A stretch of 64,000 bases of DNA from Rhizoclosmatium globosum (taxonomy: Eukaryota > Chytridiomycota > Chytridiomycetes > Chytridiales > Chytriomycetaceae). The DNA lies in contig MCGO01000066.1 in assembly GCA_002104985.1 (NCBI GenBank), positions 124,001 to 188,000 on the forward strand, read 5' to 3'. The notes beneath the pieces were generated by a model. It was not told the DNA's origin. It saw only the letters and a list, made by a program, of their open reading frames with translations, and did no database searches. Both the position numbers and the translations under genes were made by a program. Positions 1 to 64,000 of the stretch are shown piece after piece (within the stretch, counting starts at the first letter, position 1; each line of letters starts with the position of its first letter).

Positions 1-2120
1 TCAAGAAAACTTCAATACCTTCAAAATCTTGCTAAATTTAACCACAAAGTTCGTGAACGTACAAACGAGAACAATCGCCACGATTGCCATGGACCAATGC
101 GCTCCTTCCCAACACGTGCCTACTAATTCGCTATGATATTCTCCATGGTGCGTGGACAATCGACAGTCAAATACTTTGGAAAGCATTTCGACACTTGGAT
201 TGTAGAAAATGACGGCAAAGTTGGGCAAAAACTCCGCAAGGAATGCATGAAACTTTGTGAGACTCATGAGTTTTTGCGGATAATACGTTTCCATGATCCC
301 GTGTCCGTAAATTGTATAAAACATGCATACGATCCAAATGAGGACAGAAAAGTTGAGGAGAAGGTAGTAAGGGAACCAATCGAAGATCAACCCGATATAA
401 CTGATGATGTCCAAGTAAATGTTCTTTTGAATCACGGTGGATCGCGTCAAGCAGAGATACAAGACTTGAAAACATGTGAAAAACTGGGTGACGATTCCCA
501 ATACATTTTGCAATGTGAATGGAATCTTGCCAGCTTTCCTCGCTGCTTGTAGTTCTTCTTGCTCTTTCAGATCTTCCAACTCGTCTTCGTCGAGCTCGTC
601 GTGAGGAACCGAACTTCGTTTTATGTTTTCGCCAGTTTGAACTTCACTGTCGTCTGTATGCGAGACAGACTGTTCGGAGAGGTATCGCTTCATATTTAAA
701 GCAAAAGGAATGGCGTTACAAAGGATAAGACTTGCGTAGAATAGTATGTACAGGAATGAGCTTATTGGTGATGCAGCAAACTTGTCGTGATTGTTCCAAA
801 ACGTCACTGAAGTCTCCCATTCATATTCGCTTGTTCCTATATATATTTTTCAGCATCTTTGGTTGAAGAAAATGATCACTCAACTGTTGGTGTAGAAAGC
901 AACTTTCTCTAAATCACCCATCAGCTCTTCCATTACGTTGCGACGATTACAGGTAATCAAATTAAGCGCCTGTAAATTTTTCGACAAGGTGGTACCAGCA
1001 ATAGGGACAGCGCCAATATCCGTAATATCTTGGGAAACTGTTGTGTCAGTGAAGACGAATTGGAAGAAATAGACCATCGCCTTCACTCGATCGCACTCAG
1101 ATTGATTTCCAGGGCTGAAATAGTAATAATTCTCTCGTAAAAGCGTGTGAGATACGACGGTGATTGGATAAGCACTTGGTACGTTAATGTCAAATGGTAA
1201 TATAAAATTGTGTCGAGTGAAGGGAAGATTAGACGTCATGCCTTCTATCGCTGCAATCACATTGGTTGGCTGTGGAGCGCTGAGGGTCTGGTTCGCATTG
1301 ATGACGAGTGCGATACTAGCAGGCAAACCCAGTGTCACAGCTTGTTTCACAGTTTCTATCGCTATATAAGCTATTGCATATCGTAGCGTAGAAAGTGTGT
1401 AAACCATCTCAATCGCGGTATATGCCAACGTCGTCCCTTTCGGCCATTTTGGGAAAGCAGAAGCACCAACCATTTTTTTGAAGGTAGTTGAGTACTTTCC
1501 GAGATACAGACTAAGTATTAAGTTTGTGGGCGTAACATCTCCTCGCCTAAATATTGATTTCATTCATCCATCAGTCAATGCGGCGATAGATAAACACTGT
1601 CATCACATACCCAATCACTCGAATGGTTTCGTTTGGCAAATCAACGTTGGGGTTCAGAGCCTTTATTGCCGGATCATTCCACATTGTTATCGCTTGACAG
1701 AAAATGTCGCCCAACACTGGTCCGTTCAGAACCAACTGCTTGTCCTTTGGGAAACCTGGAATATTGAACGCGATTCCAACAGCTTGGCCAATAAACGGGA
1801 TCAAAATATTTCCATAATGGGCAGGAACTCGAGGATCGATGTACTTCGTTGCATTTGAAGGCAGACTATCGTCATCTGGAAGAAAGTACTTTCCATCGTC
1901 AGCAGATACATCAACGTCAGTTGCAGCAAAAAGATTATAGCCCGCAAAGAATTCAGATTGACCAAGTGTGTTCGATCCTGGCCGGAAATCCAAATCAGGG
2001 ATATATGACGACTGTTGCTGAAGAAGATATTCCTCAAAGCGAGAGAACCCGGCCTGGTAATAGTGCGTAATCAATGAAGAACCCGACGCGTTTATTAAAA
2101 GATGAGGAATCGAATCGTGG
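1..2120 (-). pseudogene. PstS-like ligand-binding / multi-TM membrane protein, 3' part (split by retrotransposon)
   Basis: This is the C-terminal part of a receptor-like membrane protein. Exons read on the minus strand are 2120-1611, 1546-885 and 836 to about 1, with introns at 1547-1610 and 837-884 whose phases join cleanly. The first two exons match PstS-type phosphate-binding proteins: NASGSS near the start, GSNTLGQSEFFAG, IPFIGQAVGIAFN, then IFCQAITMWNDPAI and LNPNVDLPNETI. The last exon has about five hydrophobic helices and an acidic loop, EDELEDLKEQEELQ. The frame stops at 1-3, but a possible donor (AAG, GTATTG) lies just before, so the gene probably continues left of the window. The coding frame is open to 2120, where the LTR begins; the missing N-terminus is at 30530-30745. 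Ligand and signalling output are unknown. Confidence 0.72.
2117..2120. repeat. Target site duplication GTGG, left copy (outer element)
   Basis: GTGG directly before the LTR start TGTCAGG. The same four bases follow the right LTR at 30530-30533. Four-base duplications are within the usual range for Ty3/gypsy integrases. Confidence 0.85.
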
Positions 2121-3211
2121 TGTCAGGAGTTCCTGACAAGGAGTTTGGATAATTTACGTTTCGGCAATTTCGAAGTTTGTCGGAAGGGGTACAGGAAGCC
2201 GAACCTTTCTTATTTGAGTGGCTACTCAATTTCTTTGAGTGTCAGGACATGTTACTTGATAGCAAATTGGTTTTGCAAAAATAAAACAGAAAGTTCCCTC
2301 AAAAAGACAACAGTAGACTGTAGAGCCAACAGGTCTCTTTGAGGCATTCCAGAGGCCACTTGTCTGTGGATCATTAGGACATGATCGATTCAAGTCTGGA
2401 TGCCGGCTGAGGACAACCCGTCCCTAGAACCCAACCAGGTTGCTGCCAGACAACAGTTGCCAGTTCGCTGGGAAAGCAAGTCAATCCAGGCCAGGAACCT
2501 CTTTTCACCATGGGGCTCTTTCCCGAACGGAGGGATAGTACCCTTGGGAACCGGCCCAACCACGGCTCCATGGTCAAGGGGATAGAACACCGGCGTGTGT
2601 GAAATCCTAACAAGCACCCCCAACCAGTGGTATGCAAGCCAGTACTACACCACTCTCTCCAGACTCTGGGCTAGGAGAAACCAAGGCGCGGGTCCCTAAA
2701 ACGGATATACAGAGGCGACTGGTCAAGCTCCTTGGTGCCGATGAGCAAGCGATTCAAGCTGTCCAGTTGGGAATGTGTAAAGATCAACCAACTGAGTAGC
2801 AAGTACCGCGGTCCCAGGAAAGGATATTCGGGTGGATCACAACGGACCGGAACGAGAGCAAGGTGGTGCAAGTGCAAGTCTCGATGGTGCTCTAGTGGTC
2901 ATCGAGATGGCAAGTTTTGTGGTTAGGAGAACCAACAACAGATTGCAAGGTGAGTGTAAAGGTGAGTGCGAGGCGGTGCCGTTGTTATCTTTCTTTATTG
3001 TTGTTTTATGTTTCTATCCCATCATTACTGTTAGTTTTCTCTTTTAGATGTTGATGCAGGTATAGTGCTCGAGTCCTCATGGGCTTGTAGTGGCGACGTC
3101 CGGGGCCATCGGAACTGTTGTTTACAGTTCTGGTGAAATTGGCGGCTACAAGCGAGGGATGAGGAGCGCTGCCGGGAAGATACCGGCGAAAAGACCCCGC
3201 AAGTCGTGACA
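2121..3211 (+). repeat. Left LTR of outer element (1091 bp)
   Basis: Starts TGTCAGGAGTTCCTGACA, a perfect near-terminal palindrome, and ends CGTGACA, giving TG...CA ends. The copy at 29439-30529 has the same length and looks identical by eye. Near its 3' end there is a strong intron signal: donor GTGAGTG at 2950 and acceptor CTCTTTTAG at 3047. Small ORFs inside are considered spurious. Confidence 0.93.
2950..3047 (+). other. Candidate intron inside the left LTR
   Basis: Donor AAG/GTGAGTG and acceptor TTTTCTCTTTTAG define a 98-bp candidate intron with a pyrimidine-rich end. The same intron is in the right LTR at 30268-30365. It would be spliced from transcripts starting upstream in the LTR. 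No splicing evidence can be seen from sequence alone. Confidence 0.45.
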
Positions 3212-3214
3212 TTT

Positions 3215-3227
3215 TGGGGGCCTCACC
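3215..3227 (+). other. Primer binding site, outer element
   Basis: TGGGGGCCTCACC lies 3 nt after the left LTR. Binding sites in Ty3/gypsy elements begin TGG and pair with a tRNA 3' end. The inner element has a similar site, TGGGGGCCCAACACC. I cannot name the tRNA without the genome's tRNA set. Confidence 0.55.
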
Positions 3228-4907
3228 TCATTATGGGGATGATGGCCGATGTGACCTCTACTAGACATGGTAAAGTATATGTGAACACTCATTCACTTTC
3301 TCGCAACTCGTTGCGAAGATCGCTGGTTTATCCAGTGATAGCTCAACCCAGAGCTTTGGCCACCCATAGCCTTCATTTCATTATTGTTAATCATATGATC
3401 ATAATAAAGCTCGGGAGAGCACCAAACTCAATATAACTATATTAGGATTCACTCGAACCCACCCGAGGGAAGGAAACGCTGCTCCTTCGTCTTTCGAAAC
3501 CTCCGTTGTTTGTTTGTTGGGCGGGACGGATCCCGAACACCTTTCAAAACCTCTTGTCAAAAGTAAACAACTGTTGAAAGTTGCCCTAAATCCTCTCGCT
3601 CTCCGTCGCAAACTGGTGCCGTTGTCTGGTTTCTGCTGTATGGCCTGCGGCACTTATATCCCAAACACCGGCTTAAACTCCAGTAGACATTGGAGCGACG
3701 AGAACAAGGGCTCAACAAACGACGAAACTCAGAATCGAAAGAAGGTATCTTCCTCCCCATTCCCTTTTAAAACTCTATTCGTTTTTCTTCACTCAAAACC
3801 AACGTCCAACCGACGACTGTTCGAGCGACGACGCCGAAACCACGACAACACTCGGAACTACGGCGATACTACGAAGCTCAAAGCCGCTTGTAAGTTGTTC
3901 TTGAAGCTGTCTCTAGTTCTCTAACTCGCTCTCGAACCATACAGGAACTCACCTTACGAACTACGTGCCTCACCCCACCACCAACGTCCTTGTTACGTTG
4001 CCGCAACGCCCTCGCCATTGCGGGCTGAGCAGAAACGAAGACTTCAAACCGGTGAGCCACGTATGAACGGAGAGCCCCTCACCTTTCATCATATCTGACC
4101 TACTGAACCACCACCAGTTCAACGACGAAACCAGAACGACGACCAACCCCGAATAACGATGCCCGCGGAACAGCGTGGAACACCAACGAAGCCAACGTCG
4201 AATGATTCAGGTCAGTTCACCCTCGCCTACGACACTGATCTAACTGTCTATTCGCACTCACTTCCAACTACATATCCCCACGGCTACCCCCTACTGGACT
4301 ACCACTCACTGTCGACAAACTGGACTTTATAATGAAGGTAACTATCACCCACCCCTCTCTCTCGGTGCGGAAGATCTCTCGGTGGAGAGCTCTCTTCCGC
4401 CATTGACTCATCGGTGGATGAGCTGTGACAACGTACCATTCCCTCCCTCTCTGAGTGTAGAAGATCTCTCGGTGGAGAGCTCTCTTCACGTATCTTACTC
4501 TCCGGTGGGGGAGAAGGTGCATATACTCTACTCGGTGCGAAGATCTCTCGGTGGAGAGCTCTCTTCGTGCTATTGACTCGTCGGTGGACAAGCAATAGCA
4601 GCGCACCACGCCTAAGCCTTTACCCAACTCCTACGTGTAGTTCACTCACTCAGTCCTGTATTCAGATAAGGACGAGCGCTCATGTAAACTCATTCGACGA
4701 CGAAACAATACCGGAACGATCCAACCCCCAATCGAGTCAGGCAAATCGAGTCCCTTTATGAGTCGCTTTGTTGAATACGAATCGTAACTAGGTAACTGTA
4801 TGATGTATTATTGATGGAGAGACTTCTATCACTCCCTCCCACTCCCTCGATGGTAATAAACATGATTCCTTTTATCACTTTAATTTCTTTACTCAAAACA
4901 AAACAAT
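3228..4907 (+). other. Long leader of outer element, no convincing gene
   Basis: About 1.7 kb between the primer binding site and the first plausible ORF. No ORF here has recognisable coding character. The notable content is the hairpin array at 4367-4599. Polypyrimidine stretches and GACGAAAC-like short repeats occur around 4110-4150 and 4700. Confidence 0.6.
4367..4599 (+). ncRNA. Array of six GGTG-loop hairpins in the retrotransposon leader
   Basis: Six hairpins alternate in two types, each closing on the loop GGTG. Type 1 has an inner stem CTCTC/GAGAG, a small asymmetric bulge, and an outer stem: 4367-4400 (outer GCGGAAGA/TCTTCCGC), 4460-4487 (GAAGA/TCTTC), 4538-4567 (CGAAGA/TCTTCG). Type 2: 4407-4422 (CTCATC/GATGAG), 4498-4513 (CTCTCC/GGGGAG, one G-U pair), 4569-4599 (GCTATTG, CTCGTC, loop, GACAAG, CAATAGC; one mismatch). 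Type 2 stems change sequence but keep pairing, which supports RNA structure. The position suits a packaging, dimerisation or translation element; that role is inference. Confidence 0.55.
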
Positions 4908-6221
4908 ATGCCATACTTCATGATATACGGATCCACCCCATTCCAAGTCAGAGGTCCTTCAATTGTCGACGAACTCATCATCGGTATTATCGCCTCGCAA
5001 GACATGGAACGATGCTGGAACCCCAATTGCACCAAGCACAATGCGAAGACAAGATACTCCGTAACTGTGCGCGTTGCAAGCATGCGCGATATTGTTCGGT
5101 CCGATGCCAAGAGATTGAGTGGCAACCTAACAAGCACCGGGACATTTGCCGCCCACTGGAATACGTCAAAAACAACGAAAACTTTAGACGAGCTCTAATT
5201 AGAGCCTTTGTGGAAGGAGCGGTGGACGAGTTCAAAGTCCGCTTCATTCATTACTTATAGTGAACAGCGGAATAAACCAAAATACAACTTTTCACCATTT
5301 AAACTAATGTTGATTCAATCTAAACACAGTGAGCAGTTGAGGAAGAGGTGAACACTGCGGTGCCGCCGGAAAAACAAGATCCGAAAATTCCCCACCAGGA
5401 ACATTCAAAAATATCCCCAAAACTCTTGGCAATGGAGAAGAATACTACCCCTTTGAGTACATGAAGGACGCAATCCTCCAGACTACGCCCCGGAAGGAGA
5501 GCAACATCCGCCCCACCAATTCTGGCAGCGGATCCAACCAAGTCGGGATTGGCTACTCTGAGCTTACCTACAAACCTCGTTGTGGGTTCTGTTCTGGCAT
5601 GTTCGGTCATGCTGTCCAGAAATGCCACGACTATTGTGGCAGTTACTTCTGCGACGCAACCCGTGCTAATTGCAAGGCCCGTGCCTATAAGGAGCACATT
5701 CAAAAGTGCGGAAATCCAATGGCTAAATTCCTCCAACAGCTGGACTTGTCATTTAAGAACTCGAACGAAGCCCACTTGATCAAGACGGACGAGATGTTGG
5801 AATGGGCCAATCCGGATTTCTTCAAAGCGTTCCGAATACAACCAACAAGGCCGCAACTAAGGGCAAAGAACCAGCCGCAATGGTACCATACAGTCAGCAT
5901 GGATCTGAATCCTCTAGATCGGAAGCCGAAACTCAGACGAACTCTCCCCCTCCGACCGTCCCGGCCGTGCGTACCAAAAGCACTATTACTAAGACCAGAC
6001 GAGATCCATCCCCTAGACCCGGCCCATCTACTCGCCCAAGGGTTTCGGACCCTCTCGACGAACTGTTCCCGAACGGCAATTATCCCCCTGTCGACGATGA
6101 TCGCTGCAATAACTGCCAAACAAGAATTCTGTATCGAGAATATAACTGTACCTGCATGGATCAGTTTGAAGAATCGGACTTCTCCGAAGTTGAGCACTGG
6201 GACAATGAAGAAAGAGATTGA
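4908..6221 (+). CDS. MYND-type zinc finger accessory protein of outer element (frame-broken)
   Basis: An accessory reading frame before gag. It starts MPYFMIYGSTPFQV at 4908. A MYND-type ladder spans about 5013-5150: CWNPNC in one frame, then CARCKHARYCSVRCQ, W and H-x3-C in the next, so there is a 1-nt frame break near 5050. A second finger of the same style spans 5581-5709 (C-x2-C-x9-C-x3-C-x4-C-x6-C-x7-H-x3-C). The best continuation is in a third frame from about 5835 to 6221, with a third small Cys cluster (CNNCQTRILYREYNCTC) and an acidic end. An intron may lie at about 5260-5335. MYND fingers usually bind proline-rich peptides; the role here is unknown. Exact exon structure is unresolved. 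Confidence 0.5.
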
Positions 6222-6498
6222 GTGCTCGAAACATCCTCAAACTGTATTCACCACAGCTACCATTAAAACCCCTTCATTTGATATATCTCCCTTATTCAAA
6301 ATAAACTACGAATGAACTCCGTAATTATTGCAAGTGGACTTATAGTAGAAGAAGGACAAAGACGGCCCGAAAAGTCCATTAACACTCAAAACCCCAGACC
6401 GGAAAAAAGATCAGGCCACCAAGGGAGGAAACGCAAAAATGGAGATAAAGGAGGCTACCCGAAAAGAAAAAGGGCTCATTTAAATTACTCCGAAAACA

Positions 6499-7643
6499 AT
6501 GAACAATCTCCCGAGTACTCCAACTATTTCCCCAACCGACATGATCGGAAATGGACACCGCCAACTGCCTTCGTTCAAGAAGCGCCCCGTTGAACCAGTC
6601 ACTCCACCGGGCCCTGACGAGTTCATTCCCCTGAACAACGAGTCTTCCCCCGAACCACCGGCCGAAATCTCGGACAAGCAAGACCCAGAAGCCCGAGCAA
6701 GAGCATTGAAAGCTTATCATGCGAAGATCACCAAGAATAGAGCTCGCCAGAAGGCCAAGAACGCCAAAATCCTACACACGACTGCCCAGTCTGGTTCTGG
6801 GGCTATCAACAGGCTCCCATGTTTGTACCTTTTTATTCTTGTCTTTGTTTCTTTTGCTTTGACTCCTGTCCTTGGACACGGAGATCAAACCGGCCCACAC
6901 CATGGCCCTACCCCTACCCAATGGGAATACAACAATATTAAATGTTATCAAACTCACCTAGATCACTTGGATCGCGCCGCTCAACTCAACACAAGATTGA
7001 ATGCTGCCGGTATCAACGCCGAAGCACACCTCTCGAAGAAAAAGAAATTCATGGCGTTGTTCAACACCCTCAAGAGTAGTCATATTGACGAAATGGCAAG
7101 AAAAGAGGCCACTAACCTCAGACGTGCCATGAGACAAGAGGAGTATATCACAAGCGCCATTGCTTATGAACAGCGCAGAGACGAAGGTGAAATGATCTGC
7201 TGCATTATCAATCGTATGAATGGTCTAACAAAATCAATTGTACAGAACGTGGCACCATGGTTGGAAGAATCGTCAGCGTTCCAACCGCTCTTGCCTTCTA
7301 CACGTCCAACGAGCAAATCAAGAACAGTTTCGGTCTGTACAGAACAGTTGAAATTGAACGCCTCACCCCAGTCGAACGCGAAAATGTATACAAGCCTATC
7401 CTCAACGCCTATGAGAAGTACAAGGCTGATCAGGAGCTCTACAACACAATCAGCGACCAACTTGACGATATCTTGTCCACTGCCGGGTCAGATTACCCAG
7501 ACCAAACTAGCACTGCGCGTCAATCACCAACACAGGCTCCTGGAGCCCCCGCCGCAATCCCAGGAAACTTGGATGTCATGCTTTCTGATTCCCTCAGTAT
7601 GGATGATGGAAGTGATATCTATGACATCACCAACAACCTCTAA
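6499..7643 (+). CDS. Hypothetical helical ORF upstream of gag (outer element, frame-broken)
   Basis: Starts MNNLPSTPTISPTDMIG with a proline-rich stretch containing PDEFIPLNN, then a charged helical region. Coding quality moves from the first frame to another near 7250, where VERENVYKPILNAYEKYKADQ follows, and ends at 7643. A hydrophobic insert at about 6820-6890 has a GT...AG boundary of 63 nt and could be an intron. The inner element has a related motif, NPEFIPVNDREDGE, near its 5' end, so this is probably a gag-proximal accessory or matrix-like protein. No function can be assigned. Confidence 0.4.
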
Positions 7644-7855
7644 CAACTCACTCAGTATTCAAACATTGATTTATCCCAAATTAGAGAGCGATTACATCAT
7701 TTATTATCCCCTACTACTCCAAATAAATTTCCTTTCCCAAATCCTCATTTGGACCAGCACGAAGAAAGAAATCCAAAATTATCTTAACGTTTTTTCCTTC
7801 CAAAAAACATTGGCTCTACTTCTGTTGACAACACCAACAACAGAAGCCACGAGCA

Positions 7856-10524
7856 ATGTCCAAGAGAACTACTCGCGCCAACAGTGGCAGCTCCAGGTAC
7901 ACAATGTGCCATTATTCATCACCATTACTCTAGTCCTAGCTATTACTAGTCTCATATTAATCCATCACAAACTTAGCCTCGCGCGTACGACTATCAAACT
8001 ATACGATCGTACCATCCTCGTTCTCAACAACAAGTTTGCCACCCCTAACGAAGAAGAACTGCAACCCCAGACAATTGCCGTCCTTGCCGACGCCCTCCGT
8101 CTCAATTTCCCGGACCAGTTCAAGGATTTCATCGAGGACCAGAACCAAGAACCCACCGTCCGCGAAGTTGTTAACGAAGCCCTACGCTTGTCCCTGAAGT
8201 TCGACGATGGCCAAGTACTGACTGTGAAAGGATTCAATACGTTCGATGAAGCGTATGCTTTTGCAAGAAATAGACCAACGGATACTTTGTTGGAGCACCA
8301 AATTGGCATTAGAAACGCGAAGGAACGTTTGCTAGGTGCCCAAGTCATTGGAGCTTTTCCAAACAGCAGCGCCGACACACCCCCGCCACTGTCTGCAACA
8401 AGTGCTTCTTCAAATGCAAGTGTACCAGAAGACGAGGCAGATTCTATCACCGTACCGCACTCTGCATATCACACACCCGTAGGCAAAGGAGTCCGCTTTT
8501 CGACATTGCCAACAGTTACAAGTGCACCCCCGAGAGTACCAACTACTACTACCATTGTCCCACCGGCAACCAACATTGCTACAAACCAACCAGCTAATCC
8601 TGTTACGAGTACAGTTCAACAACCCCAGGCTACTCATATTCCGGTTCCTGCCCAACCAGCTACTTACGTAGCAGCACTTCAGCAAACTGCTGTAACTGCA
8701 ACAACCACTCAAGTTGCCAACCCAGCTCCGCAACCACCAGTAGTTGCTTATCAAGCTATTGGAACCGCTAGACCGTTGAACGAGAAGGACGTGATTGCAT
8801 CGATCACTACAGACCTTCCCTACTTGGAAAGTAAGACTGCTGCGAGATGGTGGAATGATGTTGCTGAAGCAAGAGACACTAACGTTGGAACTGGACTCCC
8901 TTTCATCTCGGACGTGGCATTCCTTAATGCCCTCGGACGAGGAAATATCGAAGGCGATCAGTCCGCAAAACAGTTCAAGAAGGACCTTCAACGTGCTGTT
9001 TCCTGGAAGGACGCACACGCCCGATTGACTTATTGGTTTCTTGACAATAAGAAGCTCCGCGAAATGGGCGCAGAAATTGATGACTTCAAATGGGATTCTT
9101 CTGACCCAGACCTCGAAGCCGTGAATATCAAAAGTATGAACAAGGCTCTCCCGTCTGAACACCAGCGTACCCTCCTGGAACTCAAACGTGGCTTTTTGAA
9201 GAATGCTCCAAGTTGCCAAGCCAAAGACGACTTGTATGATGGAACTGAAGTCAAAGTTCCGAATCGCCAAACCATAACCAACTTCGAAGACCCAGTCGTA
9301 TCATTGGAAGACATTGCTAAGGCGCTTAAGACATCAAAACGTCATACAAACACCAAGGAAACTGATATTGAAGCGATCTTGGACCAGTTTATTGCGAAGC
9401 AGAAACGTGACCAAATCCGCGAACAACGTGACCAACGCGAACGAGACTTCAACCGTGACAACCGCCGCTCTGACAGTAGAGACCGACGCCCTACTACAAA
9501 CTACTCCACAGATGGAGAAGACTTGGAAAGACTTTACACAATGCTTCAACAACACGGCATTGATCGCAAACAACTTAGCTGCTACAAATGTGGAAGGAAT
9601 GGTCACTTTGCCAAGGAATGCCCCTCCGCTAGTGACATCGACCATTACTTCAAGAACCAAAAGAAGTTCAAGGAATGGCTCGAAATGACCCAAGAAAAAC
9701 AGTTAAGCAGTATATCATCGTTATCCCTAGATGAAGTCACTAATATGACCACCTATTTCAACTCGCAGATAAAGGACGTATCTGGAGAAACGGTATCGCC
9801 ACCCAAAAGCATTGATTTGAATCAACTAATACAACTCATTGATAATAGACTCGTCAAACACGCATTTGATATAACAAAACCGAATCAAGCTGCCGAAACT
9901 ATAAATCCCATAAAAAATGACTCTACTTTTACTTCTAGTGCACTTGAGAATAAAAAGGATTCAACTCCATTTACTTTTAATATCAATATCAACCAAAACG
10001 AATTGAACAATAAAACGACCACTGCACACCAACAACCGACGGACAAACCAGACCTGAGCAACTCTGTTCCGAAATCCGCCATAAAAACAGGCACGAAACC
10101 GAAACCTAGACGGCGACTCACCGTACTGAATCGTGTAACAAAATTGGAATACAACGCAGACGTGCAAAGAATCCACAAGAATCGTGCCGTACAACTACCA
10201 ACCTCAGACGTCGAAAGGAGCGTAAGCAACAGACTCACGTCAGACACACGCATGCCGAAGCCGAGCGAACGCATGTACACCGTTGCAAGGATATCTGGAT
10301 GGGTTCACGGAGTTTTCATCAACCGACTTATGCAGGACACTGGAAGCAATCACTCGGTCGTAACTATGACATTTTTAGACCAATTAGTTAACCCACCTAA
10401 GATAATCAAGCTCGATCGACCAGCATTCAACAGAGGAGTAACGGGAAAACAAAGAATTATCGGATTCTGTTATATGAGACTACTGCCGGGACAATACACG
10501 CCACATACTCTGGGCTTTATGACG
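7856..10524 (+). CDS. Gag and start of protease, outer Ty3 element (interrupted)
   Basis: Structural polyprotein leading into pol. The first ATG that fits is at 7856 (MSKRTTRANSGSS). An 80-nt candidate intron, 7897-7976, joins it in phase to the main frame (SLARTTIKLYDRT). A capsid-like region follows, with a Pro/Thr-rich linker around 8520-8760 and a zinc knuckle CYKCGRNGHFAKEC at 9580-9621. The aspartic protease active site is LMQDTGSNHSVV at about 10330. The frame is cut at 10524 by the nested element and resumes at 23600 with RFTVVQDMPEDIIIG. The uninterrupted polyprotein would run on to 28970. Confidence 0.8.
10521..10524. repeat. Target site duplication GACG, left copy (inner element)
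   Basis: GACG precedes the inner left LTR and recurs at 23596-23599 after the right LTR. Removing the element and one copy keeps the outer element's protease frame open (LGFMT then RFTVVQ). Confidence 0.9.
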
Positions 10525-11235
10525 TGTCAGGGGATCTGACGGAGGGAGGGTTGCGGACTTCTCTTTTACTCGTTCTTTATTTATTTGTTTGTTATCCGGT
10601 GGCTGTGTGGGAAGAAGCACCGGAAGGGGAAAATGTAAAAATAGAAACTACCTTGTGAACAAAGCAGCGTGCGAACGGGCTTCGTTGGTGGAGGGCGTCT
10701 GGAACAGGACGGGACGCCACCCGACATACTTGAGCGAGGTGGCCTAGGTACGTTTCTCCCCCTTTCGAGCGTAGTGTCTAGCCTGAGTGTCGGGTTGACC
10801 TCCTGTAAGGGATGGAAGGGAGGCACCATGACTGCAGGCATGTAAGGACAGGAGGGTTAGTACGGGTTTCAAAGCTGGATGGTTTCCCACCTACCCAGAC
10901 CCGCGCTACGGGAATAGGGGACTGATCAACGATCAACCGGGGATCACTGGACGGGTTCGGTGGATGTGGACCGAGGACAGTGATCGACTGCGGATGCGAA
11001 CAGGACGGCTTGCGACAGGGATTCGCTGTAATGTGGGCTTGGACCTACTGGACGGACTGTGGGAAGGAGGGGACTTCCACTGGCGCATCCGAGATGAGGG
11101 GATCGGTGATAAGGTGACGTTTTCCTTTTTTATGTATGATGAGTGAGATACTATTGACTACGTGCTAGGTACCGTTACGTCGGACATGGACAACCTGACG
11201 TGCTTGGCGACGGCCGAGCCGGTATCCCGGTCACA
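10525..11235 (+). repeat. Left LTR of inner element (711 bp)
   Basis: Starts TGTCAGGGGATCTGAC and ends CCGGTCACA. Identical by eye, line for line, to 22885-23595 (offset 12,360 bp). Confidence 0.95.
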
Positions 11236-11236
11236 G

Positions 11237-11251
11237 TGGGGGCCCAACACC
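11237..11251 (+). other. Primer binding site, inner element
   Basis: TGGGGGCCCAACACC starts one base after the left LTR, the expected place and TGG start for a tRNA primer site. The tRNA is not identified. Confidence 0.6.
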
Positions 11252-11800
11252 AAATGCGAGTGTAGCGAGACGATTGGTCCGTCGATCGCTGGTCTTATTC
11301 CTCCGGCCTTCGGGCCGTCGAGATGATTATTTATAGCGTTGAGCTTAGCTCCGCACTGCGTTGAGTTATACTCCGCCTCTATACAGGGCTCCGGCCTACC
11401 TTTATAAATGATGAAACTATGGTGTCGTAATGACACTGACAAATAGATGACTAATCATCGAGGATCACCAGCAACTACTACAACAACAACTACAACTACA
11501 ACACCATACAACTCGAAATCGATTCGGAAACGATTCAGCATTGCAGTAAACACAGGACTGTGGAGATTGGAGGATAGAAGGAGCAGGCTTATTCTAACTC
11601 CCCTAACACACCCCAACACCTTTTACACTTTATAATCAAATAAAACCCTTTATTTCACGAATATCAATCACTCGAGCCTTACCTGGTTGACAAAGACGTG
11701 AAGGAAGAAAAATGACAAATGAAATTTTTAGAAATATTCCGACTCACCAAAGGAATATGATTCTTTCTTTCCTTTTCCTTTTTTCTTCACTTTCAAAAGA
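11252..11800 (+). other. Leader of inner element with a UUCG hairpin
   Basis: About 550 bp without a supported gene. At 11304-11317 there is a perfect hairpin CGGCC-TTCG-GGCCG with a UUCG tetraloop, an unusually stable fold. Downstream, two imperfect copies of TTGAG-N5-CTCCGC occur at about 11339-11381. A CAA/ACA-rich stretch follows near 11475-11505. Confidence 0.5.
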
Positions 11801-14800
11801 ATGCAAACAAACCGTATGAACCTCGACCCGCCCGCTGGGCCGACCTCGACTGCAGCTGCTGCCAATAGAGCCGGCGAGTCTACTCACCCGTATACTAATC
11901 CTGCAAGCAGGGGCGGTATTTCGAAACGAGGAGGTCGTAACCGTGTTGCTGCACGCAGCATGGATTCTTTCTTGTCGAATAAGTCGGCAAACATTCGGCG
12001 CACAGGTGCGCTACCTTCGAGCCCTAAGCTCTACCTAATACTTATACTAATACAATTCATTTTTATTATATTAGGTCGCGAAATGCCGGCTAACATTATT
12101 ATTAACCAAAACAGCCACTTCATGGCAGAATCGGCGAAGCTATTAGCCCATACGGTGCAGCTGATGGCTTCCATGGGTCAAAACTTGATGAACGAAGGCC
12201 TCCCTTACGACAAGGCTTGGGACGCTTGCCTCAAAACATCCAGCTTCCAATTGGAGCGACTCCTTGAACGCCAAAGAGAAGCCGACGCTATCGCTGCAGC
12301 AACACCACCTCTCCCACCACCTACCGAGGAGAACGCTACCCGTTACTTCCAACCTCAAGGAGGTCGCTACAGCCGTAACCATAACCAAGGATCCTCCTCG
12401 AACGATACTACCACTCGTTCCGGACGTCCGTCCAATAGCACCAACCAGAACCCTGAGTTCATCCCAGTAAACGACCGAGAAGACGGAGAAATCCTAACCG
12501 ATGCGCCCCGCTCGCCAGCTCAATCAAGTAAGGAGAACTTCATTCCCAAACTATATTTAACTGTAACACAGCCTCGGGTCTCACCGATGCCCTCGGCTCT
12601 ACTGCGATCAACTAAAACAAGTAACAACAAAAACACTCCTCTTTATTTTTTGCGACCACTTTACAAAACCAATAAAATCTATTTGGAAAGTATAAACTTT
12701 GGACTTCTTCGAACAGACGTACCAAAACGAGAAGAACCATATCCCCAAAGTCAGAAACTTCGGAAAATTCCCAGATCCAACGCAGGTTTTCTTTTCTTCC
12801 TGCTCTTTTTTATTCTCCGAAAGAAAAATTGTGATTCACGTAACGATAACAGGAAGGTACAACCTTACCTTAATACGACCCCAACTAATCTACCTAATAG
12901 CATGAAAGTACAGCATAGCCCGAACAACATCAGAGCCAAACTCCGAAACCGAAACCTTCTCGGCCGTGAAAGAACGACGTTCAGTTTTAGTCAGTCACAA
13001 GCCGACCCCTTCAGCCCAATCCCGGGCCTCACTTTGGGTGGCCCTTCCAGTGAGGTCAGGAAGAATTTAGCTCGTCTAAATCTGAACAACGCCGACGAAT
13101 CCTCCGACGAAGAAAGAAATGAAGGGCTTGCCAACTACCCACCACAAGAACCACGTGATGAACAATCACAAAACCCGGACGAGGCGCCTCCGGAGGAAAA
13201 CGAAAACGAGAATGATGACGAAGGTCAAGAAGACGACGAACAAACCCCAGACCAAGGCGAGGAACCACCGTCAAACCCAAACAACGAAGACAGACCCGTG
13301 TACTCCTACCACTTCTACGGATTTGACGTTCAGGTGGACAACGCCAACCTGATGTTCCTCGGCATGGAACCGGACTGGGATGTACAACTCTACGCCGCAA
13401 TGTTCTTTATTGCCGCCCTGTCGCTCCATCATTCTCGTACTGGAGTGCTACCTGTTCCAACCGTTCTCAGCGACGAAAATTTTGTTGCTTTTCTCGAATG
13501 GTTGTGCCTCAACGCCCAAAGAGGCTACGACCAGCTACCGGCAGATGTCTACCACCCTGCGCTGCCACACTCTAGCACCGACGTGAACAAAACTCCGGCA
13601 TTTATCCAGCTGGTTACCGGAATCTGGGCCATCCCCCTCTTCGACCGTCGAGACATCTACGTCAATGTCACCCGATCCATCATGCCCCAGCCTCCTGCTA
13701 ACAAAACCACCCCCGTAACACCGACGGCGAAAGTGACCAAGAAAGTGTCATTCACACCAAAACTAGAAGGTAAACCCCCGAGCTCGGCTACAACAAAACT
13801 AACAACGAACCAAACAGCAAATCCGTTCGTCGCCACCACACCTTCGCGAGCTCCGCAACCCCACAATGCACCACGAACACCCAAGACCCAGACAATGAGA
13901 CCCGGTCTCTTGACCCCTCGTACACCAACCGCCAGCCCTCAACCTCCACCCCTTGCCCACCTACCTCCTTCTACTGCAACGAAAGGACTTCAGATGAAGG
14001 TCAACGACTGGAACAAGGCCTTCTTCAAGCGGGCCCCTCCACTCACTGAGGCCAATGCCTTTGCCTTCCGTCAAGAGCTGGTCCAAACCTACGTCCAAGA
14101 CGTTTCGCCATCGGGACTCTTTGCCGACGACCGCGGCTTTATTCAGGGCCTCTTCATGTACGGCATTGATGGTGATGCCTCCGCGAAGAACTTCTACGCA
14201 AAAGCCCGTCACACCCACTCGTTCCAAGAAGTCCTGGACGTCTTCGATCGATTCTACACCAGATCTCACGATGTCGAAAAATTCTACCGCTCAGTCAAGA
14301 GCTGGAAGGCTGTCCCCGGTGTGAAGGCTATCACTCAGGGAACACAACTGGAACTCATGAACAACCAACAGGTGGACCATCGCCAACTCACCGCCCGTGA
14401 ACTCAAGTATGTCTTCATTGTCGGATGGCCGGAAAACCAAACAGTTCGAGATCTCTTGTTCAAACGTGAAGTACGATTGCCTGATGGTCAAGGAACGATT
14501 CAAGACTACGAAAGCGACGACGTCACAATGGAACACATTGCGAGTGCACTGGATTGCGACGACACACCCCAAACCGGAACAACGAGTACGAATTTAGACA
14601 AGAAGTCACTCGAAGCAGCTCTCAAGGAATTGGGATATCAGAAGACGTCTGATGTCGCTGCAAACGTGTACAACGGTACGTCTCAGCGACTTGGTCGCTT
14701 ACCTCCAAGGGATCAGGTGAAGAGCCGCGTACCACAAAACTCGCCAAAAGGAGTACTGGAGTCGTTCATTGTGGAAGCTCTCAACAACCACGACGCCGAT

Positions 14801-17800
14801 CTCGGATGTGCTGGCGAAGCTCCAATGACAATCGACGAAATTGGTTTATTCACAATGGCGATGGGGATTGAGTCAGGTGACCCTCGTACGTGCTACAACT
14901 GCGGTGAAGTGGGTCATATTGCAAGACATTGCCCAAACCCACGGAAGGGAACACAACAGTTAAGTCATTTACAACACAGCACTTCGAATCTAATATCGAC
15001 CAAACAGAAACCGAGAGACCTAAACCAAGTGTCAACAGGAACTTTTATTTCAAATTCTTCCTTTTTGATGGATACGGCGTCGGAAGACACAAAAAGTACC
15101 AATAAAGTTAATTCTCCCACCAAACAAAGTGAATGGATTGTTGAAGCAATTAGAGGCAATTATCGTGTCCTCCTCGAACCATCTAATACAGCGACCTCAA
15201 ACAACGAAACTGAAAAGAAGGACACGAGAAATACTAGAGAATCGAATGATAGTTTCGTTCAAGTTGAGCCGATGATGGTTAGCCGAATGAATCAGGTACA
15301 GCCGACGACATCTGATAACTCGACAAATACAATAAAAACCCCTCATTTCGAGCTCATTAATAAACTCCCTGAAGAAACTATTGCAGCCCTATACGAGAGC
15401 TATAAAAAGTCGCTCGACCAACTCGAAATAGACGAACGAGAAACAGGGGAGGCCTTGAACCTCCCCGTAACAGAATTTGAAATTGAGACGCCGAAGTGTA
15501 AGGCCACTAGCCCTGAATTGAATAAGCTTACAACTTATTGGGCCCAGCCGGCCCCTATCAAAACCAATTTAGACACACCACTCAAAAGCTGTATCAAAAC
15601 CCCAGCAGTAAATGAAACAATCGAACGAAGGTACAGCCCTAAACGAGTCACGTTTAGTAACAAAGTCCAATATCAGGACGAATATGGGTTTCAATATTAC
15701 GACGAACCATCGCCCTATAAATTAGGGCCAAAAACCTTCACGGCAATAACTCGAAAGCCAATCGATGCAGAAAGAGCAACCGAGGAAAGAATCTTCACCA
15801 TTGCTACTGTATCAGGATTCGTTAATGGTGTCCCAATTACATTACCAATGGATTCTTGTTCAAACGTTAACGTTATCACCCTAGATTTCCTGAGATCATT
15901 ACCCGGTAACATCTCAATCCAGAAGGTACCGCCGGCACTACAGAACACCGGTGTTGGAGGTTCCGTCCCGATTTTGGGATTCACCTATCTTCGAATTGCT
16001 CTTGGTGAATCCAACTTCTACAATCGACCGGTAAAGTTTTACATTATGCCCGCGTGCCCAAAGCCGATCCTTATGGGAAACCCGGGAATGGCTATTTTTA
16101 GGTGCAACCTGCTACTCGATGAAGATGTATGTACTTGGAAGTTACCATTAAAAGACAATAAATACATCTTGAAACATACCCCTCTCCACTCGTTCCATAG
16201 ATATCAGGACCCGTCCTCGCTTATGCAAGAGGATGACGAACAAGTGAAAGAAAAAGGGTTAGCCTTGGTAAAATTAGTAGACGACTTACTCCTGTTGCCA
16301 GGACACGAAACAATGGCAAAAGTCACGGTGGAGAAAGCGATAACCCCGAAGAACCCGAAGGAACGAGCATGTTTGATTCAGGGAATCGAATCGATGCAAG
16401 ATAACGGGATTTACTGCACCAACACCATCGTTGACCTAGAAAAACTCACAAAAGGAGAAGCTGTTGTACTCTTAGACTACGACCAGCCTCATGCGAAGAA
16501 GTTACCTAAAGGGACAACGGTCGGACGTGTAATGTCAACACTATCGGAGGTGATAACATTGAATCAGGAAATCTTGGATGACCCATCGGCCTTAATCGAA
16601 ATGGCGACTCTATGCAGTATACTACAGCCCGCTAATGAAGAGGAACTTGTATCATTATTATCGAACACTCCAATCTTGGAGGAAGTCGAAGATTTCGTCT
16701 CCCCCTTTACTTATGATTTCTTAAATAAAAACACTGACTATTCAGAAACGGCTCTTGATTTTGAAACACTAACTATCGATGAAGACGAAACTCTGGATGA
16801 CGACTGTTGTAGTATAGTATCGGATGAATCGAATTGGTCAATACCGTCGGTCTACGAACAACCCCAAGTCCCAAACTTTGACGAACAAAAGCCATTTGCT
16901 AGTGTTATCAACGGAGATCACCCCGAATACCGCCGATCTTCTCTACGTAAATACTCTCTAACGAAACCGAAAAGTATATGTACTTATCAAACACTAGAGA
17001 CATACACTACCGAAATAGACGAAGATCATATTTCCAATCCCATCATGAACTCTATACCGACAAAGGATAAGAGCAGAGAGGATCATCTCGATTACTTACC
17101 GCCGGCAAGTACACTGACGGATGATGAAATTTGGGAAAAGATTCCACACTCTCATATCTCTGGAACTTTTGGTGATGACGTACTCGCACGAATGGACGCT
17201 ATGATACGGCGCTTCGTGAACGTCTTCCGTGAAGGCATTGTAACGGGTACGGAAAGACTGCCACCACATGAAATTAAACTCAAACCAGGTGCAAAGATAC
17301 CACATACCAACCCATATCCTGAAGGTTTGGGAAGGACTGCTATACTTAAAGACCACACTGGTAAGATGATCACAGGAAACGTAATTGAACCATCTAAATC
17401 CCAATTCGCATCACCAGTAGTACTTGCGAAAAAGTCGGATGGATCTTGGCGATTTTGTGTTGACTTCAGAAAACTCAACGCCATGACCATACCCGACCGA
17501 TACCCCCTCCCTCGAATTGAGGAAATCTTCGACGCTGTTAGCAATAAAAAGATTTTTAGTTGTTTTGATTTACTCTCGGGTTTTTGGCAAATCCCCGTCG
17601 CTGAAGAAGACAGACACAAAACGGCGTTCATATCCAGTCAAGGACTTTACGAATTCAAGGTTATGCCTTTTGGATTAATTAACTCACCCCCAACATTTCA
17701 GCGCGCAATGGATCGAGTGCTTTCCGGTCTTAAATGGGTCTTCGCCATGGTTTATGTCGACGACATTATAGTGTTTAGTGACTCGGTTGACGAACACTTC

Positions 17801-20800
17801 AAACACTTAGAAGAGATTTTCAGTAGACTCGAACAGTTCAACTTAAAATTGAAACCAAGTAAATGTAAACTCTTCCATACTTCACTCCCTTTCTTAGGAC
17901 ATGTAATCTCCGAGGACGGCCTCAGAAAAGATCCAAGTAAAATGCAGGACCTACGAAATTGGGAACGGCCAACAAGCGTCCCCAAAATGCAACGATTCTT
18001 AGGGTTCGCGCAATACTTCCGACGTTTTATTAAAGATTTTGCCAATATATCAGCACCTCTTTATAATTTAATAAAAGACGGTGTAAAGTTTATTTGGGAC
18101 CCTTGGTGTCAACACGCCTTCGACACACTTATACGCGAACTTTGTAAGGATTCGCTTATGACAATTCCAAAAGAAGGTGATAAATTAGTGATTGAGTGCG
18201 ATGCGTCCGGCACGGGACTCGGCGGAGCTCTTTTTATTCAAGGGGAATCGAACAAGAAAACTGACCGTAAACCGGTCGCATTTATATCCAGAACACTTAC
18301 AGACGTCGAAAAACGTTACTCAAATACGGATCGCGAAGGGCTCGCGGTGATATGGGCAGTAACCTGTTTCGATCGATATATCTTCAACCAACCAGCGACT
18401 GTCGAAACCGATCATAGCGCCTTATTAAGCCTTTTCAAAAATGGAGCACTTACAGGACGGTTCTCAAGATGGGCCTATGCCCTTTCGCATTACGACTTGA
18501 CACTGGTCCATGTTCCCGGCGACACGCAGATTGTTGCCGACACTCTATCAAGAGTATATTTAGGACGAAAAGAAAAAGAATTCGAGCACGTTGGTACTCA
18601 GACAGAACCAACAACATTGGTTCAAGCTTTATCTCAAAACAATAAAACTGCTTTTATTAAACTTGCAAACCAAACAATCGACAAATTTACCTCACTTGGT
18701 GATACGATGCGAGGAATATGGAAGAAACTACAAAAGAAGAACGACCAGCTACGTGCTGTCAATAAAAAGATTCCATCTTTTGAGGCCTATAAGAAAAACC
18801 GCGAACCACTAGAAGGAACGCGATGCCCAAGCCTGAACTTCACGTCTCAGAATCTAAATGGTTTTAGTAATTCATACACAGCCTGGAAAAAGAGTAATAC
18901 CGAAATAAATGAAGGACAGACCGAGGCTACAATTATGGAGCGATACTTAGACATGTTAGGAGGGAGTGTCATATGTTTTCAAGAGACGCGACTGGGACGT
19001 AAGTCCACAAAACTCCTTTCACAAATGCAAACCCTTCCAAATTGGAGTTGCGCTATAAGCGACAACCTTTCGGGGCATTACGGAGTAGCCACTCTATGGA
19101 GAAAGGACTTGAAAGGCGAGATTCACTCGTACGGCGCGATGGACGAAGCTGACCCGGAGGGTCGTATCCTTACCATCACAATTGGCGACTTTGCTATTGT
19201 CAACTGTTATGCACCAAGTGGAAACAGAGATGAGAAAAGACATCTATTTAAAATAAACTTCCTTGAAAAATTAAAACGACACTGCCTACACCTACGTAAG
19301 AAACACTTTGTTCTGCTTATGGGCGACTTAAACATTGCCCCAGATTCGGAGAAAGATGTGATGCCGTTCGCCGTCGAAGAAAACTTGGTGGATTGTTTCG
19401 GTTCAACCATCAGCGCCGAAGAACAAATTTGGTTCAAATCAATGACTGAACACTTCCACGACGGCTTTCGAGTAAAACACCCAGAACCTCACGGCTCTAC
19501 TTGGCTTTTAAAAGCATACGATAATAAAGTATACCCTTTTTGGAGAGTTGACCACATACTTATAGACAATAGGATTGATAAGAAACACTTCGACGTGAGG
19601 ATCGACTCAAGAAAATGGGAAAGCGACCACGTCGCCCTGCAGTTACACACAACTTTCCACGGAAATGATAAATCAATTTTGATTGACAGAACATCATGGA
19701 CAAATAAAGAGAATTCCCAATACTATACCTTCTGTTCAGATGTAAACATCGATAACCTTGAAACAAATCTTAACATAACATTACCGAATTCAGGTAAAAC
19801 AGTTAAGGAAATCCGCGAACTTCAACTCGCCGATGCCCACTTTGGCCCACTTTTAAGATTTCGCCAGTATGGTACAGTACCTGAACCAAAGGAGGGTGAA
19901 ACAACTTTAACAAAAGATAACCTAATTGCATTGTCAAAGGACCTCATCGTCGACAGCAATGGACTCCTTTTCAAAATCCATAACGCCTCAAAACAACAAG
20001 TTCGAAAGCAACCAGCGCGCGTGACGTTATGTGTACCAGACAACATGCGACGAGAAATCCTGGATCTCCTCCACTCAGACCTATTTGCTGGACATTATGG
20101 GTTTGAGAAAGTTTACACACCCCTCCTTGACCGCTATTGGTGGCCAACAGTAAAGAACGATTTAGAAAATGAAATAAAATCTTGTCCTGAATGTAATACT
20201 GCCAAAGATTTCCGACAAAAAGCTGGATATGTCTTTCCAATTCCAATTGGAAAACACCCTTGGGAAAGAGTGTTTGTTGACTTTATGCAACCACCAAAAC
20301 CAGATGAGAAAACAGGTAACAAATACATCATGGTTGTTGTTGACTCTTTCACTAAATGGGCAGAAGCCATCCCAATACCGGACCTTAAAGCCAAAACAGT
20401 CGCTGAGGCGTTAGTAGAGAAAGTATTCTGCCATACCGGCGTCCCTGTTTACTTACATTCTGACGGTGGAGAACCCTTCAACAGCAATCTTATGTTGCAA
20501 CTCTCCAGGAGATTTGGATTTTATAAGACGTTCACCAGTCCCTACTGGCCCAGAGCAAATGGGATGGTCGAGCGACTTATCAAAAACTTGTCAGAGCGAA
20601 TAAGACATTACATTAATAAATACACTTTTGATGATTGGGAAACCATACTCCCTTATGTTTTATTTGCGTATAGAACTCATGCCCATGGTACTACAGGAGA
20701 AACACCATTCTTTATGTTCCATGGATTTGACGCTCGATTACCTTCTGACTTACTTCTGGGAATTAACCCCATTGACATTGAAAAAGTCCTACCTGACTGT

Positions 20801-22592
20801 GAGGCAGACCTTACTGAAAAACCAACTTCTCTTGACCCCACCCCAGAGACACTCATTATGACTTCCCAAGAAACTAACTGCTGAAGAACCATTTCCGGAA
20901 AAACTCCCTAAAATAGCTATCGCGTCCTACCGATCCTTTCGACAGTTTATTCAAAGTAAACTATCCAAACATCTTTATGGATACGAAACAGAATATAACC
21001 CACAGCGTGTATTGAGGAAACTCTTTGAAAAATACAACTTAGATGCAATAGTCCTCATCCACAACTTACACCCAAAACAAGATTACCGAACAGACTACCC
21101 AGTTCCATATACTTTTAAATTAGAAGACGGGACAGATATCCCAAGAATTGGGAACTTCCGCATTGGAGCGGCAACAGCGGATGGCAAAGTTAGAACTGTA
21201 CTTGAAAACAAACCTGCAAAAAGAATAATAAATGTCTTCTCCCGAAAGAACTTAATACAAATAGGAAACAACTTACCTGATAGTCTCCCTGAAGATAACC
21301 CTGAACCTCAGCTGTTCTTGGGAACACCAGGTATTTTACGCTGTATGTACCGCGCCTATAACTTTACCACTAAAACATATGTGGATTACATCATACCTTT
21401 AGTTGATGCAACTACTAAAGACTTTGTTGTAGTGAGAGGTGTCCCTTTGTGGGATGGAGCCACTCAATTCTTTACAGTTGGTGAATCCTTCTTATTTGAC
21501 GAAGCTCCTATCCAAACTTTCATAATTAATGACTTTGAACCCGCAAATGATGAAACTCCCATTACTTTAGTGAATGAGATGGACTGTGACTTTGATGATG
21601 TAGCGGTGGTTGGTGAAACCTCACCAGAAGACATCAAATCATTTACTGAGAGATTAGTAAGAGGCCTACAAGCTTCTAGATCTGTCATTATAGATAATGT
21701 TAATAAAGAACAAGAAAAGTATGCAACCCAAACAAATAGTACTGTTGACCCTTCTCATGAATTTAGAGTAGGAGAACGTGCCTGGTTGGCGGTTCCCCTT
21801 ACTGCTGAAGCGCAACGCCTTAAAGTTGGAAAGAAGTTTATTCCACGATGGGTTGGACCTGTTAGAATTGTTGACCGAGCGGAAGGAGACGCTCAAACAA
21901 AATATAGAGTCGTTGAACGATTCCCTGGTAACCAAATTGTTGTTAGAACAGTGCATGCTAGTCGACTCAGACCATTCACAGCGCGAGTACCTGTTGACAG
22001 TGCAGAGGATGCCATGAAATTAGCAGGTGATGACTTTGAGACTGAGTACAAGAAATGGTTAGACGATGAGAAGCTAACAAGAAGACCTACCCACAAACAA
22101 CAATATGCATCCGGTGCAAGCCCTTGGCTACTTGCAAAGATTGACCCTACTTTTAGTCAAGAAGACATTGATAACCCAAAATTAATTATTGATAAAATCT
22201 TAGATGTTAAAAAGACTGTCAATCCAACCTCCTTTGAGTATCTCACCAGTTGGGAGATGTGGGGACGAAAGGAACGCCATTGGCAACGGGAAGAGGATAT
22301 GCCCTTGGAAGTTATAAGTGACTTCTGGGAACAAAATAAAAGAAAGTATAGGCCTTTATGGAATGAATACAAAAAGATGAAAGAGAGAATGTCTGAGAAA
22401 GTTAGTGGTGACTTAGCAATACCACTTGAGATTGACACGACTTCAACTGAAGTCCAACAGCAGAAAAGAAAGGCAAAAGCCAAACCAGTCGAAAAGATTA
22501 TCCAATCGCCTGTAGTTACTGACGCCGCAGAACAAAGAGCTTTAAGATTACTTAAGAGGAATCAAAAAGAGGATGAGGTTACCTGCAAGTAG
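11801..22592 (+). CDS. Gag-pol polyprotein of inner element (one frame break)
   Basis: Residue numbers count from the ATG at 11801. Gag is low-complexity and acidic up to about residue 700, then capsid-like. The zinc knuckle CYNCGEVGHIARHC is at 1031-1044. The protease-like site reads LPMDSCSNVNVIT at 1348 on, with DSC instead of DT/SG. RT has CVDFRKLNAM, FSCFDLLSGFWQIP and YVDD at 1985-1988. RNase H starts with ECDASG, its Asp at 2134. An EEP nuclease domain follows at about 2343-2615. Integrase has D2827, D2888 and E2924. The first frame ends at 20884. Homologous sequence goes on in another frame from about 20865 and joins the 526-codon stretch ending at 22592, which carries the integrase tail and a chromodomain-like module (FEYLTSWEMWGRKERHW). 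A 69-nt in-frame GT-AG segment at 12006-12074 may be an intron. Confidence 0.88.
18827..19645 (+). other. Exonuclease III/AP-endonuclease-like (EEP) domain inside gag-pol
   Basis: About 270 residues between the RNase H tail and the integrase zinc domain, in the same open frame. The EEP signature motifs appear in order: FTSQNLNGF (first-strand Asn 2351), VICFQETRLG (Glu 2395), HYGVATLW, VNCYAPSG, LMGDLNIAPD (Asp 2509, Asn 2511), FWRVDHIL (Asp 2584) and WESDHVAL (Asp 2609, His 2610). These are the metal-binding and catalytic positions of ExoIII/APE1 nucleases, and the length suits ExoIII. AP-type endonucleases are standard in LINEs, N-terminal to RT, but not expected here. Activity and role are inferred only. 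Confidence 0.88.
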
Positions 22593-22884
22593 CCCCTTCC
22601 TAACACCACTTTTAGGTAATTAAATACAAGATCTTTGGATCCACCGGTGACCAGGGCACTACTAGGACGAACGCGCCTACTCATACAATTATGGCAAGAA
22701 AGGTGTTCTCATGGCTCGCGCCCTGGAGCGAGTTGAGAACAGCCCTTTCATTTCTTCAGCAGCTGGATGAGTGGTGGAGTTGGTTGTGTTGGTTTTTAGT
22801 TTCGTTTGGACATGTCGGTAGCCTTTCCTTGTTTCCAACTCTAGGTAACGGAGTACCTAGGGGTTTTTCTGGAAAAGGGCCCAC
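22593..22884 (+). other. 3' region and polypurine tract of inner element
   Basis: Non-coding 290 bp after pol. It ends with GGAAAAGGGCCCAC (22871-22884), the likely second-strand primer, directly before the right LTR. Confidence 0.6.
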
Positions 22885-23595
22885 TGTCAGGGGATCTGAC
22901 GGAGGGAGGGTTGCGGACTTCTCTTTTACTCGTTCTTTATTTATTTGTTTGTTATCCGGTGGCTGTGTGGGAAGAAGCACCGGAAGGGGAAAATGTAAAA
23001 ATAGAAACTACCTTGTGAACAAAGCAGCGTGCGAACGGGCTTCGTTGGTGGAGGGCGTCTGGAACAGGACGGGACGCCACCCGACATACTTGAGCGAGGT
23101 GGCCTAGGTACGTTTCTCCCCCTTTCGAGCGTAGTGTCTAGCCTGAGTGTCGGGTTGACCTCCTGTAAGGGATGGAAGGGAGGCACCATGACTGCAGGCA
23201 TGTAAGGACAGGAGGGTTAGTACGGGTTTCAAAGCTGGATGGTTTCCCACCTACCCAGACCCGCGCTACGGGAATAGGGGACTGATCAACGATCAACCGG
23301 GGATCACTGGACGGGTTCGGTGGATGTGGACCGAGGACAGTGATCGACTGCGGATGCGAACAGGACGGCTTGCGACAGGGATTCGCTGTAATGTGGGCTT
23401 GGACCTACTGGACGGACTGTGGGAAGGAGGGGACTTCCACTGGCGCATCCGAGATGAGGGGATCGGTGATAAGGTGACGTTTTCCTTTTTTATGTATGAT
23501 GAGTGAGATACTATTGACTACGTGCTAGGTACCGTTACGTCGGACATGGACAACCTGACGTGCTTGGCGACGGCCGAGCCGGTATCCCGGTCACA
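22885..23595 (+). repeat. Right LTR of inner element (711 bp)
   Basis: Same sequence as 10525-11235, preceded by a polypurine tract at 22871-22884 and followed by the GACG duplication. Confidence 0.95.
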
Positions 23596-23599
23596 GACG
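23596..23599. repeat. Target site duplication GACG, right copy (inner element)
   Basis: Matches 10521-10524 and directly follows the inner right LTR end GGTCACA. Confidence 0.9.
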
Positions 23600-26500
23600 C
23601 GTTTCACTGTAGTACAAGATATGCCAGAAGACATAATCATCGGAACACCAGAAATGAAAACCTTGAAAGCGACGATTTCCTTTGAAGACGATATGTTTTA
23701 CTGGAAGTCACCAAGTAAACCACACATCACACTAAAAACACCGCTATATTCTTACGTTGATTACCCTGAATCCCAAACGGAGAAGCTTTCAAACCTCAAT
23801 AAAAGAACGGAGAATATACCACTAACCCTTTGCAATACAACTACCCTCCAACCAAACCACACACACACTGTAAAAGTCCAAGCATCAAAAATTCCGGACA
23901 CAGAAATCACAACGTGTACAATCAACGGGTCCTCCGGCCTCGGCGACAAGTCAGTACATGTAGCATCAACAGTATTCGACTTCAAAGATATCGCAAAAGG
24001 GCCTGTGCCATTACAAATAACGTATTTAGGATCAAAACCTCTTACGCTAAGGGTAGGAACAACAGTAGCGTTCCTAACGGACACAGAAGCCGGAGACTTA
24101 CCAATATTAGAAGTACCAACGGAGATTTCCGAAGATGACAAGCTTGCACAAGACTTTGCATTGTTAGTGAATGCACACAACCCATCGGATCTTGAATCAT
24201 TCTATGAGAAGCTAGGTTCACCAAACCCGACACGACAACCTCTCCCGGACCCACAACAATCACCATTGCAGAATGATATCATAATGGGCGCAGCTATCAA
24301 CCAAAATTATGGAGAAAGTAATTTAGAAAGTGATGAAGAATTCTTCGAATTTGTCGACGGAGACGTAGACGAGTCCTATGAATTGTACCTTAACGACAAC
24401 GAAAGCATTTCAATAAGAGATGCAACAATAAACGACATATTTAAGAAATCAGAAGAAGATGATATCTTTGACCTATATTATGACCCTCTTGAGGACCTAC
24501 CCAAAACGCACCCTTGGACGCCACGTCGCAAAGGAAAGAAATATAGGAAACCACGCGTAAAACGCGAGCGAGGCACCGCTTTTAAGAATGCAACCTTCTC
24601 AAACGAGTTCTATAAGAAATACACCATGAATACTGAACCGGACGACATCCCCAACTATGGTTGGGAGAGGGACACATCAAAAGAAGATAAAATGGACTAT
24701 TTCCCTCCAGAAAAGAATGTCACTATTGAAGACATTTGGAACCAAATACCTAAAGAACATATTGTACAATTACACGGCGCTGAGGCACTCAGGAAACTAC
24801 GCTCGATCATAGAAAAATGGGCAGATATCTTCAGACCAGGAGTTGTAACAGGTACACAATTTGTTCCCCCACACACTATCCCCTTGAAAGACGGTGCAAA
24901 ACCACCCCACACAAACCCGTACCCAGAAGGAATGGCAAGAGCAGAAATTATTAGATCACACATTAAAGATATGCTGGAAAACAATGTTATTCGACGCTCT
25001 CGATCACAGTATGCAGCACCTGTCGTTCTGGCCAAAAAGTCAGACGGTAGTTGGCGCTTCTGTGTTGATTATAGAAAACTAAACGCAATTTCAATCATTG
25101 ACAAGTACCCTATCCCAAATATTGCCCTCATTTTTGAGAAACTGGCTGGACACGCATATTTCAGTTCAGTAGACTTACTGAGTGGATTCTGGCAAGTACC
25201 CATCGCAGAAGAAGACAGACACAAGACAGCTTTTGTAAGCTCTGCCGGACTTTACGAATGGAATTGTATGCCATTTGGTTTGGTAAATTCACCAAGTACG
25301 TTCCAACGAATGATAGATCTTGTCCTTGCTGGACTCAAGTGGGTACATTGCCTTGTTTATATAGACGACGTTGTAATCTACAGCGAGGATTTAGACTCCC
25401 ACTTTGAATACTTAGATATGGTCTTTGGACGTTTCCACGAATTCAATCTAAAAGTCAAACCCAAGAAATGCAACTTACTATTCACGTCTCTACCTTTCTT
25501 AGGTCACGTTATTTCAAAAGAAGGACTGAGAAAAGATCCCAAGAAAATGGCAGCTCTTGAGAACTGGCCACGCCCCAAAAACGTCAAAGACCTACAGAGA
25601 TTCATTGGTTTCACCTCATACTTCAGACGTTTCCTCCGTAATTTCTCTGAAACTGCTAAACCACTTTATGAATTACTTAGAACAGACCACCCTTTCATTT
25701 GGTCAGAGGAACGCGAGAAAGCGTTTCAAATCCTAAGAAACCAATTACGCAATGACCAACTCCTAGTTGAACCAGATAAAGACTCACATCTCCTTATTGA
25801 ATGTGACGCATCAGGAACCTCAATTGGAGCTGCACTGTACACGTATGACCAAAAGAACGTCCGCGACAGAAAACCTGTTGCATTTATTTCTCGAACACTA
25901 ACCAGTGTAGAGCAAAGATATAGCAATACGGACAGAGAAGGCCTTGCTGTTGTATGGAGTGTTGACACTTTTGCTGGTTATCTTATAAATAAACCTGTCT
26001 GAATAGAGACAGACCATATTGCCCTTCTACCACTTTTCAAAAATGGTGAACTAACTAAAAGATTTGCACGATGGTGTTACGCACTTCAAGACTATGATAT
26101 CACACTTGTCCATGTAGCTGGAACAGCTCAGATTGTAGCTGATTCACTTTCAAGAATCAACTTCCGCCAGGACAACATTGACAAACGCGAGACAGAAAAA
26201 GTCCACATTGGAACGTATTTCCATCAAAATAACGGGGAGAATGGTCAAAATGACCAAGAAGTTGAATCAATCTACTCGAATCTACAAACCTTCACTATTG
26301 CATTCAAAGATAGACAGAGACGCGATGGAGCTATCATTGAAGGATTGATAAAGAAAGGAGGAAAAGACATCCTCAAATGGAACTCAAAGAAAAAGGTGGA
26401 CAGAATCCAATCTGTGAAAGACTTATCAAGAAATAAGCCAAGCATTTCCAAACAAATGAAGAGCAGGAAACAATAAAAGATTCCTACCCCACTTTAAACA

Positions 26501-28970
26501 TTACAAGTTGGAATACCAATGCCGCGAAGTCCTCCACTGTGCACATGACGACCTATATTCTGGCCATGCTGGATTTGGAAAAGTAATGCCTAGACTGCTA
26601 GAAAGATTTTGGTGGCCACAAATGGCTGCAGATTTAAAGAATCATATTGATTCTTGTGAGACATGTCAGAAATCAAAAGACAATATACGAAAACAAGGTT
26701 ACACCCACCCAATACCCATTGGACATTATCCTTGGGAAACAATTTTGTTAGATTTTGTAGGTCCCCTGAAACCAGATGCAGATGGAAATGTGTATATCCT
26801 TGTCCTAGTTGATAGCTTCTCAAAATGGGCAGAGGCACTACCAATCCCAGACACCAAGGCTGAGACGGTTGCTCGCATCCTGATAGAACAAGTATTTTGC
26901 CGCTATGGGATCCCTATCTTTATCCACACGGACAATGGTCCCCTGTTCAATGGTAAACTCATGGAATACCTGAGTAGAGCATTTGGCTTTGAGAAGACAT
27001 TCACAGCCCCCTACCGCCCAGAGGCCAATGGACCAGTTGAAAGACTTATCAAAACTCTGTCCCAGAAGCTGCGCGCTTATGTAGATAAAACAGACTATGA
27101 TGATTGGAGTGCATACCTCCCTTACGTTCTTTTTGCTTACCGCACACAGGTCCATGCCTCAATAAAGGACACACCTTTCTTTGTAATGTTTGGACGTGAA
27201 GCCAGAGTACCAGCTGATTTGTTAGTTGGAGTCAGTCCCCTCCAAGCACAATCTGCAATTGAGAGCCAACATAAATTGGACCTGTTAGAGAGCAATGCCA
27301 GCTATGAAACAGTTGAACCAAACACCAAGCATGAGGCCAGAATTGGAATTGCAAAATTCAGAAGACTAGCACCATTCATGTGCAAGACTTTGGGAAAGCT
27401 GCTGTATGGTGTTGAAACAGATGTGCCCAAACATGAGACTCTCAAGCGCCTGTTTGAGAAGGATGATTTGGACATCCTTTACTTACAGTTTGACCCCTTA
27501 CTCATATCAAAGAATATACCAAAAGAGCCATTTCCCTCTTGCTTTTACCTGAAAAATGGAGAGCGTATAGATAGGGTTGGAAAAACATACTTACTGGACT
27601 GGAGTTCTGGAGAACTCAAACTCAACAACTTCAGGAAACCCCAACGGATAGTCACAGTCTTTGCAAGGAAAGGAATGTACCAATTTGGTAGTGATAGCCT
27701 TGAAGATATAGATGACTCCTTTGAGTTACCAGCTATCTTCCTGGGGCGGGATGGAACACTAAGAAGAGTCACACGTGACAAAGGAGTTACTGTAACTCAA
27801 ATAGTTGTGGACCCTACCAAACCCCCAGGTGGAGTGATCATACCAAGAAAGATACTCAAACCAAGGACAACAGATCACCTGCAAACAAACCTGTTGAGGA
27901 ATAACCTACTCCGCTCTTTGAACTTAAAGACATTCAATATTCAGCTCAATAAAGAACTTACTAGAAAAGAAGTTGAAGCCATGAATGAGGCCATCAAAGA
28001 CCAGATTAGAGAAGGCCAATCAATTGCGCAACAGTTCATCAGAGATCATGTTGCCCAGGAGCAAAAGAAAGCAATTACCAAAACACTGACTACTGACAAT
28101 GCCCCACATGAGTTCAAGAAAAGAGATCGGGCTTGGTTAGCTGTCCCACTCAAGAATGTTGCACAACAAATGAATGTTGGAACCAAGTTCCTCTTCCGTT
28201 GGATTGGACCCGTGCCAGTAGTAGAGAGATCTACAGGAACCGCAGCCTCAAGGTATAAAGTTGTTGAAAACTTTGACAACATGGACTTGATGGTCAGAGA
28301 GTGTCATGAAAGTAGACTCAGACCATATGTTAATAGATTGCCAGTGGACAGTGCAGAGAATGCAGCAGTGTTAGCAGGAGATGACTATGCCACAGAGTAT
28401 AAGGCATGGAGTGATGCTGTGCTTTACTCAAAACGACCTAACCGAGGGCCCAAGAAGGCACTTGGAATGCACCCTCTTTTGTTGAAGAAGTGGGATCTAG
28501 AGTTCACTGAGGAAGACATTACACGTCCACTTCTCTTAATCCACTCAATTGAAGATGCAGATGGCAGTGCAACCAGAGGATTCCGGTATAGGACACGTTG
28601 GATGGGACGCGATAATAAGCCAGCTGCTAGAAAACATGATTCTTGGCAGGATGAGATTGACATGCCTGCTCAGATGATTGCTGACTATTGGGAGTCTGTG
28701 AAAACAACCAAGGCAAGAGCCTATAAACAGTACCAGAATTGGCTGAAACGTGAGACTGAACGCGCCAATACTGTTTTTGCAGAAACAAGGACCTTGGATG
28801 ACCCTAAAGTCCTGGAAAACAAAAATGCTGATCCAGAGCCTGAGCCAGAGCTTGAATCAGCTCCAGAAGAAGCCCTGACTGAAACACAACAAGAAGATGT
28901 GGTTGTGCCAGAACCAATCCTGACACCAAGAGAGCAGCGTGCCCTCAAATTCAGTCAGCTTAAGGAGTAA
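23600..28970 (+). CDS. Pol of outer Ty3 element: protease end, RT, RNase H, integrase, chromodomain-like tail (defective)
   Basis: Continuation of the interrupted polyprotein. The protease ends with DIIIGTPEMK, followed by a long acidic linker. RT has CVDYRKLNAI, FSSVDLLSGFWQV, MPFGLVNSPSTFQ and YIDD at 25358-25369. RNase H has ECDASG at about 25802. An in-frame TGA at 26000-26002 breaks the RNase H tail (INKPV, stop, IETDH). A stop at 26474 and a frame change precede integrase, which is open from about 26480 to 28970. Integrase has an H-C zinc domain and catalytic D at 26751, D at 26931 and E at 27039 with 35 residues between the last two. The C-terminus has the usual GPxxVVER and HESRLRP motifs and a chromodomain-like W-rich module near 28580-28695. 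Confidence 0.85.
26482..26520 (+). pseudogene. Relic of EEP endonuclease domain in outer element
   Basis: In the frame beginning TCC at 26482 the sequence reads SYPTLNITSWNTNA. This matches the start of the inner element's EEP domain (CPSLNFTSQNLNG). Right after it the sequence jumps into the integrase zinc-binding region (CREVLHCAHDDL). About 260 codons of EEP plus some linker are therefore missing, and the frames on the two sides differ. Confidence 0.6.
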
Positions 28971-29424
28971 AATTAGTGACAGAACACCAGACAGTGACAA
29001 AAGAGCCATGACTTTGTACTTGCCCAAAGAGTTATTAACAGAGAGTTGATTGCTTACCCAAGGCTATTTATTTAGGGTGCACAGGCAAGGGCTCAGGTCA
29101 TGGACTGAGTACTTGTTTGAGCGGAGGAGGAGGTGTTGGAGTAAGTGGAAAGGAGGTGGAGGATGGAGGAAACCATGATCATCTAAAGCCAACAAGACCA
29201 AGTCTCCACAAGCAAGGATTTCCACAACAAGTATCTTGAGTTCGTGCATAATGCATTTCACAGTTCTGGGTTTCTGTGTTTTAGTGGGTGTGAGTCCCAC
29301 ACTGTTCACAAGTTAGGAAGAGTTCTTGACCCAGGAGGGCAACAAGAACCAACAAGGATCAAGTACAAGAAAAGACTACACATAGAATGAAGGATGCCTT
29401 GGTCGATGGTACGACCAAGATTTC
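28971..29424 (+). other. 3' untranslated region of outer element
   Basis: About 450 bp between the pol stop and the polypurine tract. It is purine-rich in places (GAGGAGGAGG near 29123). No gene is supported. Confidence 0.6.
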
Positions 29425-29438
29425 AAATAAGGGGCCAA
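29425..29438 (+). other. Polypurine tract, outer element
   Basis: AAATAAGGGGCCAA lies immediately before the right LTR. The inner element has a comparable GGAAAAGGGCCCAC in the same place. Confidence 0.6.
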
Positions 29439-30529
29439 TGTCAGGAGTTCCTGACAAGGAGTTTGGATAATTTACGTTTCGGCAATTTCGAAGTTTGTCG
29501 GAAGGGGTACAGGAAGCCGAACCTTTCTTATTTGAGTGGCTACTCAATTTCTTTGAGTGTCAGGACATGTTACTTGATAGCAAATTGGTTTTGCAAAAAT
29601 AAAACAGAAAGTTCCCTCAAAAAGACAACAGTAGACTGTAGAGCCAACAGGTCTCTTTGAGGCATTCCAGAGGCCACTTGTCTGTGGATCATTAGGACAT
29701 GATCGATTCAAGTCTGGATGCCGGCTGAGGACAACCCGTCCCTAGAACCCAACCAGGTTGCTGCCAGACAACAGTTGCCAGTTCGCTGGGAAAGCAAGTC
29801 AATCCAGGCCAGGAACCTCTTTTCACCATGGGGCTCTTTCCCGAACGGAGGGATAGTACCCTTGGGAACCGGCCCAACCACGGCTCCATGGTCAAGGGGA
29901 TAGAACACCGGCGTGTGTGAAATCCTAACAAGCACCCCCAACCAGTGGTATGCAAGCCAGTACTACACCACTCTCTCCAGACTCTGGGCTAGGAGAAACC
30001 AAGGCGCGGGTCCCTAAAACGGATATACAGAGGCGACTGGTCAAGCTCCTTGGTGCCGATGAGCAAGCGATTCAAGCTGTCCAGTTGGGAATGTGTAAAG
30101 ATCAACCAACTGAGTAGCAAGTACCGCGGTCCCAGGAAAGGATATTCGGGTGGATCACAACGGACCGGAACGAGAGCAAGGTGGTGCAAGTGCAAGTCTC
30201 GATGGTGCTCTAGTGGTCATCGAGATGGCAAGTTTTGTGGTTAGGAGAACCAACAACAGATTGCAAGGTGAGTGTAAAGGTGAGTGCGAGGCGGTGCCGT
30301 TGTTATCTTTCTTTATTGTTGTTTTATGTTTCTATCCCATCATTACTGTTAGTTTTCTCTTTTAGATGTTGATGCAGGTATAGTGCTCGAGTCCTCATGG
30401 GCTTGTAGTGGCGACGTCCGGGGCCATCGGAACTGTTGTTTACAGTTCTGGTGAAATTGGCGGCTACAAGCGAGGGATGAGGAGCGCTGCCGGGAAGATA
30501 CCGGCGAAAAGACCCCGCAAGTCGTGACA
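29439..30529 (+). repeat. Right LTR of outer element (1091 bp)
   Basis: Same sequence as 2121-3211, offset by 27,318 bp. A polypurine tract lies immediately upstream and the GTGG duplication immediately downstream. Confidence 0.93.
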
Positions 30530-30533
30530 GTGG
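30530..30533. repeat. Target site duplication GTGG, right copy (outer element)
   Basis: GTGG directly after the right LTR end (CGTGACA), matching 2117-2120. It overlaps the coding sequence of the interrupted host gene. Confidence 0.85.
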
Positions 30534-30745
30534 CTGATATTCGGGACTGATTCATGGACTCGCGAAGAGAGAAGAGCGCAGATGAGTGCAATAGCCGAAA
30601 GTGGAAGTACCGTAAGCATCGCAATACGAAACTGCAAAAGAACAGGTGGTTTTGGAGGCTTTGACTGGTCTCGAGTCAAGGTTCCACCTGGCTTCGACTG
30701 TTTGGAACCAGCGACAGAGGACACGTGTGGCTCCCCAGATCCCAT
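30530..30745 (-). pseudogene. PstS-like membrane protein, 5' part (N-terminus beyond the retrotransposon)
   Basis: Short first coding piece of the gene continued at 2120-1. The ATG at 30745 follows a TATAAA-like stretch. It encodes a polar N-terminus and then one hydrophobic segment, IAMLTVLPLSAIALICALL, which fits a signal anchor, ending in RVHESVPNIS. Removing the element and one copy of the GTGG duplication puts this piece in frame with the HDSIPHLLINASGSS start of the PstS-like domain. An uninterrupted ancestral gene is therefore visible on both flanks. With the 28-kb insert the gene is most likely non-functional in this haplotype. Confidence 0.65.
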
Positions 30746-31022
30746 TTTATACACGAGAACAACAGTGTTTGAGCGATTGTGCGTTTGGGGGGTGGTTAAA
30801 ACTGAACAATAGGATTACAAGGGTCTGAAATGGAAATCAATCATCCATGCATATCGGACCACTCGCATTGAGCTTTCCTGACGTGTTCTCGTGACATTTA
30901 ATTTGTCATCATTTGATTTCGTCAACAAGTCAACAAGTTCGATCCAACTTTGACAGTTTTCTCAGTTGTGGGAAAGACAGCAATTCAATCCCGTCATCAA
31001 AAAGTGAATCCAAGTTCCAACC
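30746..31022. promoter_or_regulatory. Divergent intergenic region
   Basis: About 280 bp between the interrupted PstS-like gene (minus) and the first copper monooxygenase gene (plus). It presumably holds both promoters. No clear motif was found other than the TATAAA-like stretch at the left edge. Confidence 0.35.
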
Positions 31023-33044
31023 ATGCTGCTACTCGCCAGTCTCGCCCTCGTGTTTTCTTATTGGCTCCATTCTGCTCATGCAGCATCTTGTTACGCGAAT
31101 CTTGCCCAATCTGACTTCCCAAACTGTCTCCTTGTTTCCCCCACATTTGCTCTCTACTGGAAGTCCAACTCATCCGTCATTGTATTTGGAGTCGATGTTG
31201 ATGTTGCTCCCTCCGAAAAGCAGTGGATTGGCGTGGGAATGTGAGGACCATCCCGCCTTCATGCCTTTTCCCCTGACTGAATCACAAATAGCTCCGAAAT
31301 GGGAGGAATGCATGGCGCTGATATTTGGATTCTGAGACAGAATGGAAAAGGGGAATATTACATGCAGGTTTGTTGTTGGGTGTGGGGTGTGATGTCAGTT
31401 TATTGATTTGGAGTTACGCAAGGATTCATTCTCCACAACAACCGCGACACCAATTGCTGACTCCCAGCAAGATGTCGAACTGTTGACTGCCCCAGATTCT
31501 GCCGCGAATCACACAGTGTTCACGTTTATGCGTCCCTTGAAAACATGTGATCCCGATAACGATCACGAAATTAAAGAAGGGCTTAGCCAACATCTCATTT
31601 GGTGAATTTATAAACTCGCTCCGAAATGTTTAAGTCTAATTCGTCTTCCGCAGGGCGTATGGATCATCCGAGGGATCACTCAACTACCACGGTCCCAAAA
31701 CCAGAGGCAATGCTGCCGCAACACTGTTTCATGACCCTTCTTCTGTTGATACTCGAGCAGAATCTTTACAGGCTGTCCAAGCTCTGCAAGCTGCGTCAGA
31801 GTTGAAAGTATTTGAGATTCAATTCCCCAACGTCACCGTCCCTCCCGCCCACACGACGTATCTTTGTACGCATTTTCAAGTCCCAGCCGACAGAAAGTAT
31901 CACGTTGTACAATATGAGGCGATTCTGACCACAAAGTAAGAATCGCATCTTTGACGGCTCTCAGTTAAATAACAAATACGTAAGGCTGGTACATCACATG
32001 ATCATTTATGGTTGCGTAGATAAACCGAAGTCTTTTGGAGATCTATACGAATGCGCGAGCATGTCTCCTTCTTGTAGCAAATGTGGGTTTTTATGAACGC
32101 TGGATGTACGATTAAGGAATTGACCATATTACAGTTACGCTTGCCTGGGCTCCTGGAATCGGTCTGAACGTCTTACCTAAGGAAGTAGGGTTTCCATTCG
32201 GAACAGGGACAAACGCACTTCGTTACTTCTCACTTCAAATCCACTACAACAACCCAAATGCTCTGTCTAATATCATCGATAGCAGTGGAATGAGACTCTT
32301 CTACACCACACAATTAAGACCGAACGATATGGGAGTCTTGATTCTGGGAGACACGAATTTCAACATCAGTGGCAACGACCCATCCTACTACTCCACTCAA
32401 TGGAATGTGTGTCCCACCGCATGCACGAAGCAGTTTCCTACCAACCTAACCATCATCAATAACTTTTTTCACATGCATATGCTTGGTCAAAACTCCACAA
32501 CGCGTCAAATTCGCGACGGAAAAGAGATTGTTCCATTAGGTGCTGTCCATTACTACGACTTCAAGTAAGTCCTTGTGTTGCAATAAATAATCAATTAAGT
32601 CCGCTCCACAGCTTTCAAGGAGGTCTTGCGCCATTTCAAAAAGGTGCCGTCATCAGTCCCGGTGACACGCTTTTGACAAAGTGCGCATATATTCCCACCC
32701 TTAACGTTCGCAGCAACTACACTGTTTTCGGAGAAAGTACGGAAGATGAAATGTGCTTCAACTTCTTGACGTATTATCCGGCAATGTCGGACATTGAGTT
32801 CTGTTTGAGTGGGGATAATGCGACGAACCCTCAAGCTGCTTGTGGAAATGATTTAAGAATGGGAAATAAGACGCGATCCCAGTTGGAGAAGGAAGGATTG
32901 TTGGTTCCGGCTCCGTTCCCTGTGTTTGAAGAGTATAAGGCGCCGGTTTGTACTCCGTCGTTTGTAGTGAATCCAAAGCTGAGTGGGATTGTAACGATGG
33001 GATTGTCATTGGGTTTGGTCGCGTTGGTTGTCTTTTTACTTTAA
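31023..33044 (+). CDS. DOMON / copper type II monooxygenase (DBH-like), copy 1
   Basis: Predicted secreted or surface-anchored copper-dependent monooxygenase of the dopamine beta-hydroxylase/MOXD group. Exons 31023-31240, 31292-31367, 31423-31601, 31654-31935, 31985-32082, 32135-32564 and 32612-33044 sum to 571 residues plus stop, all with GT-AG introns of about 47-55 bp. A signal peptide leads into a DOMON-type domain. Then come the two copper domains: HHMIIYGC (first copper site), SLQIHYNN, and HMHMLG (H-x-H of the second site) with STEDEMCF supplying a Met. The C-terminus is a short hydrophobic tail (MGLSLGLVALVVFLL), suggesting a GPI signal or tail anchor. The substrate cannot be told from sequence. 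Copy 2 follows 106 bp downstream on the same strand. Confidence 0.88.
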
Positions 33045-33150
33045 GCTTGTTGATTTTTACTTCACATCAAATCAAATATCAAAAATTATCAGTGTATTCG
33101 TTGATTCTTGTCCAACTGACAATCCTTCATAACTTGCCCTCAAACTTCTG

Positions 33151-35136
33151 ATGTCACGCCTCCGCGACTTTCATGTGGCCTTCTATTTCATAATTCTTAT
33201 TTGCGATGTTGTAGTTTTAGCTGCATCTTGCTTTACGAATCTGTCGCCAAAGCAGTTTACAAACTGCGCCATGATCGCACCCAATTATGCTTTACATTGG
33301 TCAGTAAATTCGTCAGTTATTGTCTTTGGAGTAGACGTCGATATTCCATCAAATTCAAACAGCTGGATTGGGCTTGGAATCAGCCAGATGGAATGTTTGG
33401 GGCCGATATCTGGATACTTCTCAAAAATGCGACCAGTGGCTCGTACTACATACAGGTTTCTCCCCGCGCCATTTCTTCAGATCATAAATTAACTAGCGTT
33501 CCGTTTAGGATTCTTTCGCGACTACGACTGTCACACCCACCGTTGACGATCAACAAGATGCTATTCTTTTAACACCACCTCGTCCGTCTGATACAAATAC
33601 AGTTTTTACATTTATGAGGCCTACAAAGACCTGTGATTCAATGGACTATGAAATTGTTTCAGGACAGCAGCAGCACATCATTTTTGCATATGGACAGTCG
33701 ACGACAAATATTGGCTACCATGGACCAAATAATCGTGGAAACGCTGTTGTTACACTATACCCAGCAACCGCGAATTCGACGGTTGGGATTCAGAAAGCAA
33801 AAGCTTTGAAGGCTGTGAAACAATTGGCCGCTACTTCGAACCTAAACACAGTCTCAATTCAGTTTCCAAACGTGACTGTTCCATCAACATTGACTAGTTA
33901 CCTCTGTGTGCACTTCGAACTTCCCTCCGATCAAAAATATCACGTCGTGCAGTATGAAGGTATAATCACAACAAAGTGAGTGTAATTCGAAGAATAAGTT
34001 CTATTAATTGCTGTTTTCGAAGTGTGGTTCATCATATGATTATGTATGGCTGTACGGGGAAGCCAAGCTCATTTGGAGACTTGTATGAATGCAGCAGTAT
34101 GACAGCAGCGTGTTCACAGGTAACGCTTCGATAATCAAATAAGTTATCTAAAATTGCGCTGAAGTTTACTCTGGCCTGGGTTCCTGGAGCCGGAACAATC
34201 CTTTTCCCTGCACAAGCAGGTTTCGCGATCGGAACCGGCGTAAACGCCATTCGATACTTTGCACTTCAGATTCATTACAACAATCAAGATAACCTATCAA
34301 ACTTGATCGACAGTAGCGGTTTGAAGATATATTACACAACTGTCCTCAGGCCCAACGACATTGGAATTTTGACTCTCGGGAATGAAGAAATTAAAATACC
34401 TGCGAATAGCCCTAATTTTACGTCGACCACTTGGAATGTATGTCCCGCATCGTGTACGAAACAGTTTTCACAAAATCTTACCGTGATTTCAAACGGATTC
34501 CACATGCATACACTCGGATACAACATCACCACAAAGCAGATTCGAAATGGGCAAGAAATCGCGACTTTGGGTGATAGGAATTACTACAATTTCTTGTGAG
34601 TAATTACTTTTGAGTTATTCAAGACAACAATTAACATAATTTCATTCAGCTATCAAGGAGCGAGTCCCCCAACAGACCCGAACGCTGTTATTATGCCTGG
34701 AGATACTCTTTTGACGCGGTGTACTTATCTTCCCTCCAGTCGATCCTATACAACACGGTTTGGAGAATCAACAACGAACGAAATGTGTTTCAACTTTGTG
34801 ACGTATTATCCGGCGATGCCAAACATTGCTGTTTGTCTCGGAAGCAGTCAACAACAAATGGCCGCATGTTCGACGCAGGCTAACCTCGAAAGTTTGACTG
34901 GCGGAAGTTCTCTGAACGTGACGGCGATTGCAAACGCAATGGCAAAAGGGTAATATCAGTGAGAATCTAAGAAATTCTAATACTTTATGCTTTGGTGGAT
35001 TGTGTCTTCTCCGATGCCAAATTATCAGCCTTTCATACCACCAATCTGCAAACGGTCGCTTTTGGTTCAACCTGGATCGGCAGGACAAAACGTGTTTTCT
35101 TTTCTATCCTTTGTCGTGTTCGCATTGTTTTTGTAG
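33151..35136 (+). CDS. DOMON / copper type II monooxygenase (DBH-like), copy 2 (frame break)
   Basis: Tandem paralogue of the preceding gene, same domain order. Copper motifs are HHMIMYGC, ALQIHYNN, HMHTLG and TTNEMCF. Exons read 33151-33455, 33509-33975, 34023-34119, 34165-34595, 34650-34949 and 34998-35136. The intron that copy 1 has after WIGVGI is absent. At that spot copy 2 is 4 bp shorter and the frame shifts from GLGISQM to DGMFGADIWILL. The last intron, 34950-34997, would be GT...TG rather than GT...AG, but using it gives a Pro/Cys stretch and hydrophobic tail (FSFLSFVVFALFL) matching copy 1. It is either a recent pseudogene, affected by a sequence error at about 33390, or expressed in an unusual way. 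Confidence 0.75.
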
Positions 35137-35190
35137 ATATTATGCAATTATATCAAACAAGAGATTTACTATTTGCTGTTATTTCCCATC

Positions 35191-35451
35191 ATGCAACGCA
35201 CTCTGGGCCATATCGCCTCACTTTGGCTGTTATTATTAACTTTTGAGACTACTGCTCGCTCCATTTGTGACGAGATGGATAGTAACTGCTTGCCAGCCTA
35301 CTTTGCATTCATGAATGACAAGAATAACTTCCCACCCCTAACGTCTACAGCAAGTGTGGGACACCCAAACTTATCATATTTTTGGCTCACAAGTGTTGTA
35401 GTTGTCTATGTTGCACTGTTTCATTTGACTTCTACAGTATTCGCACGTTGA
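35191..35451 (+). CDS. Possible small secreted protein
   Basis: An 86-codon ORF with an N-terminal signal-like segment (IASLWLLLLTFETTA), two Cys and a C-terminal hydrophobic run (WLTSVVVVYVALFHLTS). That layout resembles a small GPI-type or two-TM protein. It lies just downstream of the copper monooxygenase pair and is convergent with the kinase gene. No family is recognised and the ORF could be chance. Confidence 0.3.
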   Translation: MQRTLGHIASLWLLLLTFETTARSICDEMDSNCLPAYFAFMNDKNNFPPLTSTASVGHPNLSYFWLTSVVVVYVALFHLTSTVFAR

Positions 35452-35560
35452 CTTTACCACAACGAGATTATGTTTCAACATTGAACCAGTTTTTACTAAT
35501 AAGAAATAAAACGAGAATGTCATGAGAATAAAATAGTTCATCAAGAAACAAGCAGGGACA

Positions 35561-38043
35561 TCAAATCCGGACTTTTCTTGATTTCTTCACAGCAGCAAGT
35601 TGAAGAATATCTTTCACCTTAATCCGTTTTGTTGGGTCTTTCTCCATCATGGCACAAAGCGCTTCAACAGCGTCATCTGAAATATCTCCCAATACACCCG
35701 TCAATTCGCTTATGCCCTGTGGATGTGCCCGCCGCTGAGCCAAATTCTTCGCAGCCATAGCCCGGAACTTATTAATGCGTCGCAGGATATCCGTTCCCAT
35801 AATCTCTTCATCTGTCGTGAAAGGATCAAGCTTGAAGAGCAACACAAAGAGAAGAGTCCCAAGAGCCCACGATTCTTGCATTTCAGGGTTATATGGGTCT
35901 CCAAGAACAGCTTCGGGTGCCGCAAACTTTTTAGTTCCGTAAAAGTTTTCGCATAGGTTTGGAGTTTTGTCGTCGGGCCCCGGAACGGGTGTTGCAGAGC
36001 CGAAGTCGATGAGTTTAATTTGTCGAGTTTTGGAGTGGATCATAACGTTTTCGTCTGTGTTGTTTACGTAAATTAGAAGGGACTAAGAGAATGACAGAAT
36101 TTACCTTTGATGTCATTGTGGTAATATCCAATGCTATGTAAGAACACCAATGTCTCCACAATACTCCTAAATATCTCCATACTAACATCCTCCCTCACAG
36201 GCCCATATTCTTCAATATAGTCATACAAGTCAATCCAATTCTCGCCCATGTACTCCATGATGATCATGAACTTCCCGTTTAACTCAAAATGTTCATAATA
36301 GTTGATGAGATTCGGATGTCCCCGTCCATTATTCAGATTAGAGAACTTGCGCATCACTTTGATTTCTAGGGGACGCTGACGACCAGTGATTTTACATTCG
36401 TCCCAATGCCAGACAGATGAGTTCTTGATAAATTTACAGACCACTGGCTTATTGTCATAAGATCGAATGGCAAGACGGACAGTCGAGTGACCTCCAGCTC
36501 CCAACTGTTTTTGAATCTGAATAAAGTCAAAACATCAGCATTTTAAACTGGATGTTATGCTCAAAGTCACCTTGTACTTGGCCTCAAACCGGATTTTAGC
36601 CGCCATAAAACACTCTTCATCCGAAAGCCCCATTTTCGTCTCCGATTCCCTCGCCATATCTTCGTCATCCCAAATCGTACCACCTCCGCCATAACTCAAA
36701 CTACCTTTACTATCAGCAGCAAGCGTCTTACTCGACCCGCCTCCCAACGTGGTTCCATTCGAAATATGCAAGTTACTTCCTAATGACGAGGACAGCTTTG
36801 AAAGCCCAGGGTCAGAACCCACGCGGTTCTTTCCGAGAGAAGTGATTTTCTGGACAGCGTGGATCAAGTTATTCGCCGTTGAAGGCTTGCTTTTCGCGAC
36901 GGGTATAGGGAGATTACTCCGCTGTGGAGATGGTGTTGCAGATGTGGCTGGGATTTGAGATGGTTTCGAATTTGTGGGTGGCCGTGATTCTTTGGCTGGT
37001 GCCTTTGCAGCGAACGTAGATTCTTGGCTCCCATATACAATCTTTTTCAAAAGAGGGGGGAGTTTCCAGTGTCCTAAGCCGTGATGCTGTTGTTGGACTG
37101 GAGCCACGGTTTTTGATTGAAGTGATTGGGGAGGGAGGAGATGGGTATTCTTATGTCTCGGTTCGTCTTCCTCTTCTTCTTCAAATGACGGCATACTAGC
37201 TTTATACATGTTTTTGGAGCTTGGCTGATCAGAAGGGATCCTTGTATCCAGTGAGTGTTTGCTGTTTGCTTCGCCACTTGAACTCCAATGATTCGACTGA
37301 CCCAAGTTCTCCGGCGCTGTCGTAATGACAGGCACACCACCAATAGAAGCCATCCGAGAACGTTGTTCAGAGTCTGCAGATTCCATAGAATCCGAATTGG
37401 ACCGGGAATCTTCAGAATCACCTTCATCTGAGGAGACAACGGTATCATTCTCATCCGAGTTTGCAGAGCCTTCATCAGTATTAGATCCGCTATACTCGCT
37501 TTCATTTTCACTCTCATTGGAATACTCTGATGAAGTTCCAGAAATCTTTCGATGATGCAGATCTTCAGCAAGAGGAACAACAGCATGATGCCACCTCTTT
37601 AACGCGTTCACACTCTCTGATTCCTTTGTTTTAGAAACGACAGGATGCATGACTCCAGAGGCTGACTTTGAACTCATGACTTTTTCTTTTGATTCCCGAA
37701 TAGACGACCACTCGACTTGCTTTGCTTTCACGTCCAACGCGCGTTTAGGGAGTTTTGTTTGTATTCCAGACGAAGATTTATGTTTGTCTGACTCTGAAGG
37801 GACGTCTATTGATACGACACGGTCTTCACTGTCACTTTCGGTTTCAACGATTTTACTGAGCGGGTTTGAAGACGAAAAGTCTGAAGAGAGTCCGAGTTTA
37901 CGCGTTTGGTTTATTCCTGAAACTGAGTCGAAAGAGTGGGCTAACGTCGCGAGGGAGGAACGTTGTTTCTCTGTTGAAGGTTTCAGAGGTTGATCGTGCG
38001 AGACGTGGCTGCTGTAGACGGTTTGGCGCTGTGTTGTGGACAT
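35561..38043 (-). CDS. Serine/threonine kinase, PAS-kinase (Psk/PASK)-like catalytic domain
   Basis: Exons on the minus strand: 38043-36571, 36516-36105, 36054-35561; introns of 54 and 50 bp. The start MSTTQRQTVYSS at 38043 is preferred because the upstream extension runs toward the neighbouring gene. The N-terminal half is Ser/Asp/Glu-rich low complexity (around 37300-37560) with no visible PAS domain. The kinase domain is C-terminal: QLGAGGHSTVRLA, Lys in VVCKFIKN, Glu in RPLEIKV, HNDIKDENV (HND where HRD is usual; catalytic Asp kept), LIDFGSA, FAAPE and SWALGTLLFVLLFKLDPF. DIKDENV and the LIDFGSA context point to the CAMK/PAS-kinase group. Likely cytosolic; target unknown. Confidence 0.82.
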
Positions 38044-38255
38044 GTAATTTTGGGTTTGTTTGGTTTGGCCGCGACGAGAGAGTAAAGGTCGGTTTTGATT
38101 GGGTGTTTGAAGGGAGGGAGAGAAGGTGTATTGTCGCCAGGTTGAAAAATTCGGAGATGATCCTCCTCCAGACCTAATCAAATTCAATAAGAATAAAATA
38201 AAATTCAAAGTTTTATTTTGGAGATATACAGGAAGAAGAGGGATATGTTTCGTAA

Positions 38256-39479
38256 TCAAGAGAACGAACGACGTATGTTCGATTGCTCTCTATGTAAAGC
38301 AATTGTTTGACTCGTATGTTCGGATTGATCAGAGTGTCGTATAATCGCTGAGGGAAAGTCACGCCCTGAAAAAAAGCATGCGCCATCATCAAACACAACA
38401 TAAAAGCCCTCCCCTTCATTGCTAAGCCAAACACTACACACATTTCGATGTCTATTCTTTCGATTCTTGAGAATACGAGCGAGCTCGTCTGGAATTCCAT
38501 TCCACACACTCTGCCCATCACGAAACTGAATGTAGTACGACCCCTCGTGTCCCAAAGCCATAAAATCAACCCACTTTGACGAAAGATCGTCTTCAAATTC
38601 GGTATCGGGCTTGCCAGGATAATTCCAAAACGTTTTTCCATTCGTTTTTTGGATGTAATATTCTCCTTTCGCTCCAAAATACACATAATCCAAATTCGTA
38701 CATTGCTGTCTATCAAGAATATCTCTGGCTTCGTCTGGAATTGAAAAGTACTCGCATCCGGTGTCGTCGCCAACGGCTGTATATCCACCTGACGGACTCA
38801 ATGCCAGGCATTTTGTAAAGTTCATGTTTGACGGGATGCCATCAGAGAAGCACAAACTCCAATCAACATTGAAACCACGCACTCTACGTAGTTGAGTTAG
38901 CACAGATTTTCGAACCCTTTCTTGTTCGCGTTCCTCTTCCAGCTGTCTCTGTCTCTCCCTCTCCAATCGTTGTGCTTCCGCTCGCGCTGCCATTTCCCAT
39001 TGAATTCGTATAGCTTCTGCTGCTTCCCACATTCTTTTCTCTTCCTCGAGCCGCCGTTTCTGTTCAAAGACATCCAAAAGCTCCTTTACAACTTTCGTTT
39101 GCTCCTCTAAATTAGCGAGCTGTTTCTTGAGCGCAGTTTCTTCATCGTCTTGATCTTGACCTTCCATGGCTGTTACAAGGTTGGGTTGCAACGGAGAATC
39201 CGAGCGACGATAATATCCCTTTCCAGTATGAGCCCGCGCATTTTGAAATATTTTACCGAGGTCTGCCCAGGATACGTTTCGTCTGAATAACTGCGTTCGT
39301 CCTTTGACGGGATAATTTATCACAGTAGCAACAGTTTGTGTGGTGTAATAAACATTGACCTTCCACTGCGAAATATCGCTCGGATACTGAAAGATGGCAA
39401 CACGCGAAGTCTCATTATGGCAAAGCAAAGTAAGTCCATGGTTGGTGGCAAGCTGCACCAACTGTGGGAATTCAAACAT
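38256..39479 (-). CDS. Coiled-coil protein with four WD-like sheet repeats
   Basis: Single exon. The start at MFEFPQLVQLATNHG (39479) is preferred; an upstream Met at 39569 adds 30 residues and comes close to the next gene's end. An N-terminal folded domain of about 90 residues is followed by a long charged coiled coil (EEQTKVVKELLDVFEQKRRLEE to about the middle). Then come four similar segments of roughly 45-60 residues: LALSPSGGYTAVGDD, YVYFGAKGEYYIQ, FMALGHEGSYYIQFRDGQSVW and VWLSNEGEGFYVVFDDG. The last three resemble blades of a small beta structure. I do not recognise a named family. It lies tail-to-head with the RBM8A gene. Confidence 0.7.
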   Translation of the reverse strand: MFEFPQLVQLATNHGLTLLCHNETSRVAIFQYPSDISQWKVNVYYTTQTVATVINYPVKGRTQLFRRNVSWADLGKIFQNARAHTGKGYYRRSDSPLQPNLVTAMEGQDQDDEETALKKQLANLEEQTKVVKELLDVFEQKRRLEEEKRMWEAAEAIRIQWEMAARAEAQRLERERQRQLEEEREQERVRKSVLTQLRRVRGFNVDWSLCFSDGIPSNMNFTKCLALSPSGGYTAVGDDTGCEYFSIPDEARDILDRQQCTNLDYVYFGAKGEYYIQKTNGKTFWNYPGKPDTEFEDDLSSKWVDFMALGHEGSYYIQFRDGQSVWNGIPDELARILKNRKNRHRNVCSVWLSNEGEGFYVVFDDGACFFSGRDFPSAIIRHSDQSEHTSQTIALHREQSNIRRSFS

Positions 39480-39602
39480 TCTATTTTTAGTCGCAATGTA
39501 TTGTAGCAAAGGGAAAGAAGAAAAAGGAGAGACAAATACATTATTTATTCCAGCCGAGGATTGAAACATCCTTCGGTTGTGGCTTCATACCCCCAACGTA
39601 TT

Positions 39603-40393
39603 CTATCGCCTGGTGCGACCCGTGTCTCCTCGAGATCCCGTAACGAAAGCAAAATCAGCATACACTTTCTGTCCCAACAATTCGGTATCATTTGATTCAT
39701 CAATAGCAGCCTTCGCCTCCTTGAACGAGTTGTACTCAATCAGAGCATATCCCTGGATGCACACGGAGTCAGCCCTTCCCCACATAACCAAAATTACCAA
39801 AGATGTACCTTCACGAAACCAGAACGTCTGTCCAAATTCAGATGCAAGTTCTTGATTTCACCAAAGTCAGCAAACTTCTCCTTCAAATCGTCCTCGGAAG
39901 CTTCCTCATGCACTCCCGTAACTAATACAATCCAACCCTCCACAGCTAATTTGAAGGAATAAACAAGTACGTTTTATAATGAGACTGCGCATTTCGGATC
40001 CAACAAAAACCAGGTCCTCACATTTCTGCGCTGAAGTTGCGATTCCGCCTTCTGAGCCAATTGCGTCAAACTTTCCAGTTCGAATGTTGTCGTCTCTTGT
40101 TTCTGGTTGGGATTGGATTTGGAGGGTTAACGTTGAAGCTAGGATAACTGGGATAGCTTACCCTTTCCTTCGAAGCCTCGTCCCTTCTTTCTTGTTGCAT
40201 TGTTCTTTAATGTGTTTGAAGGGTCCACTGGGTAGGATACAGTTTAGGTTAACTGTAGCTGACAGGCTGAGTGGTGGAGCAGAGGCAAAGCATCACTCTG
40301 TCTTTAACCATGAAGGAGATGTTTACCTTCATCAACATTCATTGCTGTCAAGTCATCCGCTCCAGCGTCAAGGTCAACAAGATTAGAAGCCAT
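39603..40393 (-). CDS. RBM8A: RNA-binding protein 8A (Y14), exon junction complex
   Basis: Recovered from five exons: 40393-40327, 40227-40162, 40102-40022, 39945-39809 and 39752-39603, giving 166 residues (human Y14 is about 174). The N-terminus [15 protein letters not shown] matches the Y14 acidic start, then [24 protein letters not shown] opens the single RRM, followed by [34 protein letters not shown] and VYADFAFV. Y14 pairs with Mago in the exon junction complex, placed upstream of splice junctions. Its presence fits the intron-rich genes around it. All introns are GT-AG with consistent phase. Confidence 0.93.
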
Positions 40394-40511
40394 CTCTTCT
40401 CAGTTCAGTTTGGTGGTTAGAAAAAAGTGGATAAATAGAAAAGAGATTTTGAAATTCCATCCAACAACAGAAATGCACTCTTATATCCGTCCCAATAAAC
40501 ACAGATCATTC

Positions 40512-42970
40512 CTACACATGCAACCCACGATACATTTCCTCAATCTCCCGCTTATAAGTCTCCCTGGCCACAAACCGCTTCAACTTGAATATAGGCGTCA
40601 ACAACCCATTCTCAATCGTGAAAGCATCTGCATCGCTCTCCAAATAGACAGCCTTTACATTCTCAAACCCTTTCAACCCGTGTGCGCGCCCGTGTTCGTC
40701 CATGGCTTTTGCGAAAGCAACACGGATTCCAGGGTCGATGCAAAGGTCTTTGAAGTTTTTGTGGTAGAAGCCTTGTTTTTTTGTTGCCCAGTTCATGAAT
40801 GTGTGTCGGTCTGGGACGAGGACGGCGACGAGGTAGGGTTTTAGGGAGTCGCCGTAGACGAATGCTTGGGATACCATGTCGCTGCTTTTAAGCTGATTTG
40901 TGGAATTTGATTATTATCGTCAGTGAATGCTTAAGAAGCGGATGAAGAGGACTCACAACACTCTCGATTTTCTCTGGAGCAATGTACTCTCCCTGCGACA
41001 ACTTAAACACACTCTTCTTCCGGTCAATCAGTTTCAATCTTCCTTGGGCATCCCATTCTCCAACATCTCCGGTGTGGAACCAACCATCGGCATCAAGTAC
41101 TTTTGCTGTCTCTTCCGGATTCTTGTAGTACCCTTGAAACACATTGGGACCCTTCACACAAATCTCTCCACGTGGCGGCACACTTGATGAAAAGTAGTTC
41201 ATCTCAGGCACATCAATCAGTTTAACTTGACATCCAGGGACAGGTGCACCGACTTGATCGGGTGTACAGTCATTTTCATCTGTCTTCAGTGAGAATTCGT
41301 AAGATCATCGTTCAAGAAATGAGGGGAACATACAAACGTCAATGAAGAACACGTCTCTGTAAGTCCGTATCCTTCCAACACAGTCGCGCTAAAACATATC
41401 CTCAACGAATCCAAAACAGATTTCCCAATCGGTGCAGCACCCGTCAACATCAACCTTACCCTTCTACAAAAAGTTGTACAAAAGTCAGCTCATGTCCTCA
41501 AAAAACACGAGAATAATCAACTCACCCACCCAACTTCTCCTTCACCCCCTCAAACACAATCGCATCCCACACCAAATGCTTCACAACACCTCTCTTCAAA
41601 TACTCTTCCTTCGCAGCATACGCGCGATGAAAAGTCCATTCATAAACCCCACCGGCACGTTCCTTCAACCCCCTCTTCACCTTCTCATAAATCCGATTAA
41701 ACAGCCTGGGCACACCAGGGAATATCGTCGGCCGCAGCTCGGCAACGTCATCCATGAGTTTGAATGTGTCGCCTTGGTAGAACCCGATCGCGGCGCCGAC
41801 GTGGATCAGGTTGACGACCATTGTGCGTTCAAAGACGTGTGCGAGGGGGAGGTATGAGATGTAGACGTCGGAGGGGGTTATGGGTGTGAAGTGGGATATG
41901 GATTGGAGGGTTGATATTCCGCGGAGGAGGGCGAGGCAGTTTGTGTGGGTGAGGACTGTTCCTTTTGGGGTTCCTGTTGTGCCGGAGGTGTAACAGATTG
42001 TGGCGATGGAAGTGCCTGATGGTGGGGTTGGGGGTTTTGAGGGACGGGTTTTTGCGCCAAGGCGTTCGAGGTCTGTCATTCCTGTGATTGTGAGGTTGAG
42101 TTCTTTTCCGATAAATAGGATTTCTTCGTCGATTCCATCCATTAATATAATCTGGTGGAGACTTGTTATTCCATTCGCGATGAGCTTCATGAGATTTTTT
42201 GCCTGTGGGTTCATTCTGTTAGTTCGAGTGAGATATTCGAATCAATCAGGTCACCTTATCCCTCGTAGCAATAATAGTTTCCATTCCCGTCTGCACCAAA
42301 ATATGTTTTAAAGCATCCTGTGAGAGCATATCAAACAACGGAATAGTGATAGCCGAGATTGCAAAACACGCTTGTTCCGCGATAATCCACTCCGCCCTAT
42401 TCAAAGCAAAGAGCCCAATAGACGCAGGTATTCCCGATGATATAGATGGGAAGGTGAGCAGTCCAGAGGATAGATTTCGCACGCGTTTGAAGACTTCATT
42501 GTACGTTTGCCAAATGAAGGGACCGGCGAGACCGTTTGTGACTGGACGGGTTCCGAGGAAGGGAAGGTCTCCTATTTGACAGCCTAGTTAGTGCATAATA
42601 CTCTCTCTTGGAATTTTGCAGGAATCGAAGGGGTTGGTTAAAGCAACCTGCGATCTGAACACCGCGAAGAAAGTTGTGATGAAGCGACTGAACTTGGTCG
42701 GCGCTTGTCTTTGGAAGCGATTCAAACTGGGCGGCAAAAGCGTTGATTCGAGGCTGGAAAAGAAGAAGGTTCAAAGGGAAGTGGCAACGGTGTCAAGGGC
42801 AATCTCACCTTGCCTTCTCCTTCAATTGAAGCTACACCAGGTACTTCAATCGAGTATTGGATTCCTCCTTTGGATTGGCGAATAGGCTCAGGCTCGTATT
42901 CATCTTCTATCTTGAGTGGCTGTGACGAATCAAAGGACACCTTTCTGGGTCCCATCGATTTCTTGGACAT
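40512..42970 (-). CDS. Long-chain fatty acid--CoA ligase (ACSL type)
   Basis: Activates long-chain fatty acids to acyl-CoA using ATP. Seven exons (42970-42809, 42753-42648, 42571-42255, 42202-41526, 41460-41334, 41283-40957, 40892-40512) join in phase to give 698 residues, the usual ACSL length. Motifs: [18 protein letters not shown] (AMP-binding P-loop), [50 protein letters not shown], and a C-terminal [14 protein letters not shown]. No N-terminal membrane segment is evident. Its start lies only 44 bp from the stop of the seven-TM gene upstream on the same strand, so the promoter is either very short or inside that gene. Confidence 0.93.
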
Positions 42971-43014
42971 TTTTAAATATGTAATATTATATGTAATATA
43001 ATATAGAAGAAGAC

Positions 43015-43992
43015 TCAAGTTGCAACGTTCTGAATGGACATTGACGACGGGAATCCACTCCTCTTACTGACTCTCGTTCCAACCGTGTCCGACGGTTGTT
43101 CACTCAATCTTCGAGCATTTTTTACCCGTTCATTCTTGTGTCTACTGTTCCGCGTATCATCCTTCCACAAAGCATATTTCATGCCCAACTGTAAAAATAA
43201 GTAAACAAGCGGCGACAAGCTGAAAACACGCAAGCACGTAGTATAGACACTTAATCCAACAGGCGGAACTTCGCAACTAGTCCAAAAATTGTACAGAATA
43301 TTGGAGACCATCCAAATCTCCAAAACAACACAAGACGCAATCCCAAACTGCGACAAAATTTCAAGCTTCTCAAGTTCATGCAGATTCGCGTTGCTAGCAG
43401 TTCGCAGGTATTTCACGTACATGACTGCCACAAATCCGTCAAATACAATGGTACTGAAACTTAACACCGTTACGATGCCGTTAATGACATCCCTCAATCT
43501 TTCATGGCTCCCCATGTTAACCGAAAGGTATTCGGAGAGGTTTTCAAATATCACCGCAACAACTTTGCTCACTTCCACCAATCCAAACAAGACAAGGTAT
43601 GCAATAAACCAAGGTTGCAATCCAGGAGCTGTGGCTTGTATCACCGGCAACCCACGTTTCCACACGTAATATGTTACAGAACATTCCAACACTGTGTTTG
43701 TTAAACTTGTCACTGTGATAAAAAGTGCTTGTCGCAAAGGATTGTTCTCCACTGCAAGAAACAGCTGAAAAAATATCGCTGTAAGCGCGTAACATATAAT
43801 CATGGATGCAATAAGGATATTAACGGCTGTTGAGATAGGTTTCTTAGTTTTGGCTTCAGCCCAAAGAAGGCTTCCCAATATGACAAGCTGGACGGCAGAT
43901 AGCAATGTGATGATCCACAAATCTTGGCGTGCAATGATGGCGCTTGTTTCGTAATATACCTGCCATCCGTGTGGGTCTTCTGACACGTTCAT
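43015..43992 (-). CDS. Seven-TM receptor-like protein 1 of the cluster
   Basis: 325 residues, single exon, seven hydrophobic helices, with an N-glycosylation site near the start (NVS) suggesting N-outside topology. Family hallmarks: YYVWKRGLPVIQ after TM3, KLEILSQFGIASCVVLEIW leading into TM6 and LSPLVYLFLQLGMKYALW in TM7. The C-tail of about 45 residues is basic and Ser-rich. ASCVVLEIW and LSPLxYLFLQ make it closest to the pair at 60194-62575 rather than to its direct neighbours. It is GPCR-like in layout only; no known GPCR class is recognised. Confidence 0.8.
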   Translation of the reverse strand: MNVSEDPHGWQVYYETSAIIARQDLWIITLLSAVQLVILGSLLWAEAKTKKPISTAVNILIASMIICYALTAIFFQLFLAVENNPLRQALFITVTSLTNTVLECSVTYYVWKRGLPVIQATAPGLQPWFIAYLVLFGLVEVSKVVAVIFENLSEYLSVNMGSHERLRDVINGIVTVLSFSTIVFDGFVAVMYVKYLRTASNANLHELEKLEILSQFGIASCVVLEIWMVSNILYNFWTSCEVPPVGLSVYTTCLRVFSLSPLVYLFLQLGMKYALWKDDTRNSRHKNERVKNARRLSEQPSDTVGTRVSKRSGFPSSMSIQNVAT

Positions 43993-44052
43993 TGTTCTTG
44001 CGTCATTGTTTACGGTAAAAAATACACCGCCATATCTTTAGTAAATTAATAT

Positions 44053-45084
44053 TCAGCTTTTACTAAACAAAACAGTTCCCGCGCTTGAGATTTTATCAGG
44101 GCTTGAAGACTTTGTAAGAAAACTGAACGATGTTCCAGGTTTCAAGTCACGACCATCCTGCACCTCGGACTTACTCCTCATTAGCACTTGCACAGACTGG
44201 ACATCACATCGCAACAACGCCGATTTCATAGCCATTTGAAACGCGAGGTACAACAACGGCATCAAATCACAAACATGCAGACTGATTCTATACTCCAACA
44301 CAGAGATAGGTGGGATCGGATCTGTCACCCATGAGCTGTTCAAGACCATATACGTGAACCTAGTCCAGAACTCAAGACAAATAACAGACACTATACCATA
44401 CTGTGAGAGAATGACAAACTTCTTCACGTCAAGTCCATTACGCCTCGTTCTGCGCAAGTAATGCAGATACACACCCGTTACAAAGATATCAAACAGTCCC
44501 ATCAAAACGTCAAGAACGATCGTCATATTATTCACAGCCAAACTAAGCAAAGCCAGGTGAGGATTAAGAATGCTATTAAAGTTTGTAGCGATTGTCGTCA
44601 ACGCGTATAATCCAACTTGTCCAACTTGCAATATCCCAAACACCGTCAAGAAGCCTTTTATAACAGGCTCTGACAGCGGAATCACAACTTGAATCACCGA
44701 TTGTCCTCGATTCCATGAATTGAGAACGACTAGAGTCTTTAGTATTGATAAAAAGAGGAAGTTCAGGATTGTTGAGATAGCTGTTAATCCTGAATCATTA
44801 CTGTTCGCGTAAACAAATTGAAACACGATGCTCAGGCAGTTGCTTATAACCATGAAAAATGACAGCAAATTAAAGCTTGTGCATAGCTGTTTTGGTTGGT
44901 TTTTGGTGATTCGGTTTGATCTGGTTTCAAAGTAAATGAGGAACGCAAGGATTGAAAGCAAGATGACAGATAAAATTATTGTAAGCCAGCAGTCAATGGA
45001 TACGGTTTGGTTGTAGGCTATGTTGTATCGTAAACGAATTACGCCGTTGGGTGTGAGGTTCGTTGGCGTTGTTTCGTCTGTCAT
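44053..45084 (-). CDS. Seven-TM receptor-like protein 2 of the cluster
   Basis: The start MTDETTPTNLTPNG at 45084 is preferred; an upstream Met at 45108 is possible. Seven helices, glycosylation sites at the N-terminus (NLT, NQT). Motifs: LNSWNRGQSVIQ, KFVILSQYGIVSVICLEFW, CDLMPLLYLAFQMAMKSALL. It is clearly the sister of 45389-46420 (shared WNRGQSVI and DLMPLxYL). A 166-bp tandem duplication begins at its start codon, so its upstream region is doubled. The C-tail is Ser-rich (TKSSSPDKISSAGT). Confidence 0.8.
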   Translation of the reverse strand: MTDETTPTNLTPNGVIRLRYNIAYNQTVSIDCWLTIILSVILLSILAFLIYFETRSNRITKNQPKQLCTSFNLLSFFMVISNCLSIVFQFVYANSNDSGLTAISTILNFLFLSILKTLVVLNSWNRGQSVIQVVIPLSEPVIKGFLTVFGILQVGQVGLYALTTIATNFNSILNPHLALLSLAVNNMTIVLDVLMGLFDIFVTGVYLHYLRRTRRNGLDVKKFVILSQYGIVSVICLEFWTRFTYMVLNSSWVTDPIPPISVLEYRISLHVCDLMPLLYLAFQMAMKSALLRCDVQSVQVLMRSKSEVQDGRDLKPGTSFSFLTKSSSPDKISSAGTVLFSKS

Positions 45085-45414
45085 TGTTGATTCTGAAGAC
45101 AATGGCAAGCACTATAATATGCATCGGGTGCGTGGCGAAAAAGAATCGTGCTTACAATGACAAAGTTCACATTAAAAAGACGTGAACAAAATCCAAAATG
45201 CGTCAAAAGATAATCATTTAAATTAAATTCTAGAAAGTGAAAGTTTATATTGTTGATTCTAAAGACAATGGCAAGCACTATAATATGCATCGGGTGCGTG
45301 GCGAAAAAGAATCGTGCTTACAATGACAAAGTTCACATTAAAAAGACGTGAACAAAATCCAAAATGCGTCAAAAGATAATCATTTAAATTAAATTCTAGA
45401 AAGTGAAAGTTTAT
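45083..45414. repeat. 166-bp tandem duplication between two seven-TM genes
   Basis: Copies 45083-45248 and 45249-45414, nearly identical by eye; one difference seen is TTCTGAAG versus TTCTAAAG. The unit holds the promoter side of the left gene and a stretch equal to the last codons of the right gene (stop at 45389-45391 in the second copy). Confidence 0.85.
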
Positions 45415-46420
45415 CAGGGCTGACGGACTTTGTATCAATGGCACAAGTAAGACTTGAGCCAGGCAACATATCACAGCTTTCCTGTAGCCCAGTCTCACGT
45501 CTCACACTCCGAGCCTTCTCAATTTCAAATCTCGTTTCCACATCACATTTCAATAGTGCTGATTTCATTGTCATTTGGACAGCGAGGTACACCAATGGCA
45601 TCAAATCACATGTATGAAGACTGACCCGAAACGCTAGCACTGATATTGGAGGCACAGGCTCGCCTATCCACGCACTGCTCATCATTGTATAATTGAACCA
45701 CGTCCAACACTCCAGACAAAAGATGGACACAAGTCCATACCGAGACAGAATTACAAGTTTTTTGACATCAAGACCACTTCCTTTCGTACTATACAAATAA
45801 TAGAAATAAACGCCAGTCACAAACACATCAAAGATTCCCATAAAAACATCGAGTATGATTGAAATTGTGTTGACGACTAAATTAAGTTTCGTTAAATACG
45901 CGTTCAAACTCTCGAAAATAATTGCCAAGGCTGAAAGAACGTATAAAACCATCTGAAAGACTTGAAGCATCCCAAATGACACGAGGAATAGTTTTACGAA
46001 TGGCACAGAACGAGGAATCGTTGCGTGGATCACGGATTGGCCACGGTTCCAAGTGTTTAGGATTACAAGCGACTGGAATATCGTTGCAAATAGGAAACTG
46101 ATGGATGATGAGAGGGCTGCAATGTTATAATCATTGTTATTGGCGTACACATATTCAAATGAAATGTTGAGACAGTTTGCGATGATCATTGACAAGAGTA
46201 ATATGTTGAAAGTTGAAAATATCTGGTTTTGGGGCTTCCTTTTTGCTTCTGTGAGTTTGGTTTTAAGTTCAGTCCGAATAAGGCTGGCAAGTAAGAAAAT
46301 GAATAGGACAGTGAAAAAGATCGTGAGACCAAAGTCGAGATTCACTGTTTCATTAAATGCCGCGTTGTATTCTGAAGGGTCATCGGATTCAGAGTTTGGA
46401 GCCATTGTTTCTCCTGCCAT
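45389..46420 (-). CDS. Seven-TM receptor-like protein 3 of the cluster
   Basis: 343 residues, single exon. Seven helices with NET glycosylation site near the N-terminus. Motifs: LNTWNRGQSVIHA after TM3, KLVILSRYGLVSIFCLECW before TM6, CDLMPLVYLAVQMTMKSALL in TM7. The tail ends SVSPDKLSLSRI, similar to the SSSPDKISS tail of its sister gene at 44053-45084, so these two are a recent pair. The divergent F-box/LRR gene starts 136 bp upstream. Confidence 0.8.
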   Translation of the reverse strand: MAGETMAPNSESDDPSEYNAAFNETVNLDFGLTIFFTVLFIFLLASLIRTELKTKLTEAKRKPQNQIFSTFNILLLSMIIANCLNISFEYVYANNNDYNIAALSSSISFLFATIFQSLVILNTWNRGQSVIHATIPRSVPFVKLFLVSFGMLQVFQMVLYVLSALAIIFESLNAYLTKLNLVVNTISIILDVFMGIFDVFVTGVYFYYLYSTKGSGLDVKKLVILSRYGLVSIFCLECWTWFNYTMMSSAWIGEPVPPISVLAFRVSLHTCDLMPLVYLAVQMTMKSALLKCDVETRFEIEKARSVRRETGLQESCDMLPGSSLTCAIDTKSVSPDKLSLSRI

Positions 46421-46556
46421 TGTATTCTTGAAACGTAAATTCCTAAATTCCTTACATTATGATGAGAATATTCTATGGCCAAGAAAACAATGTAACATGG
46501 GGATGCCTCCCATCTCACCTGCTTAGCAATCCAAGACCAGAACCTCATCTCAAAAA

Positions 46557-47711
46557 ATGAATGTCCGCGCAGCTCGGGACTTCATCTTTCATCTAACAGG
46601 ACCTCATTATAAGCCAAACCATTGCACCGAAGCTGACTTAACCCTCGAAGAATCCAACAGCAACCTAATCAACCCACACTACACACACTCCACCACCACC
46701 CTCTCAACCCTCCCACCAGAACTAATCGAACTCATTTTCAGCTTCCTATCCCCTCTCCACGCCCCCAAATACACCCGCTTGAACCGCAGAATCAACGAAT
46801 GCCTCTCAACACCCCACTTTGCACTCGAAAACCTCTCCCACACAGTCCCAAAACCAATCCCAACAAACAAAACCAGCACTCGAATATTAACATCGTATGA
46901 CCGTGCGTGGTTCGTCTGGCCGAAACAGTATCAAGAAGCATACGCGCGTGGATGGTTACGGGACGCTAGGAAACTAGAGTGGGGATCAAACAAGATTTCT
47001 GGTGTGATTCCAAGCACTATTGGCGCGTTGACGGGGTTGCGGAGTCTTTTGTTGCATGATAACTGGTTGCATGGCCGTATTCCCGCGCAAATTGGGTTAC
47101 TTAAGGAACTGGAGGAGTTGTATTTGAATGATAACAGCTTAAGTGGTGAAATCCCTAAAGAGATTTCGGGATTGTATTTGAAGCTGTTGATTCTGTTTCG
47201 GAATTGTTTGAGTGGATCTATACCGTCTTCTTTGGGACGGATGCAGAGTTTGGTGTATTTGGATCTGTCGAGTAATTTGTTGAGTGGGAGTGTACCAGTT
47301 GAGATTTGCAGGTTGTCGAATCTGCAATATTTGAATTTGTCGGCGAATCAGTTGTCAGGAAGGATTCCAGCTGAGATGAGTAACTTGAAAGAACTCCAAG
47401 TTCTTGATTTGAGTCATAATAAGCTAGAGGGGTCTATTCCTGCAGGATTTGGGTCAATGCGGAATCTTGTCTGTTTGTGTCTACACGCGAATTGTTTGAG
47501 TGGGGCTGTGCCGATAGATCTATTTGGACTCGAACAAATGGAGCTTGTGCTGCTTCTCACTGGAAATCAAGTGTTTTTGGAATATGATTCCGCTGGGATT
47601 GTTGCGCGGTCTCGGGTGTTTGCGTTGCTTCAAGAGTTTGAGGTGAATGAAGCCACTGATGTTGTACATGGGCTTCCTGATCGAGGCGTTATATTTTATG
47701 CCGATATTTAA
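46557..47711 (+). CDS. F-box-like, leucine-rich repeat protein
   Basis: 384 codons, no intron. Near residues 45-90 there is an F-box-like segment (STLPPELIELIFSFLSPLHA followed by RLNRRINECL). From about residue 145 there are seven plant-type 23-24-residue LRRs of the form L-x2-L-x-L-x2-N-x-L-S-G-x-I-P: HDNWLHGRIPAQIG, NDNSLSGEIPKEIS, SSNLLSGSVPVEIC, SANQLSGRIPAEMS, SHNKLEGSIPAGFG. No signal peptide or TM is apparent, so cytosolic. F-box/LRR proteins usually recruit targets to SCF ubiquitin ligases; that role here is an inference. Confidence 0.8.
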   Translation: MNVRAARDFIFHLTGPHYKPNHCTEADLTLEESNSNLINPHYTHSTTTLSTLPPELIELIFSFLSPLHAPKYTRLNRRINECLSTPHFALENLSHTVPKPIPTNKTSTRILTSYDRAWFVWPKQYQEAYARGWLRDARKLEWGSNKISGVIPSTIGALTGLRSLLLHDNWLHGRIPAQIGLLKELEELYLNDNSLSGEIPKEISGLYLKLLILFRNCLSGSIPSSLGRMQSLVYLDLSSNLLSGSVPVEICRLSNLQYLNLSANQLSGRIPAEMSNLKELQVLDLSHNKLEGSIPAGFGSMRNLVCLCLHANCLSGAVPIDLFGLEQMELVLLLTGNQVFLEYDSAGIVARSRVFALLQEFEVNEATDVVHGLPDRGVIFYADI

Positions 47712-47749
47712 GCTTCTTTTCTTAAATAAGTTTCAATTGAAAGATCATA

Positions 47750-49703
47750 ATGGCAGGAGAAGCAACGCCACTCGCCCGTCCTTGGCAGACCTCCAACGGG
47801 CTCAAGTCCTCGACCAAAGGCTTCATAGTATTGGCAGTTGTACTTGTGATGATTGTAGCCCAAACAGAGCTTGTTGCAACAAAGTGGGAGCAACGCCAGC
47901 CAACTTCTTCTTCTCGATCCTTGTTCACCTGTCCCCAACTTGGACCTTTGAATCCATCAAAGGGAAGCAAAACCTGGCTTGATCGTTTCGAAAGCAGGGA
48001 CTTTGTGAATGCGGCTGTTGAGGTATCTTTGAATCATCCTTCATGGATACTGTAACCTAAACATCATTTTCTATCTTCGCCTAGCGCTTCTCTGGAGCAA
48101 TTCAAATTCCAACTGAATCATTTGACAACGTGAAAGTAGTCCACTCCACCAAAATCCAAGAAGACAATTTCGTGAGGTTCAAGGACCACCTCCTAACCTC
48201 ATTCCCAAAAATGTAACCGCCACATTCTTTAAATATTCCCCTACCCTCACCCACTTATTTTAAACTCAAACAGCCGTGACACATTAAACCTAACCATCAT
48301 AAACACCCACTCCCTCCTCTTCACATGGCAAGGCACATCCCCCACAACCGCACCCCTCCTCCTCATGTCCCACATGGACGTCGTCCCCGTCCTCCCCGAA
48401 ACCCTCTCCCAATGGACACACCCCCCCTTCTCCGGCCACATCGACCACCCCAACGACTGGATATACGGCCGCGGATCCGTCGACACAAAGGGAACCGTCA
48501 TGGCATCCCTCGAAGCCATTGAATCTCTCCTCGCCGTTGGGTTCACGCCTCGTGCGACTGTGTATGTCTCGTTTGGGCATGATGAGGAGAAGGGGGGGTT
48601 TGCGGGTGCAAAGGAAGTGAGTAAGTATATGGAGAATGTGCTTGGGTTGGGTGGGAGGGTTGGGATGGTTGTTGATGAGGGGTTGGATAGTTTTACGGAG
48701 GAGGAGGAAGGTGGTGGGGTTTCGGTTGTGACTGTTGCTGTTGCTGAGAAGGGGATTGCGACGTTTGAGGTTGTGGTGGAGACGCATGGGGGCCATAGTT
48801 CTGTTCCGCCGAGGAATACGGGGGTTGGTGTTATGGCGCAGATTGTTGCGGCTGTAGAGGCACGGCCGTTTCCGGTTGTGTTGTCGGAAAGGAATCCGTT
48901 TTTGAGGACGGTTGTTTGTAAGGATGAGTATGCGGGTGTGGTGGATACAATCGTGCGAGAGGGTTTGAGAGGGTTTTATGAGGGCGGGAGGGAAGTGCTG
49001 GCGGAATACCTTGCTTCAAAGTCGCTTGCGAGTCGGTATCGTATGGCGACATCACAGGCAGTCACTAAAATCAATGGTGGATTGAAGTCAATGCGTTGCC
49101 GGAAGTTGTTACGGCATATATTCAGGATCGCGTTAGTGTGGACTCTAGTACTGCGGAGGTACTTGATGTCACGTGGAAGAATATTCTGCCCGTCGCTAAG
49201 GAGCTTGGGTTGGGGTTCAAGGTGATTAACATTGATGAAATTGTGTATGAGTGGGTTCCGCCAGCTGGAAGTAACGTGGGGAACGTCACTATAACGCTTC
49301 CACTCACTGGATTAGAACCAAGTCCAGTCAGTCCAACTGACAACGACGCTTGGAGAGTGATGGAAGGAACCATCCATTCAGTTTATGAGGAAGCAGGAAA
49401 GAAGGTGATTGTCGCACCAGGATTAATGAATGGAAACACGGACACAAAGTTCTTTTGGGGATTGAGCAAGAACATTTATCGATTTGGTAAGCGTTTTAAG
49501 TGATTGAATCAAGAGTATTAATTGGTCAACAGCACCAGTAATGGGAGGGGAAGGATACCATACTGTGAATGAACGAGCCAGTATCAAAGGGTACGCGCTT
49601 ATTTGCTATTTGAATCAAGGACTGATTTTCTTGTAATTTGAATAGGTACATCAAGGCAATTAAGTTCTATCATGAGTTGATTCGAAACTATGATGAAATC
49701 TGA
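47750..49703 (+). CDS. M20 metallopeptidase, carboxypeptidase S-like (one frame break)
   Basis: Exons 47750-48022, 48085-48212, 48274-49496, 49533-49590 and 49646-49703. The N-terminus has a single membrane anchor (GFIVLAVVLVMIVAQTEL), as in vacuolar carboxypeptidase S. Zinc and catalytic motifs: LLMSHMDVVP (H-x-D), GRGSVDTKG (Asp), FGHDEEKGGF (Glu-Glu), VVDEG (Asp) and the late His in GGEGYHTVNE. At about 49084 the frame shifts by one base between TKINGG and EVNALPEVVTAY, where family members read straight through. Either a recent 1-bp deletion or an assembly error; the rest is intact. GC-rich codon use in the third exon differs from neighbours. Confidence 0.85.
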
Positions 49704-49886
49704 TGTTTTGAGGAATCGTCTTCTTCTTCTCATATCCTTAATAAAACGTCTTTAGCACGTCAACTTACTGTTATATTCTTTCATGAAAATGTTTCTATGA
49801 CAACCTCAACCTTCGTTATTCCTCCTTCACTTCGCTCATAAAGCCCTCACTTTAATATTCAACCCCTTTTCTCTCTTTAATTTAAT

Positions 49887-50335
49887 TTATTGACTCTCAG
49901 CAGCTTTGCGTTTCGCCTCTTCCTCCGCTTCTTTCTTCTTACTAAGTTCCCAAGCTTTCGCCTCGTCAGGAAACTTTGCGGCATATCGTTGAAGACAAGA
50001 AGAGTGCGAGTATTTGTAGAGAGAGTAACCGACAATAGTTGATACTGTTGTATTTATCGATTGTTTTAGTGAGTTGATGAGGAAGGAAAGGGAGACACAA
50101 CTCAACTGCCGAGTAGCACTGGAGCAACGGTCTTGTTTCGTTTCATCAGATCAGGGTATCGTTGACGGACTCTGAGGAAAGTGAAAGTGAAGCTATTGTT
50201 CGGGTGTGTTACCACTACTACCACTAATACCAAGTACACTACGCACCCCCAAAAGGCAGCTGAACCACCCACAATCAGCGCATGGGAAGAACACCGATCA
50301 AGTGCCTGTGAAAAGGAAGCAACAGCCTCACCCAT
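49887..50335 (-). CDS. Small OCIA-domain-like protein
   Basis: Three exons, 50335-50247, 50171-50107 and 50044-49887, give 103 residues; introns are 75 and 62 bp and phases fit. A first segment, RCSSHALIVGGSAAFWG, is followed by RYPDLMKRNKTVAPVLLG and then a membrane-like ISTIVGYSLYKYSHSSCLQRYAAKF. The pattern (Cys, hydrophobic, GY-x-(L/G)-K-x-S-x-x-x-C-x-x-(K/R)(F/Y)) resembles OCIA-domain proteins of mitochondria or endosomes. It ends with a charged helix rich in Lys, Glu and Ala. OCIA assignment is tentative. Confidence 0.55.
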
Positions 50336-50381
50336 TTCTTTCTTTCTTTCTTCTTTCTTCTAAACAAACAAACAAAACCAA

Positions 50382-52146
50382 ATGAACTCGAACAAGTTCG
50401 CCACCCTCTTTGCCTCACTGCGCACAAAACTATCTTCTTCTTCAAGTGAATGCACTTTAGTCAGAGAGGTTGTTGCTGACAAATCAGCACCTACTAGTAC
50501 TTGTGCTCAGAAAGAAGAAGAAGAAGAAGGCGAAGTACTCGAGGCTGTCCAAGTCGAAGTTGGTTTCAAACGACCTCTTTTCGACGATCCACCTTTGATT
50601 CAACAACAACAACAAAAGAAGAAACGAGTACGAACAAGAAAGAAGTTGGATTCAGTGGACCTGTATCTATCCCACAAATACCTTCTCTCGCAAGTACGAC
50701 CACTCTTGAACCACCTTCAAATCAGTCGATTGCCACTCAGAAACCACATCAAAAGTACATTTGCATCGTCTGTTCCCTCAAAGGCACCCACTTTTCAAAC
50801 AACTGCGACAACCCACATGGTTCCCCGCCCGATCCAAAGTATCTCTGTGTCATTTGTAAAGTACCTGGTCATCATGTGAAATGGTGTCCAGTCAAACGAG
50901 GCGGGAAATCAAGTGGGACTGCGCAGTCTTGTTTGGATCAAAAGGAATGGACGGGTGTTGGATTGAATCAGGATAATCCATTTGCAAAGTACTTGAATCC
51001 TCAGTCATCTTCTCTTCAGCTTTCTGTCTCGTCTTTGCCGACTTCGACTTCGACGTCAATGCATCATTCACTCCCACCGAATCCGTCAGCGAATACGTCG
51101 GCGAATCTATTTAATTCAAATTCTATGCATCAGTCAAACTATATTCCATCGAATAATACGTCGGTTTATTCTGTCAATGCCACTGGTCTCTCGTCATCTG
51201 CTTTGATTCCTCCACCACAAACATTCACACAACCGTCAACGGCACAGCTCCCGACTCTCTCATTCCAACCTCCGAAACTCGAAGAACCAAAACTCACTGC
51301 ATCCCTCTTCCTCTCCTACCTCTCCACCTCAAACTCTGCTGATACTTACACATCAACACCATCTGAACTATCCCAACCATCTGAACCATCAGAAAAACAA
51401 CAATCCCCGGAATCTCAATCAACAGGAAACACCTTATACGCCCCAACATCCTCCTACGCCACCACACATCGCTCCCCCTCCCCACCACCACCCCCTTCCA
51501 CCTCAACCTCAACCCACCCCAAAAACCCGCACCCAAAACCGCATGCAGATTCTTCTCAAAACCAGGCGGCTGCACATCCGGCGCCCTCTGCCGCTTCTCC
51601 CACACCCCTTCAACAACCCCCTGCGCATTCCACCACCTCCACCCCCCATGCACGAACCCCTCCTGCGCGTACTCCCACGCAGAATTGAGTGCCGCTGAGC
51701 TGCGTGCGTTGAGGGAGGAGCATCGCGTGTTTAAGGAGGTGAAGAGGGGTGAGATGCAGAAGTGGCGTGTGAGGAATGAGGTTCTGGATGCAGTGAAGGA
51801 ATTGGTTTCGGTGGGTGGGGTGGGGGGTGGGGAGGGTGTGATGGTTGCTGCGGTTGTTGATAGGGTGTTGCATGAGAAGCTTGGTATGGATTTTGGGGGC
51901 GTTGGGAGGGCTGGGGAGGTTGAGAGGCGGGAGAGACGGAGGAATGGGTGGAGGGAGGAAGGGAAGGGGGGTGGTGTTGGTGGGGAGATGAGTATTGCTG
52001 GGGAGGGGAAGGGTGGAGTTCCGGAGTGGATTAGGGAGTTGAGGAAGGAGGCTTTTGTTTTGGGGGAGGAAGGTGTTGGTGGTCGAATTGAGGAGGGAAC
52101 GGGGTTGAGTTCGTTGGGTGGAGCTTTGATGAAGGAAATGAATTAA
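50382..52146 (+). CDS. Zinc-knuckle plus tandem CCCH zinc finger protein (frame-broken)
   Basis: Probable RNA-binding protein read in three frames. The start MNSNKFATLFASLRTKL (50382) leads through an acidic and Gln/Lys-rich part. A frame change near 50600-50660 enters the segment with two zinc knuckles, CIVCSLKGTHFSNNC and CVICKVPGHHVKWC (about 50760-50890), then a long Ser/Pro-rich region. Around 51480-51540 the frame changes again; in the new frame are two CCCH fingers: C-x8-C-x5-C-x3-H (CRFFSKPGG... CRFSH, 51544-51602) and C-x8-C-x4-C-x3-H (CAFHHLHPP... CAYSH, to about 51682). A charged helix and Gly-rich tail end at 52146. No GT lies in the second switch region, so an intron is unlikely there and an indel is the simplest reading. 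Confidence 0.6.
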
Positions 52147-52347
52147 TTTATTAGTTATGTTATTAATATAGTATGAATATATATGTCAATATTAATAGTA
52201 ATTTGACACCTACTGAGTTCGGCGTTTGACAGCTTCAACCCTTCAAACAAAAACATCAAAACCAAAGCAACGACCCCACCACACGCGCTCGGCGTTTTTT
52301 GCATCGTTTCCCACCTATTCAAGAAATCTCCTGTCGAAAATATCACC

Positions 52348-54160
52348 ATGAATATCAGCATCTTCCTGTTACTGATACCGTACCTTCAAGATGCAACCGC
52401 ATTCCCAGTCTCAATGCGAGCCAAAATGGTACGCAGAAAAGAACATATCGTGAAAGTACACAAACCGTATCCGCATCAACGCGTCCCGACTACAACTACT
52501 ATCGAACCTATTGTGACTACAACTGTCCCTGTAACGTCAACGGATCAGGGTACGACGTGTATTCCAAGCGTGACTGAAGTGGAAGGTGTGAAATCAACAC
52601 TTCCTTTAAGTAGTTAGATGGAGTATTGAATGTAAATGTATAGGAACCTCAACGAAACCTCGATTCAGGCCGCGGACTTCGGGGAATAAAGGGTGGGCAC
52701 CTGTTGGAACTACGGAGCCGATTTGGACTGATACTGGTATGCTTCTTTTAACAATCACGAACAGTTTATTAATGAGGGATAATGTTAGAACCAGTCCCAA
52801 CACCAACCACATCAAGTTTCGGGACTGAAAATGTTGTTTCAAGCACAACGTCTAGTTCTGTCGATACATCGAGTGCAACAGATTTCGGACCGACTCCAAC
52901 GACGAATTCGTGGGGAACAGAGGCGGCGACAACGACCACGTCTTTGTTTGTGCAACCTTCGAATTCGGCGACTGAGTCAGACGGGACGACGTCGGTGGCG
53001 GTTACGGCTTTGAATACTACGTCAGTTGTGGAAACAGCGACTGAAACGACGGTGAAGCCGAGGAAATATGTTATTCCTGTGGGACCCACAAAGACACGTC
53101 CAAAGTATCAGCCGAGGACGTCGCCTGGGAACCCTGGATGGGCACCGGTGGAAACTACCACTGTTTCAACGGAGACGGAGGTTGTGACAGGTAGAGTTGT
53201 TTATTTTAAGTGGTATTGGCTGATATGTTTTGTGGGGTAGAGCCAACAACGACAGTTGAGCCGAAGAAGTATGAAGTTCCCACAGTTCCACCTTTTTCGA
53301 ATGAACCATCGTCAACGGAGATTGTTCCACAGCCTCCTACATCTGTTGTTCCGTCTGTGACTGAACCTAGTCCTATTCCTCCACCCTTTGAACCGACTAC
53401 AACGGATTACACGCCTCAACCCCCGATTATTCCAGCACCATCTGTTACTGAGCCAATCTCTGTGCCTCCACCACCTCAACCCAGTACAGATGTGATTCCT
53501 TCACCAACAACAGATACAATCACTCCACCGCCGTTTGTGATTCCATCACCAACTGAGCCAAGTCCCGTCCCTCCACCACCTGAACCTACAACCGACTATA
53601 TTCCTCCACCACCTACCACAGAACCAAGCCCAAGCCCACCTCCGCCTCTTGACCAAACCACAACAACCTGCACAGATAAATCAACACCAACAGACACTCC
53701 ACCACTACCCCCACAACAACAACGCGTAATCCCTCCGTCACCACCACAAAACCCATGCCCTCCAACCCACGGATCCTCCTGCCAACTCCAAAGCGACCCC
53801 CTCCTAACAACATTCTACGGCGCCTCTGTAACCCTCTCAACGCCTGGCATCGTAACCCTCGTAAACACCCCAGACTTTGGCCTCACCGCGACGTTATCCT
53901 CGCATTGGAGTAATAACCGCGTTGCAGACGTTGTCGTAGTGGACACGGTAGAGTACAGGTGTGGGAGCGACGTGAGGACGCTTGATGGGACGATTGGGAT
54001 GGAAGTGTTGCAGTGTTGGAGTGGGGAGTGTGCTTCTGTTACGTGTAAGGCTGTTTTGATGGGGTCGTGGGATCCTGTTAGTCATGTTCAGGTTCAGCAG
54101 GTTGTTTATGGAGGTGTACTGGGGATTGGTGGCGCGTGTTTTGGTGGTGATACTTGTTGA
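52348..54160 (+). CDS. Secreted Thr/Ser/Pro-rich mucin-like protein
   Basis: Exons 52348-52549, 52644-52736, 52789-53190 and 53241-54160, all in phase 1, an arrangement that allows module shuffling. A signal peptide (MNISIFLLLIPYLQDATA) is followed by a basic patch, then long Thr/Ser-rich and PPP-EPTT-rich tracts suited to O-glycosylation. GNKGWAPVGTTE and GNPGWAPVETTT are two copies of a short module. The last about 110 residues form a Cys-containing domain (CPPTHGSSCQ, YRCGSD, LQCWSGECASVTC, GGACFGGDTC) that may be a small folded adhesion domain. Likely cell wall or extracellular. No named family is recognised. Confidence 0.7.
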
Positions 54161-54240
54161 ATATGTTGAATGTCGAGGATTACTTTATTTATATTTTATT
54201 TATATTTGGTGTTTAAATAACGAATCAGTGTTTTGTATTA

Positions 54241-55146
54241 TTAGTCTTTTGATTTGGATGTTCCTGTACTTTTTGAGTTGATTTTTGTTCTCCTGGCTTT
54301 TGAATTCTGTTTGTCGCGAAGGAGGGCGAATTTGAGACCAACTTGAATGACGAGATATAAAAGGGGACCCAAATTGTTTATATGCAGGCTTATAGTGAAG
54401 GCTAAAAGTGTCATGTTAGGGCCAAATGTATTTGCCCATATTGAATACAACACATAGAACGTGAGCCAGAACTCAATGCATATGAATGAAGCAACGCCAA
54501 ACCAAGATATGATTACAAGATTCTTGACATCCAATTGGTCATTGACTCGACTAACAGACCAAAGGTAATAGATGTAAACTCCCGTAACTAACAAATCAAA
54601 CGAGCCCATCAAAACGTCAATCAATATTGACTGGATATTCACAATCATGATGAATAATTCCAAATCGTCGTTTAATATCGGCAGATAAAAGGAGACGTTG
54701 GACAATGCAAAGAGAATGGCTTGCTCCACCTGAAGAAGCGCGTACAACACAATGAACACAACAAGAAACGGCTGAATCCAAGGTATCGTTGATTTTATAA
54801 CGGGGAGGCCACGGTTCCACGTGTACACGACAATCAGATATTGGAATATGGCTGAAAAGGTGCCCGACAGACAAATATAAATGACCGTTAGTTCTGGGTC
54901 TGCACAAAACGCGTACAGATATTGAAATATGACGCCAAGAAAATTACTGATAATCATGGAAATTAGGAGTATGTTGAAGCTGGTGAAGATGGATTTCCTT
55001 GTTGAAACAGCTTCTTGAAAGCAAAGGAGAGCAATGGATAAAAGGAAGAGGGCGGTGAAGACTAGAGTGATCCATGTGTCTATGTTGACTACTTCGTTAT
55101 ATGCATCGTTGTATGGAATGGCTGTTGTGTCATTGAAGGAACTCAT
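54241..55146 (-). CDS. Seven-TM receptor-like protein 4 of the cluster
   Basis: 301 residues, single exon, N-terminal glycosylation site (NDT). Motifs: VYTWNRGLPVIKS after TM3, NLVIISWFGVASFICIEFWLTFYVLY for TM6, NNLGPLLYLVIQVGLKFALL in TM7. Compared with the other blocks, RYG before TM6 is WFG here and in the next gene, marking these two as a sub-branch. The tail is short and Lys/Ser-rich (KINSKSTGTSKSKD). The downstream neighbour on the opposite strand is convergent, with about 80 bp between the two stop codons. Confidence 0.8.
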   Translation of the reverse strand: MSSFNDTTAIPYNDAYNEVVNIDTWITLVFTALFLLSIALLCFQEAVSTRKSIFTSFNILLISMIISNFLGVIFQYLYAFCADPELTVIYICLSGTFSAIFQYLIVVYTWNRGLPVIKSTIPWIQPFLVVFIVLYALLQVEQAILFALSNVSFYLPILNDDLELFIMIVNIQSILIDVLMGSFDLLVTGVYIYYLWSVSRVNDQLDVKNLVIISWFGVASFICIEFWLTFYVLYSIWANTFGPNMTLLAFTISLHINNLGPLLYLVIQVGLKFALLRDKQNSKARRTKINSKSTGTSKSKD

Positions 55147-55234
55147 TTCCCTTTTATCGCATTGTTCATAGAAAGATTTACATGCGTCAACCAGAAGATA
55201 CTATTACGTTACAACCAAAAGATTGACTTTATTG

Positions 55235-56176
55235 TTAATGAGTTGCATCAAATTCGTTCGCTTTTCCCGGTATTAGATCGCTGAATCGTAGAGCTACGTT
55301 GATGATTTTTGAGTTAGATCTACTGTCGCCATCATCTTGAAGCAGTGCCCACTTCAGTCCAACTTGAGCGACCAGGAACAATAAAGGACCTAGGTCACTT
55401 ACATGAAGACTGAATGAATATAAAAAGATGGATATAGTCCGGTCTGAGTCATAAGACCAAACTGCATAAAGAACGTAGAGAGTCAACCAGAATTCGATGC
55501 AAACAAAGGAAATTACGCCAAACCAGGATATGACGACAAGTTTTCTAACATTAAGCTCGTTGTTCATGTTTCTTATAGACCACAGGTAGTAGATATAGAC
55601 TGCAGTGATGAATGCGTCGAAAGAGGCGATTGATACTTCAATAGCAATCGTTTGTATCCTCACAATTTGATCCAATAAGTCAAGAGGTAAATTTACGTTT
55701 GACATAGAGAACGCAATGTTGTCAAGAGTAAACACAATAAGCTCGCTGACTTGAAGAATTCCATAAAACACCAGAAAAGCAACCAAATAAGGCGAAATCC
55801 ATGAAATCGTAACTTGAATCACCGGAAACCCTCGGTTCCACGCGTATAAAACAATTGAATACTGGAATATAGTTGAAAAGACTGATGCAATGCAAAGGTA
55901 AATCACAGACAATGTTGGATCCAGACAGAAAGCATAGATGTACTGGAATATCATTCCAACGCAGTTGCTTATAATCATGGTTAAAAGAAGTACGTTAAAA
56001 ACGCTGAACGTCTTTCTTGGTCTATTTGAGGCTGCGTTCGAAAGCGCTTCACGAACAAGAAGGACAGCGAGGATTATCAGAAGTAAAATAGATACAGCTA
56101 GTGTGGTCCAAAAATCAATTGTTGTCGCTTCGTTGTATGGTTCAAGGTAAGGAGATTCAGTGGCATTTGAGCTCAT
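55235..56176 (-). CDS. Seven-TM receptor-like protein 5 of the cluster
   Basis: Start MSSNATESPYLEPYNEA (56176) preferred, with an upstream Met at 56197 possible. The N-terminus has a glycosylation site (NAT) and the IDFWTT box before TM1 that recurs in the block. Motifs: LYAWNRGFPVIQV, KLVVISWFGVISFVCIEFWLTLYVLY, SDLGPLLFLVAQVGLKWALLQDD. It pairs with 54241-55146 by the SWFG motif. It lies 89 bp upstream of that gene on the same strand. Confidence 0.8.
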   Translation of the reverse strand: MSSNATESPYLEPYNEATTIDFWTTLAVSILLLIILAVLLVREALSNAASNRPRKTFSVFNVLLLTMIISNCVGMIFQYIYAFCLDPTLSVIYLCIASVFSTIFQYSIVLYAWNRGFPVIQVTISWISPYLVAFLVFYGILQVSELIVFTLDNIAFSMSNVNLPLDLLDQIVRIQTIAIEVSIASFDAFITAVYIYYLWSIRNMNNELNVRKLVVISWFGVISFVCIEFWLTLYVLYAVWSYDSDRTISIFLYSFSLHVSDLGPLLFLVAQVGLKWALLQDDGDSRSNSKIINVALRFSDLIPGKANEFDATH

Positions 56177-56230
56177 TTTTCTATTGTTCAAATTCATTCA
56201 GAAGTTTTCATTAAATATAAGCATATAAGT

Positions 56231-57160
56231 TTATTTACAGTCGCTTTTCTTCTGTTTTTGGGTATTGTCGTTTGAATTTGATTGACGTTGAACGAAAGTA
56301 TCTGGTTTGTGTTGGTAAAGTACATCATTTTTAAACAATTCCCATTTCATAGCAAGTTGAACGATCAGATACAAAATAGGACCTAAGTCACAAATATGTA
56401 AGCTTATTGAATAAGTTTGGAGTGAAATAGGAGGCAGTGGCGCGTTCAACCAATACGTGTAAAGAACAATGAAAGTGAGCCAGAACTCAAGAGCAATGAA
56501 TGACACGATTCCAAAACGGGATAAAATAACGAGCTTTTTGACATCAACATGGGCGTCGCGAAGTTTGTATAAATAGATGATGTAAACACAGAAAACAAAG
56601 ACATCAAATGAGCCCACAAGCACATCGATAGCAACATTCTGATTGCTGACTATGGTAATAAAGAGACCCCAGTGCTCATGCATAATTAAAAGATACATTG
56701 CCAAAGAGGACAACGTGAAGAATATGAATTGACTGATCAATAACAATCCAAATAGCGCAAGAAACACGGCCAAATACTTTTCGACCACAGGAAAAGTCGC
56801 TTGAATAACAGGAATCCCACGATTAAGAGTATATAATACAAGCAAGAACTGAAAGATTGTGGCAAAGAAAAAGCATAAACAGTCGTAAACCACTATTGAC
56901 ATCCAATTCGTGCTTTGATAATATATAAACTGAAATATAGTGCTTAATAGATTGGAGAGAGTCATTGCTACAAAGAGAACATTGAAACCGGTGAAGATTG
57001 AAGTTCGATTCATCCGTTTGGGTTGTTTCCAAGCAATAACAAAAAATAGAATCAATAACACGATGGACGAGGCTGTGGTGGTCCAAAAGTCTATAACTGT
57101 CACTCGATTGTACTCATAGTAGAAGTCTGCGGCGATGCTATCGGAGGTGGTATTGTTCAT
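56231..57160 (-). CDS. Seven-TM receptor-like protein 6 of the cluster
   Basis: 309 residues, single exon. N-terminus MNNTTSDSIAADFYYEYN carries a glycosylation site. The box VIDFWTT precedes TM1. After TM3 it reads LYTLNRGIPVIQA, a Leu replacing the usual Trp. KLVILSRFGIVSFIALEFWLTFIVLY and CDLGPILYLIVQLAMKWELF follow. The tail contains Gln/Asn/Ser repeats (QRQSNSNDNTQKQKK). Confidence 0.8.
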   Translation of the reverse strand: MNNTTSDSIAADFYYEYNRVTVIDFWTTTASSIVLLILFFVIAWKQPKRMNRTSIFTGFNVLFVAMTLSNLLSTIFQFIYYQSTNWMSIVVYDCLCFFFATIFQFLLVLYTLNRGIPVIQATFPVVEKYLAVFLALFGLLLISQFIFFTLSSLAMYLLIMHEHWGLFITIVSNQNVAIDVLVGSFDVFVFCVYIIYLYKLRDAHVDVKKLVILSRFGIVSFIALEFWLTFIVLYTYWLNAPLPPISLQTYSISLHICDLGPILYLIVQLAMKWELFKNDVLYQHKPDTFVQRQSNSNDNTQKQKKSDCK

Positions 57161-57331
57161 TTGATTGTTTTCATTGTGATTGAATTCTGAAACCTCAAAT
57201 CTGATGAAGAAGAATATTCCGTCAGATTTTATTTACAAATCACTCTTGAGTAGATTTTAAAATGCCCTTCACTCGTGGTTTTTTTGCAATCAAATTTTGA
57301 AGCTGATCGGTTCGTTAAGATGCAAATGCCA

Positions 57332-58264
57332 TTATTTGACTTGATTCGATTCAACACCTTTCACAGTCTCCGATTTATCTGAAACCCCTGCAGCATTCCT
57401 GTGCAAAGACTGTCTCGCGCGTTCATCTTCTTTCTGTAAGGCCCGTTTCATGGCAAGTTGTATCAAGATATAAAGCAATTGCCCTATATCCGAAATATGG
57501 ATTCCCGCGGAATACGTTGCTAATGAAACTGTCGGAGAAGCAGCATTCGCCCATATTGTATACGCAACAACAAAGTTTAACCACACCTCGAGAGTTATGA
57601 ACGATGCAACGCCATATCGCGAAAGAATTACAAGTTTGTTCACATTTAAACCAAGGCTCCTCACGGATCTCAAGTAGAGAGCGTAAAACGTTGCAATAAT
57701 GACGTCAAAAACACACATGAAAACGTTTGTCGCAATCGTGTGGCCGTTTAGAACCTCATTGAACAAAACCTGCTGCGATGCAATGTTTTCATCGTTGACG
57801 GCGACGTTATCTAGGACGAACCAAATGAATTGACTTGCTTCGAGAAGGCCAAATAGTATCAATACAACTGTAAAATACGGGCACAGCTTTGGAGCTATTG
57901 TTTGAATGACAGGTGATCCGCGATTCCAGGTGTAGAATATCACAAGAAATTGGAATGAACATATGAAGAAATAGCTGATGCTGATGTATATGTTCACGAA
58001 GAGTGGAACGGTGCTTTCGTCATAGATGAACTGAAATATCAGGGCTAGAGCATTGCACATAATCATTGAGAATAGCAGGACGTTGAAGCTGGTGAAGACA
58101 GATTTTTGAGTGTGACTATTTCGATCGTTCCAGACAAGGCGGGCGAATATAAGAAGGAATATGGATGTCGCCACCATGGTGATGTAGAAGTCAATGTGAG
58201 TCGCGTTGTTGTATACATCATCGTACAGAGTCCAGAGTAAGATTGTATCGTTAGTTAAGCTCAT
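57332..58264 (-). CDS. Seven-TM receptor-like protein 7 of the cluster
   Basis: Start MSLTNDTILLWTLYDDVYN (58264) preferred. The frame is open upstream to a Met at 58453, but that extension lacks the family N-terminus. Motifs: HIDFYIT before TM1, FYTWNRGSPVIQT, KLVILSRYGVASFITLEVWLNFVVAY, SDIGQLLYILIQLAMKRALQKEDE. The C-tail is Lys/Ser/Glu-rich. It has a slightly longer loop between TM4 and TM5 than its neighbours. Confidence 0.8.
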   Translation of the reverse strand: MSLTNDTILLWTLYDDVYNNATHIDFYITMVATSIFLLIFARLVWNDRNSHTQKSVFTSFNVLLFSMIMCNALALIFQFIYDESTVPLFVNIYISISYFFICSFQFLVIFYTWNRGSPVIQTIAPKLCPYFTVVLILFGLLEASQFIWFVLDNVAVNDENIASQQVLFNEVLNGHTIATNVFMCVFDVIIATFYALYLRSVRSLGLNVNKLVILSRYGVASFITLEVWLNFVVAYTIWANAASPTVSLATYSAGIHISDIGQLLYILIQLAMKRALQKEDERARQSLHRNAAGVSDKSETVKGVESNQVK

Positions 58265-58526
58265 TATTAAGTAAATCCCTTTGTTTGAAAGATTAGTCGC
58301 CAACAATTGGATCGTGAGAATGTTTATATGCATGGAGTAGACATTTTGAATTAGCAGATGTCTTGAGTTGGTAGAACTGGGAAGAGTCATTCCACTCAGA
58401 CAGCCCCGTCCAAACTGCGGAAACAAATTTGAGATACGGAGTATAGTTTTCATTTCGAATATTCATTTATTTGCGCAAGTCGTGCACGCAATTTGACGTT
58501 TCGAAAGCTTGTTGCGGAGTAGGTTT

Positions 58527-58875
58527 TCACTTTTCAAAGGGACGTTTCGCCATTTCGAATCGATCGACTTTCTGAAGTTCTTCCTTTGATTCTGCTTCGA
58601 TTGGAGGAGTTACAGGAGTGAATGGAGCGTACAAGTCAGGTGTTGGTTTGCGTTCTTTGCCGAGGACCACTGAACTTGAATGGTTAAACCAGGACTGTTC
58701 GAGAGTACTTTCTAGCAAGGTGCTTACATCGCTGATAGAGCCCATAGGATGAAAAGACAATCAGAGGAATGGCCCAGGTGATGGTTGTCCAACTAAGGCA
58801 GTATCAGTATTAAGCAGTTAAGCCTAAGAGAGGGTACCTTCGCACTCTGTCTTTCGCAACTAGTTTAAGAAACAT
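58527..58875 (-). CDS. Small single-TM protein, possibly mitochondrial
   Basis: Three exons, 58875-58838, 58792-58728 and 58669-58527, join in phase to 81 residues: a short basic start (MFLKLVAKDRVR), one membrane segment (TTITWAIPLIVFSSYGLYQ) and a soluble charged tail (KERKPTPDLYAPFTPV, ending FEMAKRPFEK). The basic start followed by one TM suits a mitochondrial inner-membrane protein, but no family is recognised. It is divergent from the 58939-60103 gene with only 63 bp between start codons, so they share a promoter region. Confidence 0.6.
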
Positions 58876-58938
58876 TACTGATTATGGGTTGAATGGATAG
58901 TTTTTGTGGATTTACTTTTCTTTGTTTGATTTGACAAA

Positions 58939-60103
58939 ATGGCTCCAAAACAGGTATCACCGACCGCAGGGCAGAGGAAGCAAACTGAGTTGGCTGCAAA
59001 GAAAGAAGCGGCGCGGCTGGCGGACGCCCTGGCTGCCGCGAGCAACTTCAGCTGGTGCGTTGAACCCTAACCCTAAGAAGAGTATTCCAGCTGCCAACGA
59101 AGCTTAACCCCAACCAACCCGCCTTAACCCTAACCCTAATCAGGCTCGATCGCGTTGCTAAGGAAATGAAAGCTCAGCGCGAGTGGAGCGATCGGTGGGG
59201 CGCCTTGAACGATCCGAAGCTGTACCGAGGCGAAGAGACTCCCGAGGCGCCAATCAGGGCTCCGGTACGTTCCTTCGCAGCGATACCTTGGATACTTTAG
59301 CTTATTCTTCTATTATGTTCCAGCCGACAAAGTGGTCCGCTTACAGCATTATCAACACACCAAAAAGGAATCCTTTGTCTTCGCGACCCTCCTCAGCCGA
59401 AGAATATCCCAACACGGAACAATACAACAACTTCAAAGTTACCGGCGCTCGACATGATTACTTATCGCATCACAACGCGCGACATCCAAATCACCCCACA
59501 CCAAATAAAACGGGAACTGGTCACACACGACCCACAGAAACAACAACATACGACCGTGAATACGGAGGCCGCTTCGAATTTAATCACAAAACTGGATTAT
59601 ATCACCGTGTGATGGATGGAAACGGGTCTGGTCCGCCTGGAAAGCCACCCATCTACCAACACCAATCAAATTCAGGGAGGACGAGTACAATCCCACCCTC
59701 CTCCAGAACACCCTCCCAACAATCAAACTATTCTCACATAATACCTCCGAAACGGAAATCACACGGATCTATACATTCCACGCCAAATTCATCAACACCT
59801 TCATCCCGTGCACCTTCCTCACTCGCGAAAACTACGATTCCTTCACCTACACCAGACCCATCGTTTGTCGTCACAAATGGAGTATCAAATCTAAACCTGG
59901 ATGCAAACGAAATCGTGTATCCGAATGGGAACCGTGTACGGTTAAGGGGGATCATGCCACATTTACCTGCGGACCGGTACAACTATCCAGCATCCACAAA
60001 CATGGAGTATGGATGGTATCGCAAGAGCCTGGAGATTTATGGGAGTACCAGTGCGGATTTCGCAAAGGAGAGTTGGAAACGTGCAATGGAGACTCAGAAA
60101 TGA
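58939..60103 (+). CDS. Candidate flagellar microtubule inner protein (CIMIP1-like N-terminus)
   Basis: Exons 58939-59054, 59144-59264 and 59324-60103 give 338 residues. The N-terminal part, FSWLDRVAKEMKAQREWSDRWGALNDPKL, matches the W-x3-L-x2-E-x6-W-x3-WG-x-L-x2-P pattern I recall for CIMIP1/C20orf85 axonemal proteins. A disordered Ser/Pro-rich middle follows (YDREYGGRF, then PSSRTPSQQ). The C-terminus has LPADRYNYPASTNMEYGWY, also like ciliary tail proteins. A flagellated zoospore would need such proteins. The first intron (59055-59143) contains two short CCCTAACCCTAA stretches. A decayed copy of the 3' end lies at 61352-61486. Family placement is inference. Confidence 0.5.
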
Positions 60104-60193
60104 GAGAAAAGGAGGGTCAGGGGAACAGGAGTTTCTATATTTCAGCTTTGGGACAAAGTAAAAAAACAATAAATGATTAATGGAAGTGTGTTT

Positions 60194-61183
60194 TTATCGA
60201 ATTGATCGGCTTGGACGGTATTCAGATGCCGTTAAATATGATTTCCTCTCTGAACCAGAACTTTCTGACGTTGCCATTGCTTTAGCTTTTACAACGCGGT
60301 TGATTTTCTCTTGGGCTGTTCTTTCGTCGTCTCGCATGAGGGACCATTTCATGGCTAGTTGGAGGAATAGGTATGCTAGAGGTGATAAATCGTAGAATCT
60401 CAGGAGGATAGTATATGTCGTCAAAGAGCATTCTGGAAGAGCAGCATTCGTCCAAATATTATACAAGACAATGGATAATTGCCAGATTTCCAGAACAACA
60501 CAAGACGCTATTCCATATCGCGAAAGAATCACGAGCTTTTCTACATTGTTGGAGCTACCAGAAATACGTTGTAAATACATTGCATATACACCGATTACAA
60601 GAACATCAAATATTAGCATGGATGCATTGACAGCCATTAGTTGTGCATTGACAGCAGAGTTGAAAAGATCCGTGCTTGACGTGAGAAGCGTTGTGTAATT
60701 CGATATAACAAGCAGAGTCGTGAATATCAACAAACTGATTTGAAGTATCCCGAATAGAATCAAGAATACAATCAAGAATGGTGGAATAGACGGAAGCAAC
60801 AACTGAATAACGGGTAGCCCGCGTCGGTATCCATACAACATCATCAAAAACTCCAATAACCCAGTGTAAAAAGTCAAAAACGCGCAATATACGACTGTGT
60901 GAATGGGGTCAGAAGCGTTTCCATACAATTGGTTGAAAACTGTGAGAAATAGGTTTGAGAGAACCATGACTACCAGGAGAATGTTTGTGTAGCTTAGTAT
61001 TTTCTTCTTTGTTCGACTGTCTAGAGGAGATGTCCAGGTTTCTCGTCGAATAAGCGCTGCAAGTAGTATGAGTTGTAATATTGCGGCAGATATCGTAATC
61101 CACAAGTCTTGATAAGACAACGTGCTGAAAACTTGGCTATACGGCGCCCATATCTCAGTCGAATTTAAATCGGTTGAGTTCAT
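60194..61183 (-). CDS. Seven-TM receptor-like protein 8 of the cluster
   Basis: Start MNSTDLNSTEIWAPYS (61183) preferred because it matches the sister gene; an upstream Met at 61303 adds 40 residues. Two N-glycosylation sites at the N-terminus. LSYQDLWITIS precedes TM1. After TM3: LYGYRRGLPVIQL, where YRR replaces WNR. Then KLVILSRYGIASCVVLEIWQLSIVLY and YDLSPLAYLFLQLAMKWSLMRDDE. The tail is Ser-rich, ending RPSRSIR. It is the left member of a tandem duplicate with 61583-62575. Confidence 0.82.
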   Translation of the reverse strand: MNSTDLNSTEIWAPYSQVFSTLSYQDLWITISAAILQLILLAALIRRETWTSPLDSRTKKKILSYTNILLVVMVLSNLFLTVFNQLYGNASDPIHTVVYCAFLTFYTGLLEFLMMLYGYRRGLPVIQLLLPSIPPFLIVFLILFGILQISLLIFTTLLVISNYTTLLTSSTDLFNSAVNAQLMAVNASMLIFDVLVIGVYAMYLQRISGSSNNVEKLVILSRYGIASCVVLEIWQLSIVLYNIWTNAALPECSLTTYTILLRFYDLSPLAYLFLQLAMKWSLMRDDERTAQEKINRVVKAKAMATSESSGSERKSYLTASEYRPSRSIR

Positions 61184-61351
61184 TACAGAAAACGCGTTAT
61201 TCAAGATCGACGTTCCTTGGAGGGATTGAAATGTGGGGTGAATGAAAATCTCATTATTCCTTAAAAAATATGGTGACATGAAAGGACGTTTTACTCTTTC
61301 CATGTTATGAAAAGGTCCTAGTACAATATCAAACCTTTATCCTCTATAACC

Positions 61352-61486
61352 TCGCCTCATTTACCCGCGTATCAGTATAACTACTCAGTGTCATGAATGT
61401 AGAGTATGGAGGGTATCGTAAGAGCCTGAAGATTTATAGTAGTACCCGTACAGATTTTGGGAAATATGTTATGGAGACTATAAAAT
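61352..61486 (+). pseudogene. Relic of the 3' end of the axonemal-candidate gene
   Basis: About 135 bp resemble 59954-60100 (CATTTACC, AACTA, GAGTATGGA, GTATCG, AAGAGCCTG, GAGACT in the same order) but contain in-frame stops (TGA, TAG near 61394-61404) and small indels. Following sequence also matches the intergenic part of the first copy. It is a by-product of the segmental duplication that made the two seven-TM genes here. Confidence 0.75.
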
Positions 61487-61582
61487 GCGCGAGAATGTGG
61501 GAGAAAGAGAGTAGACCACAGAGGCATTTCTATATTTCAGATTATAACGTAAAACAAATAAATGTTCAATAAAAGTGAATTT

Positions 61583-62575
61583 TTATCGAAGTGATCCGCT
61601 TGGACGGTTGTCAGACATTGTGAAGTGTGACTTGCGTTCAGAGCCAGAAGTTTCTGACGTTGCAATCGCTTTGGCTTTTACAACGCGGTTGATTTTCTCT
61701 TGGGCTGTTCTTTCGTCGTCTCGCATGAGAGACCATTTCATTGCTAGTTGGAGGAATAGGTATGCTAGCGGTGATAAATCGTAGAATCTCAAAAGGATAG
61801 TATATGTCGTCAACGAGCATTCTGGAAGAGCTGCATTCGTCCAGACATTATACAAGACGATAGATAGTTGCCATATTTCCAATACAACACACGAGACAAT
61901 CCCGTATCGCGATAGAATCACAAGCTTTTCCACATTGTTCGGGCCACCGAATACACGTTGTAAGTACATTGCATACACGATGATGACAAGACAATCAAAG
62001 AATATCATGGATGCATCGACTGCCATTATATGTCCATTTACAGCAATTCCAAAGATACCCGAGTCTTCACTCAATTCTGTTGAAAGATAATTGGATATGA
62101 CTAGGAGGACGGTAAATATCAAGAGACTAATTTGAAGTATCCCAAACAGTATCATGAACACGACGAGGAATGGTGGAATAGATGGAAGTATTAATTGTAT
62201 TACAGGAAGCCCACGTCGATACATATACAACATCATTGCAAATTCCAATGCACAAGTCCAGAATGTTAAAAACGCGCAATATATAACTGTTGGAATGGCT
62301 TCAGAAGTGTCTGCATACAATCGATTAAAAACCTGGAGAAACAAGTTTGAGAGAATCATGACTATTAGGAGAATATTTGTGTAGCTTAGTATTTGCTTTT
62401 TAGTTCGACTTTCTAGAGGGGATGTCCAGGTTTCTCGTCGAATAAGCGCTGCGAGTAGTATGATTTGTAATATTGTCGCGGACACTGTAATCCACAAGTC
62501 TTGATAAGATAACGTCCTGAAAACTTGGCTGTATGGAGCCCATATCTCCGTTGAATTGAGCTCTGTTGAGTTCAT
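61583..62575 (-). CDS. Seven-TM receptor-like protein 9 of the cluster
   Basis: Start MNSTELNSTEIWAPYS at 62575. Near twin of 60194-61183: same N-terminus, LYMYRRGLPVIQL after TM3, KLVILSRYGIVSCVVLEIWQLSIVLY, YDLSPLAYLFLQLAMKWSLMRDDE, and tail SETSGSERKSHFTMSDNRP. Differences concentrate in the loop between TM4 and TM5 (SNYLSTELSEDSGIFG versus SNYTTLLTSSTDLFN), which may be the part exposed to ligand. Seven clear helices. Confidence 0.82.
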   Translation of the reverse strand: MNSTELNSTEIWAPYSQVFRTLSYQDLWITVSATILQIILLAALIRRETWTSPLESRTKKQILSYTNILLIVMILSNLFLQVFNRLYADTSEAIPTVIYCAFLTFWTCALEFAMMLYMYRRGLPVIQLILPSIPPFLVVFMILFGILQISLLIFTVLLVISNYLSTELSEDSGIFGIAVNGHIMAVDASMIFFDCLVIIVYAMYLQRVFGGPNNVEKLVILSRYGIVSCVVLEIWQLSIVLYNVWTNAALPECSLTTYTILLRFYDLSPLAYLFLQLAMKWSLMRDDERTAQEKINRVVKAKAIATSETSGSERKSHFTMSDNRPSGSLR

Positions 62576-62697
62576 ATTCAGCAAACGTAAGATTGGCGTG
62601 ACTGTTGGGTGTCGCAGAATGGTAAATCTCTTTGTTACCGAACCATAGGTATATAAAATGATCTTTACTAATTCTTTCGTGATGTTAAAAAGGCGGA

Positions 62698-64000
62698 TTA
62701 ATCTCTTGACTTGATCAGTCCTTGTACAACGGCCTCGATATCGTCAATCTCTTTGGGTGCTTCTGCACTCAACACTGTGCAATCCGTCTCTCCAATCACA
62801 ACATCGTCTTCGATACGGATTCCGATGCCGCGATACTCGGCTGGGAATCTCTCTGTGTCTGGGACATAAATGCCAGGTTCTATTGTGATGACCATCCCCT
62901 TTGTCAGCTTTGTTGTTCGTGGGACGGAGCCTGTATCATGCACATCAAGACCCATCCAGTGTCCAACATGATGAGGGTAAAGAATATTCATATCCTTAAG
63001 TCAACAATGAGTTCGTGATTTTCGAAAAGAAGATTTAAGACTTACGTTGTAACTCAGCCTTCGCCCAAACAGCTTGGAACACTCAACTCGAAGTACCTCG
63101 AAAGCAAGATTTTGCAGTTCATCTAAAGAGGTATGCGACCGTTCGTTACACTTGTCGATACATGCTTTCTGGGCCTTCAAAACCGCCTGATACAGTTTCT
63201 TTTGCGGCTCCGTAAACTTTCCAGAAACTGGCCAAGTTCGAGTAATATCTGACGCGTATCCTCCATATTCACCACCAGCATCCATCAAAACCAGATCCCC
63301 GTCCTTCGCCACATGTCTGTTGATAACATAATGCAACGTCAGCGCATTCTTCCCAGCAGCTACAACAGGAACGTAAGCCAACGCATCCGCACCACGTCGT
63401 CGAACTCCATGATCCATAACACTGTGTAAATACGCCTCCGTCACACCCGGCTTCGTCGCGGACATAGTATCAACATGCGCACGACCACTGATCTGACCGG
63501 CTTTTCTGAGGACTGCGATTTCGGCAGGGGATTTGATGAGTCTCTGTTGGGCGAGTGTGCTTCCGACTCCCGAGAGTTTCCTGACTTTGAAGAGATTGAC
63601 GGGTTTAGACGAAGACGGGTCGTTTAGGTGAGAGAGTAGGGTGGCGTAGGGTGTCCAAGCTGGAACGGCTGGAGCTGATGCAGCGTGGTTTGAGTGGAAA
63701 GGGCCTGGGGGAAGGGCGTGTGAAGTGGGGAGATCGGTGATGATTTGCGAGTGAGTAGATGGGAGTTGCGAGTTAAGGAGAGTGTTCAGTCTTTCTGGTA
63801 ACCGGTGGATTGGTTCTGCGTTTGAGATGCCAAAGTACAGTTTTGCACCCTCCAAACCGGAACGAGGCCCGTCCCAGATTTCTGTTGCAGGATCTCTTGG
63901 ACGAAGAAAAAGTGTTTCTTTGTAGTTGTCGCCTTGGTCCTTTTCTGATTTGGTAGTTGGTTTAGTTGATGAAGGGGAGAAGAAACCAGTCGGTACCAAT
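62698..64000 (-). CDS. ICP55: M24 aminopeptidase, Icp55/XPNPEP3-like (partial, runs off right edge)
   Basis: Exons 62698-62994 and 63046-64000+, with a 51-bp intron; the N-terminus is outside the window. It is a manganese-type X-Pro/intermediate cleaving aminopeptidase. The N-terminal part has TLFLRPRDPATEIWDGPRSG, typical of the group. Metal ligands are LMDAGGEYGGYASDITRTW (two Asp), HHVGHWMGLDVHD (His), ITIEPGIYV (Glu) and GIRIEDDVV (Glu). Icp55 trims mitochondrial precursors after MPP; mitochondrial targeting cannot be checked here because the presequence is missing. Confidence 0.88.

Follow-up and report, generated by a model that had tools for sequence, protein, structure and literature searches.

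A Ty3/gypsy retrotransposon of the chytrid Rhizoclosmatium globosum carries a putative nuclease of the ExoIII/APE1 (xth) type, an EEP domain, between the RNase H (RH) and the integrase (IN) of its polyprotein. We propose, with a probability of roughly 0.5, that a Ty3 lineage captured such a nuclease and fixed it in the RH-IN linker, and that the enzyme is made with Pol, packaged and used for repair of the element's own cDNA.

The window, i.e. the entire stretch of 64,000 nucleotides analysed, is located on contig C384 of the host assembly that was searched (56.9 Mb, 420 contigs). Two Ty3-type elements are nested in it, one (the inner element, 10525-23595, 13.07 kb) inside the other (the outer element, 2121-30529). 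Further along, at 43015-62584 of the minus strand, there are nine similar frames of 301-373 aa in three runs, by eye one family of multi-pass membrane proteins. The features of the inner element are as follows.

10521..10524, unstranded: target-site duplication GACG, left; same letters at 23596-23599
10525..11235, plus strand: 5' LTR, 711 bp, TG...CA; identical to 22885-23595
11237..11251, plus strand: primer-binding site, read from the sequence; TGG start, one base past the LTR
11801..20884, plus strand: Gag-Pol frame, 3027 aa (ORF list)
14885..14938, plus strand: zinc knuckle (CCHC) of Gag (PF00098, E 3e-6)
17429..17908, plus strand: reverse transcriptase RVT_1, residues 1877-2036 (E 7.6e-37)
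18095..18493, plus strand: RNase H, residues 2099-2231 (PF17919/PF17917, E 3.9e-24 and 7.9e-26)
18827..19645, plus strand: predicted ExoIII/APE1-type (xth) EEP nuclease domain, residues 2343-2615 (PF03372, TIGR00633, AF2/Foldseek)
20033..20206, plus strand: integrase H2C2 zinc-binding domain, residues 2745-2802 (E 2.1e-15)
20255..20548, plus strand: integrase core rve, residues 2819-2916 (E 3.6e-9), D-x60-D-x35-E by reading of the spacing
21012..22592, plus strand: C-terminal part of integrase in a different frame from Gag-Pol (ORF list)
~22185-22331, plus strand: chromodomain-like end (Chromo PF00385, E 0.085, 13.2 bits vs a cut-off of 25.1)
22871..22879, plus strand: polypurine-tract-like run, 5 bases 5' of the 3' LTR, by eye
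22885..23595, plus strand: 3' LTR, 711 bp; identical to 10525-11235
23596..23599, unstranded: target-site duplication GACG, right, read from the flank sequence

By its LTRs, the short target duplication, the order of the Pol domains, the DDE integrase and the grouping of its RT the inner element is a Ty3/gypsy (Metaviridae) element. The 15-mer of the primer site was found at 10 places of the genome including the window copy, and at none in the reversed control. Pfam gave the order zf-CCHC, RVT_1, RNase H, Exo_endo_phos, Integrase_H2C2 and rve, and the catalytic motif of the RT is YVDD. An earlier note on this DNA had described a Ty3 element in which an ExoIII/AP-endonuclease domain, its catalytic and metal motifs complete and in order, lies between RNase H and a retained DD35E integrase. 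The Pfam order within a single frame of 3027 aa bears out this position, the integrase reads D-x60-D-x35-E, and all motifs were located, namely NLNG at residue 2351, FQET at 2393, YAPSG at 2470, GDLN at 2508, RVDH at 2582 and SDH at 2608. The frame of the window copy stops past the integrase core, at 20884, with the C-terminal part of the integrase in another frame; in copy C113 the frame is unbroken and 3609 aa long. A protease-like motif DSC is present at window 15851-15862 (residue 1351) and in L041 of family B (see below); in family D it is DTG. Pfam did not match a protease in the inner frame at E 0.01. With DSC, the active site of the protease may have been altered or lost in families A and B.

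The identity of the EEP domain was examined with profiles. The Exo_endo_phos match (PF03372) covered residues 2389-2610 with an E of 1.8e-8. The 273-aa segment scored 105.9 bits with NCBIfam TIGR00633 (xth), above the cut-off of 99.05, and 96.8 bits with the narrower TIGR00195, under the cut-off of 182.55. Seven of the eight element domains scanned reached the cut-off of TIGR00633; L056 stayed below with 68.0 bits. A profile of 57 ExoIII proteins gave 110.8 bits, and of 200 shuffled segments with the same residues 130 were reported, the best with 4.0 bits. Because these ExoIII proteins had been collected with element domains as query, this profile is biased towards elements as opposed to LINEs. 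No such bias affects the curated TIGR00633; the comparison there is with one host LINE domain, the only one scanned, at 42.0 bits.

At every active-site position (N, E, Y, D-N, D and D-H) the 13 element domains and the 28 ExoIII proteins compared agree, gaps in the aligned rows aside. The groups of elements described below differed in a tryptophan that we take to be the equivalent of W280 of APE1, which lines the abasic pocket. It is present in all six group I domains and in 27 of 28 ExoIII proteins, is replaced by F, A or M in all seven domains of groups II and III and is absent from the three host LINE domains. An AF2 model of the domain had a pLDDT of 88.1. In a Foldseek search with this model ExoIII/APE1-family enzymes were among the best 50 matches listed; the solved enzymes among the matches listed were 20-26% identical, the best of them including the DNA uridine endonuclease Mth212. 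LINE endonuclease structures were not among the best 50 matches listed, which does not show that the folds differ. Taken together, profiles and aligned residues assign the inner EEP domain to the ExoIII/APE1 (xth) type and not to the LINE type, and the predicted fold agrees with that of AP endonucleases.

A search of the genome with the EEP domain yielded 50 rows corresponding to 39 places, at least 34 of them belonging to the clade of the window, termed group I, and five to other groups. At least 18 of the 34 group I places have a full-length domain without stops. A match to the RT of the same clade is located beside EEP in 33 of 34 places, the exception (C124) being close to a contig end. 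RT matches of at least 57% that lack an EEP row belong to the outer element and to pieces on C181 and C346; these pieces are 91-95% like family A and stop before RNase H. Group I comprises the families A (window), B (L041), C (L042) and D (L043) with EEP identities of 39-62% between families (pairs A-C, A-D and B-C). The order RT-RH-EEP-H2C2-rve was present in a single frame in the window, L041, L042 and L043, as established by Pfam for one representative copy of each family. In L043 a weak match to dUTPase (E 0.05) covers residues 293-386, ahead of RT; paired with an AP nuclease, such an enzyme would suit a uracil theme. The earlier note had called for other LTR elements with the same order and catalytic residues, and these were indeed found in families A-D of group I and in group II. 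It had also raised the possibility of an assembly chimera, which the 34 or more group I places rule out; the segment is genuine.

Comparison of EEP sequences within families C and D gave synonymous differences of 0.75 (saturated; C vs C2) and 0.81 (D vs D2) with nonsynonymous differences of 0.10 and 0.18, respectively. Synonymous sites were saturated in all seven EEP pairs so that dN/dS is not given for EEP. With the protein conserved at saturated synonymous sites, it has been kept by purifying selection. The distance from RH to H2C2 was 517-564 aa in five group I rows and 421-429 aa in three group II rows. Among 22 EEP-less proteins it was 84-190 aa in all but two, P0020 with 238 aa and P0024 with 321 aa; in III_a, where EEP is N-terminal, it was 125 aa (I_D2, III_b, III_c, P0021, P0022 and P0023 are excluded from these lengths). 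Thus the linker is about 300-440 aa longer where EEP is inserted.

The outer element lacks the domain. Its relevant features are as follows.

2121..3211, plus strand: 5' LTR, 1091 bp; identical to 29439-30529; GTGG duplication at 2117-2120
26479..26521, plus strand: remnant of the EEP start joined straight to the integrase zinc domain, the deletion junction; DSYPTLNITSWN then integrase
29439..30529, plus strand: 3' LTR, 1091 bp; identical to 2121-3211; GTGG duplication at 30530-30533

The outer element is 97% identical to L046, a copy of family D with EEP. The match breaks at window 26521, where 1.17 kb of L046 is missing from it: almost all of the EEP domain and the beginning of the integrase zinc domain. 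Splicing as the origin of the gap was ruled out because the lost piece does not have GT...AG ends, and a deletion is therefore indicated. As judged from this alignment, the outer element belongs to an EEP-bearing family and lost the domain by deletion, rather than representing an ancestor that never had it. The loss may have followed the insertion; alternatively, the outer copy may have moved in trans. Since the LTRs of both elements are identical, both insertions look recent.

Exo_endo_phos was detected in 83 rows in the whole genome, including further integrase-bearing elements. Group II (L045, L048 and L049) has the order RT-RH-EEP-H2C2. Pfam rve did not match in these three; L045 matched the PFV integrase with an E of 5.4e-10, and D, D and E of the integrase are readable in all of them. 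L049 has identical LTRs of 221 bp, an ACGT duplication and a primer site. In group III (L044, L050+L057 and L056+L058) EEP comes first, followed by RT, RNase H, H2C2 and rve; rve was above its cut-off in L058 only, and RVT_1 of L044 was under its cut-off. The terminal repeats of L044 are at least 1301 bp long and 99.8% identical. Internal repeats of 64-72 bp are present inside the long terminal repeats of L044 (with L061/L062). According to the coordinates of EEP and RT, C203, C90 and C387 are arranged as group II and C347, C411, C412 and C301 as group III; the EEP place at C54 was assigned to neither group. Target duplications of 4 bp and TG...CA ends were seen in three elements, i.e. inner, outer and L049. 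These arrangements indicate that a second, deep Ty3 clade bears EEP, either in the RH-IN slot or N-terminal to RT. LINE-type EEP frames exist in the same genome (L047, L051 and L052). In the host protein L053 an EEP domain is fused to one that resembles 2'-5' RNA ligases; the neighbouring frame is similar to poly(A) polymerases, below the cut-offs.

Searching a protein collection with the polyprotein and scoring the EEP part, we found no relatives among 222 candidates. The Pol of group II (L049) had 25 relatives among 8000 candidates scored; none of the 25 lists PF03372 and none matched the ExoIII profile better than E 0.36. A scan of viral contigs gave two weak loci, L065 and L066. The protein of the collection closest to the element domains was P0028, a partial sequence of the chytrid Obelidium mucronatum, with 64% identity to III_b over 223 aa. 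From this likeness group III elements are probably present in this second chytrid.

The question of one capture or two was addressed by phylogenetic trees. The RT-RNase H tree comprised 35 rows (P0020, P0023, P0024 and P0027 were left out), and its comparison set consisted of proteins from homology searches, not of named Ty3 reference elements. Group I formed one clade (100/99) and shared one side of a 100/100 branch with C77 and C365 of the host, for which the genome listing has no Exo_endo_phos row, and with 11 EEP-less Pol proteins. Groups II and III were located across that branch with EEP-less proteins, one of which is from Ganoderma sinense (P0012); they were sisters at 85/84 only. A single clade of all EEP-bearing RT rows was rejected by the AU test (p-AU 4.9e-5, lnL lower by 155). 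The EEP tree with LINE rows contained 43 of the 79 ExoIII-like proteins P0029-P0107, that without LINE rows 40. For EEP, group I was one clade (100/100) and groups II and III together another (97/99), with II nested in III. In the tree with LINE rows group I was separate from II+III, the bootstrap being not settled, and one clade of all 13 element EEPs was not rejected (p-AU 0.23). When LINE rows and three long ExoIII rows were omitted, groups I and II+III joined at 80/89, with long branches meeting. The rejection for RT combined with the ambiguity for EEP leaves two possibilities: the domain was captured twice, or it was captured once and later passed from one lineage to the other. By domain order the RH-IN slot is occupied in both lineages. 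As to the donor, which the earlier note had hoped to read from such trees, the domain is of xth type and not LINE-like, and a cellular APE1-like donor was not recognised in the host in searches with two ExoIII-like proteins, in which genes split by introns could be missed. The searches returned mainly elements, plus unclassified places including C212:299631, C69:32589 and C368:92080.

According to the reading that we favour, the EEP domain would derive from a cellular enzyme, would be made as part of Gag-Pol and would be packaged together with RT and integrase. It would act on the element's own cDNA by cutting abasic sites and by taking off blocked or unpaired 3' ends. The cleared ends would permit completion of both strands and leave both LTR ends with a clean 3'-OH for integrase, and the nuclease would supplement integrase and not replace it. 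Because group I keeps the pocket tryptophan, repair of abasic sites or blocked ends is favoured for this group. With F, A or M in its place a changed substrate is to be expected in groups II and III, and abasic-site repair may not be their task. Against this reading stand the identical LTRs of the outer element in spite of its lack of EEP, the RT pieces at C181 and C346 without EEP beside them, the faster change of EEP compared with RT and the failure to recognise a cellular donor gene in the host. That relatives carry EEP at two positions suggests a benefit of the combination for these elements. Tentatively, and at somewhat less than even odds, we would extend this to a class of LTR elements with integrase and an ExoIII/APE1-type nuclease. 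It would stem from two deep Ty3 lineages, with the nuclease in the RH-IN slot of both and N-terminal to RT in some, and would use it for an essential, hitherto undescribed step on the cDNA or its ends, the substrate preference having changed in the second lineage with loss of the pocket tryptophan.

ExoIII also has an RNase H-like activity. This or the 3'-5' nuclease might strip primer remnants and trim the cDNA ends before integration, with no damage being repaired. The polypurine-like runs end 5 (inner) and 4 (outer) bases short of U3 and the primer sites begin 1 (inner) and 3 (outer) bases past U5; in L049 these distances are about 15 bases for the nearest purine run and 1 base for the primer site. 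With this spacing cDNA ends would need trimming, and EEP adjoins RNase H and integrase. Yet the spacing was read by eye in three elements, all of EEP-bearing kinds, and integrase alone is able to trim ends in known elements. We regard pure end-processing as doubtful. LINEs use EEP endonucleases, and EEP could cut chromosomal DNA as it does there and prime or open the integration site. The order EEP-RT of group III is LINE-like, and groups II and III share the absence of the abasic-pocket tryptophan with the three host LINE domains. However, group I retains the tryptophan and is xth-like rather than LINE-like, and we consider target nicking unlikely because LTRs, primer site, DDE motif and 4-bp duplications point to insertion by integrase.

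We see little chance that EEP is directed against host defence, processing cDNA that defence has loaded with uracil or abasic sites, or that it acts on host DNA. Mth212 among the best solved matches listed and the dUTPase match ahead of RT in family D would be in line with this, but both hints are weak and likeness of fold shows no substrate. That the segment is a functionless passenger, a chimera or spliced out is hardly credible: the outer copy does without EEP, while the number of group I places (at least 34), the conservation of the protein at saturated synonymous sites and the outer deletion without GT...AG ends all speak against it.

AP-type endonucleases have counted as a hallmark of non-LTR elements. 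In this one genome, LTR elements that have an integrase contain them as stable components under selection, in two deep lineages and at two positions, which bears on how pol genes gain modules and makes it testable whether cDNA of LTR elements needs repair or cleaning of its ends during replication. It also bears on annotations that ascribe Exo_endo_phos near RT to LINEs, as does, in its accessible text, a screen of 1237 fungal genomes (PMC10799480). A survey of fungal LTR elements describes, in the part available, 'complex transposons' with additional domains and attributes them to multiple insertions (PMC3248453). The arrangement had been taken for new, and among the open-access papers listed, as far as their texts were accessible (preprints, Repbase reports and subscription journals lie outside), we found no Ty3 clade with EEP in the RH-IN slot.

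Among known systems, Juno and Vesta, LTR elements of bdelloid rotifers, acquired a 3'-5' nuclease independently at least two times, a DEDDy exonuclease encoded by ORF3 (PMC5408684, accessible text). The fold differs and the enzyme is in a separate third ORF there, whereas EEP is within Pol here. Kuafuorterviruses are reverse-transcribing elements with Exo_endo_phos as well, reported 'sporadically', with neither its position nor its conservation given, in the available part of PMC11673190; they are an animal lineage with an xADD RT (IADD/VADD/LADD), in contrast to YVDD in the window.

LINEs with an APE-type endonuclease share the EEP fold and an RT in one protein, and group III also their EEP-RT order. 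Unlike LINEs, the inner element has LTRs and a DDE integrase, and its EEP is nearer to ExoIII than the host LINE endonucleases are. With AP endonucleases of the ExoIII/APE1 (xth) family it has the predicted fold, the active-site residues and a TIGR00633 score over the cut-off in common, but here the domain is built into a retrotransposon polyprotein, at 20-26% identity to the solved enzymes among the matches listed. Finally, LTRs, primer site, CCHC Gag, RT-RH-IN order, DD35E and the 4-bp duplication are those of chromovirus-like Ty3/gypsy elements (Metaviridae), from which the inner element differs in that its RH-IN linker contains a predicted nuclease of xth type, about 270 aa long, and in that its chromodomain is weakly matched.
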